51,200 nt of DNA, taken from the IMG/VR virus record IMGVR_UViG_3300022187_000041, positions 1 to 51,200 of that record. One strand, written 5' to 3'. The notes beneath the pieces are model-generated. The model was not told the DNA's origin. It worked only from the letters and a program-made list of their open reading frames with translations, and ran no database searches. Below, piece by piece: positions 1 through 51,200 of the stretch. The position numbers and the translations under genes were made by a program. Position 1 is the stretch's first letter; each line of letters opens with the position of its first letter. The DNA is from a virus.

Positions 1-3000
1 ATACTGCGTTGGATAGTGTTGAGGCTGGTGGTACTTACAACGTAGCTGTTGGAGATGCTGCTGGTACGGCAATAACAACGGGCGATAACAATGTAGCAGT
101 TGGCGCAGATGCACTTTTACTTAACAGTTCAGGCGGCAGTAATACTGCATTGGGGACGAGTTCGGTAAGAAGCAACACAACAGGCGCAAATAATGTTGGG
201 TTAGGGCAAGCCGCTCTCTACTCCAACACCACCGCCAGCTACAATACTGCCACAGGTTATCAGGCGGCTTACTCCACCACCACAGGAGCTTACAACACTG
301 CATTTGGCTATCAAACTTTACTAGACAATACTACAGGTTATGCTAATGCGGCTTTTGCGGCTGACGCAATGGGCAACAATACTACTGGTTTTGACAATAC
401 CGCTTTGGGTAATGCGTCAATGTTCCAGAACACAACAGGGTCGTACAATGTTGCCTTGGGCCGTGCCGCCTTGCAGAACAACACCACCGCATCCAACAAC
501 ACGGCTGTTGGGTATCAGGCGGGGTATAGTAATACTACTGGTGCTTTAAATACCGCTGTCGGACAATCTGCGCTGTTTAACAACACCACCGCATCTAACA
601 ACACATCAATTGGTCGAGCATCCATGTTTGACAATTCAACAGGCGCAAGTAACGTTGCTGTGGGTTCTGGTGCATTGGCTGATAATACCACTGGCTCTTT
701 TAATGTGTCTTTGGGTATGGAGTCTATGCGTCTTAACACCACCGCCAGCAACAACACAGCCGTTGGGTATCAGGCTGGGTATGCGAATACGAGCAATGGT
801 GCAGGTACGTTTATTGGAAGTTTTGCTGGATATACAAGCGTTGCCGCCGATACAACAGCAGTCGGTTCATATACTTTGTATGCGGCGAACACAGGCACTG
901 CAAATGCGGCATTCGGTAAACAGGCTTTGTATGCAAATACATCTGGTGGATTTAATTCAGCCATTGGTTCTTTTTCGCTGATTTCTAATACAACAGGCAG
1001 TTATAACACGGCTTTGGGTAACGGTGCATTAACTAACAACACCACCGCCAGCTACAACACTGCCGTTGGTTATCAGGCTTTATATACAGGTGATACACAC
1101 TCTGGTGTGACTGCAATCGGCTATACTGCACTAAAAAATAACACAGGTAATTTGAACTTTGCTGGTGGTTATGAAACCCTTTTGGGTAACACCTCTGGGG
1201 CGAACAACACGGCAGTAGGCGCTCAGGCTCTACGCTCCAACACCACCGCCGACAACAACGTGGCCGTTGGGTATCGTGCTTTAGAGGACAATACAACAGG
1301 TGCAGGAAACACAGCTTTAGGTACTATTGCTTTACCTAATAACACAACTGGTGCTGATAATGTTTCAATCGGCCACCTTTCTATGGGAGATACCTCGACA
1401 GGTAGTTATAACGTAGCCGTGGGTAAACAAGCACTCACAGCCAACACCACCGCCAGCAACAACACTGCAGTTGGGTATCGGGCGCTTTATCTTAATACAA
1501 CAGGTGCAGAAAATGTAGCTTTGGGTAACTTTGCAGCGGATGCCATGACTACTGGAGTAGAAAACACTGCACTAGGTTACGCTAGTTTATCTGGAACTAC
1601 TACTGGTAACTACAATACCGCTGTCGGCAAAGCAGCACTACAAAACAACACCACCGCCAGCAGCAGCACTGCTGTCGGGTATCAAGCTGCGTATAGCAAC
1701 ACAGAACAAATTGTAACAGCGTTTGGCTATAAAGCAGGTTATACTCAATCTGGAGGAACTCCCGGGTCAAACACTTGGATCGGCTATCAAGCGGGTCTTT
1801 CTGCAACAACAGGTGGAGCGAACACCGCAGTTGGCCGTGAAGGTTTGGCATCAACAACAACAGGTGCATACAATACCGCAGTCGGGGCTGAAGCGTTAGA
1901 AAATAACACCACCGCATCCAACAACACTGCCGTTGGTTATCAGTCACTGTACGATAACACTACTGGTGTAAGAAACTCTGCTTATGGAGATAACTCTTTA
2001 GCTAATAATACCACCGCTAATAACAATAATGCTTTTGGTTACTTGTCCTTGCACACAAATACTACTGGCACAGCAAATGTGGCTATGGGTACAGAGGCTT
2101 TATTCTCCAACACCACCGCAAGCAACAACACAGCATTGGGGTATCAAGCTGGGTATGCAAACACTACTGGTTCAGACATAACAGCTATTGGCTATCAGGC
2201 TCTTGATAGCAATACGACAGGTAACTACAACACGGCTATTGGCCTTTCTGCCTTACAATCAAATACGACAGCCAATAGCAACACTGCGGTTGGTCGCAGA
2301 GCCATGTTTAGCAATTCCACTGGCAGTGATAATGTTGGTCTTGGGTATCATGCTATGTATTCTAATACCACAGGCAGCTCTAACACAGCTTTTGGCGCAC
2401 AAGCACTCCTTTCCAACACCACCGCAAGCAACAACACCGCAGTTGGCTATCAGTCTATGGACGCTAATACTACAGGAGTTAGCAATACTTCTGTGGGGGG
2501 CAGTTCTTTAGGCGCAAACATTACTGGTAATAGTTTAACAGCCATTGGCTCAAATGCTTTACTTGTCAATACAACATCAGGCAATACTGCGGTAGGTTCT
2601 AACGCTGCTTATAATAACACGTCAGGACGTATAGACGCTTTTGGAGTAAATGCTGCTTATAATAACACCACAGGTAATTACAACAGTGCCTTTGGTCAGC
2701 AAAATGGTTTCTTAGCGGCACTTCAAAGTAACACCACAGGCAGTTCTAATGCGGCTTTTGCAACAGGTGCGTTGGGAAATACTACCACAGGCAGTTCTAA
2801 TACGGGGATAGGTGTAGCTGCTCTTTACTCCAACACCACCGCAATCAATAACACTGCAGTTGGGTATCAAGCTGGGTATTCCCAATCAGGTGCAGGAAAT
2901 GGTAACACCTTAGTTGGTTATCATGCGGGGTATACTGGAAACAGTTTTATTGACGCTAGTGCAAACAATACGATGATTGGCAATCAGGCAGGGCTTTCAG

Positions 3001-3689
3001 CAACTACAGCCATTAAAAACACGTTTGTTGGTCAGTTTGCAGGGGGTAATGTAACAACTGGATACAATAACACCATCCTTGGGCGTTATGACGGCAACCA
3101 AGGCGGCTTGGACATCCGCACCTCAAGCAACAACATCGTACTGTCTGATGGGGATGGTAATCCTAGGGTTTATATTCCCAGTAGTGGCAGTATGGCTGTA
3201 GCAACTACTGTATTTGATACTGCAAATACCACAGGTATCACTCTTCAGAAGTATTCTAATGGCGCATATATAACAATTGGTAAAACAAGTAGTGCAGCAA
3301 ATGGAGAAGGTTATATTAACTTTCATAGAAATGGAAGTAATATTGGAGGTGTAACACAGGCCAGTACTTCTTCTGTATCTTACAACACTACGTCCGATTA
3401 TCGGTTAAAAGAAAACGTGGTCAACCTTGAGGGAGCCACTGCAAGATTAGTGCAGCTACAGCCAAAAAGATTTGAATGGATTAGTGACACAGATGGTGCT
3501 GTTTGGGATGGCTTCTTAGCACACGAAGTTCAGTCAGTTGTGCCAGAAGCAATCACAGGCACAAAAGATGCAGTCGATGCAGACGGTAATCCAAAATACC
3601 AAGGCATTGACCAAAGCAAGCTAGTGCCACTCTTGGTCGCTACGATCAAAGAACTAGAGGCACGGATCACTGCCCTAGAAAACGCTTAA
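1..3689 (+). CDS. Tail fibre with head-type repeats and C-terminal S74 chaperone domain (5' partial)
   Basis: The 3' part of a tail fibre or receptor-binding protein; the frame is open at the window edge, so the true start is outside. About 1,000 residues are near-repeats built on an NTTAxNNTAVGYQ / NTTGxxNTA pattern, like the beta-roll repeats of trimeric adhesin heads; I infer a trimeric shaft. The end is a peptidase S74 (endosialidase-type intramolecular chaperone) domain from about residue 1125 of 1226 (counted from the TTG at 9). It begins SDYRLKENV, giving the Ser-Lys pair five residues apart (S1129, K1134) used for self-cleavage in this family. A coiled-coil tail (ELEARITALE) ends the protein. 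It lies upstream of virion genes in the same direction and probably continues the fibre gene that runs off the right edge. Confidence 0.9.
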   Translation, partial: TALDSVEAGGTYNVAVGDAAGTAITTGDNNVAVGADALLLNSSGGSNTALGTSSVRSNTTGANNVGLGQAALYSNTTASYNTATGYQAAYSTTTGAYNTAFGYQTLLDNTTGYANAAFAADAMGNNTTGFDNTALGNASMFQNTTGSYNVALGRAALQNNTTASNNTAVGYQAGYSNTTGALNTAVGQSALFNNTTASNNTSIGRASMFDNSTGASNVAVGSGALADNTTGSFNVSLGMESMRLNTTASNNTAVGYQAGYANTSNGAGTFIGSFAGYTSVAADTTAVGSYTLYAANTGTANAAFGKQALYANTSGGFNSAIGSFSLISNTTGSYNTALGNGALTNNTTASYNTAVGYQALYTGDTHSGVTAIGYTALKNNTGNLNFAGGYETLLGNTSGANNTAVGAQALRSNTTADNNVAVGYRALEDNTTGAGNTALGTIALPNNTTGADNVSIGHLSMGDTSTGSYNVAVGKQALTANTTASNNTAVGYRALYLNTTGAENVALGNFAADAMTTGVENTALGYASLSGTTTGNYNTAVGKAALQNNTTASSSTAVGYQAAYSNTEQIVTAFGYKAGYTQSGGTPGSNTWIGYQAGLSATTGGANTAVGREGLASTTTGAYNTAVGAEALENNTTASNNTAVGYQSLYDNTTGVRNSAYGDNSLANNTTANNNNAFGYLSLHTNTTGTANVAMGTEALFSNTTASNNTALGYQAGYANTTGSDITAIGYQALDSNTTGNYNTAIGLSALQSNTTANSNTAVGRRAMFSNSTGSDNVGLGYHAMYSNTTGSSNTAFGAQALLSNTTASNNTAVGYQSMDANTTGVSNTSVGGSSLGANITGNSLTAIGSNALLVNTTSGNTAVGSNAAYNNTSGRIDAFGVNAAYNNTTGNYNSAFGQQNGFLAALQSNTTGSSNAAFATGALGNTTTGSSNTGIGVAALYSNTTAINNTAVGYQAGYSQSGAGNGNTLVGYHAGYTGNSFIDASANNTMIGNQAGLSATTAIKNTFVGQFAGGNVTTGYNNTILGRYDGNQGGLDIRTSSNNIVLSDGDGNPRVYIPSSGSMAVATTVFDTANTTGITLQKYSNGAYITIGKTSSAANGEGYINFHRNGSNIGGVTQASTSSVSYNTTSDYRLKENVVNLEGATARLVQLQPKRFEWISDTDGAVWDGFLAHEVQSVVPEAITGTKDAVDADGNPKYQGIDQSKLVPLLVATIKELEARITALENA
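180..2900 (+). repeat. Degenerate tandem coding repeats in the fibre gene
   Basis: Blocks such as AACACCACCGC followed by AACACTGCCGTTGG and TATCAGGC recur roughly every 150-300 bp, some almost identical at DNA level (for example near 225, 480, 740, 1040, 1450, 1650, 1910, 2110, 2415 and 2830). They encode NTTAxNNTAVGYQAGY. The DNA similarity exceeds what the protein pattern alone would need, so recombination between copies could change fibre length. Confidence 0.8.
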
Positions 3690-3716
3690 TCGTAAAAGTC
3701 AGAAAAGGAGAAAGAC

Positions 3717-3965
3717 ATGACTGATACACCAACTGCGGAAGAAATCGCACAACACTACACAGCAATGGGTCACTCCGTTGATCTAATCAACGACATCGTT
3801 GCTGGAAACCAAGATGACGACATGGAAGCGGCAGACCGTCAGGACACAGTTGACCGTAACGTAGAGCATCTTCAGTTAATGGTTGCTAAAGACTTTTGGA
3901 CTGACGAAGATATGACAGCGGCAAATGCTGCTATTACTTCAGGCAACGGTTACACAGCCTCTTGA
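3717..3965 (+). CDS. Small acidic conserved phage protein
   Basis: An 82-residue soluble, acidic, probably all-helical protein of unknown function. No signal peptide or membrane segment is seen. The ATG follows a strong ribosome site (AAAAGGAGAAAG). The gene sits 27 bp after the fibre gene and is likely cotranscribed with it, so a tail or fibre-related accessory role is possible but not shown. Its stop codon overlaps the -35 box of the next promoter. Confidence 0.75.
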   Translation: MTDTPTAEEIAQHYTAMGHSVDLINDIVAGNQDDDMEAADRQDTVDRNVEHLQLMVAKDFWTDEDMTAANAAITSGNGYTAS

Positions 3966-3990
3966 CAAATATCTTTTATTGAGATATAAT
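3962..3990 (+). promoter_or_regulatory. Consensus sigma70 promoter
   Basis: TTGACA at 3962-3967 and TATAAT at 3985-3990 are separated by exactly 17 bp, a perfect match to the bacterial sigma70 consensus. Transcription would start near 3997, about 40 bp before the next gene. It would drive the rightward block of small membrane and virion-type genes. Confidence 0.85.
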
Positions 3991-4037
3991 AACGTAGCAT
4001 CTTGAATGCATAACTATAACAAATAAGGAAAATGATC

Positions 4038-4265
4038 ATGGGAAAAAATGAAAAAACCCCTATCACTATCAACGAAAAAGAATACTTTATTGAGGACTTG
4101 ACAGACGAGCAAAAAACTATGCTCAATCATGTTCAAGACCTAGACCGCAAGTTAGCTAACGCTAGGTTTAATCTAGATCAACTTGCTATCGGACGTGAAG
4201 CATTCATAAACATGTTATCCAATTCTGTAGAAACAGAAGAGCCACAAGAAGAAGAGGCAGCTTAA
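4038..4265 (+). CDS. Small helical protein, DUF6447-like
   Basis: A 75-residue protein. A short N-terminal beta part (TITINEKEYFIEDL) is followed by a helix (LTDEQKTMLNHVQDLDRKL) and an acidic tail ending EEEAA. This resembles the small phage family DUF6447 from memory; the function is unknown. I chose the ATG at 4038 because AAGGA at 4025-4029 is well spaced from it; the ATG at 4032 is too close. First gene after the consensus promoter. Confidence 0.7.
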   Translation: MGKNEKTPITINEKEYFIEDLTDEQKTMLNHVQDLDRKLANARFNLDQLAIGREAFINMLSNSVETEEPQEEEAA

Positions 4266-4267
4266 CT

Positions 4268-4510
4268 ATGTCAGTAACCCCAGAAGAACTAGAAGCTATG
4301 CTGGATCGGGCAGCTAAAAAAGGTGCAGCAGAAGCTTTACGCTCTCTGGGGTTACAAGACGAAAGTGCAGCAAATGATATACGTGACATGCGTAGTTTAA
4401 TTGATGCATGGAGAATGACTAAGAAAAGCATATGGGCTACTACAGTTAAACTTGGTACAGTAGCCGTGTTAACTTTTATAGCTACAGCAGTATGGATGTC
4501 TTTTAAGTAA
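4268..4510 (+). CDS. Small protein with one C-terminal membrane helix, DUF6127-like
   Basis: An 80-residue protein with a soluble helical N-terminus and one hydrophobic segment near the C-terminus (residues ~59-78, VKLGTVAVLTFIATAVWMSF). The DIRDMRSLIDAW stretch before the membrane helix resembles phage family DUF6127 from memory. It could be a holin-like or virion membrane protein; neither is shown. It starts 2 bp after the previous stop, so translation is probably coupled. Confidence 0.7.
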   Translation: MSVTPEELEAMLDRAAKKGAAEALRSLGLQDESAANDIRDMRSLIDAWRMTKKSIWATTVKLGTVAVLTFIATAVWMSFK

Positions 4511-4540
4511 ACACATAATCTAAGCTCTGGGGAGATGCTT

Positions 4541-5002
4541 ATGATAGATCCAGTAACTGCTATTGCAGGTGCTACCGCTGCCTTCAATGCCATTAAGAAA
4601 GGCATACAGGTAGGCAAAGATATACAAGACATGGGTGGTACTTTAGCTAAGTGGTCTGGCGCATTGGCTGACTTAGATTTTGCTGATAGGCAAGCACAAC
4701 AACCACCGTGGTATAAGGCTTTAGGTGGTGGCGTAGAAGCTCAAGCGATGGAAATATTTGCAGCTAAAGAGAAGGCTGCAGCTATGCGTAAAGAATTAAA
4801 AGATTTTATTTCAGTTTACTATGGCCCGTCTAAGTGGCAAGAGATACTTGAAATAGAAGCAGATCTCAGAAAACAAAAAAAAGAACACGAACACAGAAAG
4901 ATTGAAATACAGAGAACTATAATGGAATGGACTGCAGGTATCGTACTCTTTTTAGTCTGCTCAGGTGCTCTCTTCGGTTTTGTATGGATAGGAACTAGAT
5001 AA
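4541..5002 (+). CDS. Conserved phage protein with C-terminal membrane anchor
   Basis: A 153-residue protein. The N-terminus is Ala/Gly-rich and amphipathic (MIDPVTAIAGATAAFNAIKK), the middle is a charged coiled coil (DLRKQKKEHEHRKIEIQRTI), and the C-terminus is one membrane helix (IVLFLVCSGALFGFVWIG). The ATG at 4541 is preferred over 4535 because GGGGAG lies 6 bp before it. It sits directly before the large repeat protein (TAA then ATG). Its place among candidate ejection proteins suggests a virion or injection role, which is inference. Confidence 0.7.
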   Translation: MIDPVTAIAGATAAFNAIKKGIQVGKDIQDMGGTLAKWSGALADLDFADRQAQQPPWYKALGGGVEAQAMEIFAAKEKAAAMRKELKDFISVYYGPSKWQEILEIEADLRKQKKEHEHRKIEIQRTIMEWTAGIVLFLVCSGALFGFVWIGTR

Positions 5003-8000
5003 ATGAAAACGTTCAAAGGCTTTACTAATCAGCAGACCCATCAACTCCTCAAAGAGATGGGCTTCACAGGCCCAGCGCAGAAGGATGAGATGGATGCGTT
5101 TCTTGCGTCTAGCCCTAGTGCAGCATCTAAGATAGGCCGTTACGCTGAGATAGCTAAGCAACGTGTAGAGGGTGGCCCTTTGTCTGGCATGGGGTTTGCT
5201 CAAGGTGATCTTGTAGAAAAAGTTAAAGATCCTAATGAATATACTGCTGTGTCTAGAATAACACCTAATGTATCTACTGACGTTGGAACAATAGAAAATA
5301 GTAATTTTACAGGAGAAACAGGTAATTTATTAGACCCTAATGCTTCTATAGATTCTTCTAAAGCTACTACACCTAGTTATAAATTTACATATGATCAAGC
5401 TGTAGCCCGTCAAGCTCAGAGAGATGTAAAGTCACCTGAGGAAGCTAGAGCTATTCAGATAGCTTTAGATATGGGACCAGATGCTATACCTGCACCTGAA
5501 GGATCTGAAGTATTATCTGTAGGTACAGCTTCACCTGAAACTACTCAGCCCTCTATAGACTTAGACACTGCACAGCAATCCTATAGTGACGCTATGGGTC
5601 AGCTTACAGAAGCACAGAAAGCTCTGACTAATGTTGAGATGCCTGAGGGTTCTTCTATTGATCCAGCAACAAATAGACTACCTAATGCTTCTTACGAACA
5701 GATACTAGAAGAGGTTGGACCTTTTACTAGTGATTTTGATTCTTATGTAGGAGATTTTAAGCCTTTTGAGGTTGATGATTTTAAGTCTTTAGTGGCTAGT
5801 GGCAATATTCCAGAAGACCCTAGTGATTACGAGATAGAACCTCTAGGATCAGAGGGAATTAACAAGAAGTTTTTAATAAAGTACCCTAATGGTCAATCTA
5901 TAGAGTACTCAACTTATAGTGCTGCCGTGGCTAATAGTGCACCAGATATAGCTAGTATGTTTGCTCAAGGTCTTAATCAGGCTAAAGATAGTAAAATATA
6001 CAGGGAAACTAATAATTATAACCAGCTTCTTACTGACGTAGAAAATGCTGATGAATTAGTTACACAAACAGGGGCTGACGTAGCCACTAAACAAAAGCAG
6101 TTTGAAACTACAGACATACCTTCTACGAGTGAAGCTCTAGGTAAAGCTATTACTACCCCTAGCTCTGTATTGCAGAAGCCTACTGTGTATGGCTTGAAAG
6201 TAGAAGACGATCAGCTTATTGATGAAGATACTGGACAGGTAGCTACAGCCGCTTCACTCTTAGTTAAGCAAGCACAGGCTGCAGATGCAGTGGAAGACCC
6301 TGCAGTTAAAGCTACCTTAGCTTATTTAAGTGGTTTGACTGAAGAAGAGAAAGCTTCTAAGTACCCTATGCCTAGCCCACCTGAGGGTAATTGGGGTGGC
6401 TTTCTAGGTTTATTTTTTCAAGAGCCTGATGCTGATGCAATTAAAGAATATAATGATGCAGTAGCTGGGGTACACGCTCGTATTGAGCAAGACGCTATTA
6501 AGTCTCGTGCAGAAACATATACTGCTGTTATGTCACAGGATAAAGTTAAGACTGCACTAGAAGACTTTGCTGCAGCTACAGGTACACCATCCAGTGATGC
6601 TTTAATGAAAGCAGAAACGATGCTACCTGAAGATCTAGCCCAGCTAGACTTAGATGCAGAAACGCTAGACATTATACGTGAAATCCCTGAGGTCAAGAGG
6701 ACATTAGATGCAGGTGAAGTACCGACTGCAGCTTTATTTGATGAGTATACAAAATCGGAAGCCGCAGAGTTTGAAGGCGAAGTTGGAGAGGTTGACCCAG
6801 CTAAGTTTGAAACTGAAACTCCTAAGGCAGAAGCTGAAGTAGACTACAACCTACCACCTAGTGAAGTAGCGGAAGTAGAGAAAAGTAAAGTAGAAGATGC
6901 CGCTAACTTTAATGAATACGCTACAGCAGAAGAAAAGAAGTCTGAGTTTGTACCTGAGATTACTGCAGAAGAAACTGCTGTAGGTGATGAAGAGATTGTT
7001 GATGTAAATAATATCATTAACAGTGAAGAAGTAATCGTAGCAGGTAAAACTCTAGAAGCTTTAAACGAAGCGTCTACCGCTAAGGCTGCAACTGCTACCT
7101 TCACTCAACAGTTAGCCGCTAAAGCAGTCAAGGGTGAAGTAAGTGCTGCATCTACTGTGCAGTTCCAGATGGAAAAACTTATGAAGTCCTTTGATGATGG
7201 GACACCCGCATGGGCGGCTGGAGCTTTACGTAAAGCTAATGCAGCTATGAATGCTCGTGGGTTAGGCAATAGTTCTATGGCTGCTGCTGCAATTATCCAG
7301 GCTTCACTAGAAAGTGCTATCCCTATAGCTCAACAGGATGCAGCTACATTTCAAGCTATGGATATGGAGAATGTCCGTAATGAGCAAGCCGTAGCTCTAG
7401 CTAATGCTGCTGCAGCACAGAACTTTGAGTTAGCTAACTTGTCAAACGAACAGGCTACACGTATTCAGAACAGCATGAACAATGCTAATCTCCAGTTAAA
7501 GAACTTATCTAACGAACAAGAAGCTGTACTTGCTACTGCACAATTCAAGGCTGCACTGTTAGGCCAAGAGCTTGACATTAGTGCTAACGTAGCGATTGCT
7601 AATGCTGCACGTTATGCTGCAGTCAACGATATTAACTTGACAAACAGACAGCAAACCTCTATACTTAAATCTACACAGAACTTAGAAGTAGAGATGGCTA
7701 ACCTGTCTAACTCACAGCAGACAGCCTTGTCTAACTTACAAGTTAAAGCTGCCATGATGGGCCAAGAGTTGACTAACGAGCAACAGATGGCTGTACTAGA
7801 GAGTACACAGGCGTTTGAGACTAACATGCAAGACGCTACCATGAGGCAGCAAGCGTTTATCCAAGATGCTGTAGCTCGTGCAGCTATGGAAGGCCGTGTC
7901 TTAGATAACAAGCAACAGACTGCTTTGTTCAACGTGTCTAACGCTGTAGCTGAACGTGAGATAGAACTCAATAACGAACAGCAAACAGCTATCTTCAACA

Positions 8001-8953
8001 TGAGCAATAAGCTAGAAGTTGATATGACTGAGATGTCTAATCGTCAGCAGACTGCTTTAGCTAATGCACAGATTGAAGCTGCAATGAAGGGGCAGGAGCT
8101 TACGAATAAACAGCAGGTAAACGTTATCAAGGCAGAGCGTATTGCTGAGATAGCTAACTTAAACTTCAGTGCTGAGCAAACACGAGTGCTCAAGAACTCA
8201 GAGATGGCTATGTCCGTAGACTTAGCTAACCTGTCAAACAAACAAGCTAAGCTTATGGCTGACGTAGCGTCTATGGCTAACGTTGATATGGCTAACCTAA
8301 ACAACCGTCAACAGGCTGCAGCACAACAAGCTCAGGCCTTCCTGCAGATGGACATGGCTAACCTAGATAACGAACAGCAAGCAGTTATGTTTGAAGCACA
8401 GTCTCTTGTGCAGAGCGTACTGTCAGACCAAGCTGCAGAGAATGCTCAGCTACAGTTTAACGCTGAGAGTATCAACCAAGTTAATCAGTTCTTTGACAGC
8501 ATGTCAACGCAGATCAGTCAGTTCAATACTGCACAAGAGAATGCTATGGAGCAGTTCAACGCTGGTGAAGAAAACTCTATGACTAAGTTCCAAGCTGAGC
8601 TAGATAACCAGCGTGATATGTTTAACGCACAGAATGAACTGGTTATTGCACAAGCTAATACTGTGTGGAGACAGACTATTGCTACAGCTAATACGGCTGC
8701 ACTTAATGAGGCTAACATGGCTGAAGTTATGGCAGCTAACAACCTGACTATGCAGGGTCTAGCTGAGTTGTGGCAACAGGAGCGTGACTTGTTAGACTTC
8801 GCATGGACTAGCTCTGAGAAACAAATGGATCGTGAGCACGAGTTAGCTAAAGCAAATATACAAGCAGATGGCGCAGAGGATGCAGCCTATAGTTCTGCTG
8901 CAGGTAACTTCTTGTCTAGTGTTGTAACAGCGTTCATCACCAAAAAACTATAA
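5003..8953 (+). CDS. Large candidate internal virion protein with 22-residue repeat array
   Basis: A 1316-residue protein with no recognised enzymatic motif. The first 60 residues form a helical domain (FTNQQTHQLLKEMGFTGPAQ). Residues ~90-720 are acidic and mostly helical. Residues ~793-1232 are about twenty uninterrupted 22-residue units with consensus N-x-QQTAL-x(n)-AAMxGQEL. Twenty-two is two 11-residue (hendecad) periods, the spacing of slightly right-handed helical bundles. By position and size I infer a capsid-internal or ejected protein analogous in role, not sequence, to T7 gp15/gp16. It could instead be a tail needle or fibre component. It begins immediately after the upstream stop. 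Confidence 0.75.
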   Translation: MKTFKGFTNQQTHQLLKEMGFTGPAQKDEMDAFLASSPSAASKIGRYAEIAKQRVEGGPLSGMGFAQGDLVEKVKDPNEYTAVSRITPNVSTDVGTIENSNFTGETGNLLDPNASIDSSKATTPSYKFTYDQAVARQAQRDVKSPEEARAIQIALDMGPDAIPAPEGSEVLSVGTASPETTQPSIDLDTAQQSYSDAMGQLTEAQKALTNVEMPEGSSIDPATNRLPNASYEQILEEVGPFTSDFDSYVGDFKPFEVDDFKSLVASGNIPEDPSDYEIEPLGSEGINKKFLIKYPNGQSIEYSTYSAAVANSAPDIASMFAQGLNQAKDSKIYRETNNYNQLLTDVENADELVTQTGADVATKQKQFETTDIPSTSEALGKAITTPSSVLQKPTVYGLKVEDDQLIDEDTGQVATAASLLVKQAQAADAVEDPAVKATLAYLSGLTEEEKASKYPMPSPPEGNWGGFLGLFFQEPDADAIKEYNDAVAGVHARIEQDAIKSRAETYTAVMSQDKVKTALEDFAAATGTPSSDALMKAETMLPEDLAQLDLDAETLDIIREIPEVKRTLDAGEVPTAALFDEYTKSEAAEFEGEVGEVDPAKFETETPKAEAEVDYNLPPSEVAEVEKSKVEDAANFNEYATAEEKKSEFVPEITAEETAVGDEEIVDVNNIINSEEVIVAGKTLEALNEASTAKAATATFTQQLAAKAVKGEVSAASTVQFQMEKLMKSFDDGTPAWAAGALRKANAAMNARGLGNSSMAAAAIIQASLESAIPIAQQDAATFQAMDMENVRNEQAVALANAAAAQNFELANLSNEQATRIQNSMNNANLQLKNLSNEQEAVLATAQFKAALLGQELDISANVAIANAARYAAVNDINLTNRQQTSILKSTQNLEVEMANLSNSQQTALSNLQVKAAMMGQELTNEQQMAVLESTQAFETNMQDATMRQQAFIQDAVARAAMEGRVLDNKQQTALFNVSNAVAEREIELNNEQQTAIFNMSNKLEVDMTEMSNRQQTALANAQIEAAMKGQELTNKQQVNVIKAERIAEIANLNFSAEQTRVLKNSEMAMSVDLANLSNKQAKLMADVASMANVDMANLNNRQQAAAQQAQAFLQMDMANLDNEQQAVMFEAQSLVQSVLSDQAAENAQLQFNAESINQVNQFFDSMSTQISQFNTAQENAMEQFNAGEENSMTKFQAELDNQRDMFNAQNELVIAQANTVWRQTIATANTAALNEANMAEVMAANNLTMQGLAELWQQERDLLDFAWTSSEKQMDREHELAKANIQADGAEDAAYSSAAGNFLSSVVTAFITKKL
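7379..8698 (+). repeat. Twenty 66-bp coding units (22-residue hendecad repeats)
   Basis: Starting at the Asn codon at 7379, units of exactly 66 bp follow without an indel. They begin NEQAV, NEQAT, NEQEA, ISANV, NRQQT, NSQQT, NEQQM, MRQQA, NKQQT, NEQQT, NRQQT, NKQQV, AEQTR, NKQAK, NRQQA, NEQQA, AENAQ, MSTQI, EENSM and NELVI. I checked the frame at 8303 (fifteenth unit), which falls exactly on its Asn codon. DNA copies have diverged, so the spacing is held by protein structure. Confidence 0.85.
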
Positions 8954-8965
8954 AGGTTTACTTAT

Positions 8966-10558
8966 ATGTCTAGCTTTGACCAAGTAATAAAAAACATACT
9001 GTCTGATCTCTTTGGCTCTAATGAGCAAGAGGATGTAGTAAGACCTCAAGCCAGACCATCTGGTTTAGGTGCTCCCACTACTAGCCCACGCCCTCGACTT
9101 AGACCAGAACAGGATGACGATGATGAAGTAGCTATCCCGTCAGGAAGTGAGGCTACATCTAAGTTTATTGCTGCAATGGCTGACTATGATGATACACCTG
9201 AGCAAGGCGTAGACATACCTCTTTCTACTTTACAGACAGATGCTAGAAACCTGAACGGTAAGTACAAGACTACAGCTATGCAGTTAGCTAAACTTAACAA
9301 AGGTGCGCCTTTAACGGATGGCGGTAGAGCTAACGTAAGGGTTGCAGGTATAGAAGAAGACAATACATTAGACGATCTTTTGTTTGATGTAAGGGTTGCA
9401 ATGAATAGACGCCCTCTAGAAGAAATACCTTTATCTGAACAGCCTATAACAGGCCAAGGTTTTGATATGTCAGTTAAAGACATACAGATACACCTTAACT
9501 CTCGTGGGTATGATGTAGGTGGTATAGATGGTAAGATGGGTTCAAAGACACGGGCTGCTATCAAGTCTTTTCAAAAAGATGAGGGTCTGTCTGTAGACGG
9601 TATTGCAGGTAAGAACACACAAAGAGCACTACAAACTGAGAAACCTCTAGAACCAATAATTACAACTGTGTTAGATGATATAGACCCTTCAGCGGCTGCG
9701 CCTGATGATTCTCGTTTTATAGCTAATCCTTTAGATGAGTTTATGCCTAACTTAAACATAGGAAGCATTCGTGACATTAAGTTAGATACTACTGCCATAC
9801 AAACAAAGCTTTCAGATCTAGGTTATGATGTAGGGGAGATAGACGGTAAGATGGGTAAACGTACCCGTAAAGCTATCAGAGAGTTCCAAAAAGATAAAGG
9901 ACTAATGGCTGACGGTGTTGTTGGGCCTGACACTACAGAGGCTATAATACGTGAACAACGTACCTCTAACATAGACGAAGAGACAGGTATGCCAGAAGTA
10001 AAAGACGGTAGCATACTTTCAGGGCTAGGTAATCTTCTAGGTAATTTAGGTTTAGGTACTAGCGAGTTTAGGTTCTTTGCGGGTAATCTGACTAACCCTG
10101 GTGGTAAAAGAACAGAAAAGTCTTTAAATAAATCTGACATGAAGGCGTTACGTTCTGCAGTAAACGCAGCCATACAAGACGGTAGGTCTTATACTACGTA
10201 TGAAGACTTTGGTTTTGATGAAATGGAAGTAAATAAGTACAGCCCTTTAAGTGGTGTTATTGATCCTGACTTACGCATGGCTAGAAGTATAGGTGTATTT
10301 AATTTTGACGTAAACGACAAAGGAAATGTTGTTATTGAAGATACGTTTGACTTTAATCCAGGCCCTAAAAGAATAGCTTATTACGAAGCAGTTAAAAAGG
10401 GTAATAAAAAAGAAGCTTTGGCTATGCTTGCTGATGTATCACCTGTACAGGCAGCGTCTATGGTAGGCTACGCTAAACAAGAAAGCCTTAAAGAGCAAGA
10501 CAAACCCTACGAAACACAGATAAATATCAACTTAGGCAAACCTGATACGTGGTCCTGA
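8966..10558 (+). CDS. Virion-type protein with two peptidoglycan-binding domains
   Basis: A 530-residue protein with two PG_binding_1 domains: ~170-224 (IQIHLNSRGYDVGGIDGKMG, then TRAAIKSFQ and DGIAG) and ~276-330 (LSDLGYDVGEIDGKMG, then TRKAIREFQ and DGVVG). These three-helix domains bind cell-wall peptidoglycan. No catalytic wall-cleaving domain is seen here; the muramidase encoded 2.7 kb downstream may supply it. The N-terminus is disordered and Pro/Asp-rich; the C-terminal 150 residues look globular and unknown. The Shine-Dalgarno is weak (AAAGG). A role in anchoring to or crossing the cell wall during entry, or in lysis, is inference. Confidence 0.8.
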   Translation: MSSFDQVIKNILSDLFGSNEQEDVVRPQARPSGLGAPTTSPRPRLRPEQDDDDEVAIPSGSEATSKFIAAMADYDDTPEQGVDIPLSTLQTDARNLNGKYKTTAMQLAKLNKGAPLTDGGRANVRVAGIEEDNTLDDLLFDVRVAMNRRPLEEIPLSEQPITGQGFDMSVKDIQIHLNSRGYDVGGIDGKMGSKTRAAIKSFQKDEGLSVDGIAGKNTQRALQTEKPLEPIITTVLDDIDPSAAAPDDSRFIANPLDEFMPNLNIGSIRDIKLDTTAIQTKLSDLGYDVGEIDGKMGKRTRKAIREFQKDKGLMADGVVGPDTTEAIIREQRTSNIDEETGMPEVKDGSILSGLGNLLGNLGLGTSEFRFFAGNLTNPGGKRTEKSLNKSDMKALRSAVNAAIQDGRSYTTYEDFGFDEMEVNKYSPLSGVIDPDLRMARSIGVFNFDVNDKGNVVIEDTFDFNPGPKRIAYYEAVKKGNKKEALAMLADVSPVQAASMVGYAKQESLKEQDKPYETQININLGKPDTWS

Positions 10559-10559
10559 T

Positions 10560-11003
10560 ATGTTTGGCTTACCTTTAGAACTCATAACGATGCTCTTCTC
10601 CACTATCCTTGGTGGCGTCATGTCTATCTGGGGGCAGAACATGAAGAACAAGCAGGAGCAACAAAAGATGATGTTGCAGACTGCGCAGTTCAGAGCAGAC
10701 CAAGTTAACGAAGCTAGGAACGCAGGGAAGAACGATAAACACTTTGCTTGGACTAGGCGTATTATAGCTTTATCTGCAGTGTTCAGCATTATTGTCTTGC
10801 CAAAGCTAGTAGCAGTATGGTATCCTGAGGTTGGTGTAATCGTAGGGTACACAGAAGCAACGGGGGGTTTCTGGAACTGGTTGTTTGGCCCTGCAGAATC
10901 CGTACAGTGGCGTACAGCACAGGGTTTTGTAATCACACCTTTAGACACACATATAGTATCAGCAATCGTAGGTCTGTACTTTGGTGCAGGATTTACTAAG
11001 TAG
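10560..11003 (+). CDS. Membrane protein of the virion gene block
   Basis: A 147-residue protein with an N-terminal hydrophobic helix (LELITMLFSTILGGVMSIWG, ~5-24), a charged coiled coil (KNKQEQQKMMLQ), a second helix (IIALSAVFSIIVLPKLVAVW, ~68-87) and a third hydrophobic stretch at the C-terminus (IVSAIVGLYFGAGF). Found among structural genes, it could be a holin-like or ejection-channel protein; the sequence does not decide. It begins 1 bp after the upstream stop. Confidence 0.75.
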   Translation: MFGLPLELITMLFSTILGGVMSIWGQNMKNKQEQQKMMLQTAQFRADQVNEARNAGKNDKHFAWTRRIIALSAVFSIIVLPKLVAVWYPEVGVIVGYTEATGGFWNWLFGPAESVQWRTAQGFVITPLDTHIVSAIVGLYFGAGFTK

Positions 11004-11012
11004 GAAAATAAA

Positions 11013-11624
11013 ATGGCAGTATTAGAATATAGCAAACCTATTCCAGGTTCATCCCTTACGACACACAAGATAGGTGAGCGTCAGTGGGAAAGACCCCCAG
11101 AGATTGCCTCTGTAGACGAAGCTTTAAAGTACTACATGCAGCGGTTGACTGATGAAGAGATTATTGATGACTTCATGGTAGCCATAGAGTCAGGTATTGC
11201 TATTAACCCTCTAGTAAAAACTTTGTATATGTCAAACGTTATGCGAGGTGTACATAGTTTAGATGTAGGTATACTTGTTGCTCCTGCGTTGACTGAATAC
11301 TTTGCTGCTTTAGCTAGAAGCTATGATATAGAATACAAGATGTCTAATAAAGACTACAAGAAAGAGAAGCAAGAAAAAGAGAACGCTAAGATTACTATGC
11401 TTCTACAGGCTGCAGTTAAACAAGCAGATACACAGGATGAAGGTACAGCTATGTTACAGAACATGGCAGACTTTTTAGAGCAAGAAGTACCTGAGGAAGC
11501 TATGCCTGAAGAGGCTGTACCACAGGAAGAAGTACCAGAGGCTGAAGAGCTACAACAAGTAACAGAACCTGCTGAAGAGCCAATGCCGCCTGAGGGTGCA
11601 GGTCTTATGGCGAGAGGTGCATAA
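11013..11624 (+). CDS. Conserved phage protein with Pro/Glu-rich tail
   Basis: A 203-residue protein. Residues 1-150 are an ordered helical domain (SVDEALKYYMQRLTDEEIIDDFM is its start region). Residues ~155-200 are acidic, Pro-Glu-rich and probably disordered (repeats of EEAMP, EEAVP, EEVPE). The function is unknown. AGGAAAAT precedes the ATG. Its place between a membrane protein and candidate internal proteins suggests a virion role. Confidence 0.72.
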   Translation: MAVLEYSKPIPGSSLTTHKIGERQWERPPEIASVDEALKYYMQRLTDEEIIDDFMVAIESGIAINPLVKTLYMSNVMRGVHSLDVGILVAPALTEYFAALARSYDIEYKMSNKDYKKEKQEKENAKITMLLQAAVKQADTQDEGTAMLQNMADFLEQEVPEEAMPEEAVPQEEVPEAEELQQVTEPAEEPMPPEGAGLMARGA

Positions 11625-11626
11625 CT

Positions 11627-13237
11627 ATGGGTTTTAACTTTAAAGCATTTGCCACGGCGTTTATGGATGACCAAGCTAAGGCTATTCAGAAGCGTGTCCA
11701 AGATGCAGAGGACTATGAAGATCAACAGCGTGAACTAGCTGAACGTAATAAATCTGTTGTAGGTAAACGTAGAGCCTTAGTCAACTTAGCTAAAACAGAA
11801 ATCAATATGCTTAGAAAGCTAGGCGCAAAAGACAAGCACATCAATGCAGCTATTGCAGCAGGGCCAAAGGCTCTGTTTGAGTTCTCACAGTCGCTACAGA
11901 AAGAAGCACAGAAGAGGCCCAGCGCTGGTGGTTCGTACACATTTAGTGATAGTGAGCTAGATGCTTTCATTGATATGCCTGATGAGTTTTCCGCACAAGC
12001 TATGGACCCTGCTGAACACTACGCTAACTCTATTGGTTTAGCTTCACCATCACTAGGTAGTTACCAAGCTAAAGATCAGGGCTTCCTAAAGTCTGCGCTG
12101 GGCATGGGTCTTAAAGATTCAGCAAGGGCTAGACTGGATAAAGATGCGTACTACGAAGGCTACTCTATGATGGACATCAATGAGGTAGCTAGACAAGAAG
12201 CCTATGAGAGTATGGACCCCGGAACTTACTTCTCTTTTAGCCCTTCCAAGGATTACAATCCTGTGACTGTAGGTCCAGCTTTTAGAGAGGCCTATGATGA
12301 TGCGGGTGAATTATCTCAGGCTGTAGAGTCTCAGCTTCGTAGACAGTTTCCTGCAGAGGCAGACTACATGCAAGAAAAAGCTAGGATTATCGCACGTCAA
12401 AGATCAGGTGTGATTGATGCGTATGCTCAGCAGTTTGGTAAACGTTTCTTAGAGGATACATCTATTAACCTACAAGGTCTAATGGGTGATGATTTGTATC
12501 AAGCTACATACATGAATTACCAAAGCCAAGATGACTTGGAAAGATACATTGTAGATGGCTTGCTTGACCTAGAAGGTATTAGCGTTGGTAGTACTGTTAA
12601 AACAAAGGACAATGAGGGCAGAATTGTAGAGATTACATTAGGTGAAGGTGATGAAGTCTCTCGTATGAAGATTAACGGTAGGGTTGTAGATGATGATGAT
12701 GTAGCTGCCCTAGTAGCTAACCTACAAAAGCAGGGACTTCTTAGTCAGTCTTCTATAGCTGTAGGGGGTCAGCCTCTACCAGAAGCGGAACCTGAGGTAG
12801 ATCCAGAAAAGGTATTCTTTTCAGGTGATGACATCCCAGACGGAACCTTTGATGGTAAACTACACTATGTAAAAGAAACAGATAAAGGTAGAGGTGTAGC
12901 TTTAGGTGTACCACCAAGACCAGCAGAGGGTTTGTTTGCTGAGTTTAGAGGCTCAGGTATGGATGGTGCAACCAGAGATAAGATACTCTCAGGTGAGATG
13001 CCTGTACCCGATAACTTAAAGCCTAGCCAATGGGATGAACTGTTTGGGAATACACATAATGCTGACGGAACACGTAAAGTAACTGTTGACACAACAGAAA
13101 CAATACGTTATACTGAGTCTAATCCATTGGATTTAAAAACAATGAGTTCAGACGAGGCAGAAGAAGCATATGAGAATCTTAAAAAAGGCGAGTATTTTAT
13201 TAATCCTGCTGACGGTAGGGTACTTCCTAAGCGTTAG
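11627..13237 (+). CDS. Candidate internal virion protein
   Basis: A 536-residue protein, starting 2 bp after the previous stop. The N-terminal ~100 residues are a basic helical coiled coil (AKAIQKRVQDAEDYEDQQRE). The middle is mixed helix; residues ~315-360 contain a beta-rich stretch with a KOW/SH3-like look (VGSTVKTKDNEGRIVEITLG). No known domain is certain. Position points to an ejected or inner-core protein. A promoter for the next genes lies inside its 3' end. Confidence 0.7.
   Translation: MGFNFKAFATAFMDDQAKAIQKRVQDAEDYEDQQRELAERNKSVVGKRRALVNLAKTEINMLRKLGAKDKHINAAIAAGPKALFEFSQSLQKEAQKRPSAGGSYTFSDSELDAFIDMPDEFSAQAMDPAEHYANSIGLASPSLGSYQAKDQGFLKSALGMGLKDSARARLDKDAYYEGYSMMDINEVARQEAYESMDPGTYFSFSPSKDYNPVTVGPAFREAYDDAGELSQAVESQLRRQFPAEADYMQEKARIIARQRSGVIDAYAQQFGKRFLEDTSINLQGLMGDDLYQATYMNYQSQDDLERYIVDGLLDLEGISVGSTVKTKDNEGRIVEITLGEGDEVSRMKINGRVVDDDDVAALVANLQKQGLLSQSSIAVGGQPLPEAEPEVDPEKVFFSGDDIPDGTFDGKLHYVKETDKGRGVALGVPPRPAEGLFAEFRGSGMDGATRDKILSGEMPVPDNLKPSQWDELFGNTHNADGTRKVTVDTTETIRYTESNPLDLKTMSSDEAEEAYENLKKGEYFINPADGRVLPKR
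13086..13114 (+). promoter_or_regulatory. Internal sigma70-like promoter before the muramidase gene
   Basis: TTGACA at 13086-13091, 17 bp, TATACT at 13109-13114 (five of six at -10). It lies in the 3' coding end of the upstream gene. The predicted start near 13121 precedes the muramidase start by about 127 bp. It would allow the muramidase and the 1222-aa protein to be transcribed separately from the genes before them. Confidence 0.6.
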
Positions 13238-13247
13238 GGGTTTAAAC

Positions 13248-13814
13248 ATGGGAAATGCAATTGACTTCTCACAGAGGGGAAGCACAGGAAACACTATAGA
13301 TTTTTCCACAAGATCTACAGATACTTCTTTAGTAGAGAAACCACAAGCGCCTGTACACACAGGACCGTTTGAAAGTAAAGCAGCTTTTATAAGTGCAATA
13401 CAACCTTTAGCTAAACAGCTATCTCAAGAGTTAGGTATTGATGAGCGTGTTATCATTGCACAAAGTGCGGTGGAAACAGGGTGGGGTAGTAAAGTAAAAG
13501 GTAATAGCTTCTTTGGTATCAAAGCACATGGCGGTGAAGGTATTGACTTTACTACACATGAAGTTGTCAACGGTCAAAGAGTTAAGATCCAAGACACCTT
13601 TAAAGCATATAATAGTTTAGCTGATAGTGTACAAGGCTACGGTACTTTTTTACAAGAGAACCCACGCTACAAACCTTTCCTTACAGCTACTACATTAGAA
13701 GAACAGATTGCTGCATTAGGTAGGTCAGGCTACGCTACAGACCCTAACTACGCAAAGACAGTAAGAAGTATAGCTAAAGGAAAAACTCTCAGAGAGTTAG
13801 GCGGTTATGAATGA
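13248..13814 (+). CDS. Glucosaminidase-type muramidase (peptidoglycan hydrolase)
   Basis: A 188-residue protein with a FlgJ/LytF-type glucosaminidase domain from ~43 to 188. Key parts are the catalytic Glu in QSAVETGWG (E76), NSFFGIKA, and DTFKAYNSLADSVQGY. It cleaves glycan strands of the cell wall, for lysis or genome entry. The ATG at 13248 follows AGGGGT at 6 bp. An earlier in-frame ATG at 13170 would add 26 residues with a hydrophobic helix (ASILLILLTVGYFLSV), giving a signal-anchor form that overlaps the upstream gene by 68 bp. I prefer the shorter form. It overlaps the next gene by ATGA. Confidence 0.8.
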   Translation: MGNAIDFSQRGSTGNTIDFSTRSTDTSLVEKPQAPVHTGPFESKAAFISAIQPLAKQLSQELGIDERVIIAQSAVETGWGSKVKGNSFFGIKAHGGEGIDFTTHEVVNGQRVKIQDTFKAYNSLADSVQGYGTFLQENPRYKPFLTATTLEEQIAALGRSGYATDPNYAKTVRSIAKGKTLRELGGYE

Positions 13815-16800
13815 CAAACCAAGTAGATATATTTAAGAAGTATGGATTAGGAGAGGGTGGCTTTGCAAAAGTAGAGCCACCTATGCACAAGCATAGCTCC
13901 ACTGTGTTAGACAATGAAGAGGAAGTCTTTGATAGTCCTGTACCTGAGGGTCAGAAGTTAAAGAAGAAAGACCTGTATAGATACGAAAACCTTAACACCA
14001 TACGTGACTACATGTCAGCCAACAAAGGCGCTGACTATATGGATATAAGTGAGGAAACTCTAGTAGAAGACTTTGTTGACCACATGCGTTTCTTTAATAC
14101 TAACGCTGTGTCTACTGCAGGTGAGGTACGCTTTATAAGTAAGGCTGATGAGAACACTAAGGCTATGGCTGCACAGGCGTACAACTTGTACGACAGCTTA
14201 GGTAATGTGTTTGTCAATGACGGTATATACGGTGCGTTAGACGGTGTGAAAGACTACGTGTTTGCTGCAGCGTCAGACCCTACAAACTATGTGGGTGCGC
14301 TTACTGGTGGTTTCGGTAAGGCGGCTGCATTAGGTGTAACACAAACAGGTAAGGCTGCAATTAAGCAAGCAGCAAGTCAGGCCGCTAAACGTGCAGCACA
14401 GAGTGGTGCTACTAAGCAAGCCGCTGAGAATGCTGGTATTGAGGCTGGTACTCTAATGGCTCAGAAGATGATAGCTAAGAGTGCGTCTAGCAAAGAAGTC
14501 TCTATGGCAGCACGTAAGGCTGCAAAGAAAGCCAAGGCAGAAGTTAGACTTCGGGCTGCACAAAATGCTGCATCAGGTGTAGCTAAAGATGAACTAAAGA
14601 AGGCTGGCAAGAGGGCTGTACTACAGACTACAGCTATTGATGCACTTGTAGCAGGTATACAGGATAATGCTATCCAACATATTTACCTAGATGTAGGTGC
14701 TCAAGAAGAATACAGTGAGTTACAAACAGGTTTATCTCTTGCGCTGGGCGGTGTAGGGGGTGGCTTGCATTACGCCTTTGGTAAGTTTGGTGGTGCGTCA
14801 GGCTTAGGTGATGCTGTACAAGAAGCACAGATAGCAGGACGTGCAGAGAAGTCAACTGAGCTAGTAGACAGAGCTAAGATTGCTTCACTAGACAAAGACA
14901 TTAAAGCTGCAGAGGCTATGCCAGCAGCAACCAAGGGTCAGAAGACAGCTAGAACTAGAAAGATAAACCAACTCAAGGCAGAGAAGCGTAGACTAAAACG
15001 TGAGACTGTAGGTAAGCCTTTGCTACCTGACGTTAAGGATCAGGATAGAGCATCTAACGCTATCAAGGATGGTATCAAAAGATGGGATGAAAAAGTCAAA
15101 GCAGGTGAGGAAGTCTTAGAAGAGAATACCGCTATACCTGAAACTCTCTTACGTCAAATTATGTTAGGTGATGGTAATAAGGGTGGTGTTGTAGAAGTCT
15201 TTAGGGATAAAGGTATAAAGATTCGTAGGGACACTAAGGTGTCTGACATTATGACTAACCTGTTAAGGTTCATGCCAGAAGAAGAACTACAAGAGATCTC
15301 TGGATTGTTCAGAAGTCGTGTAGGTGTAACACTAGGTGAGGCTGCTGACTTAGGTGTGGAGATTGGCGAGATTATTGCAGCAGATGTATCCAGAGCAGGA
15401 CGTAAGCTTGCAGTTATGTCTCAGGTTAGACGCACTATAGACGGTGGTGTCGTTGCTGGTAACGAGATACTTAAAGAAACACTAAACAGTAAAGAACTAC
15501 GTGACACACTTGAGTCTGAGTTTGCCTTAGCTAGAAAAGCTAAGCGTTTTTCTTACGGTCAGAACGTATGGAAACGTATGTTGGTTTCATCTCCTGCTAC
15601 TACAGCCGCAAACGTCATGGGCTTCGGGCAGTTTTTTACTGGTCAAGTTGTAGCTGACACTATGTCATCTGGTCTTCTTATGGTTGGCGCTGCAGGGCGT
15701 TACGGTATAGGCGACAAAGTAGGTGCAGATAAACTATTCCGACAGGCTAAAGTCTATCGTCAAATACAAACTCAAAAGATGAAGAACTTTGCTGACCCTT
15801 TCACAACGCATGATGCTTACATGAAGATGATGAAAGAGATCAAAGATGAAACAGGGCAGTCAGATATTCAAGGTTTGCTGTTTGAAACAGTAGCAGGGGG
15901 AGTAGAGCGAAGCGCTAAGCGTTTTGGAATGGACCCTAACGATCCTGTGTACAAGAATGTAGAAAGACTAACAAACGCATCTATGAATATTACGGGTGTG
16001 CGTATTCAAGATACATTCACTAAGTCACAGATGTTTATGACTGAACTAGACAAGTACCTACAGTTAAAGAAAGAAGTATCACTCAAGACAATTCTCAAAG
16101 AAGGTAGACTAGAGGAGATAGACGATGACGTTATTGGTGCTGCTATTGACACGACACTACGGTCTGTCTTTTCCAAAGACTACACGACAAAAGATCAAGC
16201 CTTCGGAGAGATAGCTAAGTTTGTAGAGAAAGCTTCTAACACCCCAGGTTTGGGAACTATCATACCTTTCGGTAGATTTATGAATAACGTTGTAGCTACA
16301 GCTTATCAGTGGGGTCCAGCATCATTGCTACCTGCTGCATCACGCATAGCTAAGGATGGAGACATCCAGTCTATTGAGGCTATGTCCAGAGCTTTAGTAG
16401 GTACATCAGGATTAGGTATGGCTATGCTGTACTCAGAGAAGCAAGAGAAGCAAGGCCTAGCTTTCAATGAGATTAACACAGGCGGCGGTACTATCATAGA
16501 TGTACGTAACGTATTCCCTATGTCAGCCTTCTTAGCTATGGGTAGGGCTGCAAACCTTAAACGTAAAGGTGAGCCTGTACCTAAAGAGCTTTACCAAGAG
16601 ATAGGTAACCAGCTTGCCATTGGTCAGGTTGCACGAGATGCACAGTTTGCAAACGACATGTACAATATTATGGACATGATGTTCAACGCAGAGGGTGGCA
16701 ACAGAAGCAGAGGCTTTGAGGCTTTGTACAAGTCAACAGGTAATATCGCTGCTGGCTTCACACGTCCTCTTGATGCAGCTAACAGAATGGTTGGCTTCCT

Positions 16801-17479
16801 GACTGACACTGATACAGCCAAGGACGTTAGACAAGCTAAGGGTGGCGCAGTGTTTACGCAAAGCGCATCTAAATACTTTGACAATATCCTAGAGGTATTG
16901 ATAGGTGAAACAGATACTATCACTGGTGAAAAACTACGAGTAGCTACACGTAAGGGTGACGTATATGACGCTAATCCATTGGCTAGGATACTAGGTATCA
17001 ACATCAAGAAAGGCAGAACAGCAGCAGAGAAAGTATACTCGCTGTCTGAACTACAGACATGGACAGCAGACCAACGTGGTAAGATCCCTATGTACGACAG
17101 GATCTTTAATGAGTCAATTGCTCCTATGCTAGAGCCTAGAATGTCTAGACTTTTAAAGGATGAACGATTTACTGAGGGGAAGGGTTTACCTGCAGGTGCA
17201 AGCTTGCTGCAGTATCGTAGAGACAGGGTTAAATATGAGCTTCAACAAGCTCGTAAAGAAACACGAAACATGCTAGACTATTATGAGAATCCCGGTTTCA
17301 TGGATCGGTTACGCTTTAAGGCTTACACTAAGGGTACTAAAGAGCAACAAGCAGAAGCCCTCAAGTACATGAAGCGTAACGGTGTCTCCTCTACAGATGT
17401 AAGAGAGTTCAACTTCAGAGAGTTAAACATGTACAACTCATACATAGATCATCTCAATTACCTAAAGAAGGGTAACTAA
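13811..17479 (+). CDS. Very large candidate internal/ejection protein
   Basis: A 1222-residue protein, last gene of the rightward block, coupled to the muramidase by an ATGA overlap. Residues ~155-270 are Ala/Lys-rich helices (KAAIKQAASQAAKRAAQSG), ~270-320 are more hydrophobic, and residues ~340-400 form charged coiled coil. Several amphipathic or hydrophobic stretches occur later (TTAANVMGFGQFFTGQVVAD; LLMVGAAGRYGIG). I see no lytic transglycosylase motif, unlike T7 gp16. By size, location and composition it is probably ejected with the DNA; this is inference. Confidence 0.72.
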   Translation: MTNQVDIFKKYGLGEGGFAKVEPPMHKHSSTVLDNEEEVFDSPVPEGQKLKKKDLYRYENLNTIRDYMSANKGADYMDISEETLVEDFVDHMRFFNTNAVSTAGEVRFISKADENTKAMAAQAYNLYDSLGNVFVNDGIYGALDGVKDYVFAAASDPTNYVGALTGGFGKAAALGVTQTGKAAIKQAASQAAKRAAQSGATKQAAENAGIEAGTLMAQKMIAKSASSKEVSMAARKAAKKAKAEVRLRAAQNAASGVAKDELKKAGKRAVLQTTAIDALVAGIQDNAIQHIYLDVGAQEEYSELQTGLSLALGGVGGGLHYAFGKFGGASGLGDAVQEAQIAGRAEKSTELVDRAKIASLDKDIKAAEAMPAATKGQKTARTRKINQLKAEKRRLKRETVGKPLLPDVKDQDRASNAIKDGIKRWDEKVKAGEEVLEENTAIPETLLRQIMLGDGNKGGVVEVFRDKGIKIRRDTKVSDIMTNLLRFMPEEELQEISGLFRSRVGVTLGEAADLGVEIGEIIAADVSRAGRKLAVMSQVRRTIDGGVVAGNEILKETLNSKELRDTLESEFALARKAKRFSYGQNVWKRMLVSSPATTAANVMGFGQFFTGQVVADTMSSGLLMVGAAGRYGIGDKVGADKLFRQAKVYRQIQTQKMKNFADPFTTHDAYMKMMKEIKDETGQSDIQGLLFETVAGGVERSAKRFGMDPNDPVYKNVERLTNASMNITGVRIQDTFTKSQMFMTELDKYLQLKKEVSLKTILKEGRLEEIDDDVIGAAIDTTLRSVFSKDYTTKDQAFGEIAKFVEKASNTPGLGTIIPFGRFMNNVVATAYQWGPASLLPAASRIAKDGDIQSIEAMSRALVGTSGLGMAMLYSEKQEKQGLAFNEINTGGGTIIDVRNVFPMSAFLAMGRAANLKRKGEPVPKELYQEIGNQLAIGQVARDAQFANDMYNIMDMMFNAEGGNRSRGFEALYKSTGNIAAGFTRPLDAANRMVGFLTDTDTAKDVRQAKGGAVFTQSASKYFDNILEVLIGETDTITGEKLRVATRKGDVYDANPLARILGINIKKGRTAAEKVYSLSELQTWTADQRGKIPMYDRIFNESIAPMLEPRMSRLLKDERFTEGKGLPAGASLLQYRRDRVKYELQQARKETRNMLDYYENPGFMDRLRFKAYTKGTKEQQAEALKYMKRNGVSSTDVREFNFRELNMYNSYIDHLNYLKKGN

Positions 17480-17488
17480 GAAAAGAAG

Positions 17489-17514
17489 AGGGGGCCACGA
17501 CAGCCCCCTTTTTT
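17489..17514. terminator. Rho-independent terminator between convergent operons
   Basis: A 7-bp perfect stem, AGGGGGC (17489-17495) with GCCCCCT (17503-17509), and a 7-nt loop, followed by TTTTTT on the plus strand. The minus-strand side also ends in a U-rich run (TCTTCTTTT), so it may work in both directions. It lies exactly where the rightward block (ends 17479) meets the leftward block (ends 17513). Confidence 0.9.
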
Positions 17515-17725
17515 ATTTAAGTTTAGTTACTTCCGCTGCATGTCTAGCTAATAAGATAGCATCTTCTATACTTTGCAGTGCTCTATCTTTTGATTTAGAT
17601 TCATACAGGCTAGTAGATATGTGACGCTGGGCAGGTATCAATAAGGTAACTAACTTATCGTAGAACTCTTCCTGCCTAGCTCGTGTGTGCTTTTTAGCTT
17701 CTTCTTCTATGTTCACATTATGCAC
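17513..17725 (-). CDS. Small helical protein, candidate Acb2/Tad1-like cyclic-nucleotide sponge
   Basis: A 70-residue, all-helical protein. The second half (SKSKDRALQSIEDAILLARH, then AAEVTKL) resembles the hairpin of the Acb2/Tad1 family, where SREKSLALTKLEEAVMWANA-type sequence is typical. Acb2 and Tad1 are small phage proteins that bind cyclic (oligo)nucleotide alarms and so block CBASS or Thoeris immunity. I made this match by eye; ligand residues were not checked and generic helical similarity could mislead. It is the last gene of the leftward early block, overlaps the gene before it by 8 bp, and ends in the terminator. Confidence 0.5.
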   Translation of the reverse strand: MHNVNIEEEAKKHTRARQEEFYDKLVTLLIPAQRHISTSLYESKSKDRALQSIEDAILLARHAAEVTKLK

Positions 17726-17906
17726 TCTCTGGTATCTGGAAACAGTATGTTTTAGCTGTAGCTGATGGCCCTGGTTTTGAATCTTCTAAGCGTGTTTCCA
17801 TTTTAGAACCTACCTCACTACAAGACGCACGGTCCATGAACAAACCATTAAAGGCATGTACCTGTACCTTACCTTCAAACATCATAACTAGCAGTAAAGC
17901 ATACAT
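17718..17906 (-). CDS. Small cysteine-containing, probably exported protein
   Basis: A 62-residue protein. A short hydrophobic start (MYALLLVMMFEGKVQVHAFN) is followed by a region with two Cys (ASCSEVG and TYCFQIP), possibly a disulphide in the periplasm. The function is unknown. It overlaps the downstream gene by 8 bp and starts 2 bp after the 39-residue gene, so it is part of the same coupled unit. Confidence 0.65.
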   Translation of the reverse strand: MYALLLVMMFEGKVQVHAFNGLFMDRASCSEVGSKMETRLEDSKPGPSATAKTYCFQIPESA

Positions 17907-17907
17907 A

Positions 17908-18027
17908 CTAGAACCAACTCTTCACTTGATCAATCAAAGCTGGTCCGTGCTCCGCTGCTAAGTTAACTACTTCTCCGATAGCTACCATACCGATAGTTGC
18001 TACTGCCATAAATTCAATACCTGTCAT
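17908..18027 (-). CDS. Very small hydrophobic protein (39 aa)
   Basis: A short gene encoding MTGIEFMAVATIGMVAIGEV and continuing to a C-terminus KSWF. One hydrophobic or amphipathic helix (residues ~5-22) suggests membrane association. The ATG at 18027 has an excellent ribosome site (AAGGAGAAGTAAA). It is packed 1 bp from the next gene. The function is unknown; too short for most gene callers. Confidence 0.65.
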   Translation of the reverse strand: MTGIEFMAVATIGMVAIGEVVNLAAEHGPALIDQVKSWF

Positions 18028-18045
18028 TTTACTTCTCCTTTGGGT

Positions 18046-19119
18046 TTAAGTTAGATCTACTACTTCACATACATCACCAGTACAAGCCATAGTCTGCATT
18101 GCAACAGTGTTGTCTTCTTGTTCATAGTCAGAGAGCTTACTCCAATTAATCTTCTCTGGCATAGAACTTAATAATACTTCATACTCTTCCTTTGTGCAAT
18201 CCTGATATGGAGCTTGCTGATAAGTATGATCTGAGTGTGGCAAGAAAGACACACCTGACATCTCGTCAAAGTGCTCATACACAAACGCACCTACATGCAT
18301 CCACTCATAGTCACGCACTGATATAGTCACGCTAGGTTTGTGCTCACACCAATGACGCTGATAGGTAAGCCAAAGATCTAGTTGCTCTAGGGCTGTCATA
18401 TCATTACGTGTTACCGCACCTGCAGGTGACTTCTGTGGGAAGCTGAACACAGTAGTTGTATCACCCTTCATAACGCATGGCTCATTAGGAATACCTTGAT
18501 CCTTCATAAGCTGTGTTAGTGGATCTTTGTTATCACCACGGACAGTACGGATATAATAGGGACTATGGCGAGCATGTATCCCAGAGGCTGAATCCACCAA
18601 TTGTGATACCGTACCCGAAGGTTTGACGCATGTAATCGCAGCAGCCACAGGTATACCAAGACGGTCAGCCCATTCAGCATTAGTAGCCACAGCAAGGGAA
18701 CGTAGGTGCTCAAGTGTTTTCTCCAATCCTCTATTCTCATGTGTCATTAAGGGGTTGTCCATTATTCCTGTAAGCGACACACCCAACAGACGCTCTTCTT
18801 CGGTGTTCTTGCTCCACACCTTACGCAAGTATGGAAACTTTGTGTAGGCCGACTGGATTGTTCCAAGGATTGTTGCGATGCGTACCTTGCCTTCCAAGTT
18901 TTCAATAGTATCTGTGGCACGTACAACAACTTCCGTAAGATTACAGAACTGGTACGGACGCAAGATAATCTCGCTGCACGGGTTAGTCCCAAACTCATGG
19001 TGAGGGTCACGTCTACCATTCTTTGCAGCCTGTACTTTACTTGCCTGACGATTGAATACACCACGTTCTCCTGACTTGCTTTCTACTAGGGCTTGCCACT
19101 CACGCATGAACGTTTCCAT
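18046..19119 (-). CDS. nrdJ: Class II ribonucleotide reductase, C-terminal fragment (frameshifted)
   Basis: A 357-residue C-terminal part of a B12-dependent (class II) monomer-type ribonucleotide reductase, which makes deoxyribonucleotides for phage DNA. It contains NPCSEIILRPYQFCNLTEV with the active-site Cys and Glu, the CVKPSGTVSQLVDSASGIH phosphate-binding region, and a C-terminal Cys pair (ACTGDVCEV) for electron transfer. The frame continues upstream through GQWWETAAHRALANNSVSYT to a TGA near 19188, beyond the ATG at 19119. It should be fused to the N-terminal fragment; about 25 nt are missing at the join. Confidence 0.88.
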   Translation of the reverse strand: METFMREWQALVESKSGERGVFNRQASKVQAAKNGRRDPHHEFGTNPCSEIILRPYQFCNLTEVVVRATDTIENLEGKVRIATILGTIQSAYTKFPYLRKVWSKNTEEERLLGVSLTGIMDNPLMTHENRGLEKTLEHLRSLAVATNAEWADRLGIPVAAAITCVKPSGTVSQLVDSASGIHARHSPYYIRTVRGDNKDPLTQLMKDQGIPNEPCVMKGDTTTVFSFPQKSPAGAVTRNDMTALEQLDLWLTYQRHWCEHKPSVTISVRDYEWMHVGAFVYEHFDEMSGVSFLPHSDHTYQQAPYQDCTKEEYEVLLSSMPEKINWSKLSDYEQEDNTVAMQTMACTGDVCEVVDLT

Positions 19120-19154
19120 GTCAGGCTTCTCAGTGTAGCTTACAGAGTTATTCG

Positions 19155-19919
19155 CTAACGCACGATGCGCTGCAGTCTCCCACCACTGTCCTCACTTAGG
19201 TTAGACAAACTAATCATAGCACTACGGCGTACACCACCTACTACAACGATCTGACCAATGAAGCACATCAAGTCGTGACACTCAATGCTAGATAGCCTAC
19301 GTCCTTGTGCGTTCTTGAATGTTGCAATAGCAAAGTTAAACAGTTCAACTAAAGGCGCTGGGCCACTAGCTCTACCGCCAAACGTTTTAAGTCTAGACCC
19401 TGCAGGACGTACCAAACCTATGTCCCACTGAGGGATTTCACCAGCCCAGAGGAGTGCCAACAATTGTCTGAAAGCTTTAGCCCAACCTTCCTTACTGTCT
19501 TTGACAACGATTGTAGTTTCACTGTCGAACAACTCAGGGACTTCAGGGAGTTTACTAACAAACTGACGCTCAACACTGAAGCCAACACCAGTACCGCACA
19601 AGAGGATAAACATAGCCTCGTCGAAGGACTTAGGGTCATCTACGGGTAGGTAACTACAGTTATACCCTGCAGTATTATCACGAGCTAGAGCAGGGCCAGC
19701 AGTCATCATAGCTCGCATAGATGGCATAACATCTAAGCTTAGAATAGCGTCACGCATCTGATCTACGTAGCTATCATGCCCTGCCTTAGGGCGTACAACG
19801 TTATTCATGTAGCGCTCTACTGTTTCACTCCAAGACTCACGCCCTTTGTTATCAAAGTATTTAGCGTACCTAGACTTGTGAATGAATGACTGATAGTCAG
19901 TCGGTAAGTAATTATCCAT
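19155..19919 (-). CDS. nrdJ: Class II ribonucleotide reductase, N-terminal fragment (frameshifted)
   Basis: A 254-residue N-terminal part of the same reductase. It includes NTAGYNCSYLPVDDP (the N-terminal redox Cys), LLCGTGVGFSVERQ and VVGGVRRSAMISLSNLSED. After that point homologous sequence ends and 11 unrelated residues lead to a stop. The correct frame resumes at GQWWET two positions out of phase. The start overlaps the MazG stop (TAATG). Function is likely lost unless the gap is a sequence error or the population carries an intact copy. Confidence 0.88.
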   Translation of the reverse strand: MDNYLPTDYQSFIHKSRYAKYFDNKGRESWSETVERYMNNVVRPKAGHDSYVDQMRDAILSLDVMPSMRAMMTAGPALARDNTAGYNCSYLPVDDPKSFDEAMFILLCGTGVGFSVERQFVSKLPEVPELFDSETTIVVKDSKEGWAKAFRQLLALLWAGEIPQWDIGLVRPAGSRLKTFGGRASGPAPLVELFNFAIATFKNAQGRRLSSIECHDLMCFIGQIVVVGGVRRSAMISLSNLSEDSGGRLQRIVR

Positions 19920-20281
19920 TATCGTTTATCCCCATTACCTTTTATAGTTCCTCTTTCTTGTCGATCTTTTAACTTCTTTAAATTATTCCTAGCTATGTCT
20001 GAAAGGTCTACATTTAAGTCACGGCACAGTGCTGCTATGTACCACAGGCAGTCACCTATCTCGTCCGAAATACCTTCACGATCAAAGCTACCATCCCGTA
20101 AGATCTTCTTTACTTTGTTAGCTACCTCACCTGCCTCTGCTGCTAAGCCCAGCGCAGGGTAGATAACTTGATGTTCTACTTTGTAGATAGCAGTGGATGC
20201 TGCCATTTCTTGATACTCGTTTAGCAAGTAATCAACATCGTTAAACCTTTTGAAAGCATCAATATCTTCTTGACTGATCAT
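19919..20281 (-). CDS. MazG-like nucleotide pyrophosphohydrolase
   Basis: A 120-residue all-alpha NTP pyrophosphatase. LAAEAGEV (the ExxE motif) and DEIGDCLWY (the ExxD motif) provide the metal-binding acids. It would hydrolyse NTP or dNTP to the monophosphate; phage MazG is proposed to alter host nucleotide or (p)ppGpp pools. A good ribosome site (AAGGAGAGATGG) precedes the ATG. Adjacent to the reductase, it belongs to the nucleotide-supply cluster. Confidence 0.88.
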   Translation of the reverse strand: MISQEDIDAFKRFNDVDYLLNEYQEMAASTAIYKVEHQVIYPALGLAAEAGEVANKVKKILRDGSFDREGISDEIGDCLWYIAALCRDLNVDLSDIARNNLKKLKDRQERGTIKGNGDKR

Positions 20282-20282
20282 A

Positions 20283-20453
20283 CTACCATCTCTCCTTTAC
20301 ATTTAATTTATCTATCTCTACATCATCTATGTCGTGGAACGTATTGTGTATTAGATCATATAAGTCTTCTGTATGTGCATCCTCTACAAGCGATAAGATA
20401 TTACCATCTTCTTCTACTTCAAGAGTGAAGGTAACACTAAACTTCTTTCTCAT
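20283..20453 (-). CDS. Small acidic protein (56 aa)
   Basis: Starts MRKKFSVTFTLEVEEDGNIL and ends NVKERW: a predicted beta hairpin then an acidic helix (EDLYDLIHNTFHDIDDVEI). The function is unknown. It overlaps the DUF3310 stop by ATGA and ends 1 bp before the MazG start, so it fills an otherwise empty space in a tightly packed operon. That packing and an intact frame are the support. Confidence 0.62.
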   Translation of the reverse strand: MRKKFSVTFTLEVEEDGNILSLVEDAHTEDLYDLIHNTFHDIDDVEIDKLNVKERW

Positions 20454-20677
20454 TTATGTCTCTCCTTGTAGTTATCAATGAGCCAACCTAGATACACCTT
20501 CGCTTTCTCTAAGTCTTCTAAACCATTCTTATACTCGTGACGCCACATATACTTCAATACATTACCTGCCATGTATGCACTTGTGCCATGCATTGAGCTT
20601 GTCATAGCACGTATAGCTTCAATACATTCTATCCCTGCCTGATTGTAGTGGATAGGTTTCGTTACTGGATCTGTCAT
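20450..20677 (-). CDS. DUF3310 protein (T7 gp1.7 nucleotide kinase-like)
   Basis: A 75-residue protein with the DUF3310 pattern: KPIHYNQAGIECIEAIRAM, GTSAYMAGNVLKYMWR and KNGLEDLEKAKVYLGWLI. The family includes the C-terminal part of T7 gp1.7, an unusual nucleotide kinase; this short form may only bind nucleotide. The ATG at 20677 is preferred because AGGGA is 9 bp upstream; the ATG at 20686 has no room for one. Neighbours MazG and RNR fit nucleotide metabolism. Confidence 0.85.
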   Translation of the reverse strand: MTDPVTKPIHYNQAGIECIEAIRAMTSSMHGTSAYMAGNVLKYMWRHEYKNGLEDLEKAKVYLGWLIDNYKERHK

Positions 20678-20678
20678 G

Positions 20679-21023
20679 TTAAGCATTCCCTAAAGTCTTA
20701 GTAAACCTAGTAAGTTTCACAACCTTACCGTCTGTCCCTTCTACCTCTTCATACATCTCTTTTACGTCATTGTCAAGACCCATTACTTCATTTCTGTAAT
20801 CTTCTACCTCACGATATAAGTCTTCATCATCCTGTGCCATCTGTAAGAAAGCACCCATGAGTGTAGCTAAGTGAATGAGGTAGGCTAGATCCTCTACGCA
20901 CATCTTATTGTTTTCACCTACGATTAAACCTGTAGCTAACTCTCCTGTCCAATCCCCTTTTTTGTCAAACTCTACAGGTGATAGTATCAGTGCAACTTCA
21001 TCTTCTTCTATTGTGCGTGTCAT
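20679..21023 (-). CDS. Conserved early phage protein
   Basis: A 114-residue acidic protein. A beta-rich N-terminus (VALILSPVEFDKKGDWTGEL) is followed by helices (EDLAYLIHLATLMGAFLQMA) and a charged coiled coil. The function is unknown. It overlaps the endonuclease stop by 4 bp and has a good ribosome site (AAGGAGAAGATAAAG). The setting is among replication genes. Confidence 0.72.
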   Translation of the reverse strand: MTRTIEEDEVALILSPVEFDKKGDWTGELATGLIVGENNKMCVEDLAYLIHLATLMGAFLQMAQDDEDLYREVEDYRNEVMGLDNDVKEMYEEVEGTDGKVVKLTRFTKTLGNA

Positions 21024-21475
21024 TTCTTTATCTTCTCCTTTAGGGTTATCGTCTTAGCTTTAATAACTCTACCCTTTTCTTTGAGCCATTCTTCGGGTAT
21101 CACACGGTGCGCCCATATGAAACCATTCTTGTCACACCAATTGCAGTACCTAGTCTTTGATCCCTTGTAAAGCTTAGCCATAGAGTTACTAAACACAAAC
21201 CTTATGTCTAGCTCAGGGTGTTGCTTACGTACCTCTAAGTGCTTACGTCTGTCCTCACTATCAAAGATACCCTTAGTCTCAATGATGATACCATTGTCTA
21301 GCATAAAGTCAGGCGTATAAGTTCTATATCTCAAGTCTTCCCATTCAATCTTTAGAACCTCGTACCTGACTTTACTTTGCTTATCCTTTAGATACTCAGC
21401 TACTTCTCTTTCAAGACCGCTGCGGTATCGTCTAGAATTATGTCTTCTCTGTTTCTTCACTGGCAATTGATACAT
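21020..21475 (-). CDS. Endonuclease I (Holliday junction resolvase, T7 gp3-like)
   Basis: A 151-residue PD-(D/E)XK nuclease. YRSGLEREVAEYL carries the family Glu; YTPDFMLDNGIIIETKG carries the catalytic Asp, Glu and Lys; ELDIRFVFSNSMAKLYKGSK and YCNWCDKNGF follow. T7 gp3 of this family cuts branched DNA and helps break down host DNA for reuse. It overlaps the upstream exonuclease gene by 38 bp, as compact phage operons do. Confidence 0.92.
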   Translation of the reverse strand: MYQLPVKKQRRHNSRRYRSGLEREVAEYLKDKQSKVRYEVLKIEWEDLRYRTYTPDFMLDNGIIIETKGIFDSEDRRKHLEVRKQHPELDIRFVFSNSMAKLYKGSKTRYCNWCDKNGFIWAHRVIPEEWLKEKGRVIKAKTITLKEKIKK

Positions 21476-22313
21476 ACTCTACTGTTGGGGGTGTCTTACC
21501 ACCTTTGTAAACTTTAGAAGGCAGAGCCTGTAAGTCAGGCCAGCATTTGTTCTTGTAGTCACACCATCCACACGTCTTGCATAGCTTCATGTTACCACTA
21601 GCCTTGCCTCTGTATGTCTCAGGCACAGCCTCAAAGCAGCGCTCAAAGGGTTTGTCTTTGTCTATGTAGTCATAGGTTTCCTCTATCTTTTCTAGTACGT
21701 GATCTGTATCAGCCTCACTAGCGGAGACATACTTAAAGTCACCGTTAACTTTGTTAATTACCCACCAGCCACCGACTCCTTTGTCTGCTGCCTTAGCGTA
21801 ACCTACAAGCTGTGACACATAACCAAACGTGTCATCACTGTTGAGGGTATGGAAGTCATTAAACTTATTCTCGTATGACCAAGGAGAGGCAGACTTAATA
21901 TCATCTACCTTACCGTCAAGCACCATGTCGTACTCTCCGCTAATCTCCTTACCGTTACCTAAGTCTAGTGTAACCCTGTCGTTACCTTGGAAGTGTACCT
22001 TAGCACCACGAAGGATACCCTTGAACACAGCCTCTACTATATCGCCTATCAACATGTTAATCTTGAAAGACACAGGCTTAGCTTCCGCTACATCAGGGTG
22101 GTTCTTCTGCATCCACAACTGACAGGTAGGACGCCCAATGTTGGACATCCTTAGTTTAAACTCACGTTTCTTTGCGTCATCCTGGAACTGTTTAGTAAGA
22201 GCTTCCTGCACATCAGCAGCTACCTCTGCGATAACTGGTGCTGGCATAGAAGCCTTACCGTCTAGGACATCACGAAGAAAAGAGTGTACTGCTATCTCCG
22301 CTACATGCTGCAT
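21438..22313 (-). CDS. RecB/Cas4-like PD-(D/E)XK exonuclease
   Basis: A 291-residue nuclease. GEYDMVLDGKVDDIKSAS holds the core acids and Lys of the PD-(D/E)XK fold (D in YDMV, D in VDDIK, K). The C-terminus has a CKTCGWCDYKNKC cluster that may hold iron-sulphur or zinc, as in Cas4 and AddB-type enzymes. It likely resects DNA ends for recombination or degrades host DNA, replacing T7 gp6. Its start overlaps the preceding stop (TAATG). Confidence 0.85.
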   Translation of the reverse strand: MQHVAEIAVHSFLRDVLDGKASMPAPVIAEVAADVQEALTKQFQDDAKKREFKLRMSNIGRPTCQLWMQKNHPDVAEAKPVSFKINMLIGDIVEAVFKGILRGAKVHFQGNDRVTLDLGNGKEISGEYDMVLDGKVDDIKSASPWSYENKFNDFHTLNSDDTFGYVSQLVGYAKAADKGVGGWWVINKVNGDFKYVSASEADTDHVLEKIEETYDYIDKDKPFERCFEAVPETYRGKASGNMKLCKTCGWCDYKNKCWPDLQALPSKVYKGGKTPPTVEYVSIASEETEKT

Positions 22314-23152
22314 TACTCAAAGTCCTGCACGTCTACGATGTTAGCTACGATTGCACTATCCTCATCAGAGATACGCTCTACGTTCTGCTCTTCCCACTTC
22401 TTGAGGATATACTCATTGCTACGCTGTACGTAGTCCATGAAGTTCTGCAGTACATCGTTATCCCCATCAGAGAAACCTACAGTAGCACCCAAGGAAGCTG
22501 ACACTACAGCAAACTTAGTACCGTTAGGCATAGTGCGTTCTTCTGGTGTTAGAGTGATAAGGTTTTCTACTGGTGAGATACGCTTGCTCATAAGCTTGGT
22601 AATGGTAGCATCAATAGACTGTAAGCTCTCACGGTTCTTAACATCATACACAAAAGGTACTTCTCCGTTGTGCTCTAGCACAGGATCACCACCCTCAACG
22701 AAGGCATCCTTGAACACAGCCATACCCATGAGCACCTTGTAACGATTAACACTACGAATAAAGTCTTGCTGATCTTTAGGTAGTGCAGCAAAGTCTTTGA
22801 TGTAACCTGACGGACGCCCTAAGTTAAACGTACCTTGAGTATCTTTCAAGTCCATGTTCAGGTTGTTAGCCATCACAGATCGTTGGAACATATTGATAGA
22901 GCTATCCCATTTCTGCCAACGCTGACGCTCAACAAAGAAGCGAACATCCAAGCTACGTGCAAGGAACTGTTCGTCGCCTTTCTTAATCTTAAACACAGGA
23001 GAGTTAGCAACCTTACCTTCAACTACTTCTTGAATAACTCCAGTAGTTACACGATAAAGATCTACTGAATTAGATGTGTTAGTACTAGCTGAGAACCCCA
23101 TTGCATCTGCGAGGTTCATGTTTTCTACACTGAGTGGAACTATATTGTTCAT
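22313..23152 (-). CDS. Candidate single-stranded DNA-binding protein
   Basis: A 279-residue protein with no certain domain match. It is beta-rich in the middle, has several aromatic residues, and ends in an acidic, hydrophobic tail (SAIVANIVDVQDFE) like the partner-binding tails of SSB proteins. It sits between polymerase and exonuclease, where T7-like phages encode the SSB. It has its own promoter just upstream and a ribosome site (AAAAGGATAATAC). The SSB call rests on context and tail. Confidence 0.55.
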   Translation of the reverse strand: MNNIVPLSVENMNLADAMGFSASTNTSNSVDLYRVTTGVIQEVVEGKVANSPVFKIKKGDEQFLARSLDVRFFVERQRWQKWDSSINMFQRSVMANNLNMDLKDTQGTFNLGRPSGYIKDFAALPKDQQDFIRSVNRYKVLMGMAVFKDAFVEGGDPVLEHNGEVPFVYDVKNRESLQSIDATITKLMSKRISPVENLITLTPEERTMPNGTKFAVVSASLGATVGFSDGDNDVLQNFMDYVQRSNEYILKKWEEQNVERISDEDSAIVANIVDVQDFE

Positions 23153-23185
23153 GTATTATCCTTTTCAATTTTAGTTAGAAGCCAT

Positions 23186-23214
23186 GTTATACCACTAAAC
23201 GTCCTTTGTGTCAA
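23186..23214 (-). promoter_or_regulatory. Leftward sigma70-like promoter inside the 3' end of the polymerase gene
   Basis: On the minus strand TTGACA (23214-23209), 17 bp, TATAAC (23191-23186). The start near 23179 gives a short leader to the candidate SSB gene at 23152. It uses the same box and spacing as the capsid promoter at 46399. It would raise expression of SSB, nucleases and nucleotide genes over the upstream early genes. Confidence 0.75.
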
Positions 23215-25240
23215 GCCAATTCGGACCTATCTTAGCTTCTAATAGTAGTGGCACATTCATCTTTACGTTGTAGGCTTGCTCAATTAGTGAATCCAAACAT
23301 TCATTTATGTCTGTAATTATTTGTAATACTTGATCTTTCTCATTAGGATGTACGTCTATAACCATTGAGTCATGTACACTATTCACTATGCATGACTGAA
23401 AACTATTTAGTCTAGCGTCCATCTCGTTGAGTACGACAGGTACTACATCACCCGTAGCAAAGCCCTGCACAGGGTAGTTCTTGATCATCGTGAAGTGTGA
23501 CGGTGTACCGTTAGGCCTACGTGTAACCTCAGGGAAAGCATACTGTCTGCCACTGACGTTGGTGATCTTGTTGAACCTGATGGCCTCATCACCTAGCTTC
23601 TTGTGCCACTCTGCTATACCTTTGTACTTCTTATTGAAGTGCTCGTAGTATGCAGCCTCTGCCTTACTTCTACCATATCCAGTAGCACCGAAGAGTGGAG
23701 CAAAGGTGTGAGCCTTAGCGTCCTGCCTACCTGTTGGTTGACCTGCATCACTGATAACCTTAGCAGTGTATGCGTGTACGTCAAACCCTGTGTTGATCTC
23801 TTCAATAGCCACCTTGTCCTGTGACAGGAACGCTGCGACACGGAACTCAAGCTGTGCAAAGTCAGCCTCAATTATGGAGCCTTCGGGAAACCTAGACACG
23901 AACACTCGTTTAATAGGGAAGGTGCCGCCTCTTGGCATGTTTTGCATGTTGGGATTCCGTCCAGAAAATCTACCTGTATTGGTGATATGCTGGGTAAGGG
24001 TAACATGGAGTAGTCCGTCTTGTTTAGTGTGGGTGGAAATACCATCGACAAAGCTAGACAGATAACTACTAATAGCAGAAAGCCTTTTAACATCTTCAAG
24101 GAAGTCCTTTGCTGATTCCATGTTGTGATTGTTAGCTGTTGCAATAAGCGCATCTAGTTTATCCTTTCCTGTAGCGAAGCCGTTGTAGCTAATCCATTTA
24201 CGTGCGGGTGGTGGGTTGAACCCTAAGCCAGCCATCTCTTTAGTCTCTTTAAGTCTGTAGCCTTTACCGCCACAGTCAGGACAGGCATTACCTTTCTTAA
24301 AAGGTGTACCGTCTTTCTTAGTCTTAAATGTTTTACCTGTACCATTACATGTACCACAGTGTAGCGCAACTGTCTTACGCATCAAGTCACTGTTAGCTTC
24401 TATGATACTCTTGTAGTCTGCTGCATTGTCAGCGTACTCAAACAAGTCAGACCATTCTTTTTTGTTGTGTATCCTGCGACTGAAGATAACCTGAGATAGT
24501 TGCTCTGGACTGTTCAAGTTTATAGGGGTAGCCCCCATTAACGCTCGCACTTTTGTAGACAGTCTCTGCTCAATATCGGATTTCTCTGCTTGGAACTCAG
24601 TCCTGACGTGTTGGAGGGCGGCTCTATCCACCCTGATTCCTGACATGTACATTCGTGCCAAAGTGCGGCAGGTGTTGAAGGTAATACCTTTGATACGGTT
24701 GAGGGAATCTGAGGTAGGCTCTGCGTAGTCTCTTTCGGCTGCTTCGTACAGTTCACCAGTAGTACGCAAGTCACACTCAAGGTAGTGACTAAGTTTATCC
24801 AACGGGATTTCATTTGTATTGTATCCTTTCTTGTAGTACTCTTTGAGTGTGTCATCCTTCTGATGATCTAGGTTCCTACGGATAGCGCACTGCTCTAGGC
24901 TTAGCGGTTGCTTCTGCCCACGCTGTAAGATATACTCAGCGAGCATGGTGTCATAGATGTCACCGTCATACTTGAAACCTGTAGCCCACAGCCATGACAA
25001 GTCATACTGTAAGTTGTGACCTATAAGTAGGGTTGTAGAGTCTAACCATCTCTGTAGTTTGCATTTGTTTTTCGTAGTGTCGTTACGCTCTGAGTGATCA
25101 AAGCAAAGCAGATCCTTATCGCCTGTTTCTAAGCACAACACGCCTACCTCTGTAAGAGTATTGGCAGGTTCAAACGGATCGTTAAAGATCTTACCGTTAC
25201 GTAATGTTATACTATTCTCTACGTCTAATACTCGTTTCAT
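23195..25240 (-). CDS. Family A DNA polymerase with 3'-5' exonuclease and DnaJ-type zinc finger
   Basis: A 681-residue replicative polymerase. Exonuclease motifs: LDVEN (D6, E8), GHNLQYD (N76, D80), YLECD (Y153, D157). Palm and fingers: motif A IIEADFAQLEFR (D460), motif B RQDAKAHTFAPLFGATGYG (R505, K509), motif C VNSVHDSMV (D624, with Ser where T7-like enzymes have Glu). Between exonuclease and polymerase (residues ~295-330) sits a DnaJ-type pair of CxxCxGxG motifs: CGTCNGTG and CPDCGGKG. This insertion is the known mark of HMO-2011-type polymerases. The start overlaps the helicase stop (TAATG). Confidence 0.95.
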   Translation of the reverse strand: MKRVLDVENSITLRNGKIFNDPFEPANTLTEVGVLCLETGDKDLLCFDHSERNDTTKNKCKLQRWLDSTTLLIGHNLQYDLSWLWATGFKYDGDIYDTMLAEYILQRGQKQPLSLEQCAIRRNLDHQKDDTLKEYYKKGYNTNEIPLDKLSHYLECDLRTTGELYEAAERDYAEPTSDSLNRIKGITFNTCRTLARMYMSGIRVDRAALQHVRTEFQAEKSDIEQRLSTKVRALMGATPINLNSPEQLSQVIFSRRIHNKKEWSDLFEYADNAADYKSIIEANSDLMRKTVALHCGTCNGTGKTFKTKKDGTPFKKGNACPDCGGKGYRLKETKEMAGLGFNPPPARKWISYNGFATGKDKLDALIATANNHNMESAKDFLEDVKRLSAISSYLSSFVDGISTHTKQDGLLHVTLTQHITNTGRFSGRNPNMQNMPRGGTFPIKRVFVSRFPEGSIIEADFAQLEFRVAAFLSQDKVAIEEINTGFDVHAYTAKVISDAGQPTGRQDAKAHTFAPLFGATGYGRSKAEAAYYEHFNKKYKGIAEWHKKLGDEAIRFNKITNVSGRQYAFPEVTRRPNGTPSHFTMIKNYPVQGFATGDVVPVVLNEMDARLNSFQSCIVNSVHDSMVIDVHPNEKDQVLQIITDINECLDSLIEQAYNVKMNVPLLLEAKIGPNWLDTKDV

Positions 25241-26499
25241 TAAGCCATGTACCTCGCTCTTGCTCCATCCAACTCACAGTGTACAACACCATGCCATCCA
25301 CCACGTAGCTTGTTCTTAGCTATGTTCAAGTGGCGCTGGGTTTGATTGTTTGTACTTACATCATTAGGATCTATAGTAGCTGTGTGTATCTTACCTTCGT
25401 TTAACTCAGGGTTCTTAGAGATCAACACCATCAGGTCTGCCTCTGCAGCCTTACCTGTTTTACTACCTTCTAACATTGATTGATCCACGTACACCTTACC
25501 TTCCGCTACTGCTGATAGCTGTGACATCCATATGATTGCACAGTCATACTGCTTAGAAATGTTCCTAGCATGTATCGCTGCCTCTTTCAAGTACACATCT
25601 GACTTATCTGTATTACGTGTTGCAAATTTATCACCCATGTCTAGCACCAAGATGTCAGGCTTGTATGCCTTGACGATAGCTTCAACCCAAGACATGTCCT
25701 TACCTGTGCTGTCATAGATCTTGATGTTGTCATGCACTGGTTTGTATCGTGTGTTAGCTAGGGCGTAGTTACCCTTGACTTCTTCCATTGACATGTCCGT
25801 AGCTGCACTGAGATACCTAGCACCTACACGAGAGTAGTGCTCCTCGTTACACAGGATGATACACTTGGCACCCTGCCTGGCGAACCCACCCTCAGAGGCG
25901 ATAAGAGAGGCGTGGAAGCTGGTCTTACCTGTGTTAGGCCTTGCACCTACAATCACTAAGTGACCACCGCTGATACCCTCTACACGGTTGCGTAGGGATG
26001 GGATGTTGAATTGCCACTTAGACTGAATGTCATTGGCCTCTAGTAAACTATCAATAGAGATGTCACCCCAATCAACCTTGAGGTTAGGCATAAAGTCATC
26101 TTGATAGTCGGACAGTAGCTTACGCATAGGCTCTAAGGTATTCTCTGATCCATTGACATACTGGAAGCCTAGCTTAGCTATCTCTTCTCCTACTAGCTGC
26201 TGGAATAACTTAGCTAATACTTCTTGTGCAATGTCCTTTGATAGAGACTGCTCATGTCCTATCTTCTTGAATAGATCCTTGTACATATCTTTGTTGGATG
26301 TAGTAAGAACGTTACGTGTAAAGAACAGCGCTTCAAGTTCAGCAGGTGTAATGGTCTTATCGTACTGCTGCATAGCGTAGTCTAAGGTGTTCTTGATCTT
26401 ACGAACCTCTTTAGTAAAGAGCTTGTCAGGAGTGCGGATACCTTTATGGTTCTCATAAAAGTCCTTGTCCATCAAAGTTCTAATCAGTGCTAATTCCAT
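25240..26499 (-). CDS. DnaB-like replicative helicase
   Basis: A 419-residue RecA-fold hexameric helicase. The N-terminal ~160 residues resemble the DnaB helical domain. Walker A is GARPNTGKTS (K192), Walker B is PDILVLDMGD, and QLSAVAEGKV is a likely sensor region. It unwinds the fork and pairs with the separately encoded primase, unlike the fused T7 gp4. It lies directly before and overlaps the polymerase gene. Confidence 0.92.
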   Translation of the reverse strand: MELALIRTLMDKDFYENHKGIRTPDKLFTKEVRKIKNTLDYAMQQYDKTITPAELEALFFTRNVLTTSNKDMYKDLFKKIGHEQSLSKDIAQEVLAKLFQQLVGEEIAKLGFQYVNGSENTLEPMRKLLSDYQDDFMPNLKVDWGDISIDSLLEANDIQSKWQFNIPSLRNRVEGISGGHLVIVGARPNTGKTSFHASLIASEGGFARQGAKCIILCNEEHYSRVGARYLSAATDMSMEEVKGNYALANTRYKPVHDNIKIYDSTGKDMSWVEAIVKAYKPDILVLDMGDKFATRNTDKSDVYLKEAAIHARNISKQYDCAIIWMSQLSAVAEGKVYVDQSMLEGSKTGKAAEADLMVLISKNPELNEGKIHTATIDPNDVSTNNQTQRHLNIAKNKLRGGWHGVVHCELDGARARYMA

Positions 26500-26677
26500 T
26501 AGCTTTGTTCCTCTCTATAGCTCTCTTCCGTTCATCATCATCAAACTCTCGTATGTTATTCTTGAGGTCTGATAACTCTTGGTCTTTCTTTCTTAACTGC
26601 TTTGATAGTAAATCATTTTCTTTCTTTAATTGTTTGATCTCCCATCTCATATCTTCTATTGTTCCAGCCATGCTCAT
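26480..26677 (-). CDS. Small coiled-coil protein
   Basis: A 65-residue, almost entirely coiled-coil protein (WEIKQLKKENDLLSKQLRKK). The function is unknown; next to the helicase, a helicase loader or partner is possible. GAGGAG is spaced 7 bp from the ATG at 26677. It overlaps the helicase start by 20 bp. Confidence 0.65.
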   Translation of the reverse strand: MSMAGTIEDMRWEIKQLKKENDLLSKQLRKKDQELSDLKNNIREFDDDERKRAIERNKANGISTD

Positions 26678-26681
26678 AGTA

Positions 26682-26915
26682 CTACTCCTCTTCTAAACAA
26701 AAGCCACACATGTCATTCTGCGCTGGGCCACCACAGCTTACACATTTCTGCCATTTCTTTTTTACTCTGTTTGACTCTGATTCTAAACCAGCTTCTACTA
26801 ATGTTATAAATCCTACGTTAAATACCGCTGCGAATGTCTCAGGGTCACACTCTACTTGTAGTGTAGCACTGCCATCCTCATGCTCTTCTACTTCTGTTAC
26901 TTTTATTTCACTCAT
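26682..26915 (-). CDS. Small protein with C-terminal zinc ribbon
   Basis: A 77-residue protein with an acidic N-terminal beta region and a C-terminal CVSCGG...CGFC pair of CxxC motifs, likely binding zinc. The function is unknown; DNA, RNA or protein contact is possible. It overlaps the downstream end of the small membrane-protein gene by 8 bp within the replication operon. Confidence 0.7.
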   Translation of the reverse strand: MSEIKVTEVEEHEDGSATLQVECDPETFAAVFNVGFITLVEAGLESESNRVKKKWQKCVSCGGPAQNDMCGFCLEEE

Positions 26916-27066
26916 CCTTTACTCCTATACATGGTAGCAAGATAGTCTGCTTACAGTAACGTGGGAACTCGTCATATGTCATAGCAATTAATACAGGTAG
27001 ACCTGCTATTATAAATGCGACTATGGCAGACGCCTTGATTGCACCACTAATATTACCTCTCATCAT
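26908..27066 (-). CDS. Small membrane protein (52 aa)
   Basis: Begins MMRGNISGAIKASAIVAFII; one membrane helix (residues ~10-30), then a short tail with two Cys. I placed the start at 27066, where GGGAGAG precedes the ATGATG pair and the ATG overlaps the ThyX stop (ATGA). A longer form from 27090 lacks a ribosome site. Unknown function. Confidence 0.6.
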   Translation of the reverse strand: MMRGNISGAIKASAIVAFIIAGLPVLIAMTYDEFPRYCKQTILLPCIGVKDE

Positions 27067-27722
27067 ACGCTCTCCCTTAATGCTTTCCACGATACGGGGA
27101 ACAGCTTAGACATCTCGTAGTTAATATCCCAAGCTACATACTGAGTCTCTGCTTGTGTGTCACCCTTACAACGTAAGTTACACATGTCAGCAAAGGCATC
27201 TAAGCTACCTGACCAGTACCACTCAGTCATCATACTCTGTGGCAGTACCATACGTGCTTGCTCAGGACATACATTTTCTAACAACAACCTTTGGTAATCT
27301 TTTAAAGCCCTATGATGCAAGTCGCTAATAATACGATCAGCATCCTCATCATACCACTCGCCACTACTACCTTGCTTCTTATCTTCGCTGCGCCCACGCC
27401 AAGATCTAGGCACATAGAACTCAGGCTCCTTGTCTACGTATCGTCTTGATACTTCATTCCAACGTAGAAACTTATGCTTGACTAACTGTCTAGCTACAAA
27501 GACTGGTGCCTTGATGTGGAAACTAGCAAAGCAATGCCCAAAGGGGCTGATGTGTTTGTGCTCTGCAAGATAACGAATAAGCTTAGCGTCCTTGTCTTTC
27601 AACTTAGGTGGCCCCCATACATCACTCGTATCCATCTCACTCTGCTTACCAAAGCTTACACGAGCAGCATTAGCTACTGTCAAGTCAGTACCCATGTGAT
27701 CTATGTATGTTACTTTAATCAA
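27063..27722 (-). CDS. thyX: Flavin-dependent thymidylate synthase ThyX
   Basis: A 219-residue enzyme that makes dTMP from dUMP using FAD, folate and NADPH. The signature is KHKFLRWNEVSRRYV (82-96), a form of RHR-x7-S with Lys replacing both Arg. ISPFGHCFASFHIKAP and LPQSMMTEWYWSGSLDAF are other family parts. The likely start is TTG at 27722, with GGGAG 7 bp upstream; it overlaps the GIY-YIG gene stop by 8 bp. Together with RNR it supplies dNTPs. Confidence 0.93.
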   Translation of the reverse strand: MIKVTYIDHMGTDLTVANAARVSFGKQSEMDTSDVWGPPKLKDKDAKLIRYLAEHKHISPFGHCFASFHIKAPVFVARQLVKHKFLRWNEVSRRYVDKEPEFYVPRSWRGRSEDKKQGSSGEWYDEDADRIISDLHHRALKDYQRLLLENVCPEQARMVLPQSMMTEWYWSGSLDAFADMCNLRCKGDTQAETQYVAWDINYEMSKLFPVSWKALRESV

Positions 27723-28230
27723 GTGTCAACTCCCGTAATACTTCTAGTGCCTGATCTTCTGTTATCTTAAACCATTCACCTTTACGTTCACCTTTACGCT
27801 CAGCTACCTTGTGTGCGTCACGCTCAGCCTTGTTACGATCATCAAAGTAAACTGAATGGATCAACTCATAGTCACGCATAGGTGAGCTTGTTTGATAGCC
27901 ATTGAGTCTATCCTCTGCGTCTACTGCCTTGCCAATCTTAACCCAGTCAGGCCAAGCCTTGTTACGGATAGCGTACACGTAACCCTCAAGGATTTGTTTG
28001 TCTTTCTGTAAGGCACTGAACGCTGCGTCACCAAAAGATTTGTAGTGACCTGGTTTATACAACGGGTGTTTCTTCGGAATGTATTTACCGTTTACAAACA
28101 TACGCTGTGGATTGTTTCTTGGGTTGCTCTTGTTGTTACGATCCTTTTGTATGTCAGAAGTGTTACCTTCTTGATAATACTTTGGCTTACCTGTTCTAGG
28201 ATTTACACTAAGTTCTTTCAGTAAAGTCAT
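27715..28230 (-). CDS. T5orf172 / GIY-YIG-like nuclease-fold protein
   Basis: A 171-residue protein. The N-terminal ~75 residues are basic and partly disordered (NNKSNPRNNPQRMF). The C-terminal ~90 residues fit the T5orf172 (GIY-YIG superfamily) pattern: EGYVYAIRN, DWVKIGKAVDAEDRLNGYQT, and a Glu-bearing helix (NKAERDAHKV). This could be a DNA-cutting or DNA-binding enzyme; a homing role is possible since GIY-YIG genes are often mobile. Good ribosome site (AAAGGAGTTAGAG). Confidence 0.75.
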   Translation of the reverse strand: MTLLKELSVNPRTGKPKYYQEGNTSDIQKDRNNKSNPRNNPQRMFVNGKYIPKKHPLYKPGHYKSFGDAAFSALQKDKQILEGYVYAIRNKAWPDWVKIGKAVDAEDRLNGYQTSSPMRDYELIHSVYFDDRNKAERDAHKVAERKGERKGEWFKITEDQALEVLRELTLD

Positions 28231-28330
28231 CTCTAACTCCTTTATGTTTCTCTTTACGTAATGGTTTAGGTTTCTTCTTGTCAGGTATAACCTGAGGTTT
28301 ATACTTAGGCTGTCTTAAATCTTTAGCCAT
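28208..28330 (-). CDS. Very small basic protein (40 aa)
   Basis: Encodes MAKDLRQPKYKPQVIPDKKK and continues KPKPLRKEKHKG to a C-terminus FTERT; strongly basic and Pro-rich. Its ATG overlaps the primase stop by 8 bp and its end overlaps the next gene start by 23 bp. It is probably a nucleic-acid-binding peptide. There is no strong ribosome site, so coupling from the primase gene is likely. The evidence is packing plus composition. Confidence 0.5.
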   Translation of the reverse strand: MAKDLRQPKYKPQVIPDKKKPKPLRKEKHKGVRDDFTERT

Positions 28331-29150
28331 AGGGTTTGTCTTGTTCTTCATAGGCCAGCTTCCTCAGTTCATCTAAGTCCTCAGGCCTCTCGTACTTCAA
28401 GTCATCCTGTAAGTACAACGCATAGCTAGGTAGACCTGTCCACATCTCTATCTCTTTCTTGTAGCTCAACGTCTTCTGTAAGGCATCAGGGTCAAGCGCA
28501 ACGATAACCTTTGTTGCGTTGTCTTGTATATACTCTAAGTGTTTATCTGTCAAGCTAGTCCCAAGTATAGCAAACCCAACCGAATTGGGTAGCTTCTTAG
28601 CCACAGTGATAGCACTGATGACATCCTCTACCACAACGTAGACACTGTTACGGTCAGACATAGAGCGTACATAATAGTCTGCACTACCACCATACCTGTA
28701 CCACTTTGGTATAGCACCATCAAGAGCACGTCCAATAGCATCAACAACAGTACCATTGTGTACGATAGGAAACACCGCACGTTTATCTTTCACGTCATAC
28801 ATTAATGACTCACCAGCTAAGACAGGCCATCGCTGCTTGAACCTACGCATGGTAGCATTGCCCTCTGTAGTGATATGTTCTGGATAAACAAAGGGCTGTA
28901 ACTCTTTGTTATCACTGGATGATTCTAGTAATGGTTTCACGAAGTAACTCTCCAACTCTGCTCGTGTCATGTCTGTGTCGAACCTACCGCCAACATCACA
29001 GGCTAACTTGAAGCAGTTGTACTTCAAGACACCCATCTCCATCGATGCAGTAAAAGTATTCTTGCTGTTGCAAAACGGACAGTCACCACGATGCGGCCCG
29101 TTAATTGCCATCTCTTCTGCGTACTGCCTGTGTTGCTGCCAGATAGTCAT
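28323..29150 (-). CDS. DNA primase (zinc-finger and TOPRIM domains)
   Basis: A 275-residue primase that makes RNA primers for the helicase-polymerase fork. The N-terminal zinc finger is CPFCNSKNTF...CFKLAC. The TOPRIM parts are VYVVVEDVISAITVAKKL (catalytic Glu) and KVIVALDPDA (DxD-like). It matches the primase half of T7 gp4 but is a separate gene. The ATG follows AGGAGAAAGA and overlaps the integrase end. Confidence 0.9.
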   Translation of the reverse strand: MTIWQQHRQYAEEMAINGPHRGDCPFCNSKNTFTASMEMGVLKYNCFKLACDVGGRFDTDMTRAELESYFVKPLLESSSDNKELQPFVYPEHITTEGNATMRRFKQRWPVLAGESLMYDVKDKRAVFPIVHNGTVVDAIGRALDGAIPKWYRYGGSADYYVRSMSDRNSVYVVVEDVISAITVAKKLPNSVGFAILGTSLTDKHLEYIQDNATKVIVALDPDALQKTLSYKKEIEMWTGLPSYALYLQDDLKYERPEDLDELRKLAYEEQDKPYG

Positions 29151-30046
29151 TCTTTCTCCTTGAATGCACTGCGCTGGGCTAGTGCTTCTGATGCACCAGT
29201 AAAGGTGTGCTTGATGTAAGGCGTAAGGCTTTGGATGTTGACGTGTCCACTGACTTGTTTGATCTGCGTGATGTCAACACCTGCCTCTACCATCTCAGTG
29301 ATAGCAGTACGGCGCATGTCCATAGCGGTTAACTCTTTAGGTAGACCTGCCTGTTCTTTGATCTGATTAACATACATGTGTAGCTTAGCCTTAGCGTAAG
29401 GGCTATGCACGTTGTTGATCTTCTTTGTTCGGGGTGCTACGTATTCCTGAAAGCCAAACCGTTCTTTCTGCTCTACAAGAATACTCCTAAGCCCATCACT
29501 GATAGGTAAGTGTACGTCTGCACCTCGCTTGCTCTGCGTTAAGTCCATGCGGCTGTTCTCTAGATCTAATGCACCCCATGTAAGTAAACGCATGTCACCT
29601 ACACGCTGGCCCCACTCATATGCCATGTGTACAATCAACCCAATAGAGTATCCTGTCCACTCACTGTAAGCGGTAAGCAGGAAAGCCTTTACTTGCTCAG
29701 GCTCCCACGTAACCTTGCGAGGTGGGTTAGGTACACGATCCATGTGCGGTACTGGATTGACTATACGTATGCCTAGACCTATGGCTTTGTTAAGTACGAT
29801 GGACAGTATAGCCGCAAGCTTGTTAGCTCTAGGTATACCATTCTTGATCCACTCATCATACGCAGCTTCTACCTGTGTAGTGGACATGTTCCTAAGTAGA
29901 ACACCACCTAGATCCCTACGCACAACTTTTAAGTTAAGGTAGTACTCCTTCTGTGACGTAGGTGAGAGGTTACGGTAAGACTTACTATCAAGGTAGTAGT
30001 CAATCAAAGTGCTAAGCCTTGAGTCTTCTGTAGGTTTCTTCACCAT
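29147..30046 (-). CDS. int: Tyrosine recombinase / phage integrase
   Basis: A 299-residue site-specific recombinase. The N-terminal core-binding domain contains LSTLIDYYLDSKSY. Catalytic residues: Arg148 in EWGQRVGDM, Lys173 in QSKRG, box II MDMRRT (Arg245, with Met where His is usual), His268 in VSGHVN, Tyr277 in LTPYIKH. It would integrate the phage into a host tRNA or other site. The ATG at 30046 has a GAAAGAA site; an earlier ATG at 30076 is possible. No attP was recognised nearby. Confidence 0.9.
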   Translation of the reverse strand: MVKKPTEDSRLSTLIDYYLDSKSYRNLSPTSQKEYYLNLKVVRRDLGGVLLRNMSTTQVEAAYDEWIKNGIPRANKLAAILSIVLNKAIGLGIRIVNPVPHMDRVPNPPRKVTWEPEQVKAFLLTAYSEWTGYSIGLIVHMAYEWGQRVGDMRLLTWGALDLENSRMDLTQSKRGADVHLPISDGLRSILVEQKERFGFQEYVAPRTKKINNVHSPYAKAKLHMYVNQIKEQAGLPKELTAMDMRRTAITEMVEAGVDITQIKQVSGHVNIQSLTPYIKHTFTGASEALAQRSAFKEKE

Positions 30047-30255
30047 TTCTTTCTTGTCTTCCAGTATACCCAGCATTCTGAACAGTGTCCTTTCCCTATT
30101 ACAGTATCAATAAACCACACTACGTTAAGCCTATTGTCTCTCTTCCATTGCCAATTCCTGGCGCTGAACGTTTGATTGTTGCTACCGCCTACAAGTACAT
30201 TGATTAGTACACTGAAGGCAGTGAGCACTCGTTTGATATACTTACGTATCATCAT
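30040..30255 (-). CDS. Small conserved early protein
   Basis: A 71-residue protein. An amphipathic N-terminal helix (YIKRVLTAFSVLINVLVGGS) is followed by an aromatic-rich part (ARNWQWKRD, NVVWFIDTVIGKGHC, CWVYW). Membrane-peripheral or host-takeover roles are possible; unknown. GGAAGGG lies 8 bp before the ATG at 30255. It overlaps the integrase by 7 bp. Confidence 0.65.
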   Translation of the reverse strand: MMIRKYIKRVLTAFSVLINVLVGGSNNQTFSARNWQWKRDNRLNVVWFIDTVIGKGHCSECWVYWKTRKKW

Positions 30256-30340
30256 CGTCTATACCCTTCCACATGAAGTAGATGAACCCACCTACATAGG
30301 CTATGAGGAAGGGTATTACTATTTGTGAACCTGCTACCAT
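30242..30340 (-). CDS. Very small membrane protein (32 aa)
   Basis: Starts MVAGSQIVIPFLIAYVGGFI and ends in GIDDDDT: a single membrane helix with an acidic tail. It lies 1 bp after the previous stop and overlaps the next start by 14 bp, which supports real coupling. No strong ribosome site. Unknown function. Confidence 0.5.
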   Translation of the reverse strand: MVAGSQIVIPFLIAYVGGFIYFMWKGIDDDDT

Positions 30341-30341
30341 A

Positions 30342-30653
30342 CTAGCTGTTGATGTATGGATCGTGGTTGATGTAGTAAGATACACCCATCTCGTAGTCTC
30401 CTGCATGGGAGTACAGTTGGCTCAATGCATCTGCTGCATTGCGTACCTTCTCTAGTTTAGCATCATCAGATAAGTCTTCGTCATAAATAAAGTCTACTGG
30501 AATAGCTGTGACTACTTGCTTGTAGCTACGCCACACATCAATGCCCGACTCATGTACTTCACCTGTCTTCTCGTGTACACTTTCATATACAAAGATCACC
30601 GCATCGTTATGATCCCATACTTTTACTTCTACTGTTTGGTCTTCAATAATCAT
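30342..30653 (-). CDS. Early hypothetical protein
   Basis: A 103-residue soluble protein with a beta-rich first half (MIIEDQTVEVKVWDHNDAVI) and helical second half. The ATG at 30653 follows GGAGAAG; an ORF start at 30701 has no such site. Unknown function; part of the compact early block. Confidence 0.62.
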   Translation of the reverse strand: MIIEDQTVEVKVWDHNDAVIFVYESVHEKTGEVHESGIDVWRSYKQVVTAIPVDFIYDEDLSDDAKLEKVRNAADALSQLYSHAGDYEMGVSYYINHDPYINS

Positions 30654-30666
30654 TGTCTCTTCTCCA

Positions 30667-30831
30667 TTAGAACATTGGGTAGTAAAGTTCACCGTTGTCA
30701 ATCATACGCCTGACATCATCTAGCTCACGCTGCACGTTGTCTGCACGATCAAACTCGCCAAGCCATTCTGCATCGTCTATCTCTTTCTGTAGGTCAATGC
30801 TGTAGTCATTGATAGGTAATACGTAGTCCAT
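30667..30831 (-). CDS. Small acidic early protein (54 aa)
   Basis: Starts MDYVLPINDYSIDLQKEIDD; acidic and helical. The ATG at 30831 follows AAAGGAGACACT, which fixes the start. Unknown function. Confidence 0.62.
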   Translation of the reverse strand: MDYVLPINDYSIDLQKEIDDAEWLGEFDRADNVQRELDDVRRMIDNGELYYPMF

Positions 30832-30844
30832 GTTAGTGTCTCCT

Positions 30845-31132
30845 TTAGTGTCCATAGTTACAGCCGATGCGCCATACATCACCTGCTCTTGATTTAACCC
30901 ACCACTCAGCTACACCACAGCAACCTTTAGCTGCGGCCTTCTTGTATGGCGGTGAGTGTAGCCCATCCTTGAAGCGATAGGCTCTGAAGTTATCGGCATA
31001 CTCTAGGTCTGCCTTGTTAATCTCGTAGAGTAAATCTTCCCACACATCAGCAGGTACTTTCTCAAACCCTTTACGGTTCCACTTTGAGCAGTCGATTCCA
31101 CGTTCTGCCAGTGCTGTAGTCCATTTACTCAT
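30845..31132 (-). CDS. Early hypothetical protein with Cys pair
   Basis: A 95-residue protein with CSKWNRKGF near the N-terminus and KGCCGVAEWWVKSRAGDVW near the C-terminus. Aromatic and basic residues may bind nucleic acid, but no family is recognised. AAAGG precedes the ATG. Overlaps the upstream membrane protein gene by 8 bp. Confidence 0.65.
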   Translation of the reverse strand: MSKWTTALAERGIDCSKWNRKGFEKVPADVWEDLLYEINKADLEYADNFRAYRFKDGLHSPPYKKAAAKGCCGVAEWWVKSRAGDVWRIGCNYGH

Positions 31133-31313
31133 CTGTATATACCTTTCTCTTTAGCCATCGTAGTACGATAAGTATTGTTAATATCTGTATGTATATCACG
31201 AAAAGATTAGCCGTGTCAAGATCTCTTACGTCTATACCTATACTCGCAAGGATAACTACGGTGAGTAGCATCAGGAAGTATGCAAGCATAGGTGTCATAA
31301 GTAAGATCAGCAT
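31125..31313 (-). CDS. Small protein with two membrane helices
   Basis: A 62-residue protein with helices at ~1-25 (TPMLAYFLMLLTVVILASIG) and ~37-53 (LFVIYIQILTILIVLRW). Basic C-terminus, so inside-facing. It could be a holin or superinfection-exclusion protein; neither is shown. Weak ribosome site. Confidence 0.62.
   Translation of the reverse strand: MLILLMTPMLAYFLMLLTVVILASIGIDVRDLDTANLFVIYIQILTILIVLRWLKRKVYTDE
31190..31219 (-). promoter_or_regulatory. Possible leftward promoter with extended -10
   Basis: Minus strand TTGACA (31219-31214), 18 bp, TATACA (31195-31190), with TG one base before the -10 (extended -10). It lies inside the membrane-protein gene and would start near 31183, about 50 bp before the 95-residue gene. 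The -10 matches four of six positions. Confidence 0.4.
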
Positions 31314-31317
31314 AGAG

Positions 31318-31659
31318 TTAGTCCATCCGTGTTACGAAGTACTCACCATTAGGTAACGGCAGCGCAAGCATAGCGTACTGATAGAAGTATGCAGGGCCAT
31401 CAGGCGTGAGTAACTTTCCGATGTAAGGTAAGTCAGGATCTTCTGCATTCTTGTATGTACCATCTTCTAAAACCTCACCTTTGAATTGATAAAGCCTACC
31501 GAAACCATAGCGTTCAGTCATAAAGTCAATGATGTCTATGCCTTTCATGTAGCCATAGATGATGTACTCACCTACCCAATAGGGTAATACTCCAAGCATT
31601 TCTTGTAACATTCCAGGATCTACGTCAGGGAAAGCCTTTGTGTTGATTGTTAAGTTCAT
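31318..31659 (-). CDS. Early hypothetical protein
   Basis: A 113-residue protein, aromatic-rich (MLGVLPYWVGEYIIYGYMKG), probably a compact alpha/beta domain. Unknown. Its ATG overlaps the stop of the 47-residue gene (ATGA), so it is cotranslated with it. Confidence 0.65.
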   Translation of the reverse strand: MNLTINTKAFPDVDPGMLQEMLGVLPYWVGEYIIYGYMKGIDIIDFMTERYGFGRLYQFKGEVLEDGTYKNAEDPDLPYIGKLLTPDGPAYFYQYAMLALPLPNGEYFVTRMD

Positions 31660-31799
31660 TGTGTCATCTCCTCAAGTTTTTCTTTCAGTCTAACGACTTG
31701 CTGTTCAAGCTTTTGTATCTTTCGTTCTTCCCAAGTGCTTTGATGTTCTTGAGTAAAACGTTTCATATTATCCAAAAAAATATCTATATTTTGCATCAT
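31656..31799 (-). CDS. Very small coiled-coil protein (47 aa)
   Basis: Starts MMQNIDIFLDNMKRFTQEHQ and ends LKEKLEEMTQ; a continuous coiled coil. Both its start (with the methyltransferase stop) and its stop (with the next start) form ATGA overlaps, strong support for a real gene. Unknown function. Confidence 0.62.
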   Translation of the reverse strand: MMQNIDIFLDNMKRFTQEHQSTWEERKIQKLEQQVVRLKEKLEEMTQ

Positions 31800-32890
31800 T
31801 GTGTTAGTCCTTTCATTATGTGTGATACTACGTCAACGGTCCATCCATTGCCAAGCATTTTGTACCGCTGCGTATTTGATACGTGGTCAGTGTAACCCTC
31901 TGGCACAGTTTGTAAACGCTCGCACTCTAGCGGTGTTAGCTTGCGCCATGTCATACCTTCATCGTAGGTAAGATGATTGTTGTGTTGCCACGATGATGTG
32001 CTTATTGTAGGTGTCTTACCGTCCTGTGCTTTGAGTCCTCCTTTGTTAAATCCTCTACCCTTCTGTAATATCTTAGGTTGTAAGTGTCCACCATCAGAAG
32101 ACACTAGCGATGGGCCTTTACCGTCAGGGTGATACACTCTGTTTACGTAGCTGTACTTATCACTTATACCTGCATCACCTACTAAGATAAGACCGTCAGG
32201 TGATGGCGCTGGCACGTAGCCAAACGAATAGCCGTGAGTACCTGCACAGAGTGTAGCAAACTTACCATCAGTAGGATAGATAGTATTGCATTGGCTCTTG
32301 TACTTAGGGTTAAGCTGGTTGCCACCCATGTAGCTCTCACGTAGCTTCTTACCTGCGTAATACTTTTCTTCTACCTCAGGCTCAAGTATATCTCTGAGTA
32401 CAATACCCTTGTCTTCTGTTGGTACATCAAAGGGAATGTTTGTCCAGTATAAACGGTAGCGGTTCTGAGCAGACACTAGGTTGCTGTTGATAGCTACAGG
32501 ATCTACGCCCAGCGCCTCAGTGATAACGTCCATACTTTCTTTCTTCATACGCACGTTCTCTAGCAAGAAATACTTAGGCTTGAGTGCCTTGAGTAGCCGC
32601 ACATATTCCCAGAATAACTTACTGCGTGGATCATCAAAGTTAAGTTGCTTACCTGCAAAGCTAAAGCCCTGACACGGTGAGCCACCGATAAGTATATCAA
32701 TATCTGGCAGACTGTCAGGATCTATGGCAGTCACATCACCTAGCTGAACTGTCTCTGGAAAGTTAGCTTGTGTTACCTTGATTGCGTACTTGTCAATCTC
32801 CGCTGCAAAATAATTATCGATTGGAATGCCTGCCCTTTCAAGGGCAAGCTGTCCACATGACATCCCGTCAAATAGTGATAGTACATTCAT
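31796..32890 (-). CDS. DNA cytosine-5 methyltransferase
   Basis: A 364-residue C5-methyltransferase with all main motifs: I (LSLFDGMSCGQLALERAG), IV with catalytic Cys73 (GGSPCQGFSFAG), VI (LLENVRM), VIII (SAQNRYRLYW), IX (RKLTPLECERLQTVPEGYT) and X (YKMLGNGWTVDVV). It would methylate host or phage DNA, probably protecting phage DNA from restriction. No partner restriction enzyme is seen, so it is an orphan. Target sequence unknown. Confidence 0.95.
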   Translation of the reverse strand: MNVLSLFDGMSCGQLALERAGIPIDNYFAAEIDKYAIKVTQANFPETVQLGDVTAIDPDSLPDIDILIGGSPCQGFSFAGKQLNFDDPRSKLFWEYVRLLKALKPKYFLLENVRMKKESMDVITEALGVDPVAINSNLVSAQNRYRLYWTNIPFDVPTEDKGIVLRDILEPEVEEKYYAGKKLRESYMGGNQLNPKYKSQCNTIYPTDGKFATLCAGTHGYSFGYVPAPSPDGLILVGDAGISDKYSYVNRVYHPDGKGPSLVSSDGGHLQPKILQKGRGFNKGGLKAQDGKTPTISTSSWQHNNHLTYDEGMTWRKLTPLECERLQTVPEGYTDHVSNTQRYKMLGNGWTVDVVSHIMKGLTQ

Positions 32891-32892
32891 GG

Positions 32893-33270
32893 CTATGATA
32901 CCTTTTCTTCTGCTCCAAACAAACGCTTGGCTGTGTCATCGTCAATAATATACTTCTGTGCAGTTGTCAAGTCCTGCACTACCCACGGACGCTTACGTGC
33001 TCTAGAGTTGTAGCTTACAAGTGACACTTTCATGCCTTGCAGTGATGCAATCTTGCTTGTGTCAAATCCCATGAGTGAAGCCATCTGCTCAAGAGCTTGC
33101 TCATCCTTAGACTTAGCTCCATCAATCAATACCTTTACTTTGTAGGTAGCTTCACCGTCAGTGAATGAGCAGTTTCCTACGTTAATAGATACACCATGTA
33201 TACCTGCGTTCTCTAACGCTTCCTGCATGGCTTCACGGATCTTACGGGCTGTGGGTTTATCAAACTTCAT
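32893..33270 (-). CDS. Early hypothetical protein
   Basis: A 125-residue alpha/beta protein (ARKIREAMQEALENAGIHGV then beta strands); basic centre (SYNSRARKRPW) possibly for nucleic-acid contact. Good ribosome site (AAGGAGATAGAAC). Overlaps the previous gene by 4 bp. Unknown. Confidence 0.65.
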   Translation of the reverse strand: MKFDKPTARKIREAMQEALENAGIHGVSINVGNCSFTDGEATYKVKVLIDGAKSKDEQALEQMASLMGFDTSKIASLQGMKVSLVSYNSRARKRPWVVQDLTTAQKYIIDDDTAKRLFGAEEKVS

Positions 33271-33494
33271 TGTTCTATCTCCTTCTTGATTGCTTGCAGT
33301 GCATTGATTAGACCGTCAACTGTATCATCAAACCTGATAGGGTCATAGTCTTCACAGTGATGTAGATCATCAATGTCTGCTATCTCTTGTGCGTTTATAA
33401 AGTCACCCTCAGCGGTACGTGTCCAGTGCTGAGCGATGGATATGGTGCGCCCGTTATGACGCACCACAATATTGTTGAAGTCTAGCTTAGTCAT
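33267..33494 (-). CDS. Small early hypothetical protein
   Basis: A 75-residue acidic protein with a beta-rich N-terminal half (NNIVVRHNGRTISIAQHWTR) and helical C-terminus. Unknown function. Overlaps the next gene by 4 bp. Confidence 0.6.
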   Translation of the reverse strand: MTKLDFNNIVVRHNGRTISIAQHWTRTAEGDFINAQEIADIDDLHHCEDYDPIRFDDTVDGLINALQAIKKEIEQ

Positions 33495-33500
33495 CTGACA

Positions 33501-33728
33501 TCACCCTGCAAAGTGGCGTAGCTTACGCTCAGTGTTACGGTTAGGCTTGTGCTCTACGTAGACAGTACGCTTGCCAATGTGTAGCGCAGTCATGCAGTCA
33601 TTGCGTGTGACTTTGAAGCCACGGCTTGCGTGTTTACGCTTGCGAGTTAAGCCCTTGAGTCCAGCGAAGTTGAAGCGGAACCCTTGAGTGCCATCATTGA
33701 GAGGCTTAGTAGCGAATAATACAAACAT
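33501..33728 (-). CDS. Small basic early protein
   Basis: A 75-residue, strongly basic protein (LKGLTRKRKHASRGFKVTRN) likely to bind nucleic acid. AAAGGACATATC precedes the ATG. It follows a 65-bp spacer with phased repeats, so its expression may be controlled there. Confidence 0.6.
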   Translation of the reverse strand: MFVLFATKPLNDGTQGFRFNFAGLKGLTRKRKHASRGFKVTRNDCMTALHIGKRTVYVEHKPNRNTERKLRHFAG

Positions 33729-33747
33729 GATATGTCCTTTCTAAGAC

Positions 33748-33796
33748 AGTTAAGATAAGTTAAGGTTAGTTAAGTTAGTCTAGGCTGTCAAGCCTA
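33748..33796 (-). promoter_or_regulatory. Phased AGTTAAG repeats and palindrome over a -35 box
   Basis: Three AGTTAAG copies at 33748, 33758 and 33768 are spaced exactly 10 bp, one helix turn. Next to them TAGGCT-GTCA-AGCCTA (33781-33796) is a 6-bp palindrome that contains TTGACA on the minus strand (33791-33786). Seventeen bp further left is TAACCT, a weak -10. The arrangement suggests a controlled leftward promoter for the gene at 33728. Confidence 0.5.
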
Positions 33797-34381
33797 AACA
33801 TTGTGAATACGTTTCCATGCAACCCATGTCGCAGCTTGCATCTCGTAGGCTGTCATGCCGTGCTTTTTGCCAGCCCTACGGTAGGCTTCTTGCAATTCAG
33901 CACGAAGCTTTTTGCCTATGTTAGGTACTTTCTGCATGGTGCGTCTGTCCTTGTTAGCGATGCACCATGCATGACCGTCTATTACGCATACATCATTGCC
34001 ATTAATACAGTTAGCAAAATCGGTTATCTTAGGGCCATTGAGTATGAAAGAAACGTCTTCCATATTGTGCGGCATAGATTGTAGAATAAACCAAGCCTTG
34101 TCTCGCATCTTAGGGTAAGTGCTAGGCTTAGTATCCTCAACATAACCGCCCTCAGTAAATATGCGGCACATCTTGTCAGCGTTACGCACGTTCATTGCCC
34201 AATCATTGGTAGGGCTTAGTGCAGCAATCACACCAATAACAATGTGCAATGGCAGTTCATACTTGTCTGCTATCTCTTGCGCCAATTCCTTAGCGTCTGC
34301 GTACCAAGTCAGACCGTGATCGATCTCATCTTGTGTAGCTTGTTTGAAGCAAGCAAGTATGTTGCGTGTGTATTGTGTCAT
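33794..34381 (-). CDS. Early protein with possible HhH-GPD (DNA glycosylase-like) fold
   Basis: A 195-residue helical protein seen in many phages. HIVIGVIAALSPTNDWAMNV resembles the first helices of HhH-GPD glycosylases, GPKITDFANCINGND the hairpin region, and VCVIDGHAWCIA resembles the VDTH motif carrying their catalytic Asp. The match is by eye. It might remove or recognise modified bases; the nearby methyltransferase makes that attractive but unproved. The ribosome site GAGGTGACACT is nearly identical to that of the gene before it. Confidence 0.65.
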   Translation of the reverse strand: MTQYTRNILACFKQATQDEIDHGLTWYADAKELAQEIADKYELPLHIVIGVIAALSPTNDWAMNVRNADKMCRIFTEGGYVEDTKPSTYPKMRDKAWFILQSMPHNMEDVSFILNGPKITDFANCINGNDVCVIDGHAWCIANKDRRTMQKVPNIGKKLRAELQEAYRRAGKKHGMTAYEMQAATWVAWKRIHNV

Positions 34382-34548
34382 AGTGTCACCTCTTGATCTA
34401 TCATGTCATTGTGTACCTTAGCCATGAGATTATACATCATCATTGCACCTGTCAATACCATAGGATCACGAGCTTTGTTTATCCATGCTTCTAGTTCACG
34501 CATATCTTTAGGCGTGTGAAACATTCCAAGCGTATCTATCTTAGTCAT
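34378..34548 (-). CDS. First gene of leftward operon, small helical protein (56 aa)
   Basis: Starts MTKIDTLGMFHTPKDMRELE and ends MIDQEVTL; helical and amphipathic. I chose the ATG at 34548 because GAGGTGACAC sits just before it; the longer frame from 34599 has none and would cover the promoter. Overlaps the next gene by ATGA. Unknown function; probably among the earliest expressed. Confidence 0.65.
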   Translation of the reverse strand: MTKIDTLGMFHTPKDMRELEAWINKARDPMVLTGAMMMYNLMAKVHNDMIDQEVTL

Positions 34549-34574
34549 AAGTGTCACCTCACTGTTGAATGTAT

Positions 34575-34606
34575 TTAGTAGTGACACAGCCAAAACCATA
34601 TGTCAA
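34575..34606 (-). promoter_or_regulatory. Probable early leftward promoter
   Basis: A perfect -35 box TTGACA (34606-34601) stands upstream of the whole leftward operon. The -10 is poor: CACTAC at 17 bp or TACTAA at 20 bp (34580-34575). Location is the stronger argument; an activator may be needed. Confidence 0.4.
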
Positions 34607-35238
34607 GCATAAGCTGCGGTTGGCCGCAGTTATCCTGGCTGTGTCCAAACAAAAGACATCCAAGACATCCAGTAGACGGACTGATGTATTTTACCGTTCT
34701 TGAGTTGAGCTTGACGTTATCGCATCAACAATTATTTGCTATCCACCCTTGCTCAAAGACGCAATGCGCCTATCGGGTTTCTTCAATAGTCCGTTCTTTA
34801 AGCGGATCATTTAGTCGCACGTCAGAGTCCACTGACTTATAGTAATGGGTTGCAAAGCCCAACGCTGTAGCAATCTTTCGTTCTATCTTTGGTGTGGGCT
34901 ATTATCACCATCTGGCCCATTGTTCTGTGTATTCAGTCTGTTTTATTTTAGTCTGTTAGTCAAGTTCTAATTTTAGTCTGTCTTATTTGATAGGGCTTTT
35001 CACCGTATCTGTCAGAAGGACGCTGAAACACTTTGAAGAACCTACGTTGCTTGCGATTTGTTTCTTGTCGCTTTCGATAACTCATACTTGCAAATGATGA
35101 AGACGGACGCAAGCAAAAAATTGCAATGTGTGTAACTTTTTTGGGGGGTAGGGGTATTTTTGGGTATATACACTATAAATATACAAAGGTTTTTACATCT
35201 TTAGGTTGTGCATCACTTATGCTTTTTTCGCATTGCTA

Positions 35239-35253
35239 TGTTATATTATAACA
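35239..35253. repeat. Short perfect palindrome
   Basis: TGTTATA-T-TATAACA, 7-bp arms around one base. The size fits a dimeric repressor operator or an unwinding element. Confidence 0.5.
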
Positions 35254-35411
35254 CTTTATTGCTCTTTTCACGCCGTCACTGATAGCTTATCAGTCTCTTT
35301 TGCTAATGTTTTCAATGGTTTACTAGCTTAGCACAGCATAAAATACACTTTAAAGGCGAGCTGCTTAGCTTAATGCAACTAAAAAGTGTCCAGTTCAACC
35401 TAAAGTTGCGA

Positions 35412-35436
35412 GGGGAGGGGCGAGGGCCACCAGGGG
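35412..35436 (+). other. Possible G-quadruplex
   Basis: Four G-runs (4, 4, 3 and 5 G) separated by 1, 3 and 6 bases fit the G3+N1-7 rule, standing out in AT-rich DNA. The last run can also pair with CCCC at 35440 (GGGG-GTTA-CCCC type hairpin). Confidence 0.5.
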
Positions 35437-35520
35437 GTTACCCCGTTATATATACATACTCTGCAACACACGGGGTTTTTCAAAAGAGTCGTACACAAAG
35501 ACGTACACACAAGCTAATCT

Positions 35521-35557
35521 TAATCACGTTATGTTACAATTGTTACAATATAATCAC
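35521..35557. repeat. Tandem TGTTACAAT repeats flanked by TAATCAC
   Basis: TAATCAC (35521-35527), TGTTACAAT twice in tandem (35532-35549), TAATCAC again (35551-35557). The compact flanked arrangement resembles iterons or recombinase arm sites. Confidence 0.55.
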
Positions 35558-35634
35558 TTTTTATTGCAGTTTGTACGATTAGGGATTGACATGGGGGTAA
35601 AAATGTGTAAAACTGCGTAGCAGTAGCAGCCCTA

Positions 35635-35698
35635 AGTTAAACATTAGAGTTAAAACAAAAGAAATATGAACCTAAGATAGTTAAACTTAGAGTTAAAC
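35635..35698. repeat. Four AGTTAAA(A/C) repeats
   Basis: Copies at 35635, 35648, 35679 and 35691, in two pairs 13 and 12 bp apart, each pair preceded by CCTAAG. They lie just before the rightward promoter. The core AGTTAA is the same as in the phased repeats at 33748. Confidence 0.6.
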
Positions 35699-35730
35699 TA
35701 CACAAAAGTAAACATTCTTTAATTTAACCC

Positions 35731-35759
35731 TTGACATGTAACTACTTATATGTTACTAT
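35731..35759 (+). promoter_or_regulatory. Rightward sigma70-like promoter
   Basis: TTGACA (35731-35736), 17 bp, TACTAT (35754-35759; four of six). The start near 35766 lies 170 bp before the first rightward gene. Inverted GTAAC/GTTAC repeats overlap the spacer and start, so it may be repressed. Confidence 0.65.
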
Positions 35760-35797
35760 CCTCTAAGTAACTACATAACGTATAACTATAAAGTTAC
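35738..35797. promoter_or_regulatory. GTAAC/GTTAC inverted repeats over the rightward promoter
   Basis: GTAAC at 35738 with GTTAC at 35752, and GTAAC at 35767 with GTTAC at 35793; all four sit in an AGTAACTA/TAGTTACT context. The first pair spans the promoter spacer, the second the start region. This looks like operator DNA. Confidence 0.5.
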
Positions 35798-35935
35798 TAC
35801 TATAGCGTATTACGGAGAATATTTGTACATATATAGCTAGTGTTGTCTCTTCCATCATGTGTCTCCCCTCCTACACTCCCTACATTTGTACATTTATCTC
35901 TGTAATACGTCTTTTACATGAAATAACTCTTGACA

Positions 35936-36196
35936 ATGCGTAAAAAACCAGTACAACTATATGCAAGTGAAACCGTAATAGAAGACTTTTACGAAGCTAT
36001 AGCTGATAACAACCCTCGTGCTTTACATAAAGTTCATATACCTAAGTCGGATGTGTTCTATGTACGTGAAGCCATATATCAGCGTACTGGTGAGCACTAC
36101 ACGTTAGACCACGTTGAACGTGCGATGTACTTAGAGGGACACTTACAGGCACATGAAGTGCTTGACCCTGAGAGAAAACGAGAGTATGGTGAATAA
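35936..36196 (+). CDS. Conserved phage protein, first rightward gene
   Basis: An 86-residue helical protein (FYEAIADNNPRALHKVHIPK) of unknown function. I use the ATG at 35936; a TTG two codons earlier (35930) is possible and neither has a clear ribosome site. It overlaps the next gene by one base (TAATG). Confidence 0.7.
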   Translation: MRKKPVQLYASETVIEDFYEAIADNNPRALHKVHIPKSDVFYVREAIYQRTGEHYTLDHVERAMYLEGHLQAHEVLDPERKREYGE

Positions 36197-36480
36197 TGGC
36201 TACAACTAAAGATGTAGAGCGGTTGCCTAGCGGGAAGTTAAAGTACCGTGGTGAAACTTATCCAGGTTACAACAAACCGAAGCGACTATCGGGTGAAGCT
36301 AAGAAGTCAGCCGTGTTAGCTAAGAAGGGTGATCAGGTAAAAGTTGTACGCTTTGGTGATCCTGACATGCCTATCCGTAAAGATAACCCAGGTGCACGTA
36401 AAAACTTCAGAGCCAGACATAGTTGTGACACAGCGAAGGACAAGTTCACTGCACGTTACTGGTCATGTAAGGCTTGGTAG
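36196..36480 (+). CDS. Small basic conserved phage protein
   Basis: A 94-residue basic protein with KKSAVLAKKGDQVKVVRFGD, RKNFRARHSCDTAKDKFTAR and YWSCKAW. The family is common in marine phages but has no known function to me. Two Cys and many basic residues suggest nucleic-acid or metal binding. Confidence 0.78.
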   Translation: MATTKDVERLPSGKLKYRGETYPGYNKPKRLSGEAKKSAVLAKKGDQVKVVRFGDPDMPIRKDNPGARKNFRARHSCDTAKDKFTARYWSCKAW

Positions 36481-36485
36481 TAGCT

Positions 36486-36761
36486 ATGAGTGATCTTAAA
36501 CTCCCTGTAGCACTTGTAGCAGCGATGGCTATACAACTTGTAGCTGCTGTGTGGTGGGTATCCAAACAGGCCCACACTATTGAGGTACTACAGCAAGACG
36601 TTGTAGATATGAAGACTTATATGAACTCTATGGACATAGACTTAGAGGCTTTGATAGAGTTCGCTACGTTTACAGAGAACAGGTGGGCTGAAGAGTACAG
36701 CAATGATTTGACTTACGAGAGATCCTTTGGTACTAAGGAACCTGTGATTGAAATCGACTAG
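36486..36761 (+). CDS. Small protein with N-terminal membrane helix and coiled coil
   Basis: A 91-residue protein: membrane helix ~5-25 (LPVALVAAMAIQLVAAVWWV), then coiled coil (AHTIEVLQQDVVDMKTYMNS) and acidic tail. The topology resembles phage spanin-like or anchor proteins, but no cysteine or lipobox proves it. The ATG at 36486 is preferred to the TTG at 36474. Confidence 0.65.
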   Translation: MSDLKLPVALVAAMAIQLVAAVWWVSKQAHTIEVLQQDVVDMKTYMNSMDIDLEALIEFATFTENRWAEEYSNDLTYERSFGTKEPVIEID

Positions 36762-36852
36762 CACTAAGAAGCTACCTAAACGTAAACGTCCAATACAGAA
36801 ACTGAAGAAGAAACGCTATCTTCAGAAAAAACAAGAGAAGAGCAAGCATTGA
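36748..36852 (+). CDS. Very small, highly basic peptide (34 aa, TTG start)
   Basis: Encodes MKSTSTKKLPKRKRPIQKLK and continues KKRYLQKKQEKSKH if TTG at 36748 is used; AAGGAA lies 9 bp upstream. It overlaps the end of the membrane protein gene and meets the next TTG start by TTGA. Half its residues are Lys or Arg, so a DNA- or RNA-binding peptide is likely if it is made. Confidence 0.45.
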   Translation: MKSTSTKKLPKRKRPIQKLKKKRYLQKKQEKSKH

Positions 36853-37100
36853 CTTTAATATCTCACTTTCCTTTACCTAGCTTTCCTTTTCAGACTCACG
36901 AGAACATAGTCTTTGAGAAGGCTGACAAAGATAGGTCTAGTAGGAACAATGAAGAGTATAAGCCAGAGCAGCCTAACTTAGTCACACCTGATACACCAGT
37001 AGAAGACTTGAAGTTAGTCAATCAGATGTACGCCTATAACCCTGACCCTAATAAGCTGCGTAAGCCTGACGGTCAGATAGTTAACTTTATTATAGCTTAA
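36849..37100 (+). CDS. Hypothetical protein with TTG start
   Basis: An 83-residue protein with polar, Pro-rich sequence (NNEEYKPEQPNLVTPDTPVE). There is no ATG before residue 60, so TTG at 36849 is the likely start, overlapping the peptide stop. Unknown function. Confidence 0.6.
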   Translation: MTLISHFPLPSFPFQTHENIVFEKADKDRSSRNNEEYKPEQPNLVTPDTPVEDLKLVNQMYAYNPDPNKLRKPDGQIVNFIIA

Positions 37101-37105
37101 CTTAT

Positions 37106-37786
37106 ATGCCGTACTTAACGAGTAGCATACCGTATTTCAAAGCGTGGGTACGCCGTGAATACACGAAGAACTTAGAGGATTATCATGGAGAGTATCTTCA
37201 CTGCATGGTCATTGGTGTTACTACCATGCCAAACAGAACGCTCAGCTTTCAAGTCATTTTTACAGGCTGCGAGTCAGACTTCACAGAAGACGAAGAAAAC
37301 GTCCACGGTGGGGCTATGTGGGCTAGGATGCCGCTCACTGCGTTGGTTGCGGATACACCTCTGGCTGAGTGGCCTAACGAGTTACCCCCGTACTTAGCTC
37401 AGCCGTGGGACTGTATGTCTCACACACATAGTGTATATAAGTTAGAACGTGCAAGCCCAGCGCCGTGGATAGCTAAGGTAGACGGAGAGTTCTACCCGGC
37501 TAAGTACTACTTCACAGTAGACTACACGGATAACGAGGTAGCTGACGATCCAGCACAGCATAAACAGAGTCACGTATTAGAATTACTTGATGCGGGTCCA
37601 TATACAGGTAACATCGTTGCGTTACCCAATAACAGAGTGAGAGTAACTCACCCAGCGTGGTTTGAGACAGGCGAGGGAGCACCAGACTTCAAGCCTAACC
37701 AGCACACATATCACTCTAAGCAAGACGTAGATTACATATGGGATACGCAACGAGTGTTTAACAATCTGTATAACGAGGAAGACTGA
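37106..37786 (+). CDS. Conserved phage protein of unknown function
   Basis: A 226-residue mostly beta protein (YLHCMVIGVTTMPNRTLSFQ; GGAMWARMPLTALV; PWDCMSHTHSVYKLER). The family recurs before terminase genes in marine podoviruses as I recall; role unknown. A head or neck accessory role is possible. Confidence 0.8.
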   Translation: MPYLTSSIPYFKAWVRREYTKNLEDYHGEYLHCMVIGVTTMPNRTLSFQVIFTGCESDFTEDEENVHGGAMWARMPLTALVADTPLAEWPNELPPYLAQPWDCMSHTHSVYKLERASPAPWIAKVDGEFYPAKYYFTVDYTDNEVADDPAQHKQSHVLELLDAGPYTGNIVALPNNRVRVTHPAWFETGEGAPDFKPNQHTYHSKQDVDYIWDTQRVFNNLYNEED

Positions 37787-37787
37787 C

Positions 37788-38153
37788 ATGATGATGGGAA
37801 AGAAAAAGAAGGGCTACGCTGCAGGTGGGGCATTGAAGAAACCTAGTGCTTCAGAGAAGGGTGTAAAGAAGTTACCCAAGACTGTACGTAACAAAATGGG
37901 CTACATGAAAGATGGTGGCAAGGTTAAGAAAAAAGGTTACGCTATGGGTGGTATGACAGGTTCGTACAACCCTACTCAGGCTGACATGCAGCGTCAACAG
38001 AATATGATGCAAGCTCAGCAACCTAAGCCAGCTATGAAAAATGGCGGCATGATGAAAAAGAAAAAAGGTTACGCTAAGGGCGGTAAGGTAATGACGTACA
38101 ACTTAGGTGGTATGGTCAAAGCACAAACTGACAACCGTAAGAACAAGAAGTAA
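37788..38153 (+). CDS. Lys/Gly-rich protein with KKKGYAxGG repeats
   Basis: A 121-residue low-complexity basic protein. KKGYAAGG, KKKGYAMGG and KKKGYAKGG occur at ~7-14, ~47-55 and ~85-93, with KNGGMMKKKK and KDGGKVKKK between. Probably disordered and able to bind DNA; perhaps capsid-internal. Related GYAxGD/GG sequence is in the protein at 43701. Confidence 0.72.
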   Translation: MMMGKKKKGYAAGGALKKPSASEKGVKKLPKTVRNKMGYMKDGGKVKKKGYAMGGMTGSYNPTQADMQRQQNMMQAQQPKPAMKNGGMMKKKKGYAKGGKVMTYNLGGMVKAQTDNRKNKK

Positions 38154-38159
38154 CACTAG

Positions 38160-38519
38160 ATGCCTGTACTTAATAATGGATCTAAGTTTGTAACACACGC
38201 TACTGCTCTGACAGGTACATCTGACACGGATTGTTACGTTGTACCTGATCACTTTTCATCACACCTAGAGCACTTGATGATTACAAACAGTGATTCTAGT
38301 AATAGAAACTACACTATTAAGTACTACGAGAAGGCAGCGAATACTACGTTTACTTTGTTTACAGCACATGCAGTTGCAGGTAAAGGTGCTGAATCTGTGT
38401 TTACTGTAGACAAACCTTTGTTCTTACACGCTGAAGACAAGATAATTGTAGCAGCGGGTACAGCAGATACGCTTACCGTTATTGTAGCTGCAGAGGAGTT
38501 CTTTGATCCTAATCGCTAA
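38160..38519 (+). CDS. Beta-rich conserved phage protein (possible head or tail structural)
   Basis: A 119-residue protein with alternating beta strands (HLEHLMITNSDSSNRNYTIK; KIIVAAGTADTLTVIVAAEE). It resembles small head-decoration or tail-completion proteins in composition. Function is inferred only. Confidence 0.7.
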   Translation: MPVLNNGSKFVTHATALTGTSDTDCYVVPDHFSSHLEHLMITNSDSSNRNYTIKYYEKAANTTFTLFTAHAVAGKGAESVFTVDKPLFLHAEDKIIVAAGTADTLTVIVAAEEFFDPNR

Positions 38520-38568
38520 TTGCATAACGGGATTGCAAACTTGTATGTAGTACGCTAACATAAAATAT

Positions 38569-38576
38569 GATATAAC
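38569..38576 (+). promoter_or_regulatory. Possible extended -10 promoter
   Basis: TGATATAAC (extended -10, five of six) lies 37 bp before the DUF1127 gene in the only sizeable gap of this block. No good -35 is present at 17 bp (TAGTAC). Low confidence. Confidence 0.3.
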
Positions 38577-38612
38577 TATCTCCACAGCACATAAGCAAAA
38601 GGAGATAGTGCA

Positions 38613-38753
38613 ATGTTTAAACGTATATTAAAGCGGTTCCAAGAGAACCAACAACGCAGAGCAGACTATTGGATACTCATGAATTTGAGTGACAAAGAAC
38701 TGCACGATATGGGGATCAGTCGTGGCGAAGTCAGGCAAAAAGTCTACGGTTAA
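38613..38753 (+). CDS. DUF1127 protein
   Basis: A 46-residue protein: MFKRILKRFQENQQRRADYW then ILMNLSDKELHDMGISRGEV. The LSDxELxDMGISRxEV core is the DUF1127 signature. In alphaproteobacteria, DUF1127 proteins are small Arg-rich regulators affecting phosphate and RNA metabolism. A phage copy is probably host-derived and may tune host gene expression. The ribosome site AAAAGGAGATAGTGCA is excellent. It overlaps the next gene by 32 bp. Confidence 0.82.
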   Translation: MFKRILKRFQENQQRRADYWILMNLSDKELHDMGISRGEVRQKVYG

Positions 38754-38907
38754 TGCAGCGGGTAATTATACTAAGCCTACTATGCGTAAGCGCTTGGTTG
38801 CTTCCGTCAAAGCTGGCGGGAAAGGTGGAAAGCCCGGACAATGGAGCGCCAGGAAAGCCCAAATGGTTGCTAAGCAGTACAAAGCTAAGGGCGGGGGTTA
38901 TAAGTAA
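38722..38907 (+). CDS. Small basic conserved phage protein (GTG start)
   Basis: A 61-residue basic protein: KSGKKSTVNAAGNYTKPTMR, KAGGKGGKPGQWSARKAQM. It resembles a small phage family (DUF6321-like, from memory). GTG at 38722 is preferred, with GGGGAT upstream. Function unknown; it lies in the DNA-packaging neighbourhood. Confidence 0.75.
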   Translation: MAKSGKKSTVNAAGNYTKPTMRKRLVASVKAGGKGGKPGQWSARKAQMVAKQYKAKGGGYK

Positions 38908-39155
38908 TGGCCCTCGCTAAATCACAGAAAAGTCTAAAGTCATGGACGAAACAGAAGTGGCGCACTAAGAGTGGCAAGCCTAGTGCTAAAACTGGTGAGC
39001 GGTATCTACCTGATAAGGCTATTAAGTCTCTTAGCGATAGTGAGTATGCCGCTACAACCAGAGCTAAACGAAAAGGCACTAAGGCAGGTAAGCAGCATGT
39101 GGCTCAGCCTAAGAAGATTGCAGCCAAAACCAAAGCCCACAGGAAGATAAAATGA
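38907..39155 (+). CDS. Small Lys-rich phage protein (DUF5872-like)
   Basis: An 82-residue basic protein: SLKSWTKQKWRTKSGKPSAK, ERYLPDKAIKSLSDSEYAAT. This looks like DUF5872 as I remember it. Possible DNA-binding role; not shown. TAATG overlap with the previous stop. Confidence 0.75.
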   Translation: MALAKSQKSLKSWTKQKWRTKSGKPSAKTGERYLPDKAIKSLSDSEYAATTRAKRKGTKAGKQHVAQPKKIAAKTKAHRKIK

Positions 39156-39529
39156 AACGAAACCTTACGGAAAAACAAAGTAAGTTCTTAGAGGTTCTCT
39201 TTGAAGAGGCAGCAGGGGATGTTGTACTCGCCAAGAAGCTTGCAGGTTATAACCCTGAGTCATCTACTACATCTATTGTGGAGTCATTGAAAGATGAAAT
39301 ATTTGACGCAACTAAATCATATATGTCAAGAGTTGGCCCTAAGGCTGCAGTTGCATACGCCAGTGCTTTGGACGATCCTACCCAGCTAGGCGTTAAGGAA
39401 CGCATGGTAGCTGCAGGTCAGATCTTAGATCGTGCAGGTATTGTTAAAACTGAGAAGGTAGCAGTAGAGTCAAGCGGTGGTTTGTTTATATTACCGCCCA
39501 AGAATGCAGATGCTTCTGAGGCTACGTAA
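39152..39529 (+). CDS. Terminase small subunit (probable)
   Basis: A 125-residue protein. LTEKQSKFLEVLFEEAAGDV and VVLAKKLAGYNPESST form the helix-turn-helix-like start seen in small terminase subunits, followed by an oligomerisation helix. It would recognise the phage genome for packaging. The position two genes before the large subunit fits. Confidence 0.7.
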   Translation: MKRNLTEKQSKFLEVLFEEAAGDVVLAKKLAGYNPESSTTSIVESLKDEIFDATKSYMSRVGPKAAVAYASALDDPTQLGVKERMVAAGQILDRAGIVKTEKVAVESSGGLFILPPKNADASEAT

Positions 39530-39974
39530 AGAGCGCCCACTCCAAAGTGAGTACTGGATGCTACCCAAAGTACCTTTTAAGGTAAAGCTTTGGCAACGCA
39601 TACCACGTACTAGCAACTACGTACCCTTCGGCTATGAGGTGGACCCTGAAGATGAGGAATGGCTGAACCCTATACCTAGAGAGTTAGAACTGTTAGAGTT
39701 AGCTAAGAAGCACTTGAAGCAGTACTCTTTAAGACAAGTATCAGCGTGGCTGACTACTCAGTCAGGTAAAAGCATAACTCACGATGGCCTGAAGAAGAGA
39801 ATAGATGTCGAAAGAAAAAGAAAGCGTCTTGCTGCAATTAAGCGCTACTATGCCAAGCGGCTCCAAAAAGCGTTACAACAAGTCGAAGCGCTTGAAAAAA
39901 ACTACACAGGCTACTTCATCTACGAAGACGAAGAAGGAACCGACAGTAGTGACACCCAGCCCAGCGCAGGTTAA
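39510..39974 (+). CDS. Helix-turn-helix-type protein before terminase
   Basis: A 154-residue protein: an N-terminal part with WMLPKVPFKVKLWQRIPRT, then a probable HTH (YSLRQVSAWLTTQSGKSITH, DGLKKRIDVERKRK) and a basic coiled coil. It may bind packaging DNA or help the terminase. The start at ATG 39510 overlaps the small subunit by 20 bp. Its last 170 bp overlap the terminase start in another frame. Confidence 0.7.
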   Translation: MLLRLRKERPLQSEYWMLPKVPFKVKLWQRIPRTSNYVPFGYEVDPEDEEWLNPIPRELELLELAKKHLKQYSLRQVSAWLTTQSGKSITHDGLKKRIDVERKRKRLAAIKRYYAKRLQKALQQVEALEKNYTGYFIYEDEEGTDSSDTQPSAG

Positions 39975-41394
39975 GCCACCTGAGTATGAGGTAGAGGAAG
40001 CACAGAACATTGTCTTCAGGCCAAACCCTGGACCTCAGACGCAGTATCTAGCTTCTAGTGAACGTGAAGTTTTATATGGTGGAGCAGCGGGTGGCGGTAA
40101 GAGTTACGCTACATTAGCTGACCCTCTGCGTAACATGAACAGTCCAGACTTTAGTGGTCTACTTGTACGTCACACGACAGAGGAACTTAGGGAACTCATA
40201 CAGAAAAGCCAAGAGTTGTACCCTAAGGCTATACCAGGAATTAAGTGGTCTGAGCGTAAGAGCCAATGGACTACACCAAGAGGCGGTACACTTTGGATGT
40301 CGTACTTGGATAGAGATACAGACGTTATGCGCTACCAAGGACAGGCGTTCAACTATGTAGCGTTTGACGAGTTGACGCAGTGGCAGTCACCCTTTGCTTG
40401 GGACTACATGCGTTCACGTTTACGTAGTGCAAACAAAGACTTAGGTTTGTACATGCGAGCTACGACTAACCCAGGTGGGATCGGACATGCTTGGGTAAAG
40501 AAGATGTTCATTGATCCAGCGGCACCTAATACGCCTTTCTGGGCAACGAACATAGAGACTGGTGAGGTATTACGCTTCCCGTCAGGGCATAGTAAAGCTG
40601 GTGAACCCCTGTTTAAAAGAAGGTTTATACCTGCCAGCCTCTTTGACAACCCGTATCTAGCTGAGAGTGGTGACTATGAAGCAATGCTTTTGTCATTACC
40701 TGAGCATCAACGTAAGCAACTACTAGAGGGTAATTGGGATGTTAACGAAGGCGCAGCCTTTCCTGAGTGGAACAGAGCCGTACATGTCGTGGAGCCTTTT
40801 AAAATTCCCGCAAGTTGGACTAAGTTTAGAGCTTGCGACTACGGCTACGGAAGTTTCACAGGCGTTGTCTGGTTTGCTGTATCACCCAATGAACAGCTTG
40901 TTGTTTACAGAGAGCTTTATTGTTCTAAAGTTACAGCTACTGATTTAGCGGATATGATACTTGAAGCCGAGAGTGGTGATGGAAGTATAAGGTACGGCGT
41001 GTTGGATAGTTCCCTGTGGCACAAAAGAGGCGACACTGGCCCTTCCTTGGCTGAGCAGATGAACCAAAAGGGATGTAGGTGGAGGCCTTCGGACCGTTCA
41101 CGAGGCTCAAGGGTTGCAGGTAAAAACGAGCTACACCGCCGTTTACAGGTTGATGAGTATACTCAGGAGCCAAGGCTGGTGTTCTTTTCAACCTGTACTC
41201 ATTCTATAGCTCAGCTACCGTCTATTCCTTTGGACAAGAGAAACCCAGAAGATGTAGACACAAATGCAGAAGACCACTTGTACGATGCAATACGGTATGG
41301 TATAATGACAAGACCAAGAAGTTCTTTGTGGGACTATAATCCTGCTTCACATAGATCTGGCTTTCAAGCTTCAGATTCAACCTTTGGATACTAA
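39805..41394 (+). CDS. terL: Terminase large subunit
   Basis: A 529-residue DNA-packaging motor. ATPase: Walker A GGAAGGGKS (K99), Walker B YVAFDELTQW, coupling motif ATTNPGG. Nuclease: RACDYGYGSFTGVVWF, YGVLDSSLW and AEDHLYDAIRYG carry the acidic metal ligands. The N-terminal ~65 residues are Lys/Ser/Thr-rich and lie in the 170-bp overlap with the preceding gene; a shorter start at 39850 would reduce it. Confidence 0.95.
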   Translation: MSKEKESVLLQLSATMPSGSKKRYNKSKRLKKTTQATSSTKTKKEPTVVTPSPAQVKPPEYEVEEAQNIVFRPNPGPQTQYLASSEREVLYGGAAGGGKSYATLADPLRNMNSPDFSGLLVRHTTEELRELIQKSQELYPKAIPGIKWSERKSQWTTPRGGTLWMSYLDRDTDVMRYQGQAFNYVAFDELTQWQSPFAWDYMRSRLRSANKDLGLYMRATTNPGGIGHAWVKKMFIDPAAPNTPFWATNIETGEVLRFPSGHSKAGEPLFKRRFIPASLFDNPYLAESGDYEAMLLSLPEHQRKQLLEGNWDVNEGAAFPEWNRAVHVVEPFKIPASWTKFRACDYGYGSFTGVVWFAVSPNEQLVVYRELYCSKVTATDLADMILEAESGDGSIRYGVLDSSLWHKRGDTGPSLAEQMNQKGCRWRPSDRSRGSRVAGKNELHRRLQVDEYTQEPRLVFFSTCTHSIAQLPSIPLDKRNPEDVDTNAEDHLYDAIRYGIMTRPRSSLWDYNPASHRSGFQASDSTFGY

Positions 41395-41399
41395 AACAT

Positions 41400-43520
41400 A
41401 TGGAACAAGACGATTTATTTGAAACAGATGACGTAGCCGTTATACAGGACGGTGAGGAGTTAGATGCCTCTAGCGTAGTGTCTTATGTAGAGTCTCGCTT
41501 CAAACGTGCAGAGGATGCACGGTACGTAGATGAAAGTCGGTGGTTACGTGCATATCGTAACTACAGAGGTTTGTACGGTAGTGATGTACAATTCACAGAA
41601 ACTGAAAAGTCTCGTGTGTTTGTTAAGGTTACTAAGACTAAAACACTAGCAGCGTATGGTCAGATTGTAGATGTACTTTTTGGTAGCTCACGGTTTCCAC
41701 TCACAGTAAACCCTACAACGTTACCTGAGGGCGTAGCTGAAGCTATGCATATAAGTATAAACCCTCAGGCTGAACAAGCCATAGATCCTTTGCGTTCTGC
41801 CTTTGAGGAAGAGCCTAAGGTTAGCTTCTTGTTTGACCCTGATGAAAAGCTCAAGCCTGGCGAGACTATGTATGACCGCATGAAACGCATGGGTCCACTA
41901 AAGAATAAACTTGAGGCTGTAGGTGAGAAGATCGTAGAAGGTCCAGGCACAACTCAAGATACAGTAACATTCCATCCTGCTATGGTAGCAGCTAAGAAGA
42001 TGGAAAAGAAAATACATGACCAGTTAGAAGAGAGCGGAGCTAATAAACAGCTTCGCCATACTGCTTTTGAGATGGCACTATTTGGAACGGGTATTATGAA
42101 AGGCCCGTTTGCTATAGATAAAGAGTACCCTAATTGGGATGGAGAGACAGGTGAGTATGACCCTGTTATCAAAACTGTACCGTCTACAAGTCACGTATCT
42201 ATATGGAACTTCTATCCTGACCCAGATGCGTATAACATGGATGAGGCTGAGTACGTAGTAGAGCGTCACCGTATGACACGCTCACAGATGCGTAGCTTGA
42301 AGTCTCGCCCTTTCTTCCGTAACGAATCAATTGACAATGCTATTGCTGCAGGTGAGTCCTACGATAAGAAGTATTGGGAACAGGACATGGAAGATGACAG
42401 TGTGTCAAACACTGCACCTGAACGTTATGAAGTACTAGAGTTCTGGGGTTATGTAGACACAGACATCCTAGAAGAGAATGGTGTACGCATTCCTCGTGAG
42501 TTGAAAGATTCAGAGCAGCTAAGTGTAAACGTATGGATTTGTAACGGAGAAGTACTACGCTTGGTACTCAACCCATTCAAACCTGCACGTATTCCTTACT
42601 ATGCTGTACCTTATGAGTTAAACCCATACAGCTTCTTTGGTGTAGGTATTGCTGAAAACATGGACGATACGCAGACACTGATGAATGGTTTCATGCGTAT
42701 GGCGATAGATAATGCTGCACTCAGTGGTAACTTAATCATTGAAGTTGATGAAACAAATCTGGTCCCAGGGCAGGACTTATCTGTGTACCCTGGCAAGGTG
42801 TTTCGCAGACAGGGGGGAGCACCAGGACAAGGCATTTTTGGGACAAAGTTCCCCAACGTTGCTGGCGAGAACATGCAACTCTTTGATAAGGCAAGGGTAT
42901 TAGCTGATGAGAGTACAGGCTTCCCAAGTTTTGCACACGGTCAGACAGGTGTATCAGGAGTGGGGCGAACTGCTTCTGGCATTTCTATGCTTATGTCTGC
43001 AGCTAATGGTAGTATACGAAATGTTGTCAAGAATGTCGATGACTATTTGATTGCCCCACTAGGACGTGCATTCTTTGGTTTCAACATGCAGTTTGACTTT
43101 GATAAAGAAATCAAGGGTGACTTAGAAGTTAAGGCATCAGGTACAGAAAGCTTGATGGCTAACGAGGTACGCTCACAGCGCTTGATGCAGTTCATGGGTG
43201 TAGCATCTAATCCAGCACTCATGCCATTCGTTAAGAGTGACTACATTATTCGTGAGATTGCTAAGTCTATGGATCTTGATCCTGATAAAGTTACTAACTC
43301 TTTGGGTGACGCAGCTATACAAGCTGAGATCCTCAAGAAGTTTACAACACCACCACCCCAACCTGAAGAGGCAGGACCACAAGGTCCACCCGCACCACCC
43401 AATCCAGGTGCAGCCCCAGAGCAAGCAGGAGTAGGCGTGAGTGACACAACAGGCGCTGGTGGGGGTAACATAGGCACAGGTACAGTACCCACTCCTGGTG
43501 AGCAAGGATTTACTGGCTAA
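41400..43520 (+). CDS. Portal protein
   Basis: A 706-residue portal (head-tail connector), through which DNA is packaged. Family-like regions include AGQ-type clip YGQIVDVLFGSSRFPLTVNP and HVSIWNFYPDPDAYNMDEAE, and a helical C-terminal domain before a disordered Pro/Gly tail (QPEEAGPQGPPAPPNPGAAP). The place directly after terminase is diagnostic. Confidence 0.9.
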   Translation: MEQDDLFETDDVAVIQDGEELDASSVVSYVESRFKRAEDARYVDESRWLRAYRNYRGLYGSDVQFTETEKSRVFVKVTKTKTLAAYGQIVDVLFGSSRFPLTVNPTTLPEGVAEAMHISINPQAEQAIDPLRSAFEEEPKVSFLFDPDEKLKPGETMYDRMKRMGPLKNKLEAVGEKIVEGPGTTQDTVTFHPAMVAAKKMEKKIHDQLEESGANKQLRHTAFEMALFGTGIMKGPFAIDKEYPNWDGETGEYDPVIKTVPSTSHVSIWNFYPDPDAYNMDEAEYVVERHRMTRSQMRSLKSRPFFRNESIDNAIAAGESYDKKYWEQDMEDDSVSNTAPERYEVLEFWGYVDTDILEENGVRIPRELKDSEQLSVNVWICNGEVLRLVLNPFKPARIPYYAVPYELNPYSFFGVGIAENMDDTQTLMNGFMRMAIDNAALSGNLIIEVDETNLVPGQDLSVYPGKVFRRQGGAPGQGIFGTKFPNVAGENMQLFDKARVLADESTGFPSFAHGQTGVSGVGRTASGISMLMSAANGSIRNVVKNVDDYLIAPLGRAFFGFNMQFDFDKEIKGDLEVKASGTESLMANEVRSQRLMQFMGVASNPALMPFVKSDYIIREIAKSMDLDPDKVTNSLGDAAIQAEILKKFTTPPPQPEEAGPQGPPAPPNPGAAPEQAGVGVSDTTGAGGGNIGTGTVPTPGEQGFTG

Positions 43521-43708
43521 TGTCTATTAAGAAGTTAGTAAACGACAAACCTTTGTGGGATGACTTTGTTGAGACTATCAACAAGAAGATAGACATAGCC
43601 CAGCGCAGGTTAGAGCAGGAGAGTACTATGGAAGGTATGTATCGTGCTCAGGGTGAAATAGCTGCATTACGTAGGCTCATATATTTAAGGGAAGAAGTAA
43701 ATGCTTGA
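43520..43708 (+). CDS. Small coiled-coil protein after portal
   Basis: A 62-residue helical protein (NKKIDIAQRRLEQESTMEGM). TAATG overlap with the portal; overlaps the next gene by 8 bp. Probably a head-assembly accessory; unknown. Confidence 0.7.
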   Translation: MSIKKLVNDKPLWDDFVETINKKIDIAQRRLEQESTMEGMYRAQGEIAALRRLIYLREEVNA

Positions 43709-45470
43709 TGACAACAAAGCTCAGATGGAGACGGACCTTATAATGAATGAGCAGAAAGATCCTGTTAGTGGGAACACTGCTCCTATAGGTGCTAAACCTA
43801 GTGAGGTACGTGATGATATTGACATTCGTGTCAGTGAAGGTGAGTTTGTAGTAAATGCACAAACGGTTAGATACTTCGGAGAGGAATTTTTTAATGAGTT
43901 ACAAGAAGCTGCCGCACAAGGTTTTGAACGGATTAAAGAAGGTGATGAGTTACCTTTCAGAGATGATGAACTGGATGTTGACGAAACTGAAGATCAAGAA
44001 GTAAAACCAGAAGGCTTTGCCTATGGTGGTGCTGTAAAGGGTTACGCTGAAGGTGATATTGTAGTACCTCAACCTGTAGGCGGTGGTTATGGCGGCTACG
44101 GTGGTACAGGTGCTTTGTTTGGAGGCTTTGAATCTAAGACATATATTAACCCTAAAACAAATCAGAAGATGATTGTGTTCTTCTTTAATGGTAGACCCAT
44201 GAAGAGAATACCCCCTGGTTTTGTTTTGATGGGTGCAACCCCTGCAGAGGAACAAGCACGAGCTACACAAGCACCTAGAGATGATGACGATGATGATAAG
44301 CCGAAGCAGGAGTCTGACCCTACATGGAGAAACACTCCTGTAGAGGAGTGGACTACAGACATGTACGAAAACTACTCTAATTATAATCAGCTAAAAACAA
44401 ATGCAGGTGATCTGTCTTTACTTGAAAAGTCTTTAATAGGTCTTGTTGGTGGTGCAATTGGCGGTCCTGCAGGTGCTATTGCTTTGACTGAATTGGCACG
44501 AAGAGAAAATAAAAAGATAGCTGAAAAAGTTGTAACTAATGTTATGGGTATGGTTGACAGTGATAAAAACCCTGATGGTTCTTCTTTAGATACAGGTACT
44601 TTAAGTATATTAAATACAGCTAGAGTAAATGCTAATTACAATATTATGAATATTGATAGTAAAGACATGTTAGGATTTACTAAAGAAGATGCTGGACCTA
44701 TTGCTTCTGGAACAAAAGCATCACAGGATATACTAGACCAACAACGTAAAATAGTTGAAAAAGTTAAAGTACTTGACCCAGAGAAAAAGTCTGACTTCTA
44801 TAAAGATACATATGATGGTGGCTTGGGTGCTTTCTATGGTGGTTCAGAAGAAGCTGAGACTGCTCTTATCACAGGTGCTACAACTGTTTCTGGTAGAGAT
44901 GACGATGATGACGATAGACTAGTAGCAGGTACTACAGGTTCAGGTGTTGGTTATACTACGTCTACTACAGAGTCTGGTGGGACTAAATACACATTTGATT
45001 CTGAAGATGATGATGACTTTGATTGGGATGCATTTGAAGCTGATACAACTGTAGGAACTAATGTAAGTAACGTAGGCAACTCAGGTACAGATAGTGATGA
45101 CAATGATAAGTCAAGCGATAAAATACTGTGTGACTTAATATATCGCTACGGTTACCTAGACGAAGACATCTGGCGTTTAGACGAAGCGTTTGGTGATCGT
45201 GTTGCACTAGAAGATCCAGAGTTACTAGAAGGCTATCACACATGGGCTAAACCTATGGTAGCTTGGATAGAAAAAGAAACCTTCTTATCTAACCTATATC
45301 TTAAATACTGGTGTGTACCATTTACACGGCGCTGGGCAAATCACATTGCTCATGTAATGGAACCAGAAAACTATAAACCTGACTATGTAGGCAAACTTAT
45401 GCTTGCTGTAGGTGTACCTATCTCTAGAGCTATTTACAAGCTAAAGGGTAGAAAACTAAAAACTGTTTAA
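43701..45470 (+). CDS. Large head-region protein with acidic linker and conserved C-terminal domain
   Basis: A 589-residue protein. The N-terminal region (EGEFVVNAQTVRYFGEEFFN and GFERIKEGDELPFRDDE) is conserved in form with other marine phages as I recall. A Gly-rich part (GYAEGD; GGGYGGYGGTG), a hydrophobic Gly/Ala segment (LIGLVGGAIGGPAGAIALTE) and Asp-runs (RDDDDDD, SEDDDDFDWD) follow. The C-terminal ~120 residues are a separate domain (CDLIYRYGYLDEDIWRLDE). Function unknown; between portal and scaffold, so probably virion or assembly. Confidence 0.78.
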   Translation: MLDDNKAQMETDLIMNEQKDPVSGNTAPIGAKPSEVRDDIDIRVSEGEFVVNAQTVRYFGEEFFNELQEAAAQGFERIKEGDELPFRDDELDVDETEDQEVKPEGFAYGGAVKGYAEGDIVVPQPVGGGYGGYGGTGALFGGFESKTYINPKTNQKMIVFFFNGRPMKRIPPGFVLMGATPAEEQARATQAPRDDDDDDKPKQESDPTWRNTPVEEWTTDMYENYSNYNQLKTNAGDLSLLEKSLIGLVGGAIGGPAGAIALTELARRENKKIAEKVVTNVMGMVDSDKNPDGSSLDTGTLSILNTARVNANYNIMNIDSKDMLGFTKEDAGPIASGTKASQDILDQQRKIVEKVKVLDPEKKSDFYKDTYDGGLGAFYGGSEEAETALITGATTVSGRDDDDDDRLVAGTTGSGVGYTTSTTESGGTKYTFDSEDDDDFDWDAFEADTTVGTNVSNVGNSGTDSDDNDKSSDKILCDLIYRYGYLDEDIWRLDEAFGDRVALEDPELLEGYHTWAKPMVAWIEKETFLSNLYLKYWCVPFTRRWANHIAHVMEPENYKPDYVGKLMLAVGVPISRAIYKLKGRKLKTV

Positions 45471-45479
45471 TAACTATAA

Positions 45480-45503
45480 GGCTACCCAGCTTAGGCTGGC
45501 CCC
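45480..45503 (+). promoter_or_regulatory. Leader hairpin before the scaffold gene
   Basis: CCAGC-TTAG-GCTGG (45486-45499) forms a 5-bp stem in the short leader. It lies within GCTACCCAGCTTAGGCT (45481-45497), which matches 15 of 17 bases of a sequence in the capsid leader (46473-46489). Probably an RNA signal for translation or processing. Confidence 0.45.
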
Positions 45504-45521
45504 AACATAAAGGAAACAATT

Positions 45522-46391
45522 ATGCCTGAACTAGCAGAAGTAGAAACTAAAAAGACAGCAGGTCTTGTAAATCCAAATAGACCTACCCCTCTAGAAGATA
45601 AGATTAAAAAAGAGGAAGAAGAACTAGAAGCTTTAATGAAAGCTCGTACTGAAGAAGTAGAGCAAAAAGTAGAAGAACCAGAAGCTAAACCTGAGAAAGA
45701 AGAACTATCAGGTGAAGAGCGTACATATAAGAAACGCTACAGTGATTTACGTAGTCATCTTAACAAGCAAGCAGAAGAGTTAAAAGAACTTAAAGCCCAG
45801 CTTGAAAACGCTCAGAAGACAGGTAAGGTACGTGCTCCTACTTCAGATGAAAGTATTGATGCTTGGGCTAAGAAGTACCCTGAGATTGCTGGCATTGTAG
45901 AAACAATTGCTGAAAAGAAAGCCCAAGAAAAGTTTAAGTATGCTGATGAACGTCTGCAGCAGATTGACAAGATCAACGCAGATGCCCAGCGCACTAAAGC
46001 AGAGAATGAAATCCGTGCTATGCATGGAGACTTTGATGATCTACGTGGGAGTGATGACTTCCATGATTGGGCAGCAGAACAACCCAAGTGGGTGCAGGAT
46101 GCACTCTATGAGAATCAAGATGATCCACAATCAGTGATCCGTGTTATTGATCTATTCAAAGTAGATAAAGGTATGGACACTAAAGGAAGACGGCAAAACT
46201 CTAAGGATGCTGCTTCTCAAGTAAGAACTAAACGTACTACCAAACCAGACAATGACAACCCTGCAGGACATCTGCGTGAGTCTGAAGTTCAACGTATGAG
46301 TACACAAGAGTACGAAACCAAGTCAGACGAAATCATGGAAGCTATCCGCAGCGGTAAGTTTATTTATGATGTTTCTGGTGGAGCACGTTAA
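45522..46391 (+). CDS. Capsid scaffolding protein
   Basis: A 289-residue, highly charged coiled-coil protein (LEDKIKKEEEELEALMKART; AEELKELKAQLENAQ) with a basic C-terminal part (SQVRTKRTTKPDNDNPAG). The composition and position just before the capsid gene fit podovirus scaffolds, which shape the procapsid and then leave. AAAGGAAAC precedes the ATG. Confidence 0.85.
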   Translation: MPELAEVETKKTAGLVNPNRPTPLEDKIKKEEEELEALMKARTEEVEQKVEEPEAKPEKEELSGEERTYKKRYSDLRSHLNKQAEELKELKAQLENAQKTGKVRAPTSDESIDAWAKKYPEIAGIVETIAEKKAQEKFKYADERLQQIDKINADAQRTKAENEIRAMHGDFDDLRGSDDFHDWAAEQPKWVQDALYENQDDPQSVIRVIDLFKVDKGMDTKGRRQNSKDAASQVRTKRTTKPDNDNPAGHLRESEVQRMSTQEYETKSDEIMEAIRSGKFIYDVSGGAR

Positions 46392-46398
46392 TTAAGTA

Positions 46399-46427
46399 TT
46401 GACAATACACAAACTATATGTTATAAC
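46399..46427 (+). promoter_or_regulatory. Capsid promoter (sigma70-like)
   Basis: TTGACA (46399-46404), 17 bp, TATAAC (46422-46427; five of six). The start near 46434 would place the leader hairpin at the very 5' end of the transcript. It would give the extra expression the major capsid protein needs. Confidence 0.8.
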
Positions 46428-46440
46428 TGTGTATGTTAAC

Positions 46441-46635
46441 AAAAGCATAAGTATGCCCTGATAGACGTTTCAGCTACCCTGCTTATGCTTTTACCCCTAA
46501 GCGAAGACAAATAAGTTAAGACCTACCTGATCAAGTATAGGCCCGTCTTACATATTACAAGGCCATGTGTATGTGAGTCGCACCCTAAAAAGATTAGCCT
46601 CTTACCTGATGTTAATGCTTATAACTTTAATAAGC
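46441..46635 (+). ncRNA. Structured 5' leader of the capsid mRNA
   Basis: Three stem-loops: AAAAGCATAAG (46441-46451) with CTTATGCTTTT (46482-46492), an 11-bp perfect stem and 30-nt loop; TAAGAC (46517-46522) with GTCTTA (46545-46550), enclosing CTA/TAG; and GCTTAT (46617-46622) with ATAAGC (46630-46635) just before the ribosome site. GCTTAT also occurs at 46481, so ATAAGC has two possible partners, which could make a switch. Stability, attenuation or autoregulation are possible roles. Confidence 0.5.
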
Positions 46636-46660
46636 CTAACTATCTATGGAGGATTATATC

Positions 46661-47722
46661 ATGGCTTTCGCAACAGCGTCAGGTTATGGTAATCTACCCA
46701 ACGGTAACTTTAGCCCCGTAATCTACAGCAAACAGGTACAACTTGCTTTCCGCAAGGCCTCAATTGTAGAAGCAATCACTAACTCTGATTATTTTGGAGA
46801 GATTGCTAACATGGGTGATTCCGTTAAGATTATCAAAGAACCTGAAATCACAGTGAAGTCGTATGCCCGTGGCACGACTATCACACCACAAGACCTTGAC
46901 GATGAGGAATTTTCACTAAACGTTGACAAAGCGAACTATTTTGCTTTTAAGGTTGACGATATTGAGGAAAGTCATAGTCACGTCAATTTTCAAAGCCTTG
47001 CAAGTGATCGTGCAGCTTATCGTTTGGCTGACCAGTTTGACCAAGATGTTCTTGGTTATATGGCTGGCTTCAAGCAATCAGCTATTCACGGCAAACCCAA
47101 TGCTGCGAACACAACTGTAAACGGCACTAAAGCTGTTTCAACTGCTGGTTCTGACGAACTACTTGCAAATATGAAGCTTGACGCTTCTGACTTTAACAGT
47201 GGTTCAGCAGGTAACTCAATCGTAGTTAAGCCCCGTACAGGTGCTGACGCATTGAACACTACTACAGCTAACGCTACACCTATGCAAGTTATCGCACGGA
47301 TGTCACGTAAGCTGGATCAACAAAACGTTGACACTAACGGAAGATGGCTGGTCCTAGATCCGGTATTCGCAGAACTGCTTAAAGACGAAGATTCACGTCT
47401 TCTGAATGCAGACTTCGGTGGATCAGGGTTGCAGAACGGTTTGATCTTCAACAACATTCACGGCTTCAAAGTCTACATGTCTAACAACCTTCCTGAAGTA
47501 GGTAACGGTCCAACCTCTACCACATCTACAGGTTCTGCTCACTACGGTGTGCTGGTTGCTGGTCATTCTTCTGCAGCAGCAACTGCTGAGCAGATTAATA
47601 AGACTGAGACTTATCGTGATCCAGATTCATTTGCTGACATTGTACGTGGTATGCACCTTTACGGGCGCAAAATTCTACGTCCAGAAGCGTTGGTTAATGC
47701 AATCTACACATCTGGTCTATAA
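46661..47722 (+). CDS. Major capsid protein
   Basis: A 353-residue protein, starting MAFATASGYGNLPNGNFSPV. SKQVQLAFRKASIVEAITNS, GDSVKIIKEPEITVKSYARG and AYRLADQFDQDVLGYMAGF match T7-like/HK97-fold capsid proteins in style. The ATG at 46661 follows GGAGGA at 7 bp; the upstream ATG at 46646 overlaps the ribosome site. It follows the scaffold gene and has its own promoter. Confidence 0.9.
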   Translation: MAFATASGYGNLPNGNFSPVIYSKQVQLAFRKASIVEAITNSDYFGEIANMGDSVKIIKEPEITVKSYARGTTITPQDLDDEEFSLNVDKANYFAFKVDDIEESHSHVNFQSLASDRAAYRLADQFDQDVLGYMAGFKQSAIHGKPNAANTTVNGTKAVSTAGSDELLANMKLDASDFNSGSAGNSIVVKPRTGADALNTTTANATPMQVIARMSRKLDQQNVDTNGRWLVLDPVFAELLKDEDSRLLNADFGGSGLQNGLIFNNIHGFKVYMSNNLPEVGNGPTSTTSTGSAHYGVLVAGHSSAAATAEQINKTETYRDPDSFADIVRGMHLYGRKILRPEALVNAIYTSGL

Positions 47723-47735
47723 GGGGGAATGAGAT

Positions 47736-48218
47736 ATGGCACTTGGTGATAATACTCTTCGTTCAGCCGCTGGCAACTCCCAACGTGGACGTAACCCTTA
47801 CATGGTTCAAACTACCTTAAATTGGGCAACAGCGTTGTCTGACAAAGGTTCTGCTCTTGCAGCGTCTGATGTCATTCCTGTAATTGCTGTACCTAAAGGT
47901 ACTATGGTCTTGAACGCAGGTATTGAAGTTGATACTGCTACTGATGGTTCTACTTTTACAGTAGACTTAGGTATGGTTGACGCTGATGTATTTGTTGATG
48001 GATTTGATGCTACATCTGCAGCAGCAGTAGTAGCGCAGAACCCTGCAGCATATCAGCCTGTAATGGCTGTTGCTGATGACAACATTGACGTAACTATTGC
48101 TTCACTTTCAGGTGGGGCAGTTAGTTCAGGTAAGTTCCGTGTATGGGCAGTTCTGATCGACTGCACTGACATGGGTGACACGTCTGCTAACGAAGTAGCT
48201 CGTGACGCACTTGCGTAA
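47736..48218 (+). CDS. Head structural protein (candidate decoration protein)
   Basis: A 160-residue beta-rich protein (VPKGTMVLNAGIEVDTATDG; DGSTFTVDLGMVDADVFVDG). Position right after the capsid and the terminator behind it suggest a capsid decoration or head-completion protein made at capsid-like levels. Function inferred. Confidence 0.7.
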   Translation: MALGDNTLRSAAGNSQRGRNPYMVQTTLNWATALSDKGSALAASDVIPVIAVPKGTMVLNAGIEVDTATDGSTFTVDLGMVDADVFVDGFDATSAAAVVAQNPAAYQPVMAVADDNIDVTIASLSGGAVSSGKFRVWAVLIDCTDMGDTSANEVARDALA

Positions 48219-48227
48219 CTAAACTTT

Positions 48228-48251
48228 AGGGGCTGCTTTCGGGTGGCCCCT
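48228..48251 (+). terminator. Probable terminator after the capsid unit
   Basis: AGGGGC (48228-48233) pairs with GCCCCT (48246-48251) across a 12-nt loop, followed by TT then CGC. The U-tract is short, so termination may be partial, letting some transcripts reach the tail genes. Confidence 0.55.
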
Positions 48252-48273
48252 TTCGCACACCTTAGGAAAACAG

Positions 48274-48975
48274 ATGTCAACATACGTACAGCTTACAAAC
48301 GAATTACTTAGACGTTTGAATGAAGTCCCTCTGGATACAGCAGGTGATGGCTTTACTACAGTGCGTAACGTTCAGGCTGCAGCTAAAGATGCTGTAAATA
48401 GTAGCTTACGTGAGATATACCAGAATGGTCAAGAGTGGCCTTTCCTAAAGAATACGTACACGCAGACATTAACTGCAGGTACACGTCAATATAGTTTCCC
48501 TGCTGACTACTCTACGGTAGACTGGGAAACATTTTATTTAAAGAAGCATTCAACACAAGAGAATCAACCTCGTGTTTTAAAGCCTTTGACTTATGAAGAT
48601 TATACTACAAACCACCGCCCTAAAGATGATGAGGGTGATCAGACAAATGGTATGACAGCACCTGAGCATGTATATCAAACATTTGGTGATGCCTTTGGTG
48701 TAACACCTATCCCAGATTCCGACTACGAAGTAGAGTACACCTATTGGAGTATTCCTTCTACGTTAACAGAGTACAACGATACTTGTGTAATACCTGAGCG
48801 TTTCAACCACGTTATCTTAGATGGTGCTATGGCTTACATGATGCAGTTCAGAAGTAATGCACAGTCTGCTGGTATGCACCAACAAAAGTTTGACTTTGGT
48901 ATACGCAGTATGAAACGCATTCTATTTGATGATGAGATATATTTAAGGTCTACTGTAATTGAAAGACCCCGTTAA
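48274..48975 (+). CDS. Tail adaptor protein (T7 gp11-like, tail tubular protein A)
   Basis: A 233-residue protein. STYVQLTNELLRRLNEVPLD and VNSSLREIYQNGQEWPFLKN form the helical start typical of gp11-type adaptors; the rest is beta with a YWSIPSTLTEY strand. It joins portal to nozzle. AGGAAAACAG precedes the ATG. Overlaps the next gene by one base. Confidence 0.85.
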   Translation: MSTYVQLTNELLRRLNEVPLDTAGDGFTTVRNVQAAAKDAVNSSLREIYQNGQEWPFLKNTYTQTLTAGTRQYSFPADYSTVDWETFYLKKHSTQENQPRVLKPLTYEDYTTNHRPKDDEGDQTNGMTAPEHVYQTFGDAFGVTPIPDSDYEVEYTYWSIPSTLTEYNDTCVIPERFNHVILDGAMAYMMQFRSNAQSAGMHQQKFDFGIRSMKRILFDDEIYLRSTVIERPR

Positions 48976-50513
48976 TGGATGACCTAAGAACTAATATTAC
49001 AGTTTGCAGTGGTGGTCTTATAACTAACGTTGATCCGCTAACACATGCAAACGCCTTGAGTGGTAGTGCTTTACGCATGATTAACTACGAGCCTTCCTTA
49101 TCGGGGGGCTATCGTCGTATTAGCGGGTATCAAAACGATTACGGTACTGTACCTGGAACAGGCGCTGTATTAGGTGTAGAAGTAAACGGCAACCTACACG
49201 ATGGTATTTTTGCTTGCAGAAGACCTACTTCAGGTAATAACTATTTACATAAGTGGAATAATAGTACTTCATCGTGGGACGCTGTAACTGCTTCTGGTTC
49301 TCCTACTATGGTAGGAGTAGATCGTGTACGCTTTTCAAGCTATAACTGGTCAACACAAGTTTTACTTTTGACAGACGGTATTAACCCTGCAGCTACATAT
49401 GATGGTACTACTTATACTCAGATCACACACGCTAATGCTCCTACAGATCCTAAGTTTTCAGAAGAGTTTGCATCACATATATTTCTAGCAGGTGATCCAT
49501 CAGAACCGTTTAACTTATTTTTTAGCGCTCCCCTTAATGCTACTGACTTTGACCCTGCTAACGGTGCAGGTGTTATTAATGTAGGTTTTAAGATTACAGC
49601 AATTAAAAAGTTTAGAGATAGTTTATTTATATTTGGTGCTAATAATATTAAAAAACTAATTGGTACAAACTCTGCAGACTTTTTATTGCAGAACGTTACT
49701 GCTAATCTAGGTTGTGTAGCACCTGACTCTGTTGTTGAATTTGGTGGTGACTTACTCTTCTTAGGACCAGACGGTATTAGACCTATCTCAGGTACAGATC
49801 GTATTGGTGACGTTGAGCTTGCACCAGTATCTAAAGAGATTCAAGACATTTTTGACAACTACTACTTATCAGAAACTATTGTAGATATTAGTATTGTTGT
49901 TATACGTAAGAAGTCTCAATTCAGGTTCTTCTTTAAGAATGATAGCTCTCTCTCTTTGATAGGCGCTATTCGTAAATCACAAAATAAACAAAGTATATTT
50001 GAATACAGTCAGCTTATTGGTATTGAAGCTAACTGTGTTGCTTCAGGTTACGTTGGTCAGTTTGAGCACGTAATACATGGAGATGGTTCAGGTAAAGTAC
50101 ACAGACAGGAACGTGGTACTAGCTTTGAAGGCAGTAACATATTTAGTTTATACCAAACACCTTACTTTTATATGGAAGACCCAGAAGTACGTAAGATCGT
50201 TTATAAGATAGATACGTATCTAAAATCAGAGGGTAACACAGAAGTCTTTGTAGGTTTATACTATGACTATGACGATGTGTATTCTTTAAACCCTACTACT
50301 TATAGTTTCTCTACCGAAGGTGCAGCAGCTATTTATGGTACAGCTATCTACGGCTCAGGTGATATATATGATGGTAACCCGTCACCTAAAGCTTTAACTA
50401 ATGTATCTGGTTCTGGTAAGTCTGTTTCTATTAGTTACGTTACAGACAATCAAAATGCAAGCCATACAATACAAGCTATTTCTATGACATATGGCTTGGG
50501 AGACAGGAGATAA
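48975..50513 (+). CDS. Tail nozzle protein (tail tubular protein B / stabilisation-like)
   Basis: A 512-residue beta-rich protein. CSGGLITNVDPLTHANALSG and MINYEPSLSGGYRRISGYQN resemble the start of podovirus nozzle or P22 gp10-like proteins, with repeated blade-like sequences (LLFLGPDGIRPISGTDRIGD). It forms the tail tip through which DNA exits. Directly after the adaptor gene, before the fibre. Confidence 0.82.
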   Translation: MDDLRTNITVCSGGLITNVDPLTHANALSGSALRMINYEPSLSGGYRRISGYQNDYGTVPGTGAVLGVEVNGNLHDGIFACRRPTSGNNYLHKWNNSTSSWDAVTASGSPTMVGVDRVRFSSYNWSTQVLLLTDGINPAATYDGTTYTQITHANAPTDPKFSEEFASHIFLAGDPSEPFNLFFSAPLNATDFDPANGAGVINVGFKITAIKKFRDSLFIFGANNIKKLIGTNSADFLLQNVTANLGCVAPDSVVEFGGDLLFLGPDGIRPISGTDRIGDVELAPVSKEIQDIFDNYYLSETIVDISIVVIRKKSQFRFFFKNDSSLSLIGAIRKSQNKQSIFEYSQLIGIEANCVASGYVGQFEHVIHGDGSGKVHRQERGTSFEGSNIFSLYQTPYFYMEDPEVRKIVYKIDTYLKSEGNTEVFVGLYYDYDDVYSLNPTTYSFSTEGAAAIYGTAIYGSGDIYDGNPSPKALTNVSGSGKSVSISYVTDNQNASHTIQAISMTYGLGDRR

Positions 50514-50516
50514 ACC

Positions 50517-51200
50517 GTGGCAGGTTATGTAAGACAATCTACAGCAGACATCATCCCCACCGCTACAGTTCGTGCGGCCCCAATTAACGCAGAGTATAAC
50601 GCACTCCGTGATGCTTTTGCTGCATCTGGTGGTCATAAACACGATGGTACTTCAGGTGAAGGTGAGTATGTTCCTCTTATTGCAGACTTGGATGCTCTCA
50701 ATAAAGTAGTAATTGATACAACAAACAATCGTGTAGGTGTATTCGTAGAGGTAAGCGCTGCTGCTGTTGAGCAGATACGCATACAAGATGGTGTTATTGT
50801 TCCTGTCACAGATAACGACATCGACTTAGGTACATCTTCATTAGAGTTTAAAGATCTGTACTTAGATGGTACTGCTTACATTGATACACTAGCAGTCCAC
50901 GAATCTGCTACCATCACATCAAACTTTTCAGTAAACGGTAATACTACTCTTGGTAATGCTGCATCTGACACCGTTACATTTACTGCAGACATTGCTTCTG
51001 CTATGCTTCCTTCTGCTGACAATACGCATGACTTAGGTGCTGTAGGCTCTGAGTGGCGCAACTTGTATATTGATGGTACAGCTAACATTGACGCACTTAT
51101 AGCTGACACTGCAACAATAAGCGCAGGTACAATTGATAATACAGTTATTGGGGGTAGTACAGCAGTCGCAGGTAGCTTTAGTACTATTAATTCCTCAGGT
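50517..51200 (+). CDS. Tail fibre, N-terminal part (3' partial)
   Basis: The frame opens with GTG at 50517 and runs 228 codons to the window edge. AGYVRQSTADIIPTATVRAA and FAASGGHKHDGTSGEGEYV form the N-terminal attachment domain, then repeats such as DLGTSSLEFKDLYLDGTAYI and DLGAVGSEWRNLYIDGTANI. This is the usual pattern of marine podovirus fibres that attach to the nozzle. It may be the same gene whose end opens the window. Confidence 0.82.
   Translation, partial: MAGYVRQSTADIIPTATVRAAPINAEYNALRDAFAASGGHKHDGTSGEGEYVPLIADLDALNKVVIDTTNNRVGVFVEVSAAAVEQIRIQDGVIVPVTDNDIDLGTSSLEFKDLYLDGTAYIDTLAVHESATITSNFSVNGNTTLGNAASDTVTFTADIASAMLPSADNTHDLGAVGSEWRNLYIDGTANIDALIADTATISAGTIDNTVIGGSTAVAGSFSTINSSG

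Follow-up and report, generated by a model that had tools for sequence, protein, structure and literature searches.

A proline-free helical region locked to an 11-residue spacing in a protein of an HMO-2011-like marine podovirus, and its possible role in DNA delivery

Among the structural genes of a virus with a genome of modest size, what is the role of a 1316-residue protein in which about 440 residues recur on a fixed period? The window analysed here, a whole stretch of 51,200 nucleotides, is the record of a 51.2-kb virus of a common marine short-tailed kind, with its relatives in the HMO-2011 group of podoviruses. The sequence-only reading of this DNA had spoken of a giant phage, and this part had to be given up, because the window phage is an HMO-2011-like podovirus of about 51-55 kb. 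Its genes run in the order terminase, portal-like, major head, tubular-type tail proteins, fibres, repeat gene and a few further structural genes, and the polymerase, helicase and reductase genes lie on the opposite strand. The portal/adaptor and tubular-type tail proteins make up a podovirus gene set, and no tail-tube gene was found among the proteins scanned. On the reverse strand, two separate ORFs (18046-19119 and 19155-19919) match the single ribonucleotide reductase ORF of about 640 residues in relatives, hence the reductase gene looks split or frameshifted. A DNA methyltransferase at 31796-32890, also on the reverse strand, contains a weak primase-family match.

The repeat-bearing ORF occupies 5003-8953 on the forward strand, from ATG to stop under table 11, and all of its parts given below lie on that strand. 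A signature at residues 717-776 (7151-7330; STVQFQMEKLM...PAWAAGA...RGLGNSSM...AIPIA) precedes the repeats and is conserved in relatives, including Rhizobium, Vibrio and Aeromonas phages. The C-terminal region (8651-8950; QANxxWRxxI...LWxxxRDxxxxAWxSxE) was likewise found to be conserved in the alignments. These two anchors, the first ending with PIA at residue 776 and the second beginning with QANxxWR at residue 1217, enclose residues 777-1216 (7331-8650), which is exactly 440 residues or 20 x 22. Thus the earlier claim of about 440 residues on a 22/11 grid without an indel was borne out. The 22-residue period itself is real, as identity at lag 22 reached 0.248, against 0.093 +/- 0.013 (maximum 0.148) in 2000 shuffles, and autocorrelation showed that identity at lag 11 is raised in the region as well.

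The further claim of twenty exact repeats was correct in its arithmetic and in its spacing, but not in its sequence content. Only sixteen units, at residues 782-1133 (7346-8401; PSSM scan and autocorrelation), carry the 22-residue motif xxxxMDMxNLSNxQQTALxNxQ, and they are about 25% identical to each other, so that the exactness is one of spacing alone. By most frequent residue, the family consensus reads A/N-A-A-Q-M-D-L-Q-N-L-S-N-E/R-Q-Q-T-A-L-A-N-A-Q. From about residue 1140 the period shifts to 11 residues (QFNAxxxNxxx), and the final 90 residues or so form a ladder of six phenylalanines 11 residues apart, at 1152, 1163, 1174, 1185, 1196 and 1207 (8456-8623). A six-step run of this kind was present in 75 of 93 relatives, and the longest run in shuffled sequences was three. 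In addition, the stretch 7562-8092 holds the conserved glycines G854, G920, G964 and G1030, whose spacing of 66, 44 and 66 residues marks a 110-residue super-repeat. Tandem Repeats Finder detected no DNA-level tandem repeat in the repeat region of the window, and a recent DNA duplication there was rejected on this ground.

For comparison, 143 relatives were gathered by scans of IMG/VR and from phage records. In GenBank the repeat protein is confined to 26 of 50,697 phage records, all of one loose group, which takes in phages of Roseobacter, Pelagibacter, SAR116, Rhizobium, Sinorhizobium, Vibrio, Aeromonas and Pseudoalteromonas together with one uncultured podovirus. A cellular origin was considered and rejected, since the few matching genome contigs, which come from MAGs (marine or uncultured) and from one single-cell genome, are most likely phage contigs. 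In the HMO-2011 homologue (L060) the last 73 residues form a C-terminal domain unmatched in the other phage records of the collection, and the C-terminus of one further relative (L144) appears similar to it.

The 11-residue spacing is kept throughout these relatives. Of the spacings between repeat hits, 1629 out of 1630 were divisible by 11, and the distance between the anchors was a multiple of 11 in 136 of 137 relatives; the sole exception (L077), with a distance of 658, lacks two residues in AFMDMANL. The flanks on the N- and C-terminal sides of these proteins have lengths distributed evenly modulo 11, and the alignment of relatives shows clean gaps of 11 residues. No proline occurs in 30,624 residues of the repeat region across the family, as compared with 4.7% outside it, and dN/dS values of 0.05-0.09 point to purifying selection. 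Together with the indels in elevens, these results agree with the strong structural selection that had been proposed from the regular spacing.

The length of the region is quantised, mostly in steps of 110 residues. The anchors stand 220 residues apart in 35 relatives, 330 in 19, 440 in 52, 550 in nine and 660 in two (plus the one of 658); a distance of 209 was seen in nine, and a few other values in distant relatives. The rods of the family hold 15 to 60 hendecads. On a tree built from the conserved flanking parts, 25 length changes were needed, 15 of which are multiples of 110. In long members, identity at lag 110 is elevated (0.46 in L047 and 0.40 in L083), a 110-residue duplication is visible at the DNA level in L047, L042 and L083, and throughout the family conserved glycines fall at 77 and 33 modulo 110, counted from the C anchor. 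Recombination among relatives and unequal crossing-over of 110-residue blocks can spread such a step without selection. The quantised length and the tape-measure-like phenylalanine ladder might also suit an assembly ruler or internal scaffold, a helix that measures or spaces something in the assembly of the head or tail hub, outside any delivery conduit. We regard such a ruler as improbable, as the gene set is that of a podovirus, no long tail tube genes were seen, and no feature of the virion is known that would match lengths of 220-660 residues.

A helical rod is well supported by these data. An all-helical fold was predicted with low confidence: AlphaFold gave only helices and no globular fold for the window segment (pLDDT 46, low) and a helix of 200 residues for a relative of 390 residues (pLDDT 63, low), and these predictions carry no information on oligomers. 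A beta or leucine-rich-repeat-like solenoid was rejected on the lack of proline, the purely helical AlphaFold models and the indels of 11 residues, for a solenoid would be broken by the gain or loss of a half-unit, and a helix read in elevens would not. In Fourier analysis, hydrophobicity did carry an 11/22 period, with peaks at 2.75, 7.3 and 2.2, all of them harmonics of 11/22. The peak foreseen near 3.67 did not appear with any strength (power 4.7 in the window and a mean of 1.5 in the family); it is charge that peaks there and at 2.2 family-wide, the latter being the second helix harmonic on an 11-spoke wheel. The long helical bundle of the sequence-only reading therefore stands as a long alpha-helix locked to 11 residues (3.67 per turn) and not as a simple one-faced amphipathic helix, which the weak hydrophobicity at 3.67 excludes. 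Across the family, the second helix harmonic is carried by hydrophobicity and the first by charge. Plotted on the 11-spoke wheel, the residues fall into a pair of hydrophobic seams, a charged face and a face of uncharged Ser/Gln/Ala/Asn, and this pattern suggests a helix laid out as in the wall of an alpha-helical barrel.

The same observations bear on a membrane role. The 11/22-residue repeats of apolipoproteins and synuclein belong to amphipathic helices, and exact, proline-free repeats of these lengths might let the protein coat or pierce the host membrane in a similar manner. This appears very improbable, because the helix has no one-sided hydrophobic face (power at 3.67 of about 1.5) and is very rich in Asn and Gln; moreover, apolipoprotein 22-mers are usually punctuated by proline, which the repeat region lacks entirely. 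The extreme C-terminus ends in a short hydrophobic tail rich in Ala and Gly. No transmembrane helix was found in this tail, as no 19-residue stretch exceeds 1.6 in hydropathy, and a C-terminal transmembrane pore was rejected for the same reason, the excess of GxxxG being mild (53 against 32.6 expected).

The neighbouring genes, all on the forward strand, place the repeat gene at the head of a virion-gene block. Directly downstream lies a gene for a 530-residue protein with several peptidoglycan-binding domains (8966-10558). It is followed by a small gene of 203 residues with no assigned family (11013-11624), which was traced by HMM in 122 fetched loci and lies next to the repeat gene in each of the ten named phages that were checked, among them phages of Rhizobium and Vibrio; its product is likely a functional partner of the repeat protein. 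A 536-residue gene of the terminal virion block (11627-13237) comes after it, and its product showed no homology to T7 or P22 ejection proteins. An ORF with a Glucosaminidase domain (13170-13814, forward strand) overlaps the 3' end of the 536-residue ORF in another frame and was seen in only nine fetched loci. The block closes with a 1222-residue gene (13811-17479), for whose product no homology was found. In HMO-2011-like phages the order of repeat protein, partner of about 170-200 residues, protein of about 500 and protein of about 1200 residues is conserved and co-directional.

Homology searches did not assign the repeat protein to a family. The window protein had no match in Pfam, PHROG or the PDB, and PDB searches by sequence and by fold returned nothing for the repeat protein, phiX174 H included. 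Profile-profile comparison (hhalign) with P22 gp7, gp20 and gp16, T7 gp13-16 and the ejection proteins of phiEco32 and 7-11 gave probabilities below 7% throughout, the best match falling outside the repeat and signature parts, and no homology to tape-measure proteins was found. The significant fold matches in BFVD have 31-51% identity and TM-scores below 0.2; they are relatives by sequence and not fold evidence. Similarly, the match of the CRP-3 homologue to phrog_6121 was lost once its Peptidase_S74 domain was cut off, and does not speak for a common origin with ejection proteins.

Peptidase_S74 is an intramolecular chaperone, usual on trimeric fibres. It was found at the C-terminus of two relatives, CRP-3 (L067), where it is the sole S74 of the genome, and L078, and was absent from the window repeat protein and from most relatives scanned. 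These two homologues, the position of the repeat gene, which comes after the tail-fibre genes in those genomes that were read, and a rod length that varies as in fibres favour an external fibre, stalk or tail needle. Such a structure would consist of three parallel helices wound into a right-handed coiled coil of hendecads, with layers of Asn/Gln, resembling the undecad stalks of trimeric adhesins, and its length would set the reach of the tip. We nevertheless consider the fibre unlikely, although second in rank. Neither the window protein nor most of its relatives have a tip or receptor domain, conservation is strong (dN/dS as above) across phages of unrelated hosts, and the window phage encodes a separate S74 tail fibre of its own at 9-3689. 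Furthermore, S74 occurs on DNA-ejection proteins too, for example AH02 gp11 (of the P22 gp7 family phrog_598) and 7-11 gp20, and since it is borne by fibres and ejection proteins alike, its presence in two relatives is not decisive; therefore an ejection or pilot rod was ranked first and the trimeric fibre second.

In our leading interpretation, to which we give nearly an even chance, the repeat protein is a tape-measure-like or pilot-like internal helix of the virion for DNA delivery. The 440-residue region would form a very long, essentially unbroken alpha-helix of hendecads, each of 11 residues making three turns, grouped into 22-mers and then into super-units of 110 residues. This helix may serve as a rod, or as the lining of a putative oligomeric helical assembly. 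The protein, presumed to lie inside the virion, would leave the capsid with or ahead of the DNA as an ejection or pilot protein and form part of the delivery conduit, with the length of its rod fitted in steps of 110 residues. It would then act as a tape-measure protein or the H tube of phiX174 placed in a short-tailed phage.

Several results argue for this delivery rod: spacings and indels locked to 11 next to flanks that are random modulo 11, the zero count of prolines, a dN/dS unlike that of a fast-evolving adhesin, the AlphaFold helices, the barrel-wall-like wheel, the six-step phenylalanine ladder, the ejection-like gene order and the share of length changes that are multiples of 110. Against it stand the lack of homology to ejection proteins or PDB entries, a likeness to the phiX174 H wheel that is not significant, the S74 domain on two relatives and the missing transmembrane helix. 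A straight helix of 440 residues would measure about 66 nm and exceed a podovirus head of about 60 nm, so it would need to bend inside. A more specific proposal, that short-tailed marine phages own a tape-measure-like ejection rod made of a hendecad helix that lacks proline and has one face lined by Asn/Gln, in quanta of 110 residues (10 hendecads, about 16.5 nm) that perhaps span different host envelopes, is doubtful as a whole.

The 11-residue lock and the 110-residue quanta, held over many independent length changes, are an unusually clean structural constraint visible in sequence, and in the relatives of 220, 330, 440, 550 and 660 residues a single rod occurs naturally at different lengths. 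Should the protein prove to build a delivery conduit, the ideas behind tape-measure proteins and the phiX174 H tube would be linked to podoviruses.

Among known systems, NadA carries an undecad coiled coil in the stalk of a trimeric adhesin (PMC6191539). Its right-handed 11-residue coiled-coil repeat would have a counterpart in the repeat protein, but adhesins of this type are membrane-anchored, cell-surface and unrelated. The ejection proteins P22 gp7, T7 gp14 and those of kuraviruses occupy a comparable place at the start of the terminal virion-gene block, and some of them bear S74 as in the repeat family, whereas no hendecad array was seen in those examined. In its order the repeat-gene block is also similar to the ejection-gene blocks in 7-11 and phiEco32 and to the gp73-gp72-gp71 trio of DEV (PMC10925440).

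The phiX174 H protein is a DNA-piloting tube for DNA passage through the envelope (4JPP; PMC7354561). Its amide-rich hendecad helices with two hydrophobic seams suggest a resemblance to the repeat protein, but it has three hendecads followed by heptads (121 residues), as against the 15-60 hendecads of the repeat family, and shares no sequence similarity with it; the helical wheel is laid out in a similar way to that of the H hendecads (sequence from PMC7354561), a suggestive likeness whose correlation, r=0.54, is not significant (p=0.085). Some siphovirus tape-measure proteins have an 11-residue aromatic ladder, pattern 1 of which is seven consecutive F/W residues at 11-residue spacing (Belcaid et al. 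2011, PMC3271669). As presumed for the repeat protein, they are long helical proteins of the virion; they have in common with it an 11-residue unit, an aromatic ladder and a length that changes by entire units as these are duplicated or lost. The repeat protein differs in belonging to a short-tailed phage without a tail tube to measure, in a region that is mostly an Asn/Gln 22-mer, and in a ladder of six and not seven or more, so that none of 93 relatives shows pattern 1. This tape-measure ladder is the nearest described pattern. The repeat protein is assigned to neither family, and may by analogy act in the manner of a tape-measure protein or an H tube.
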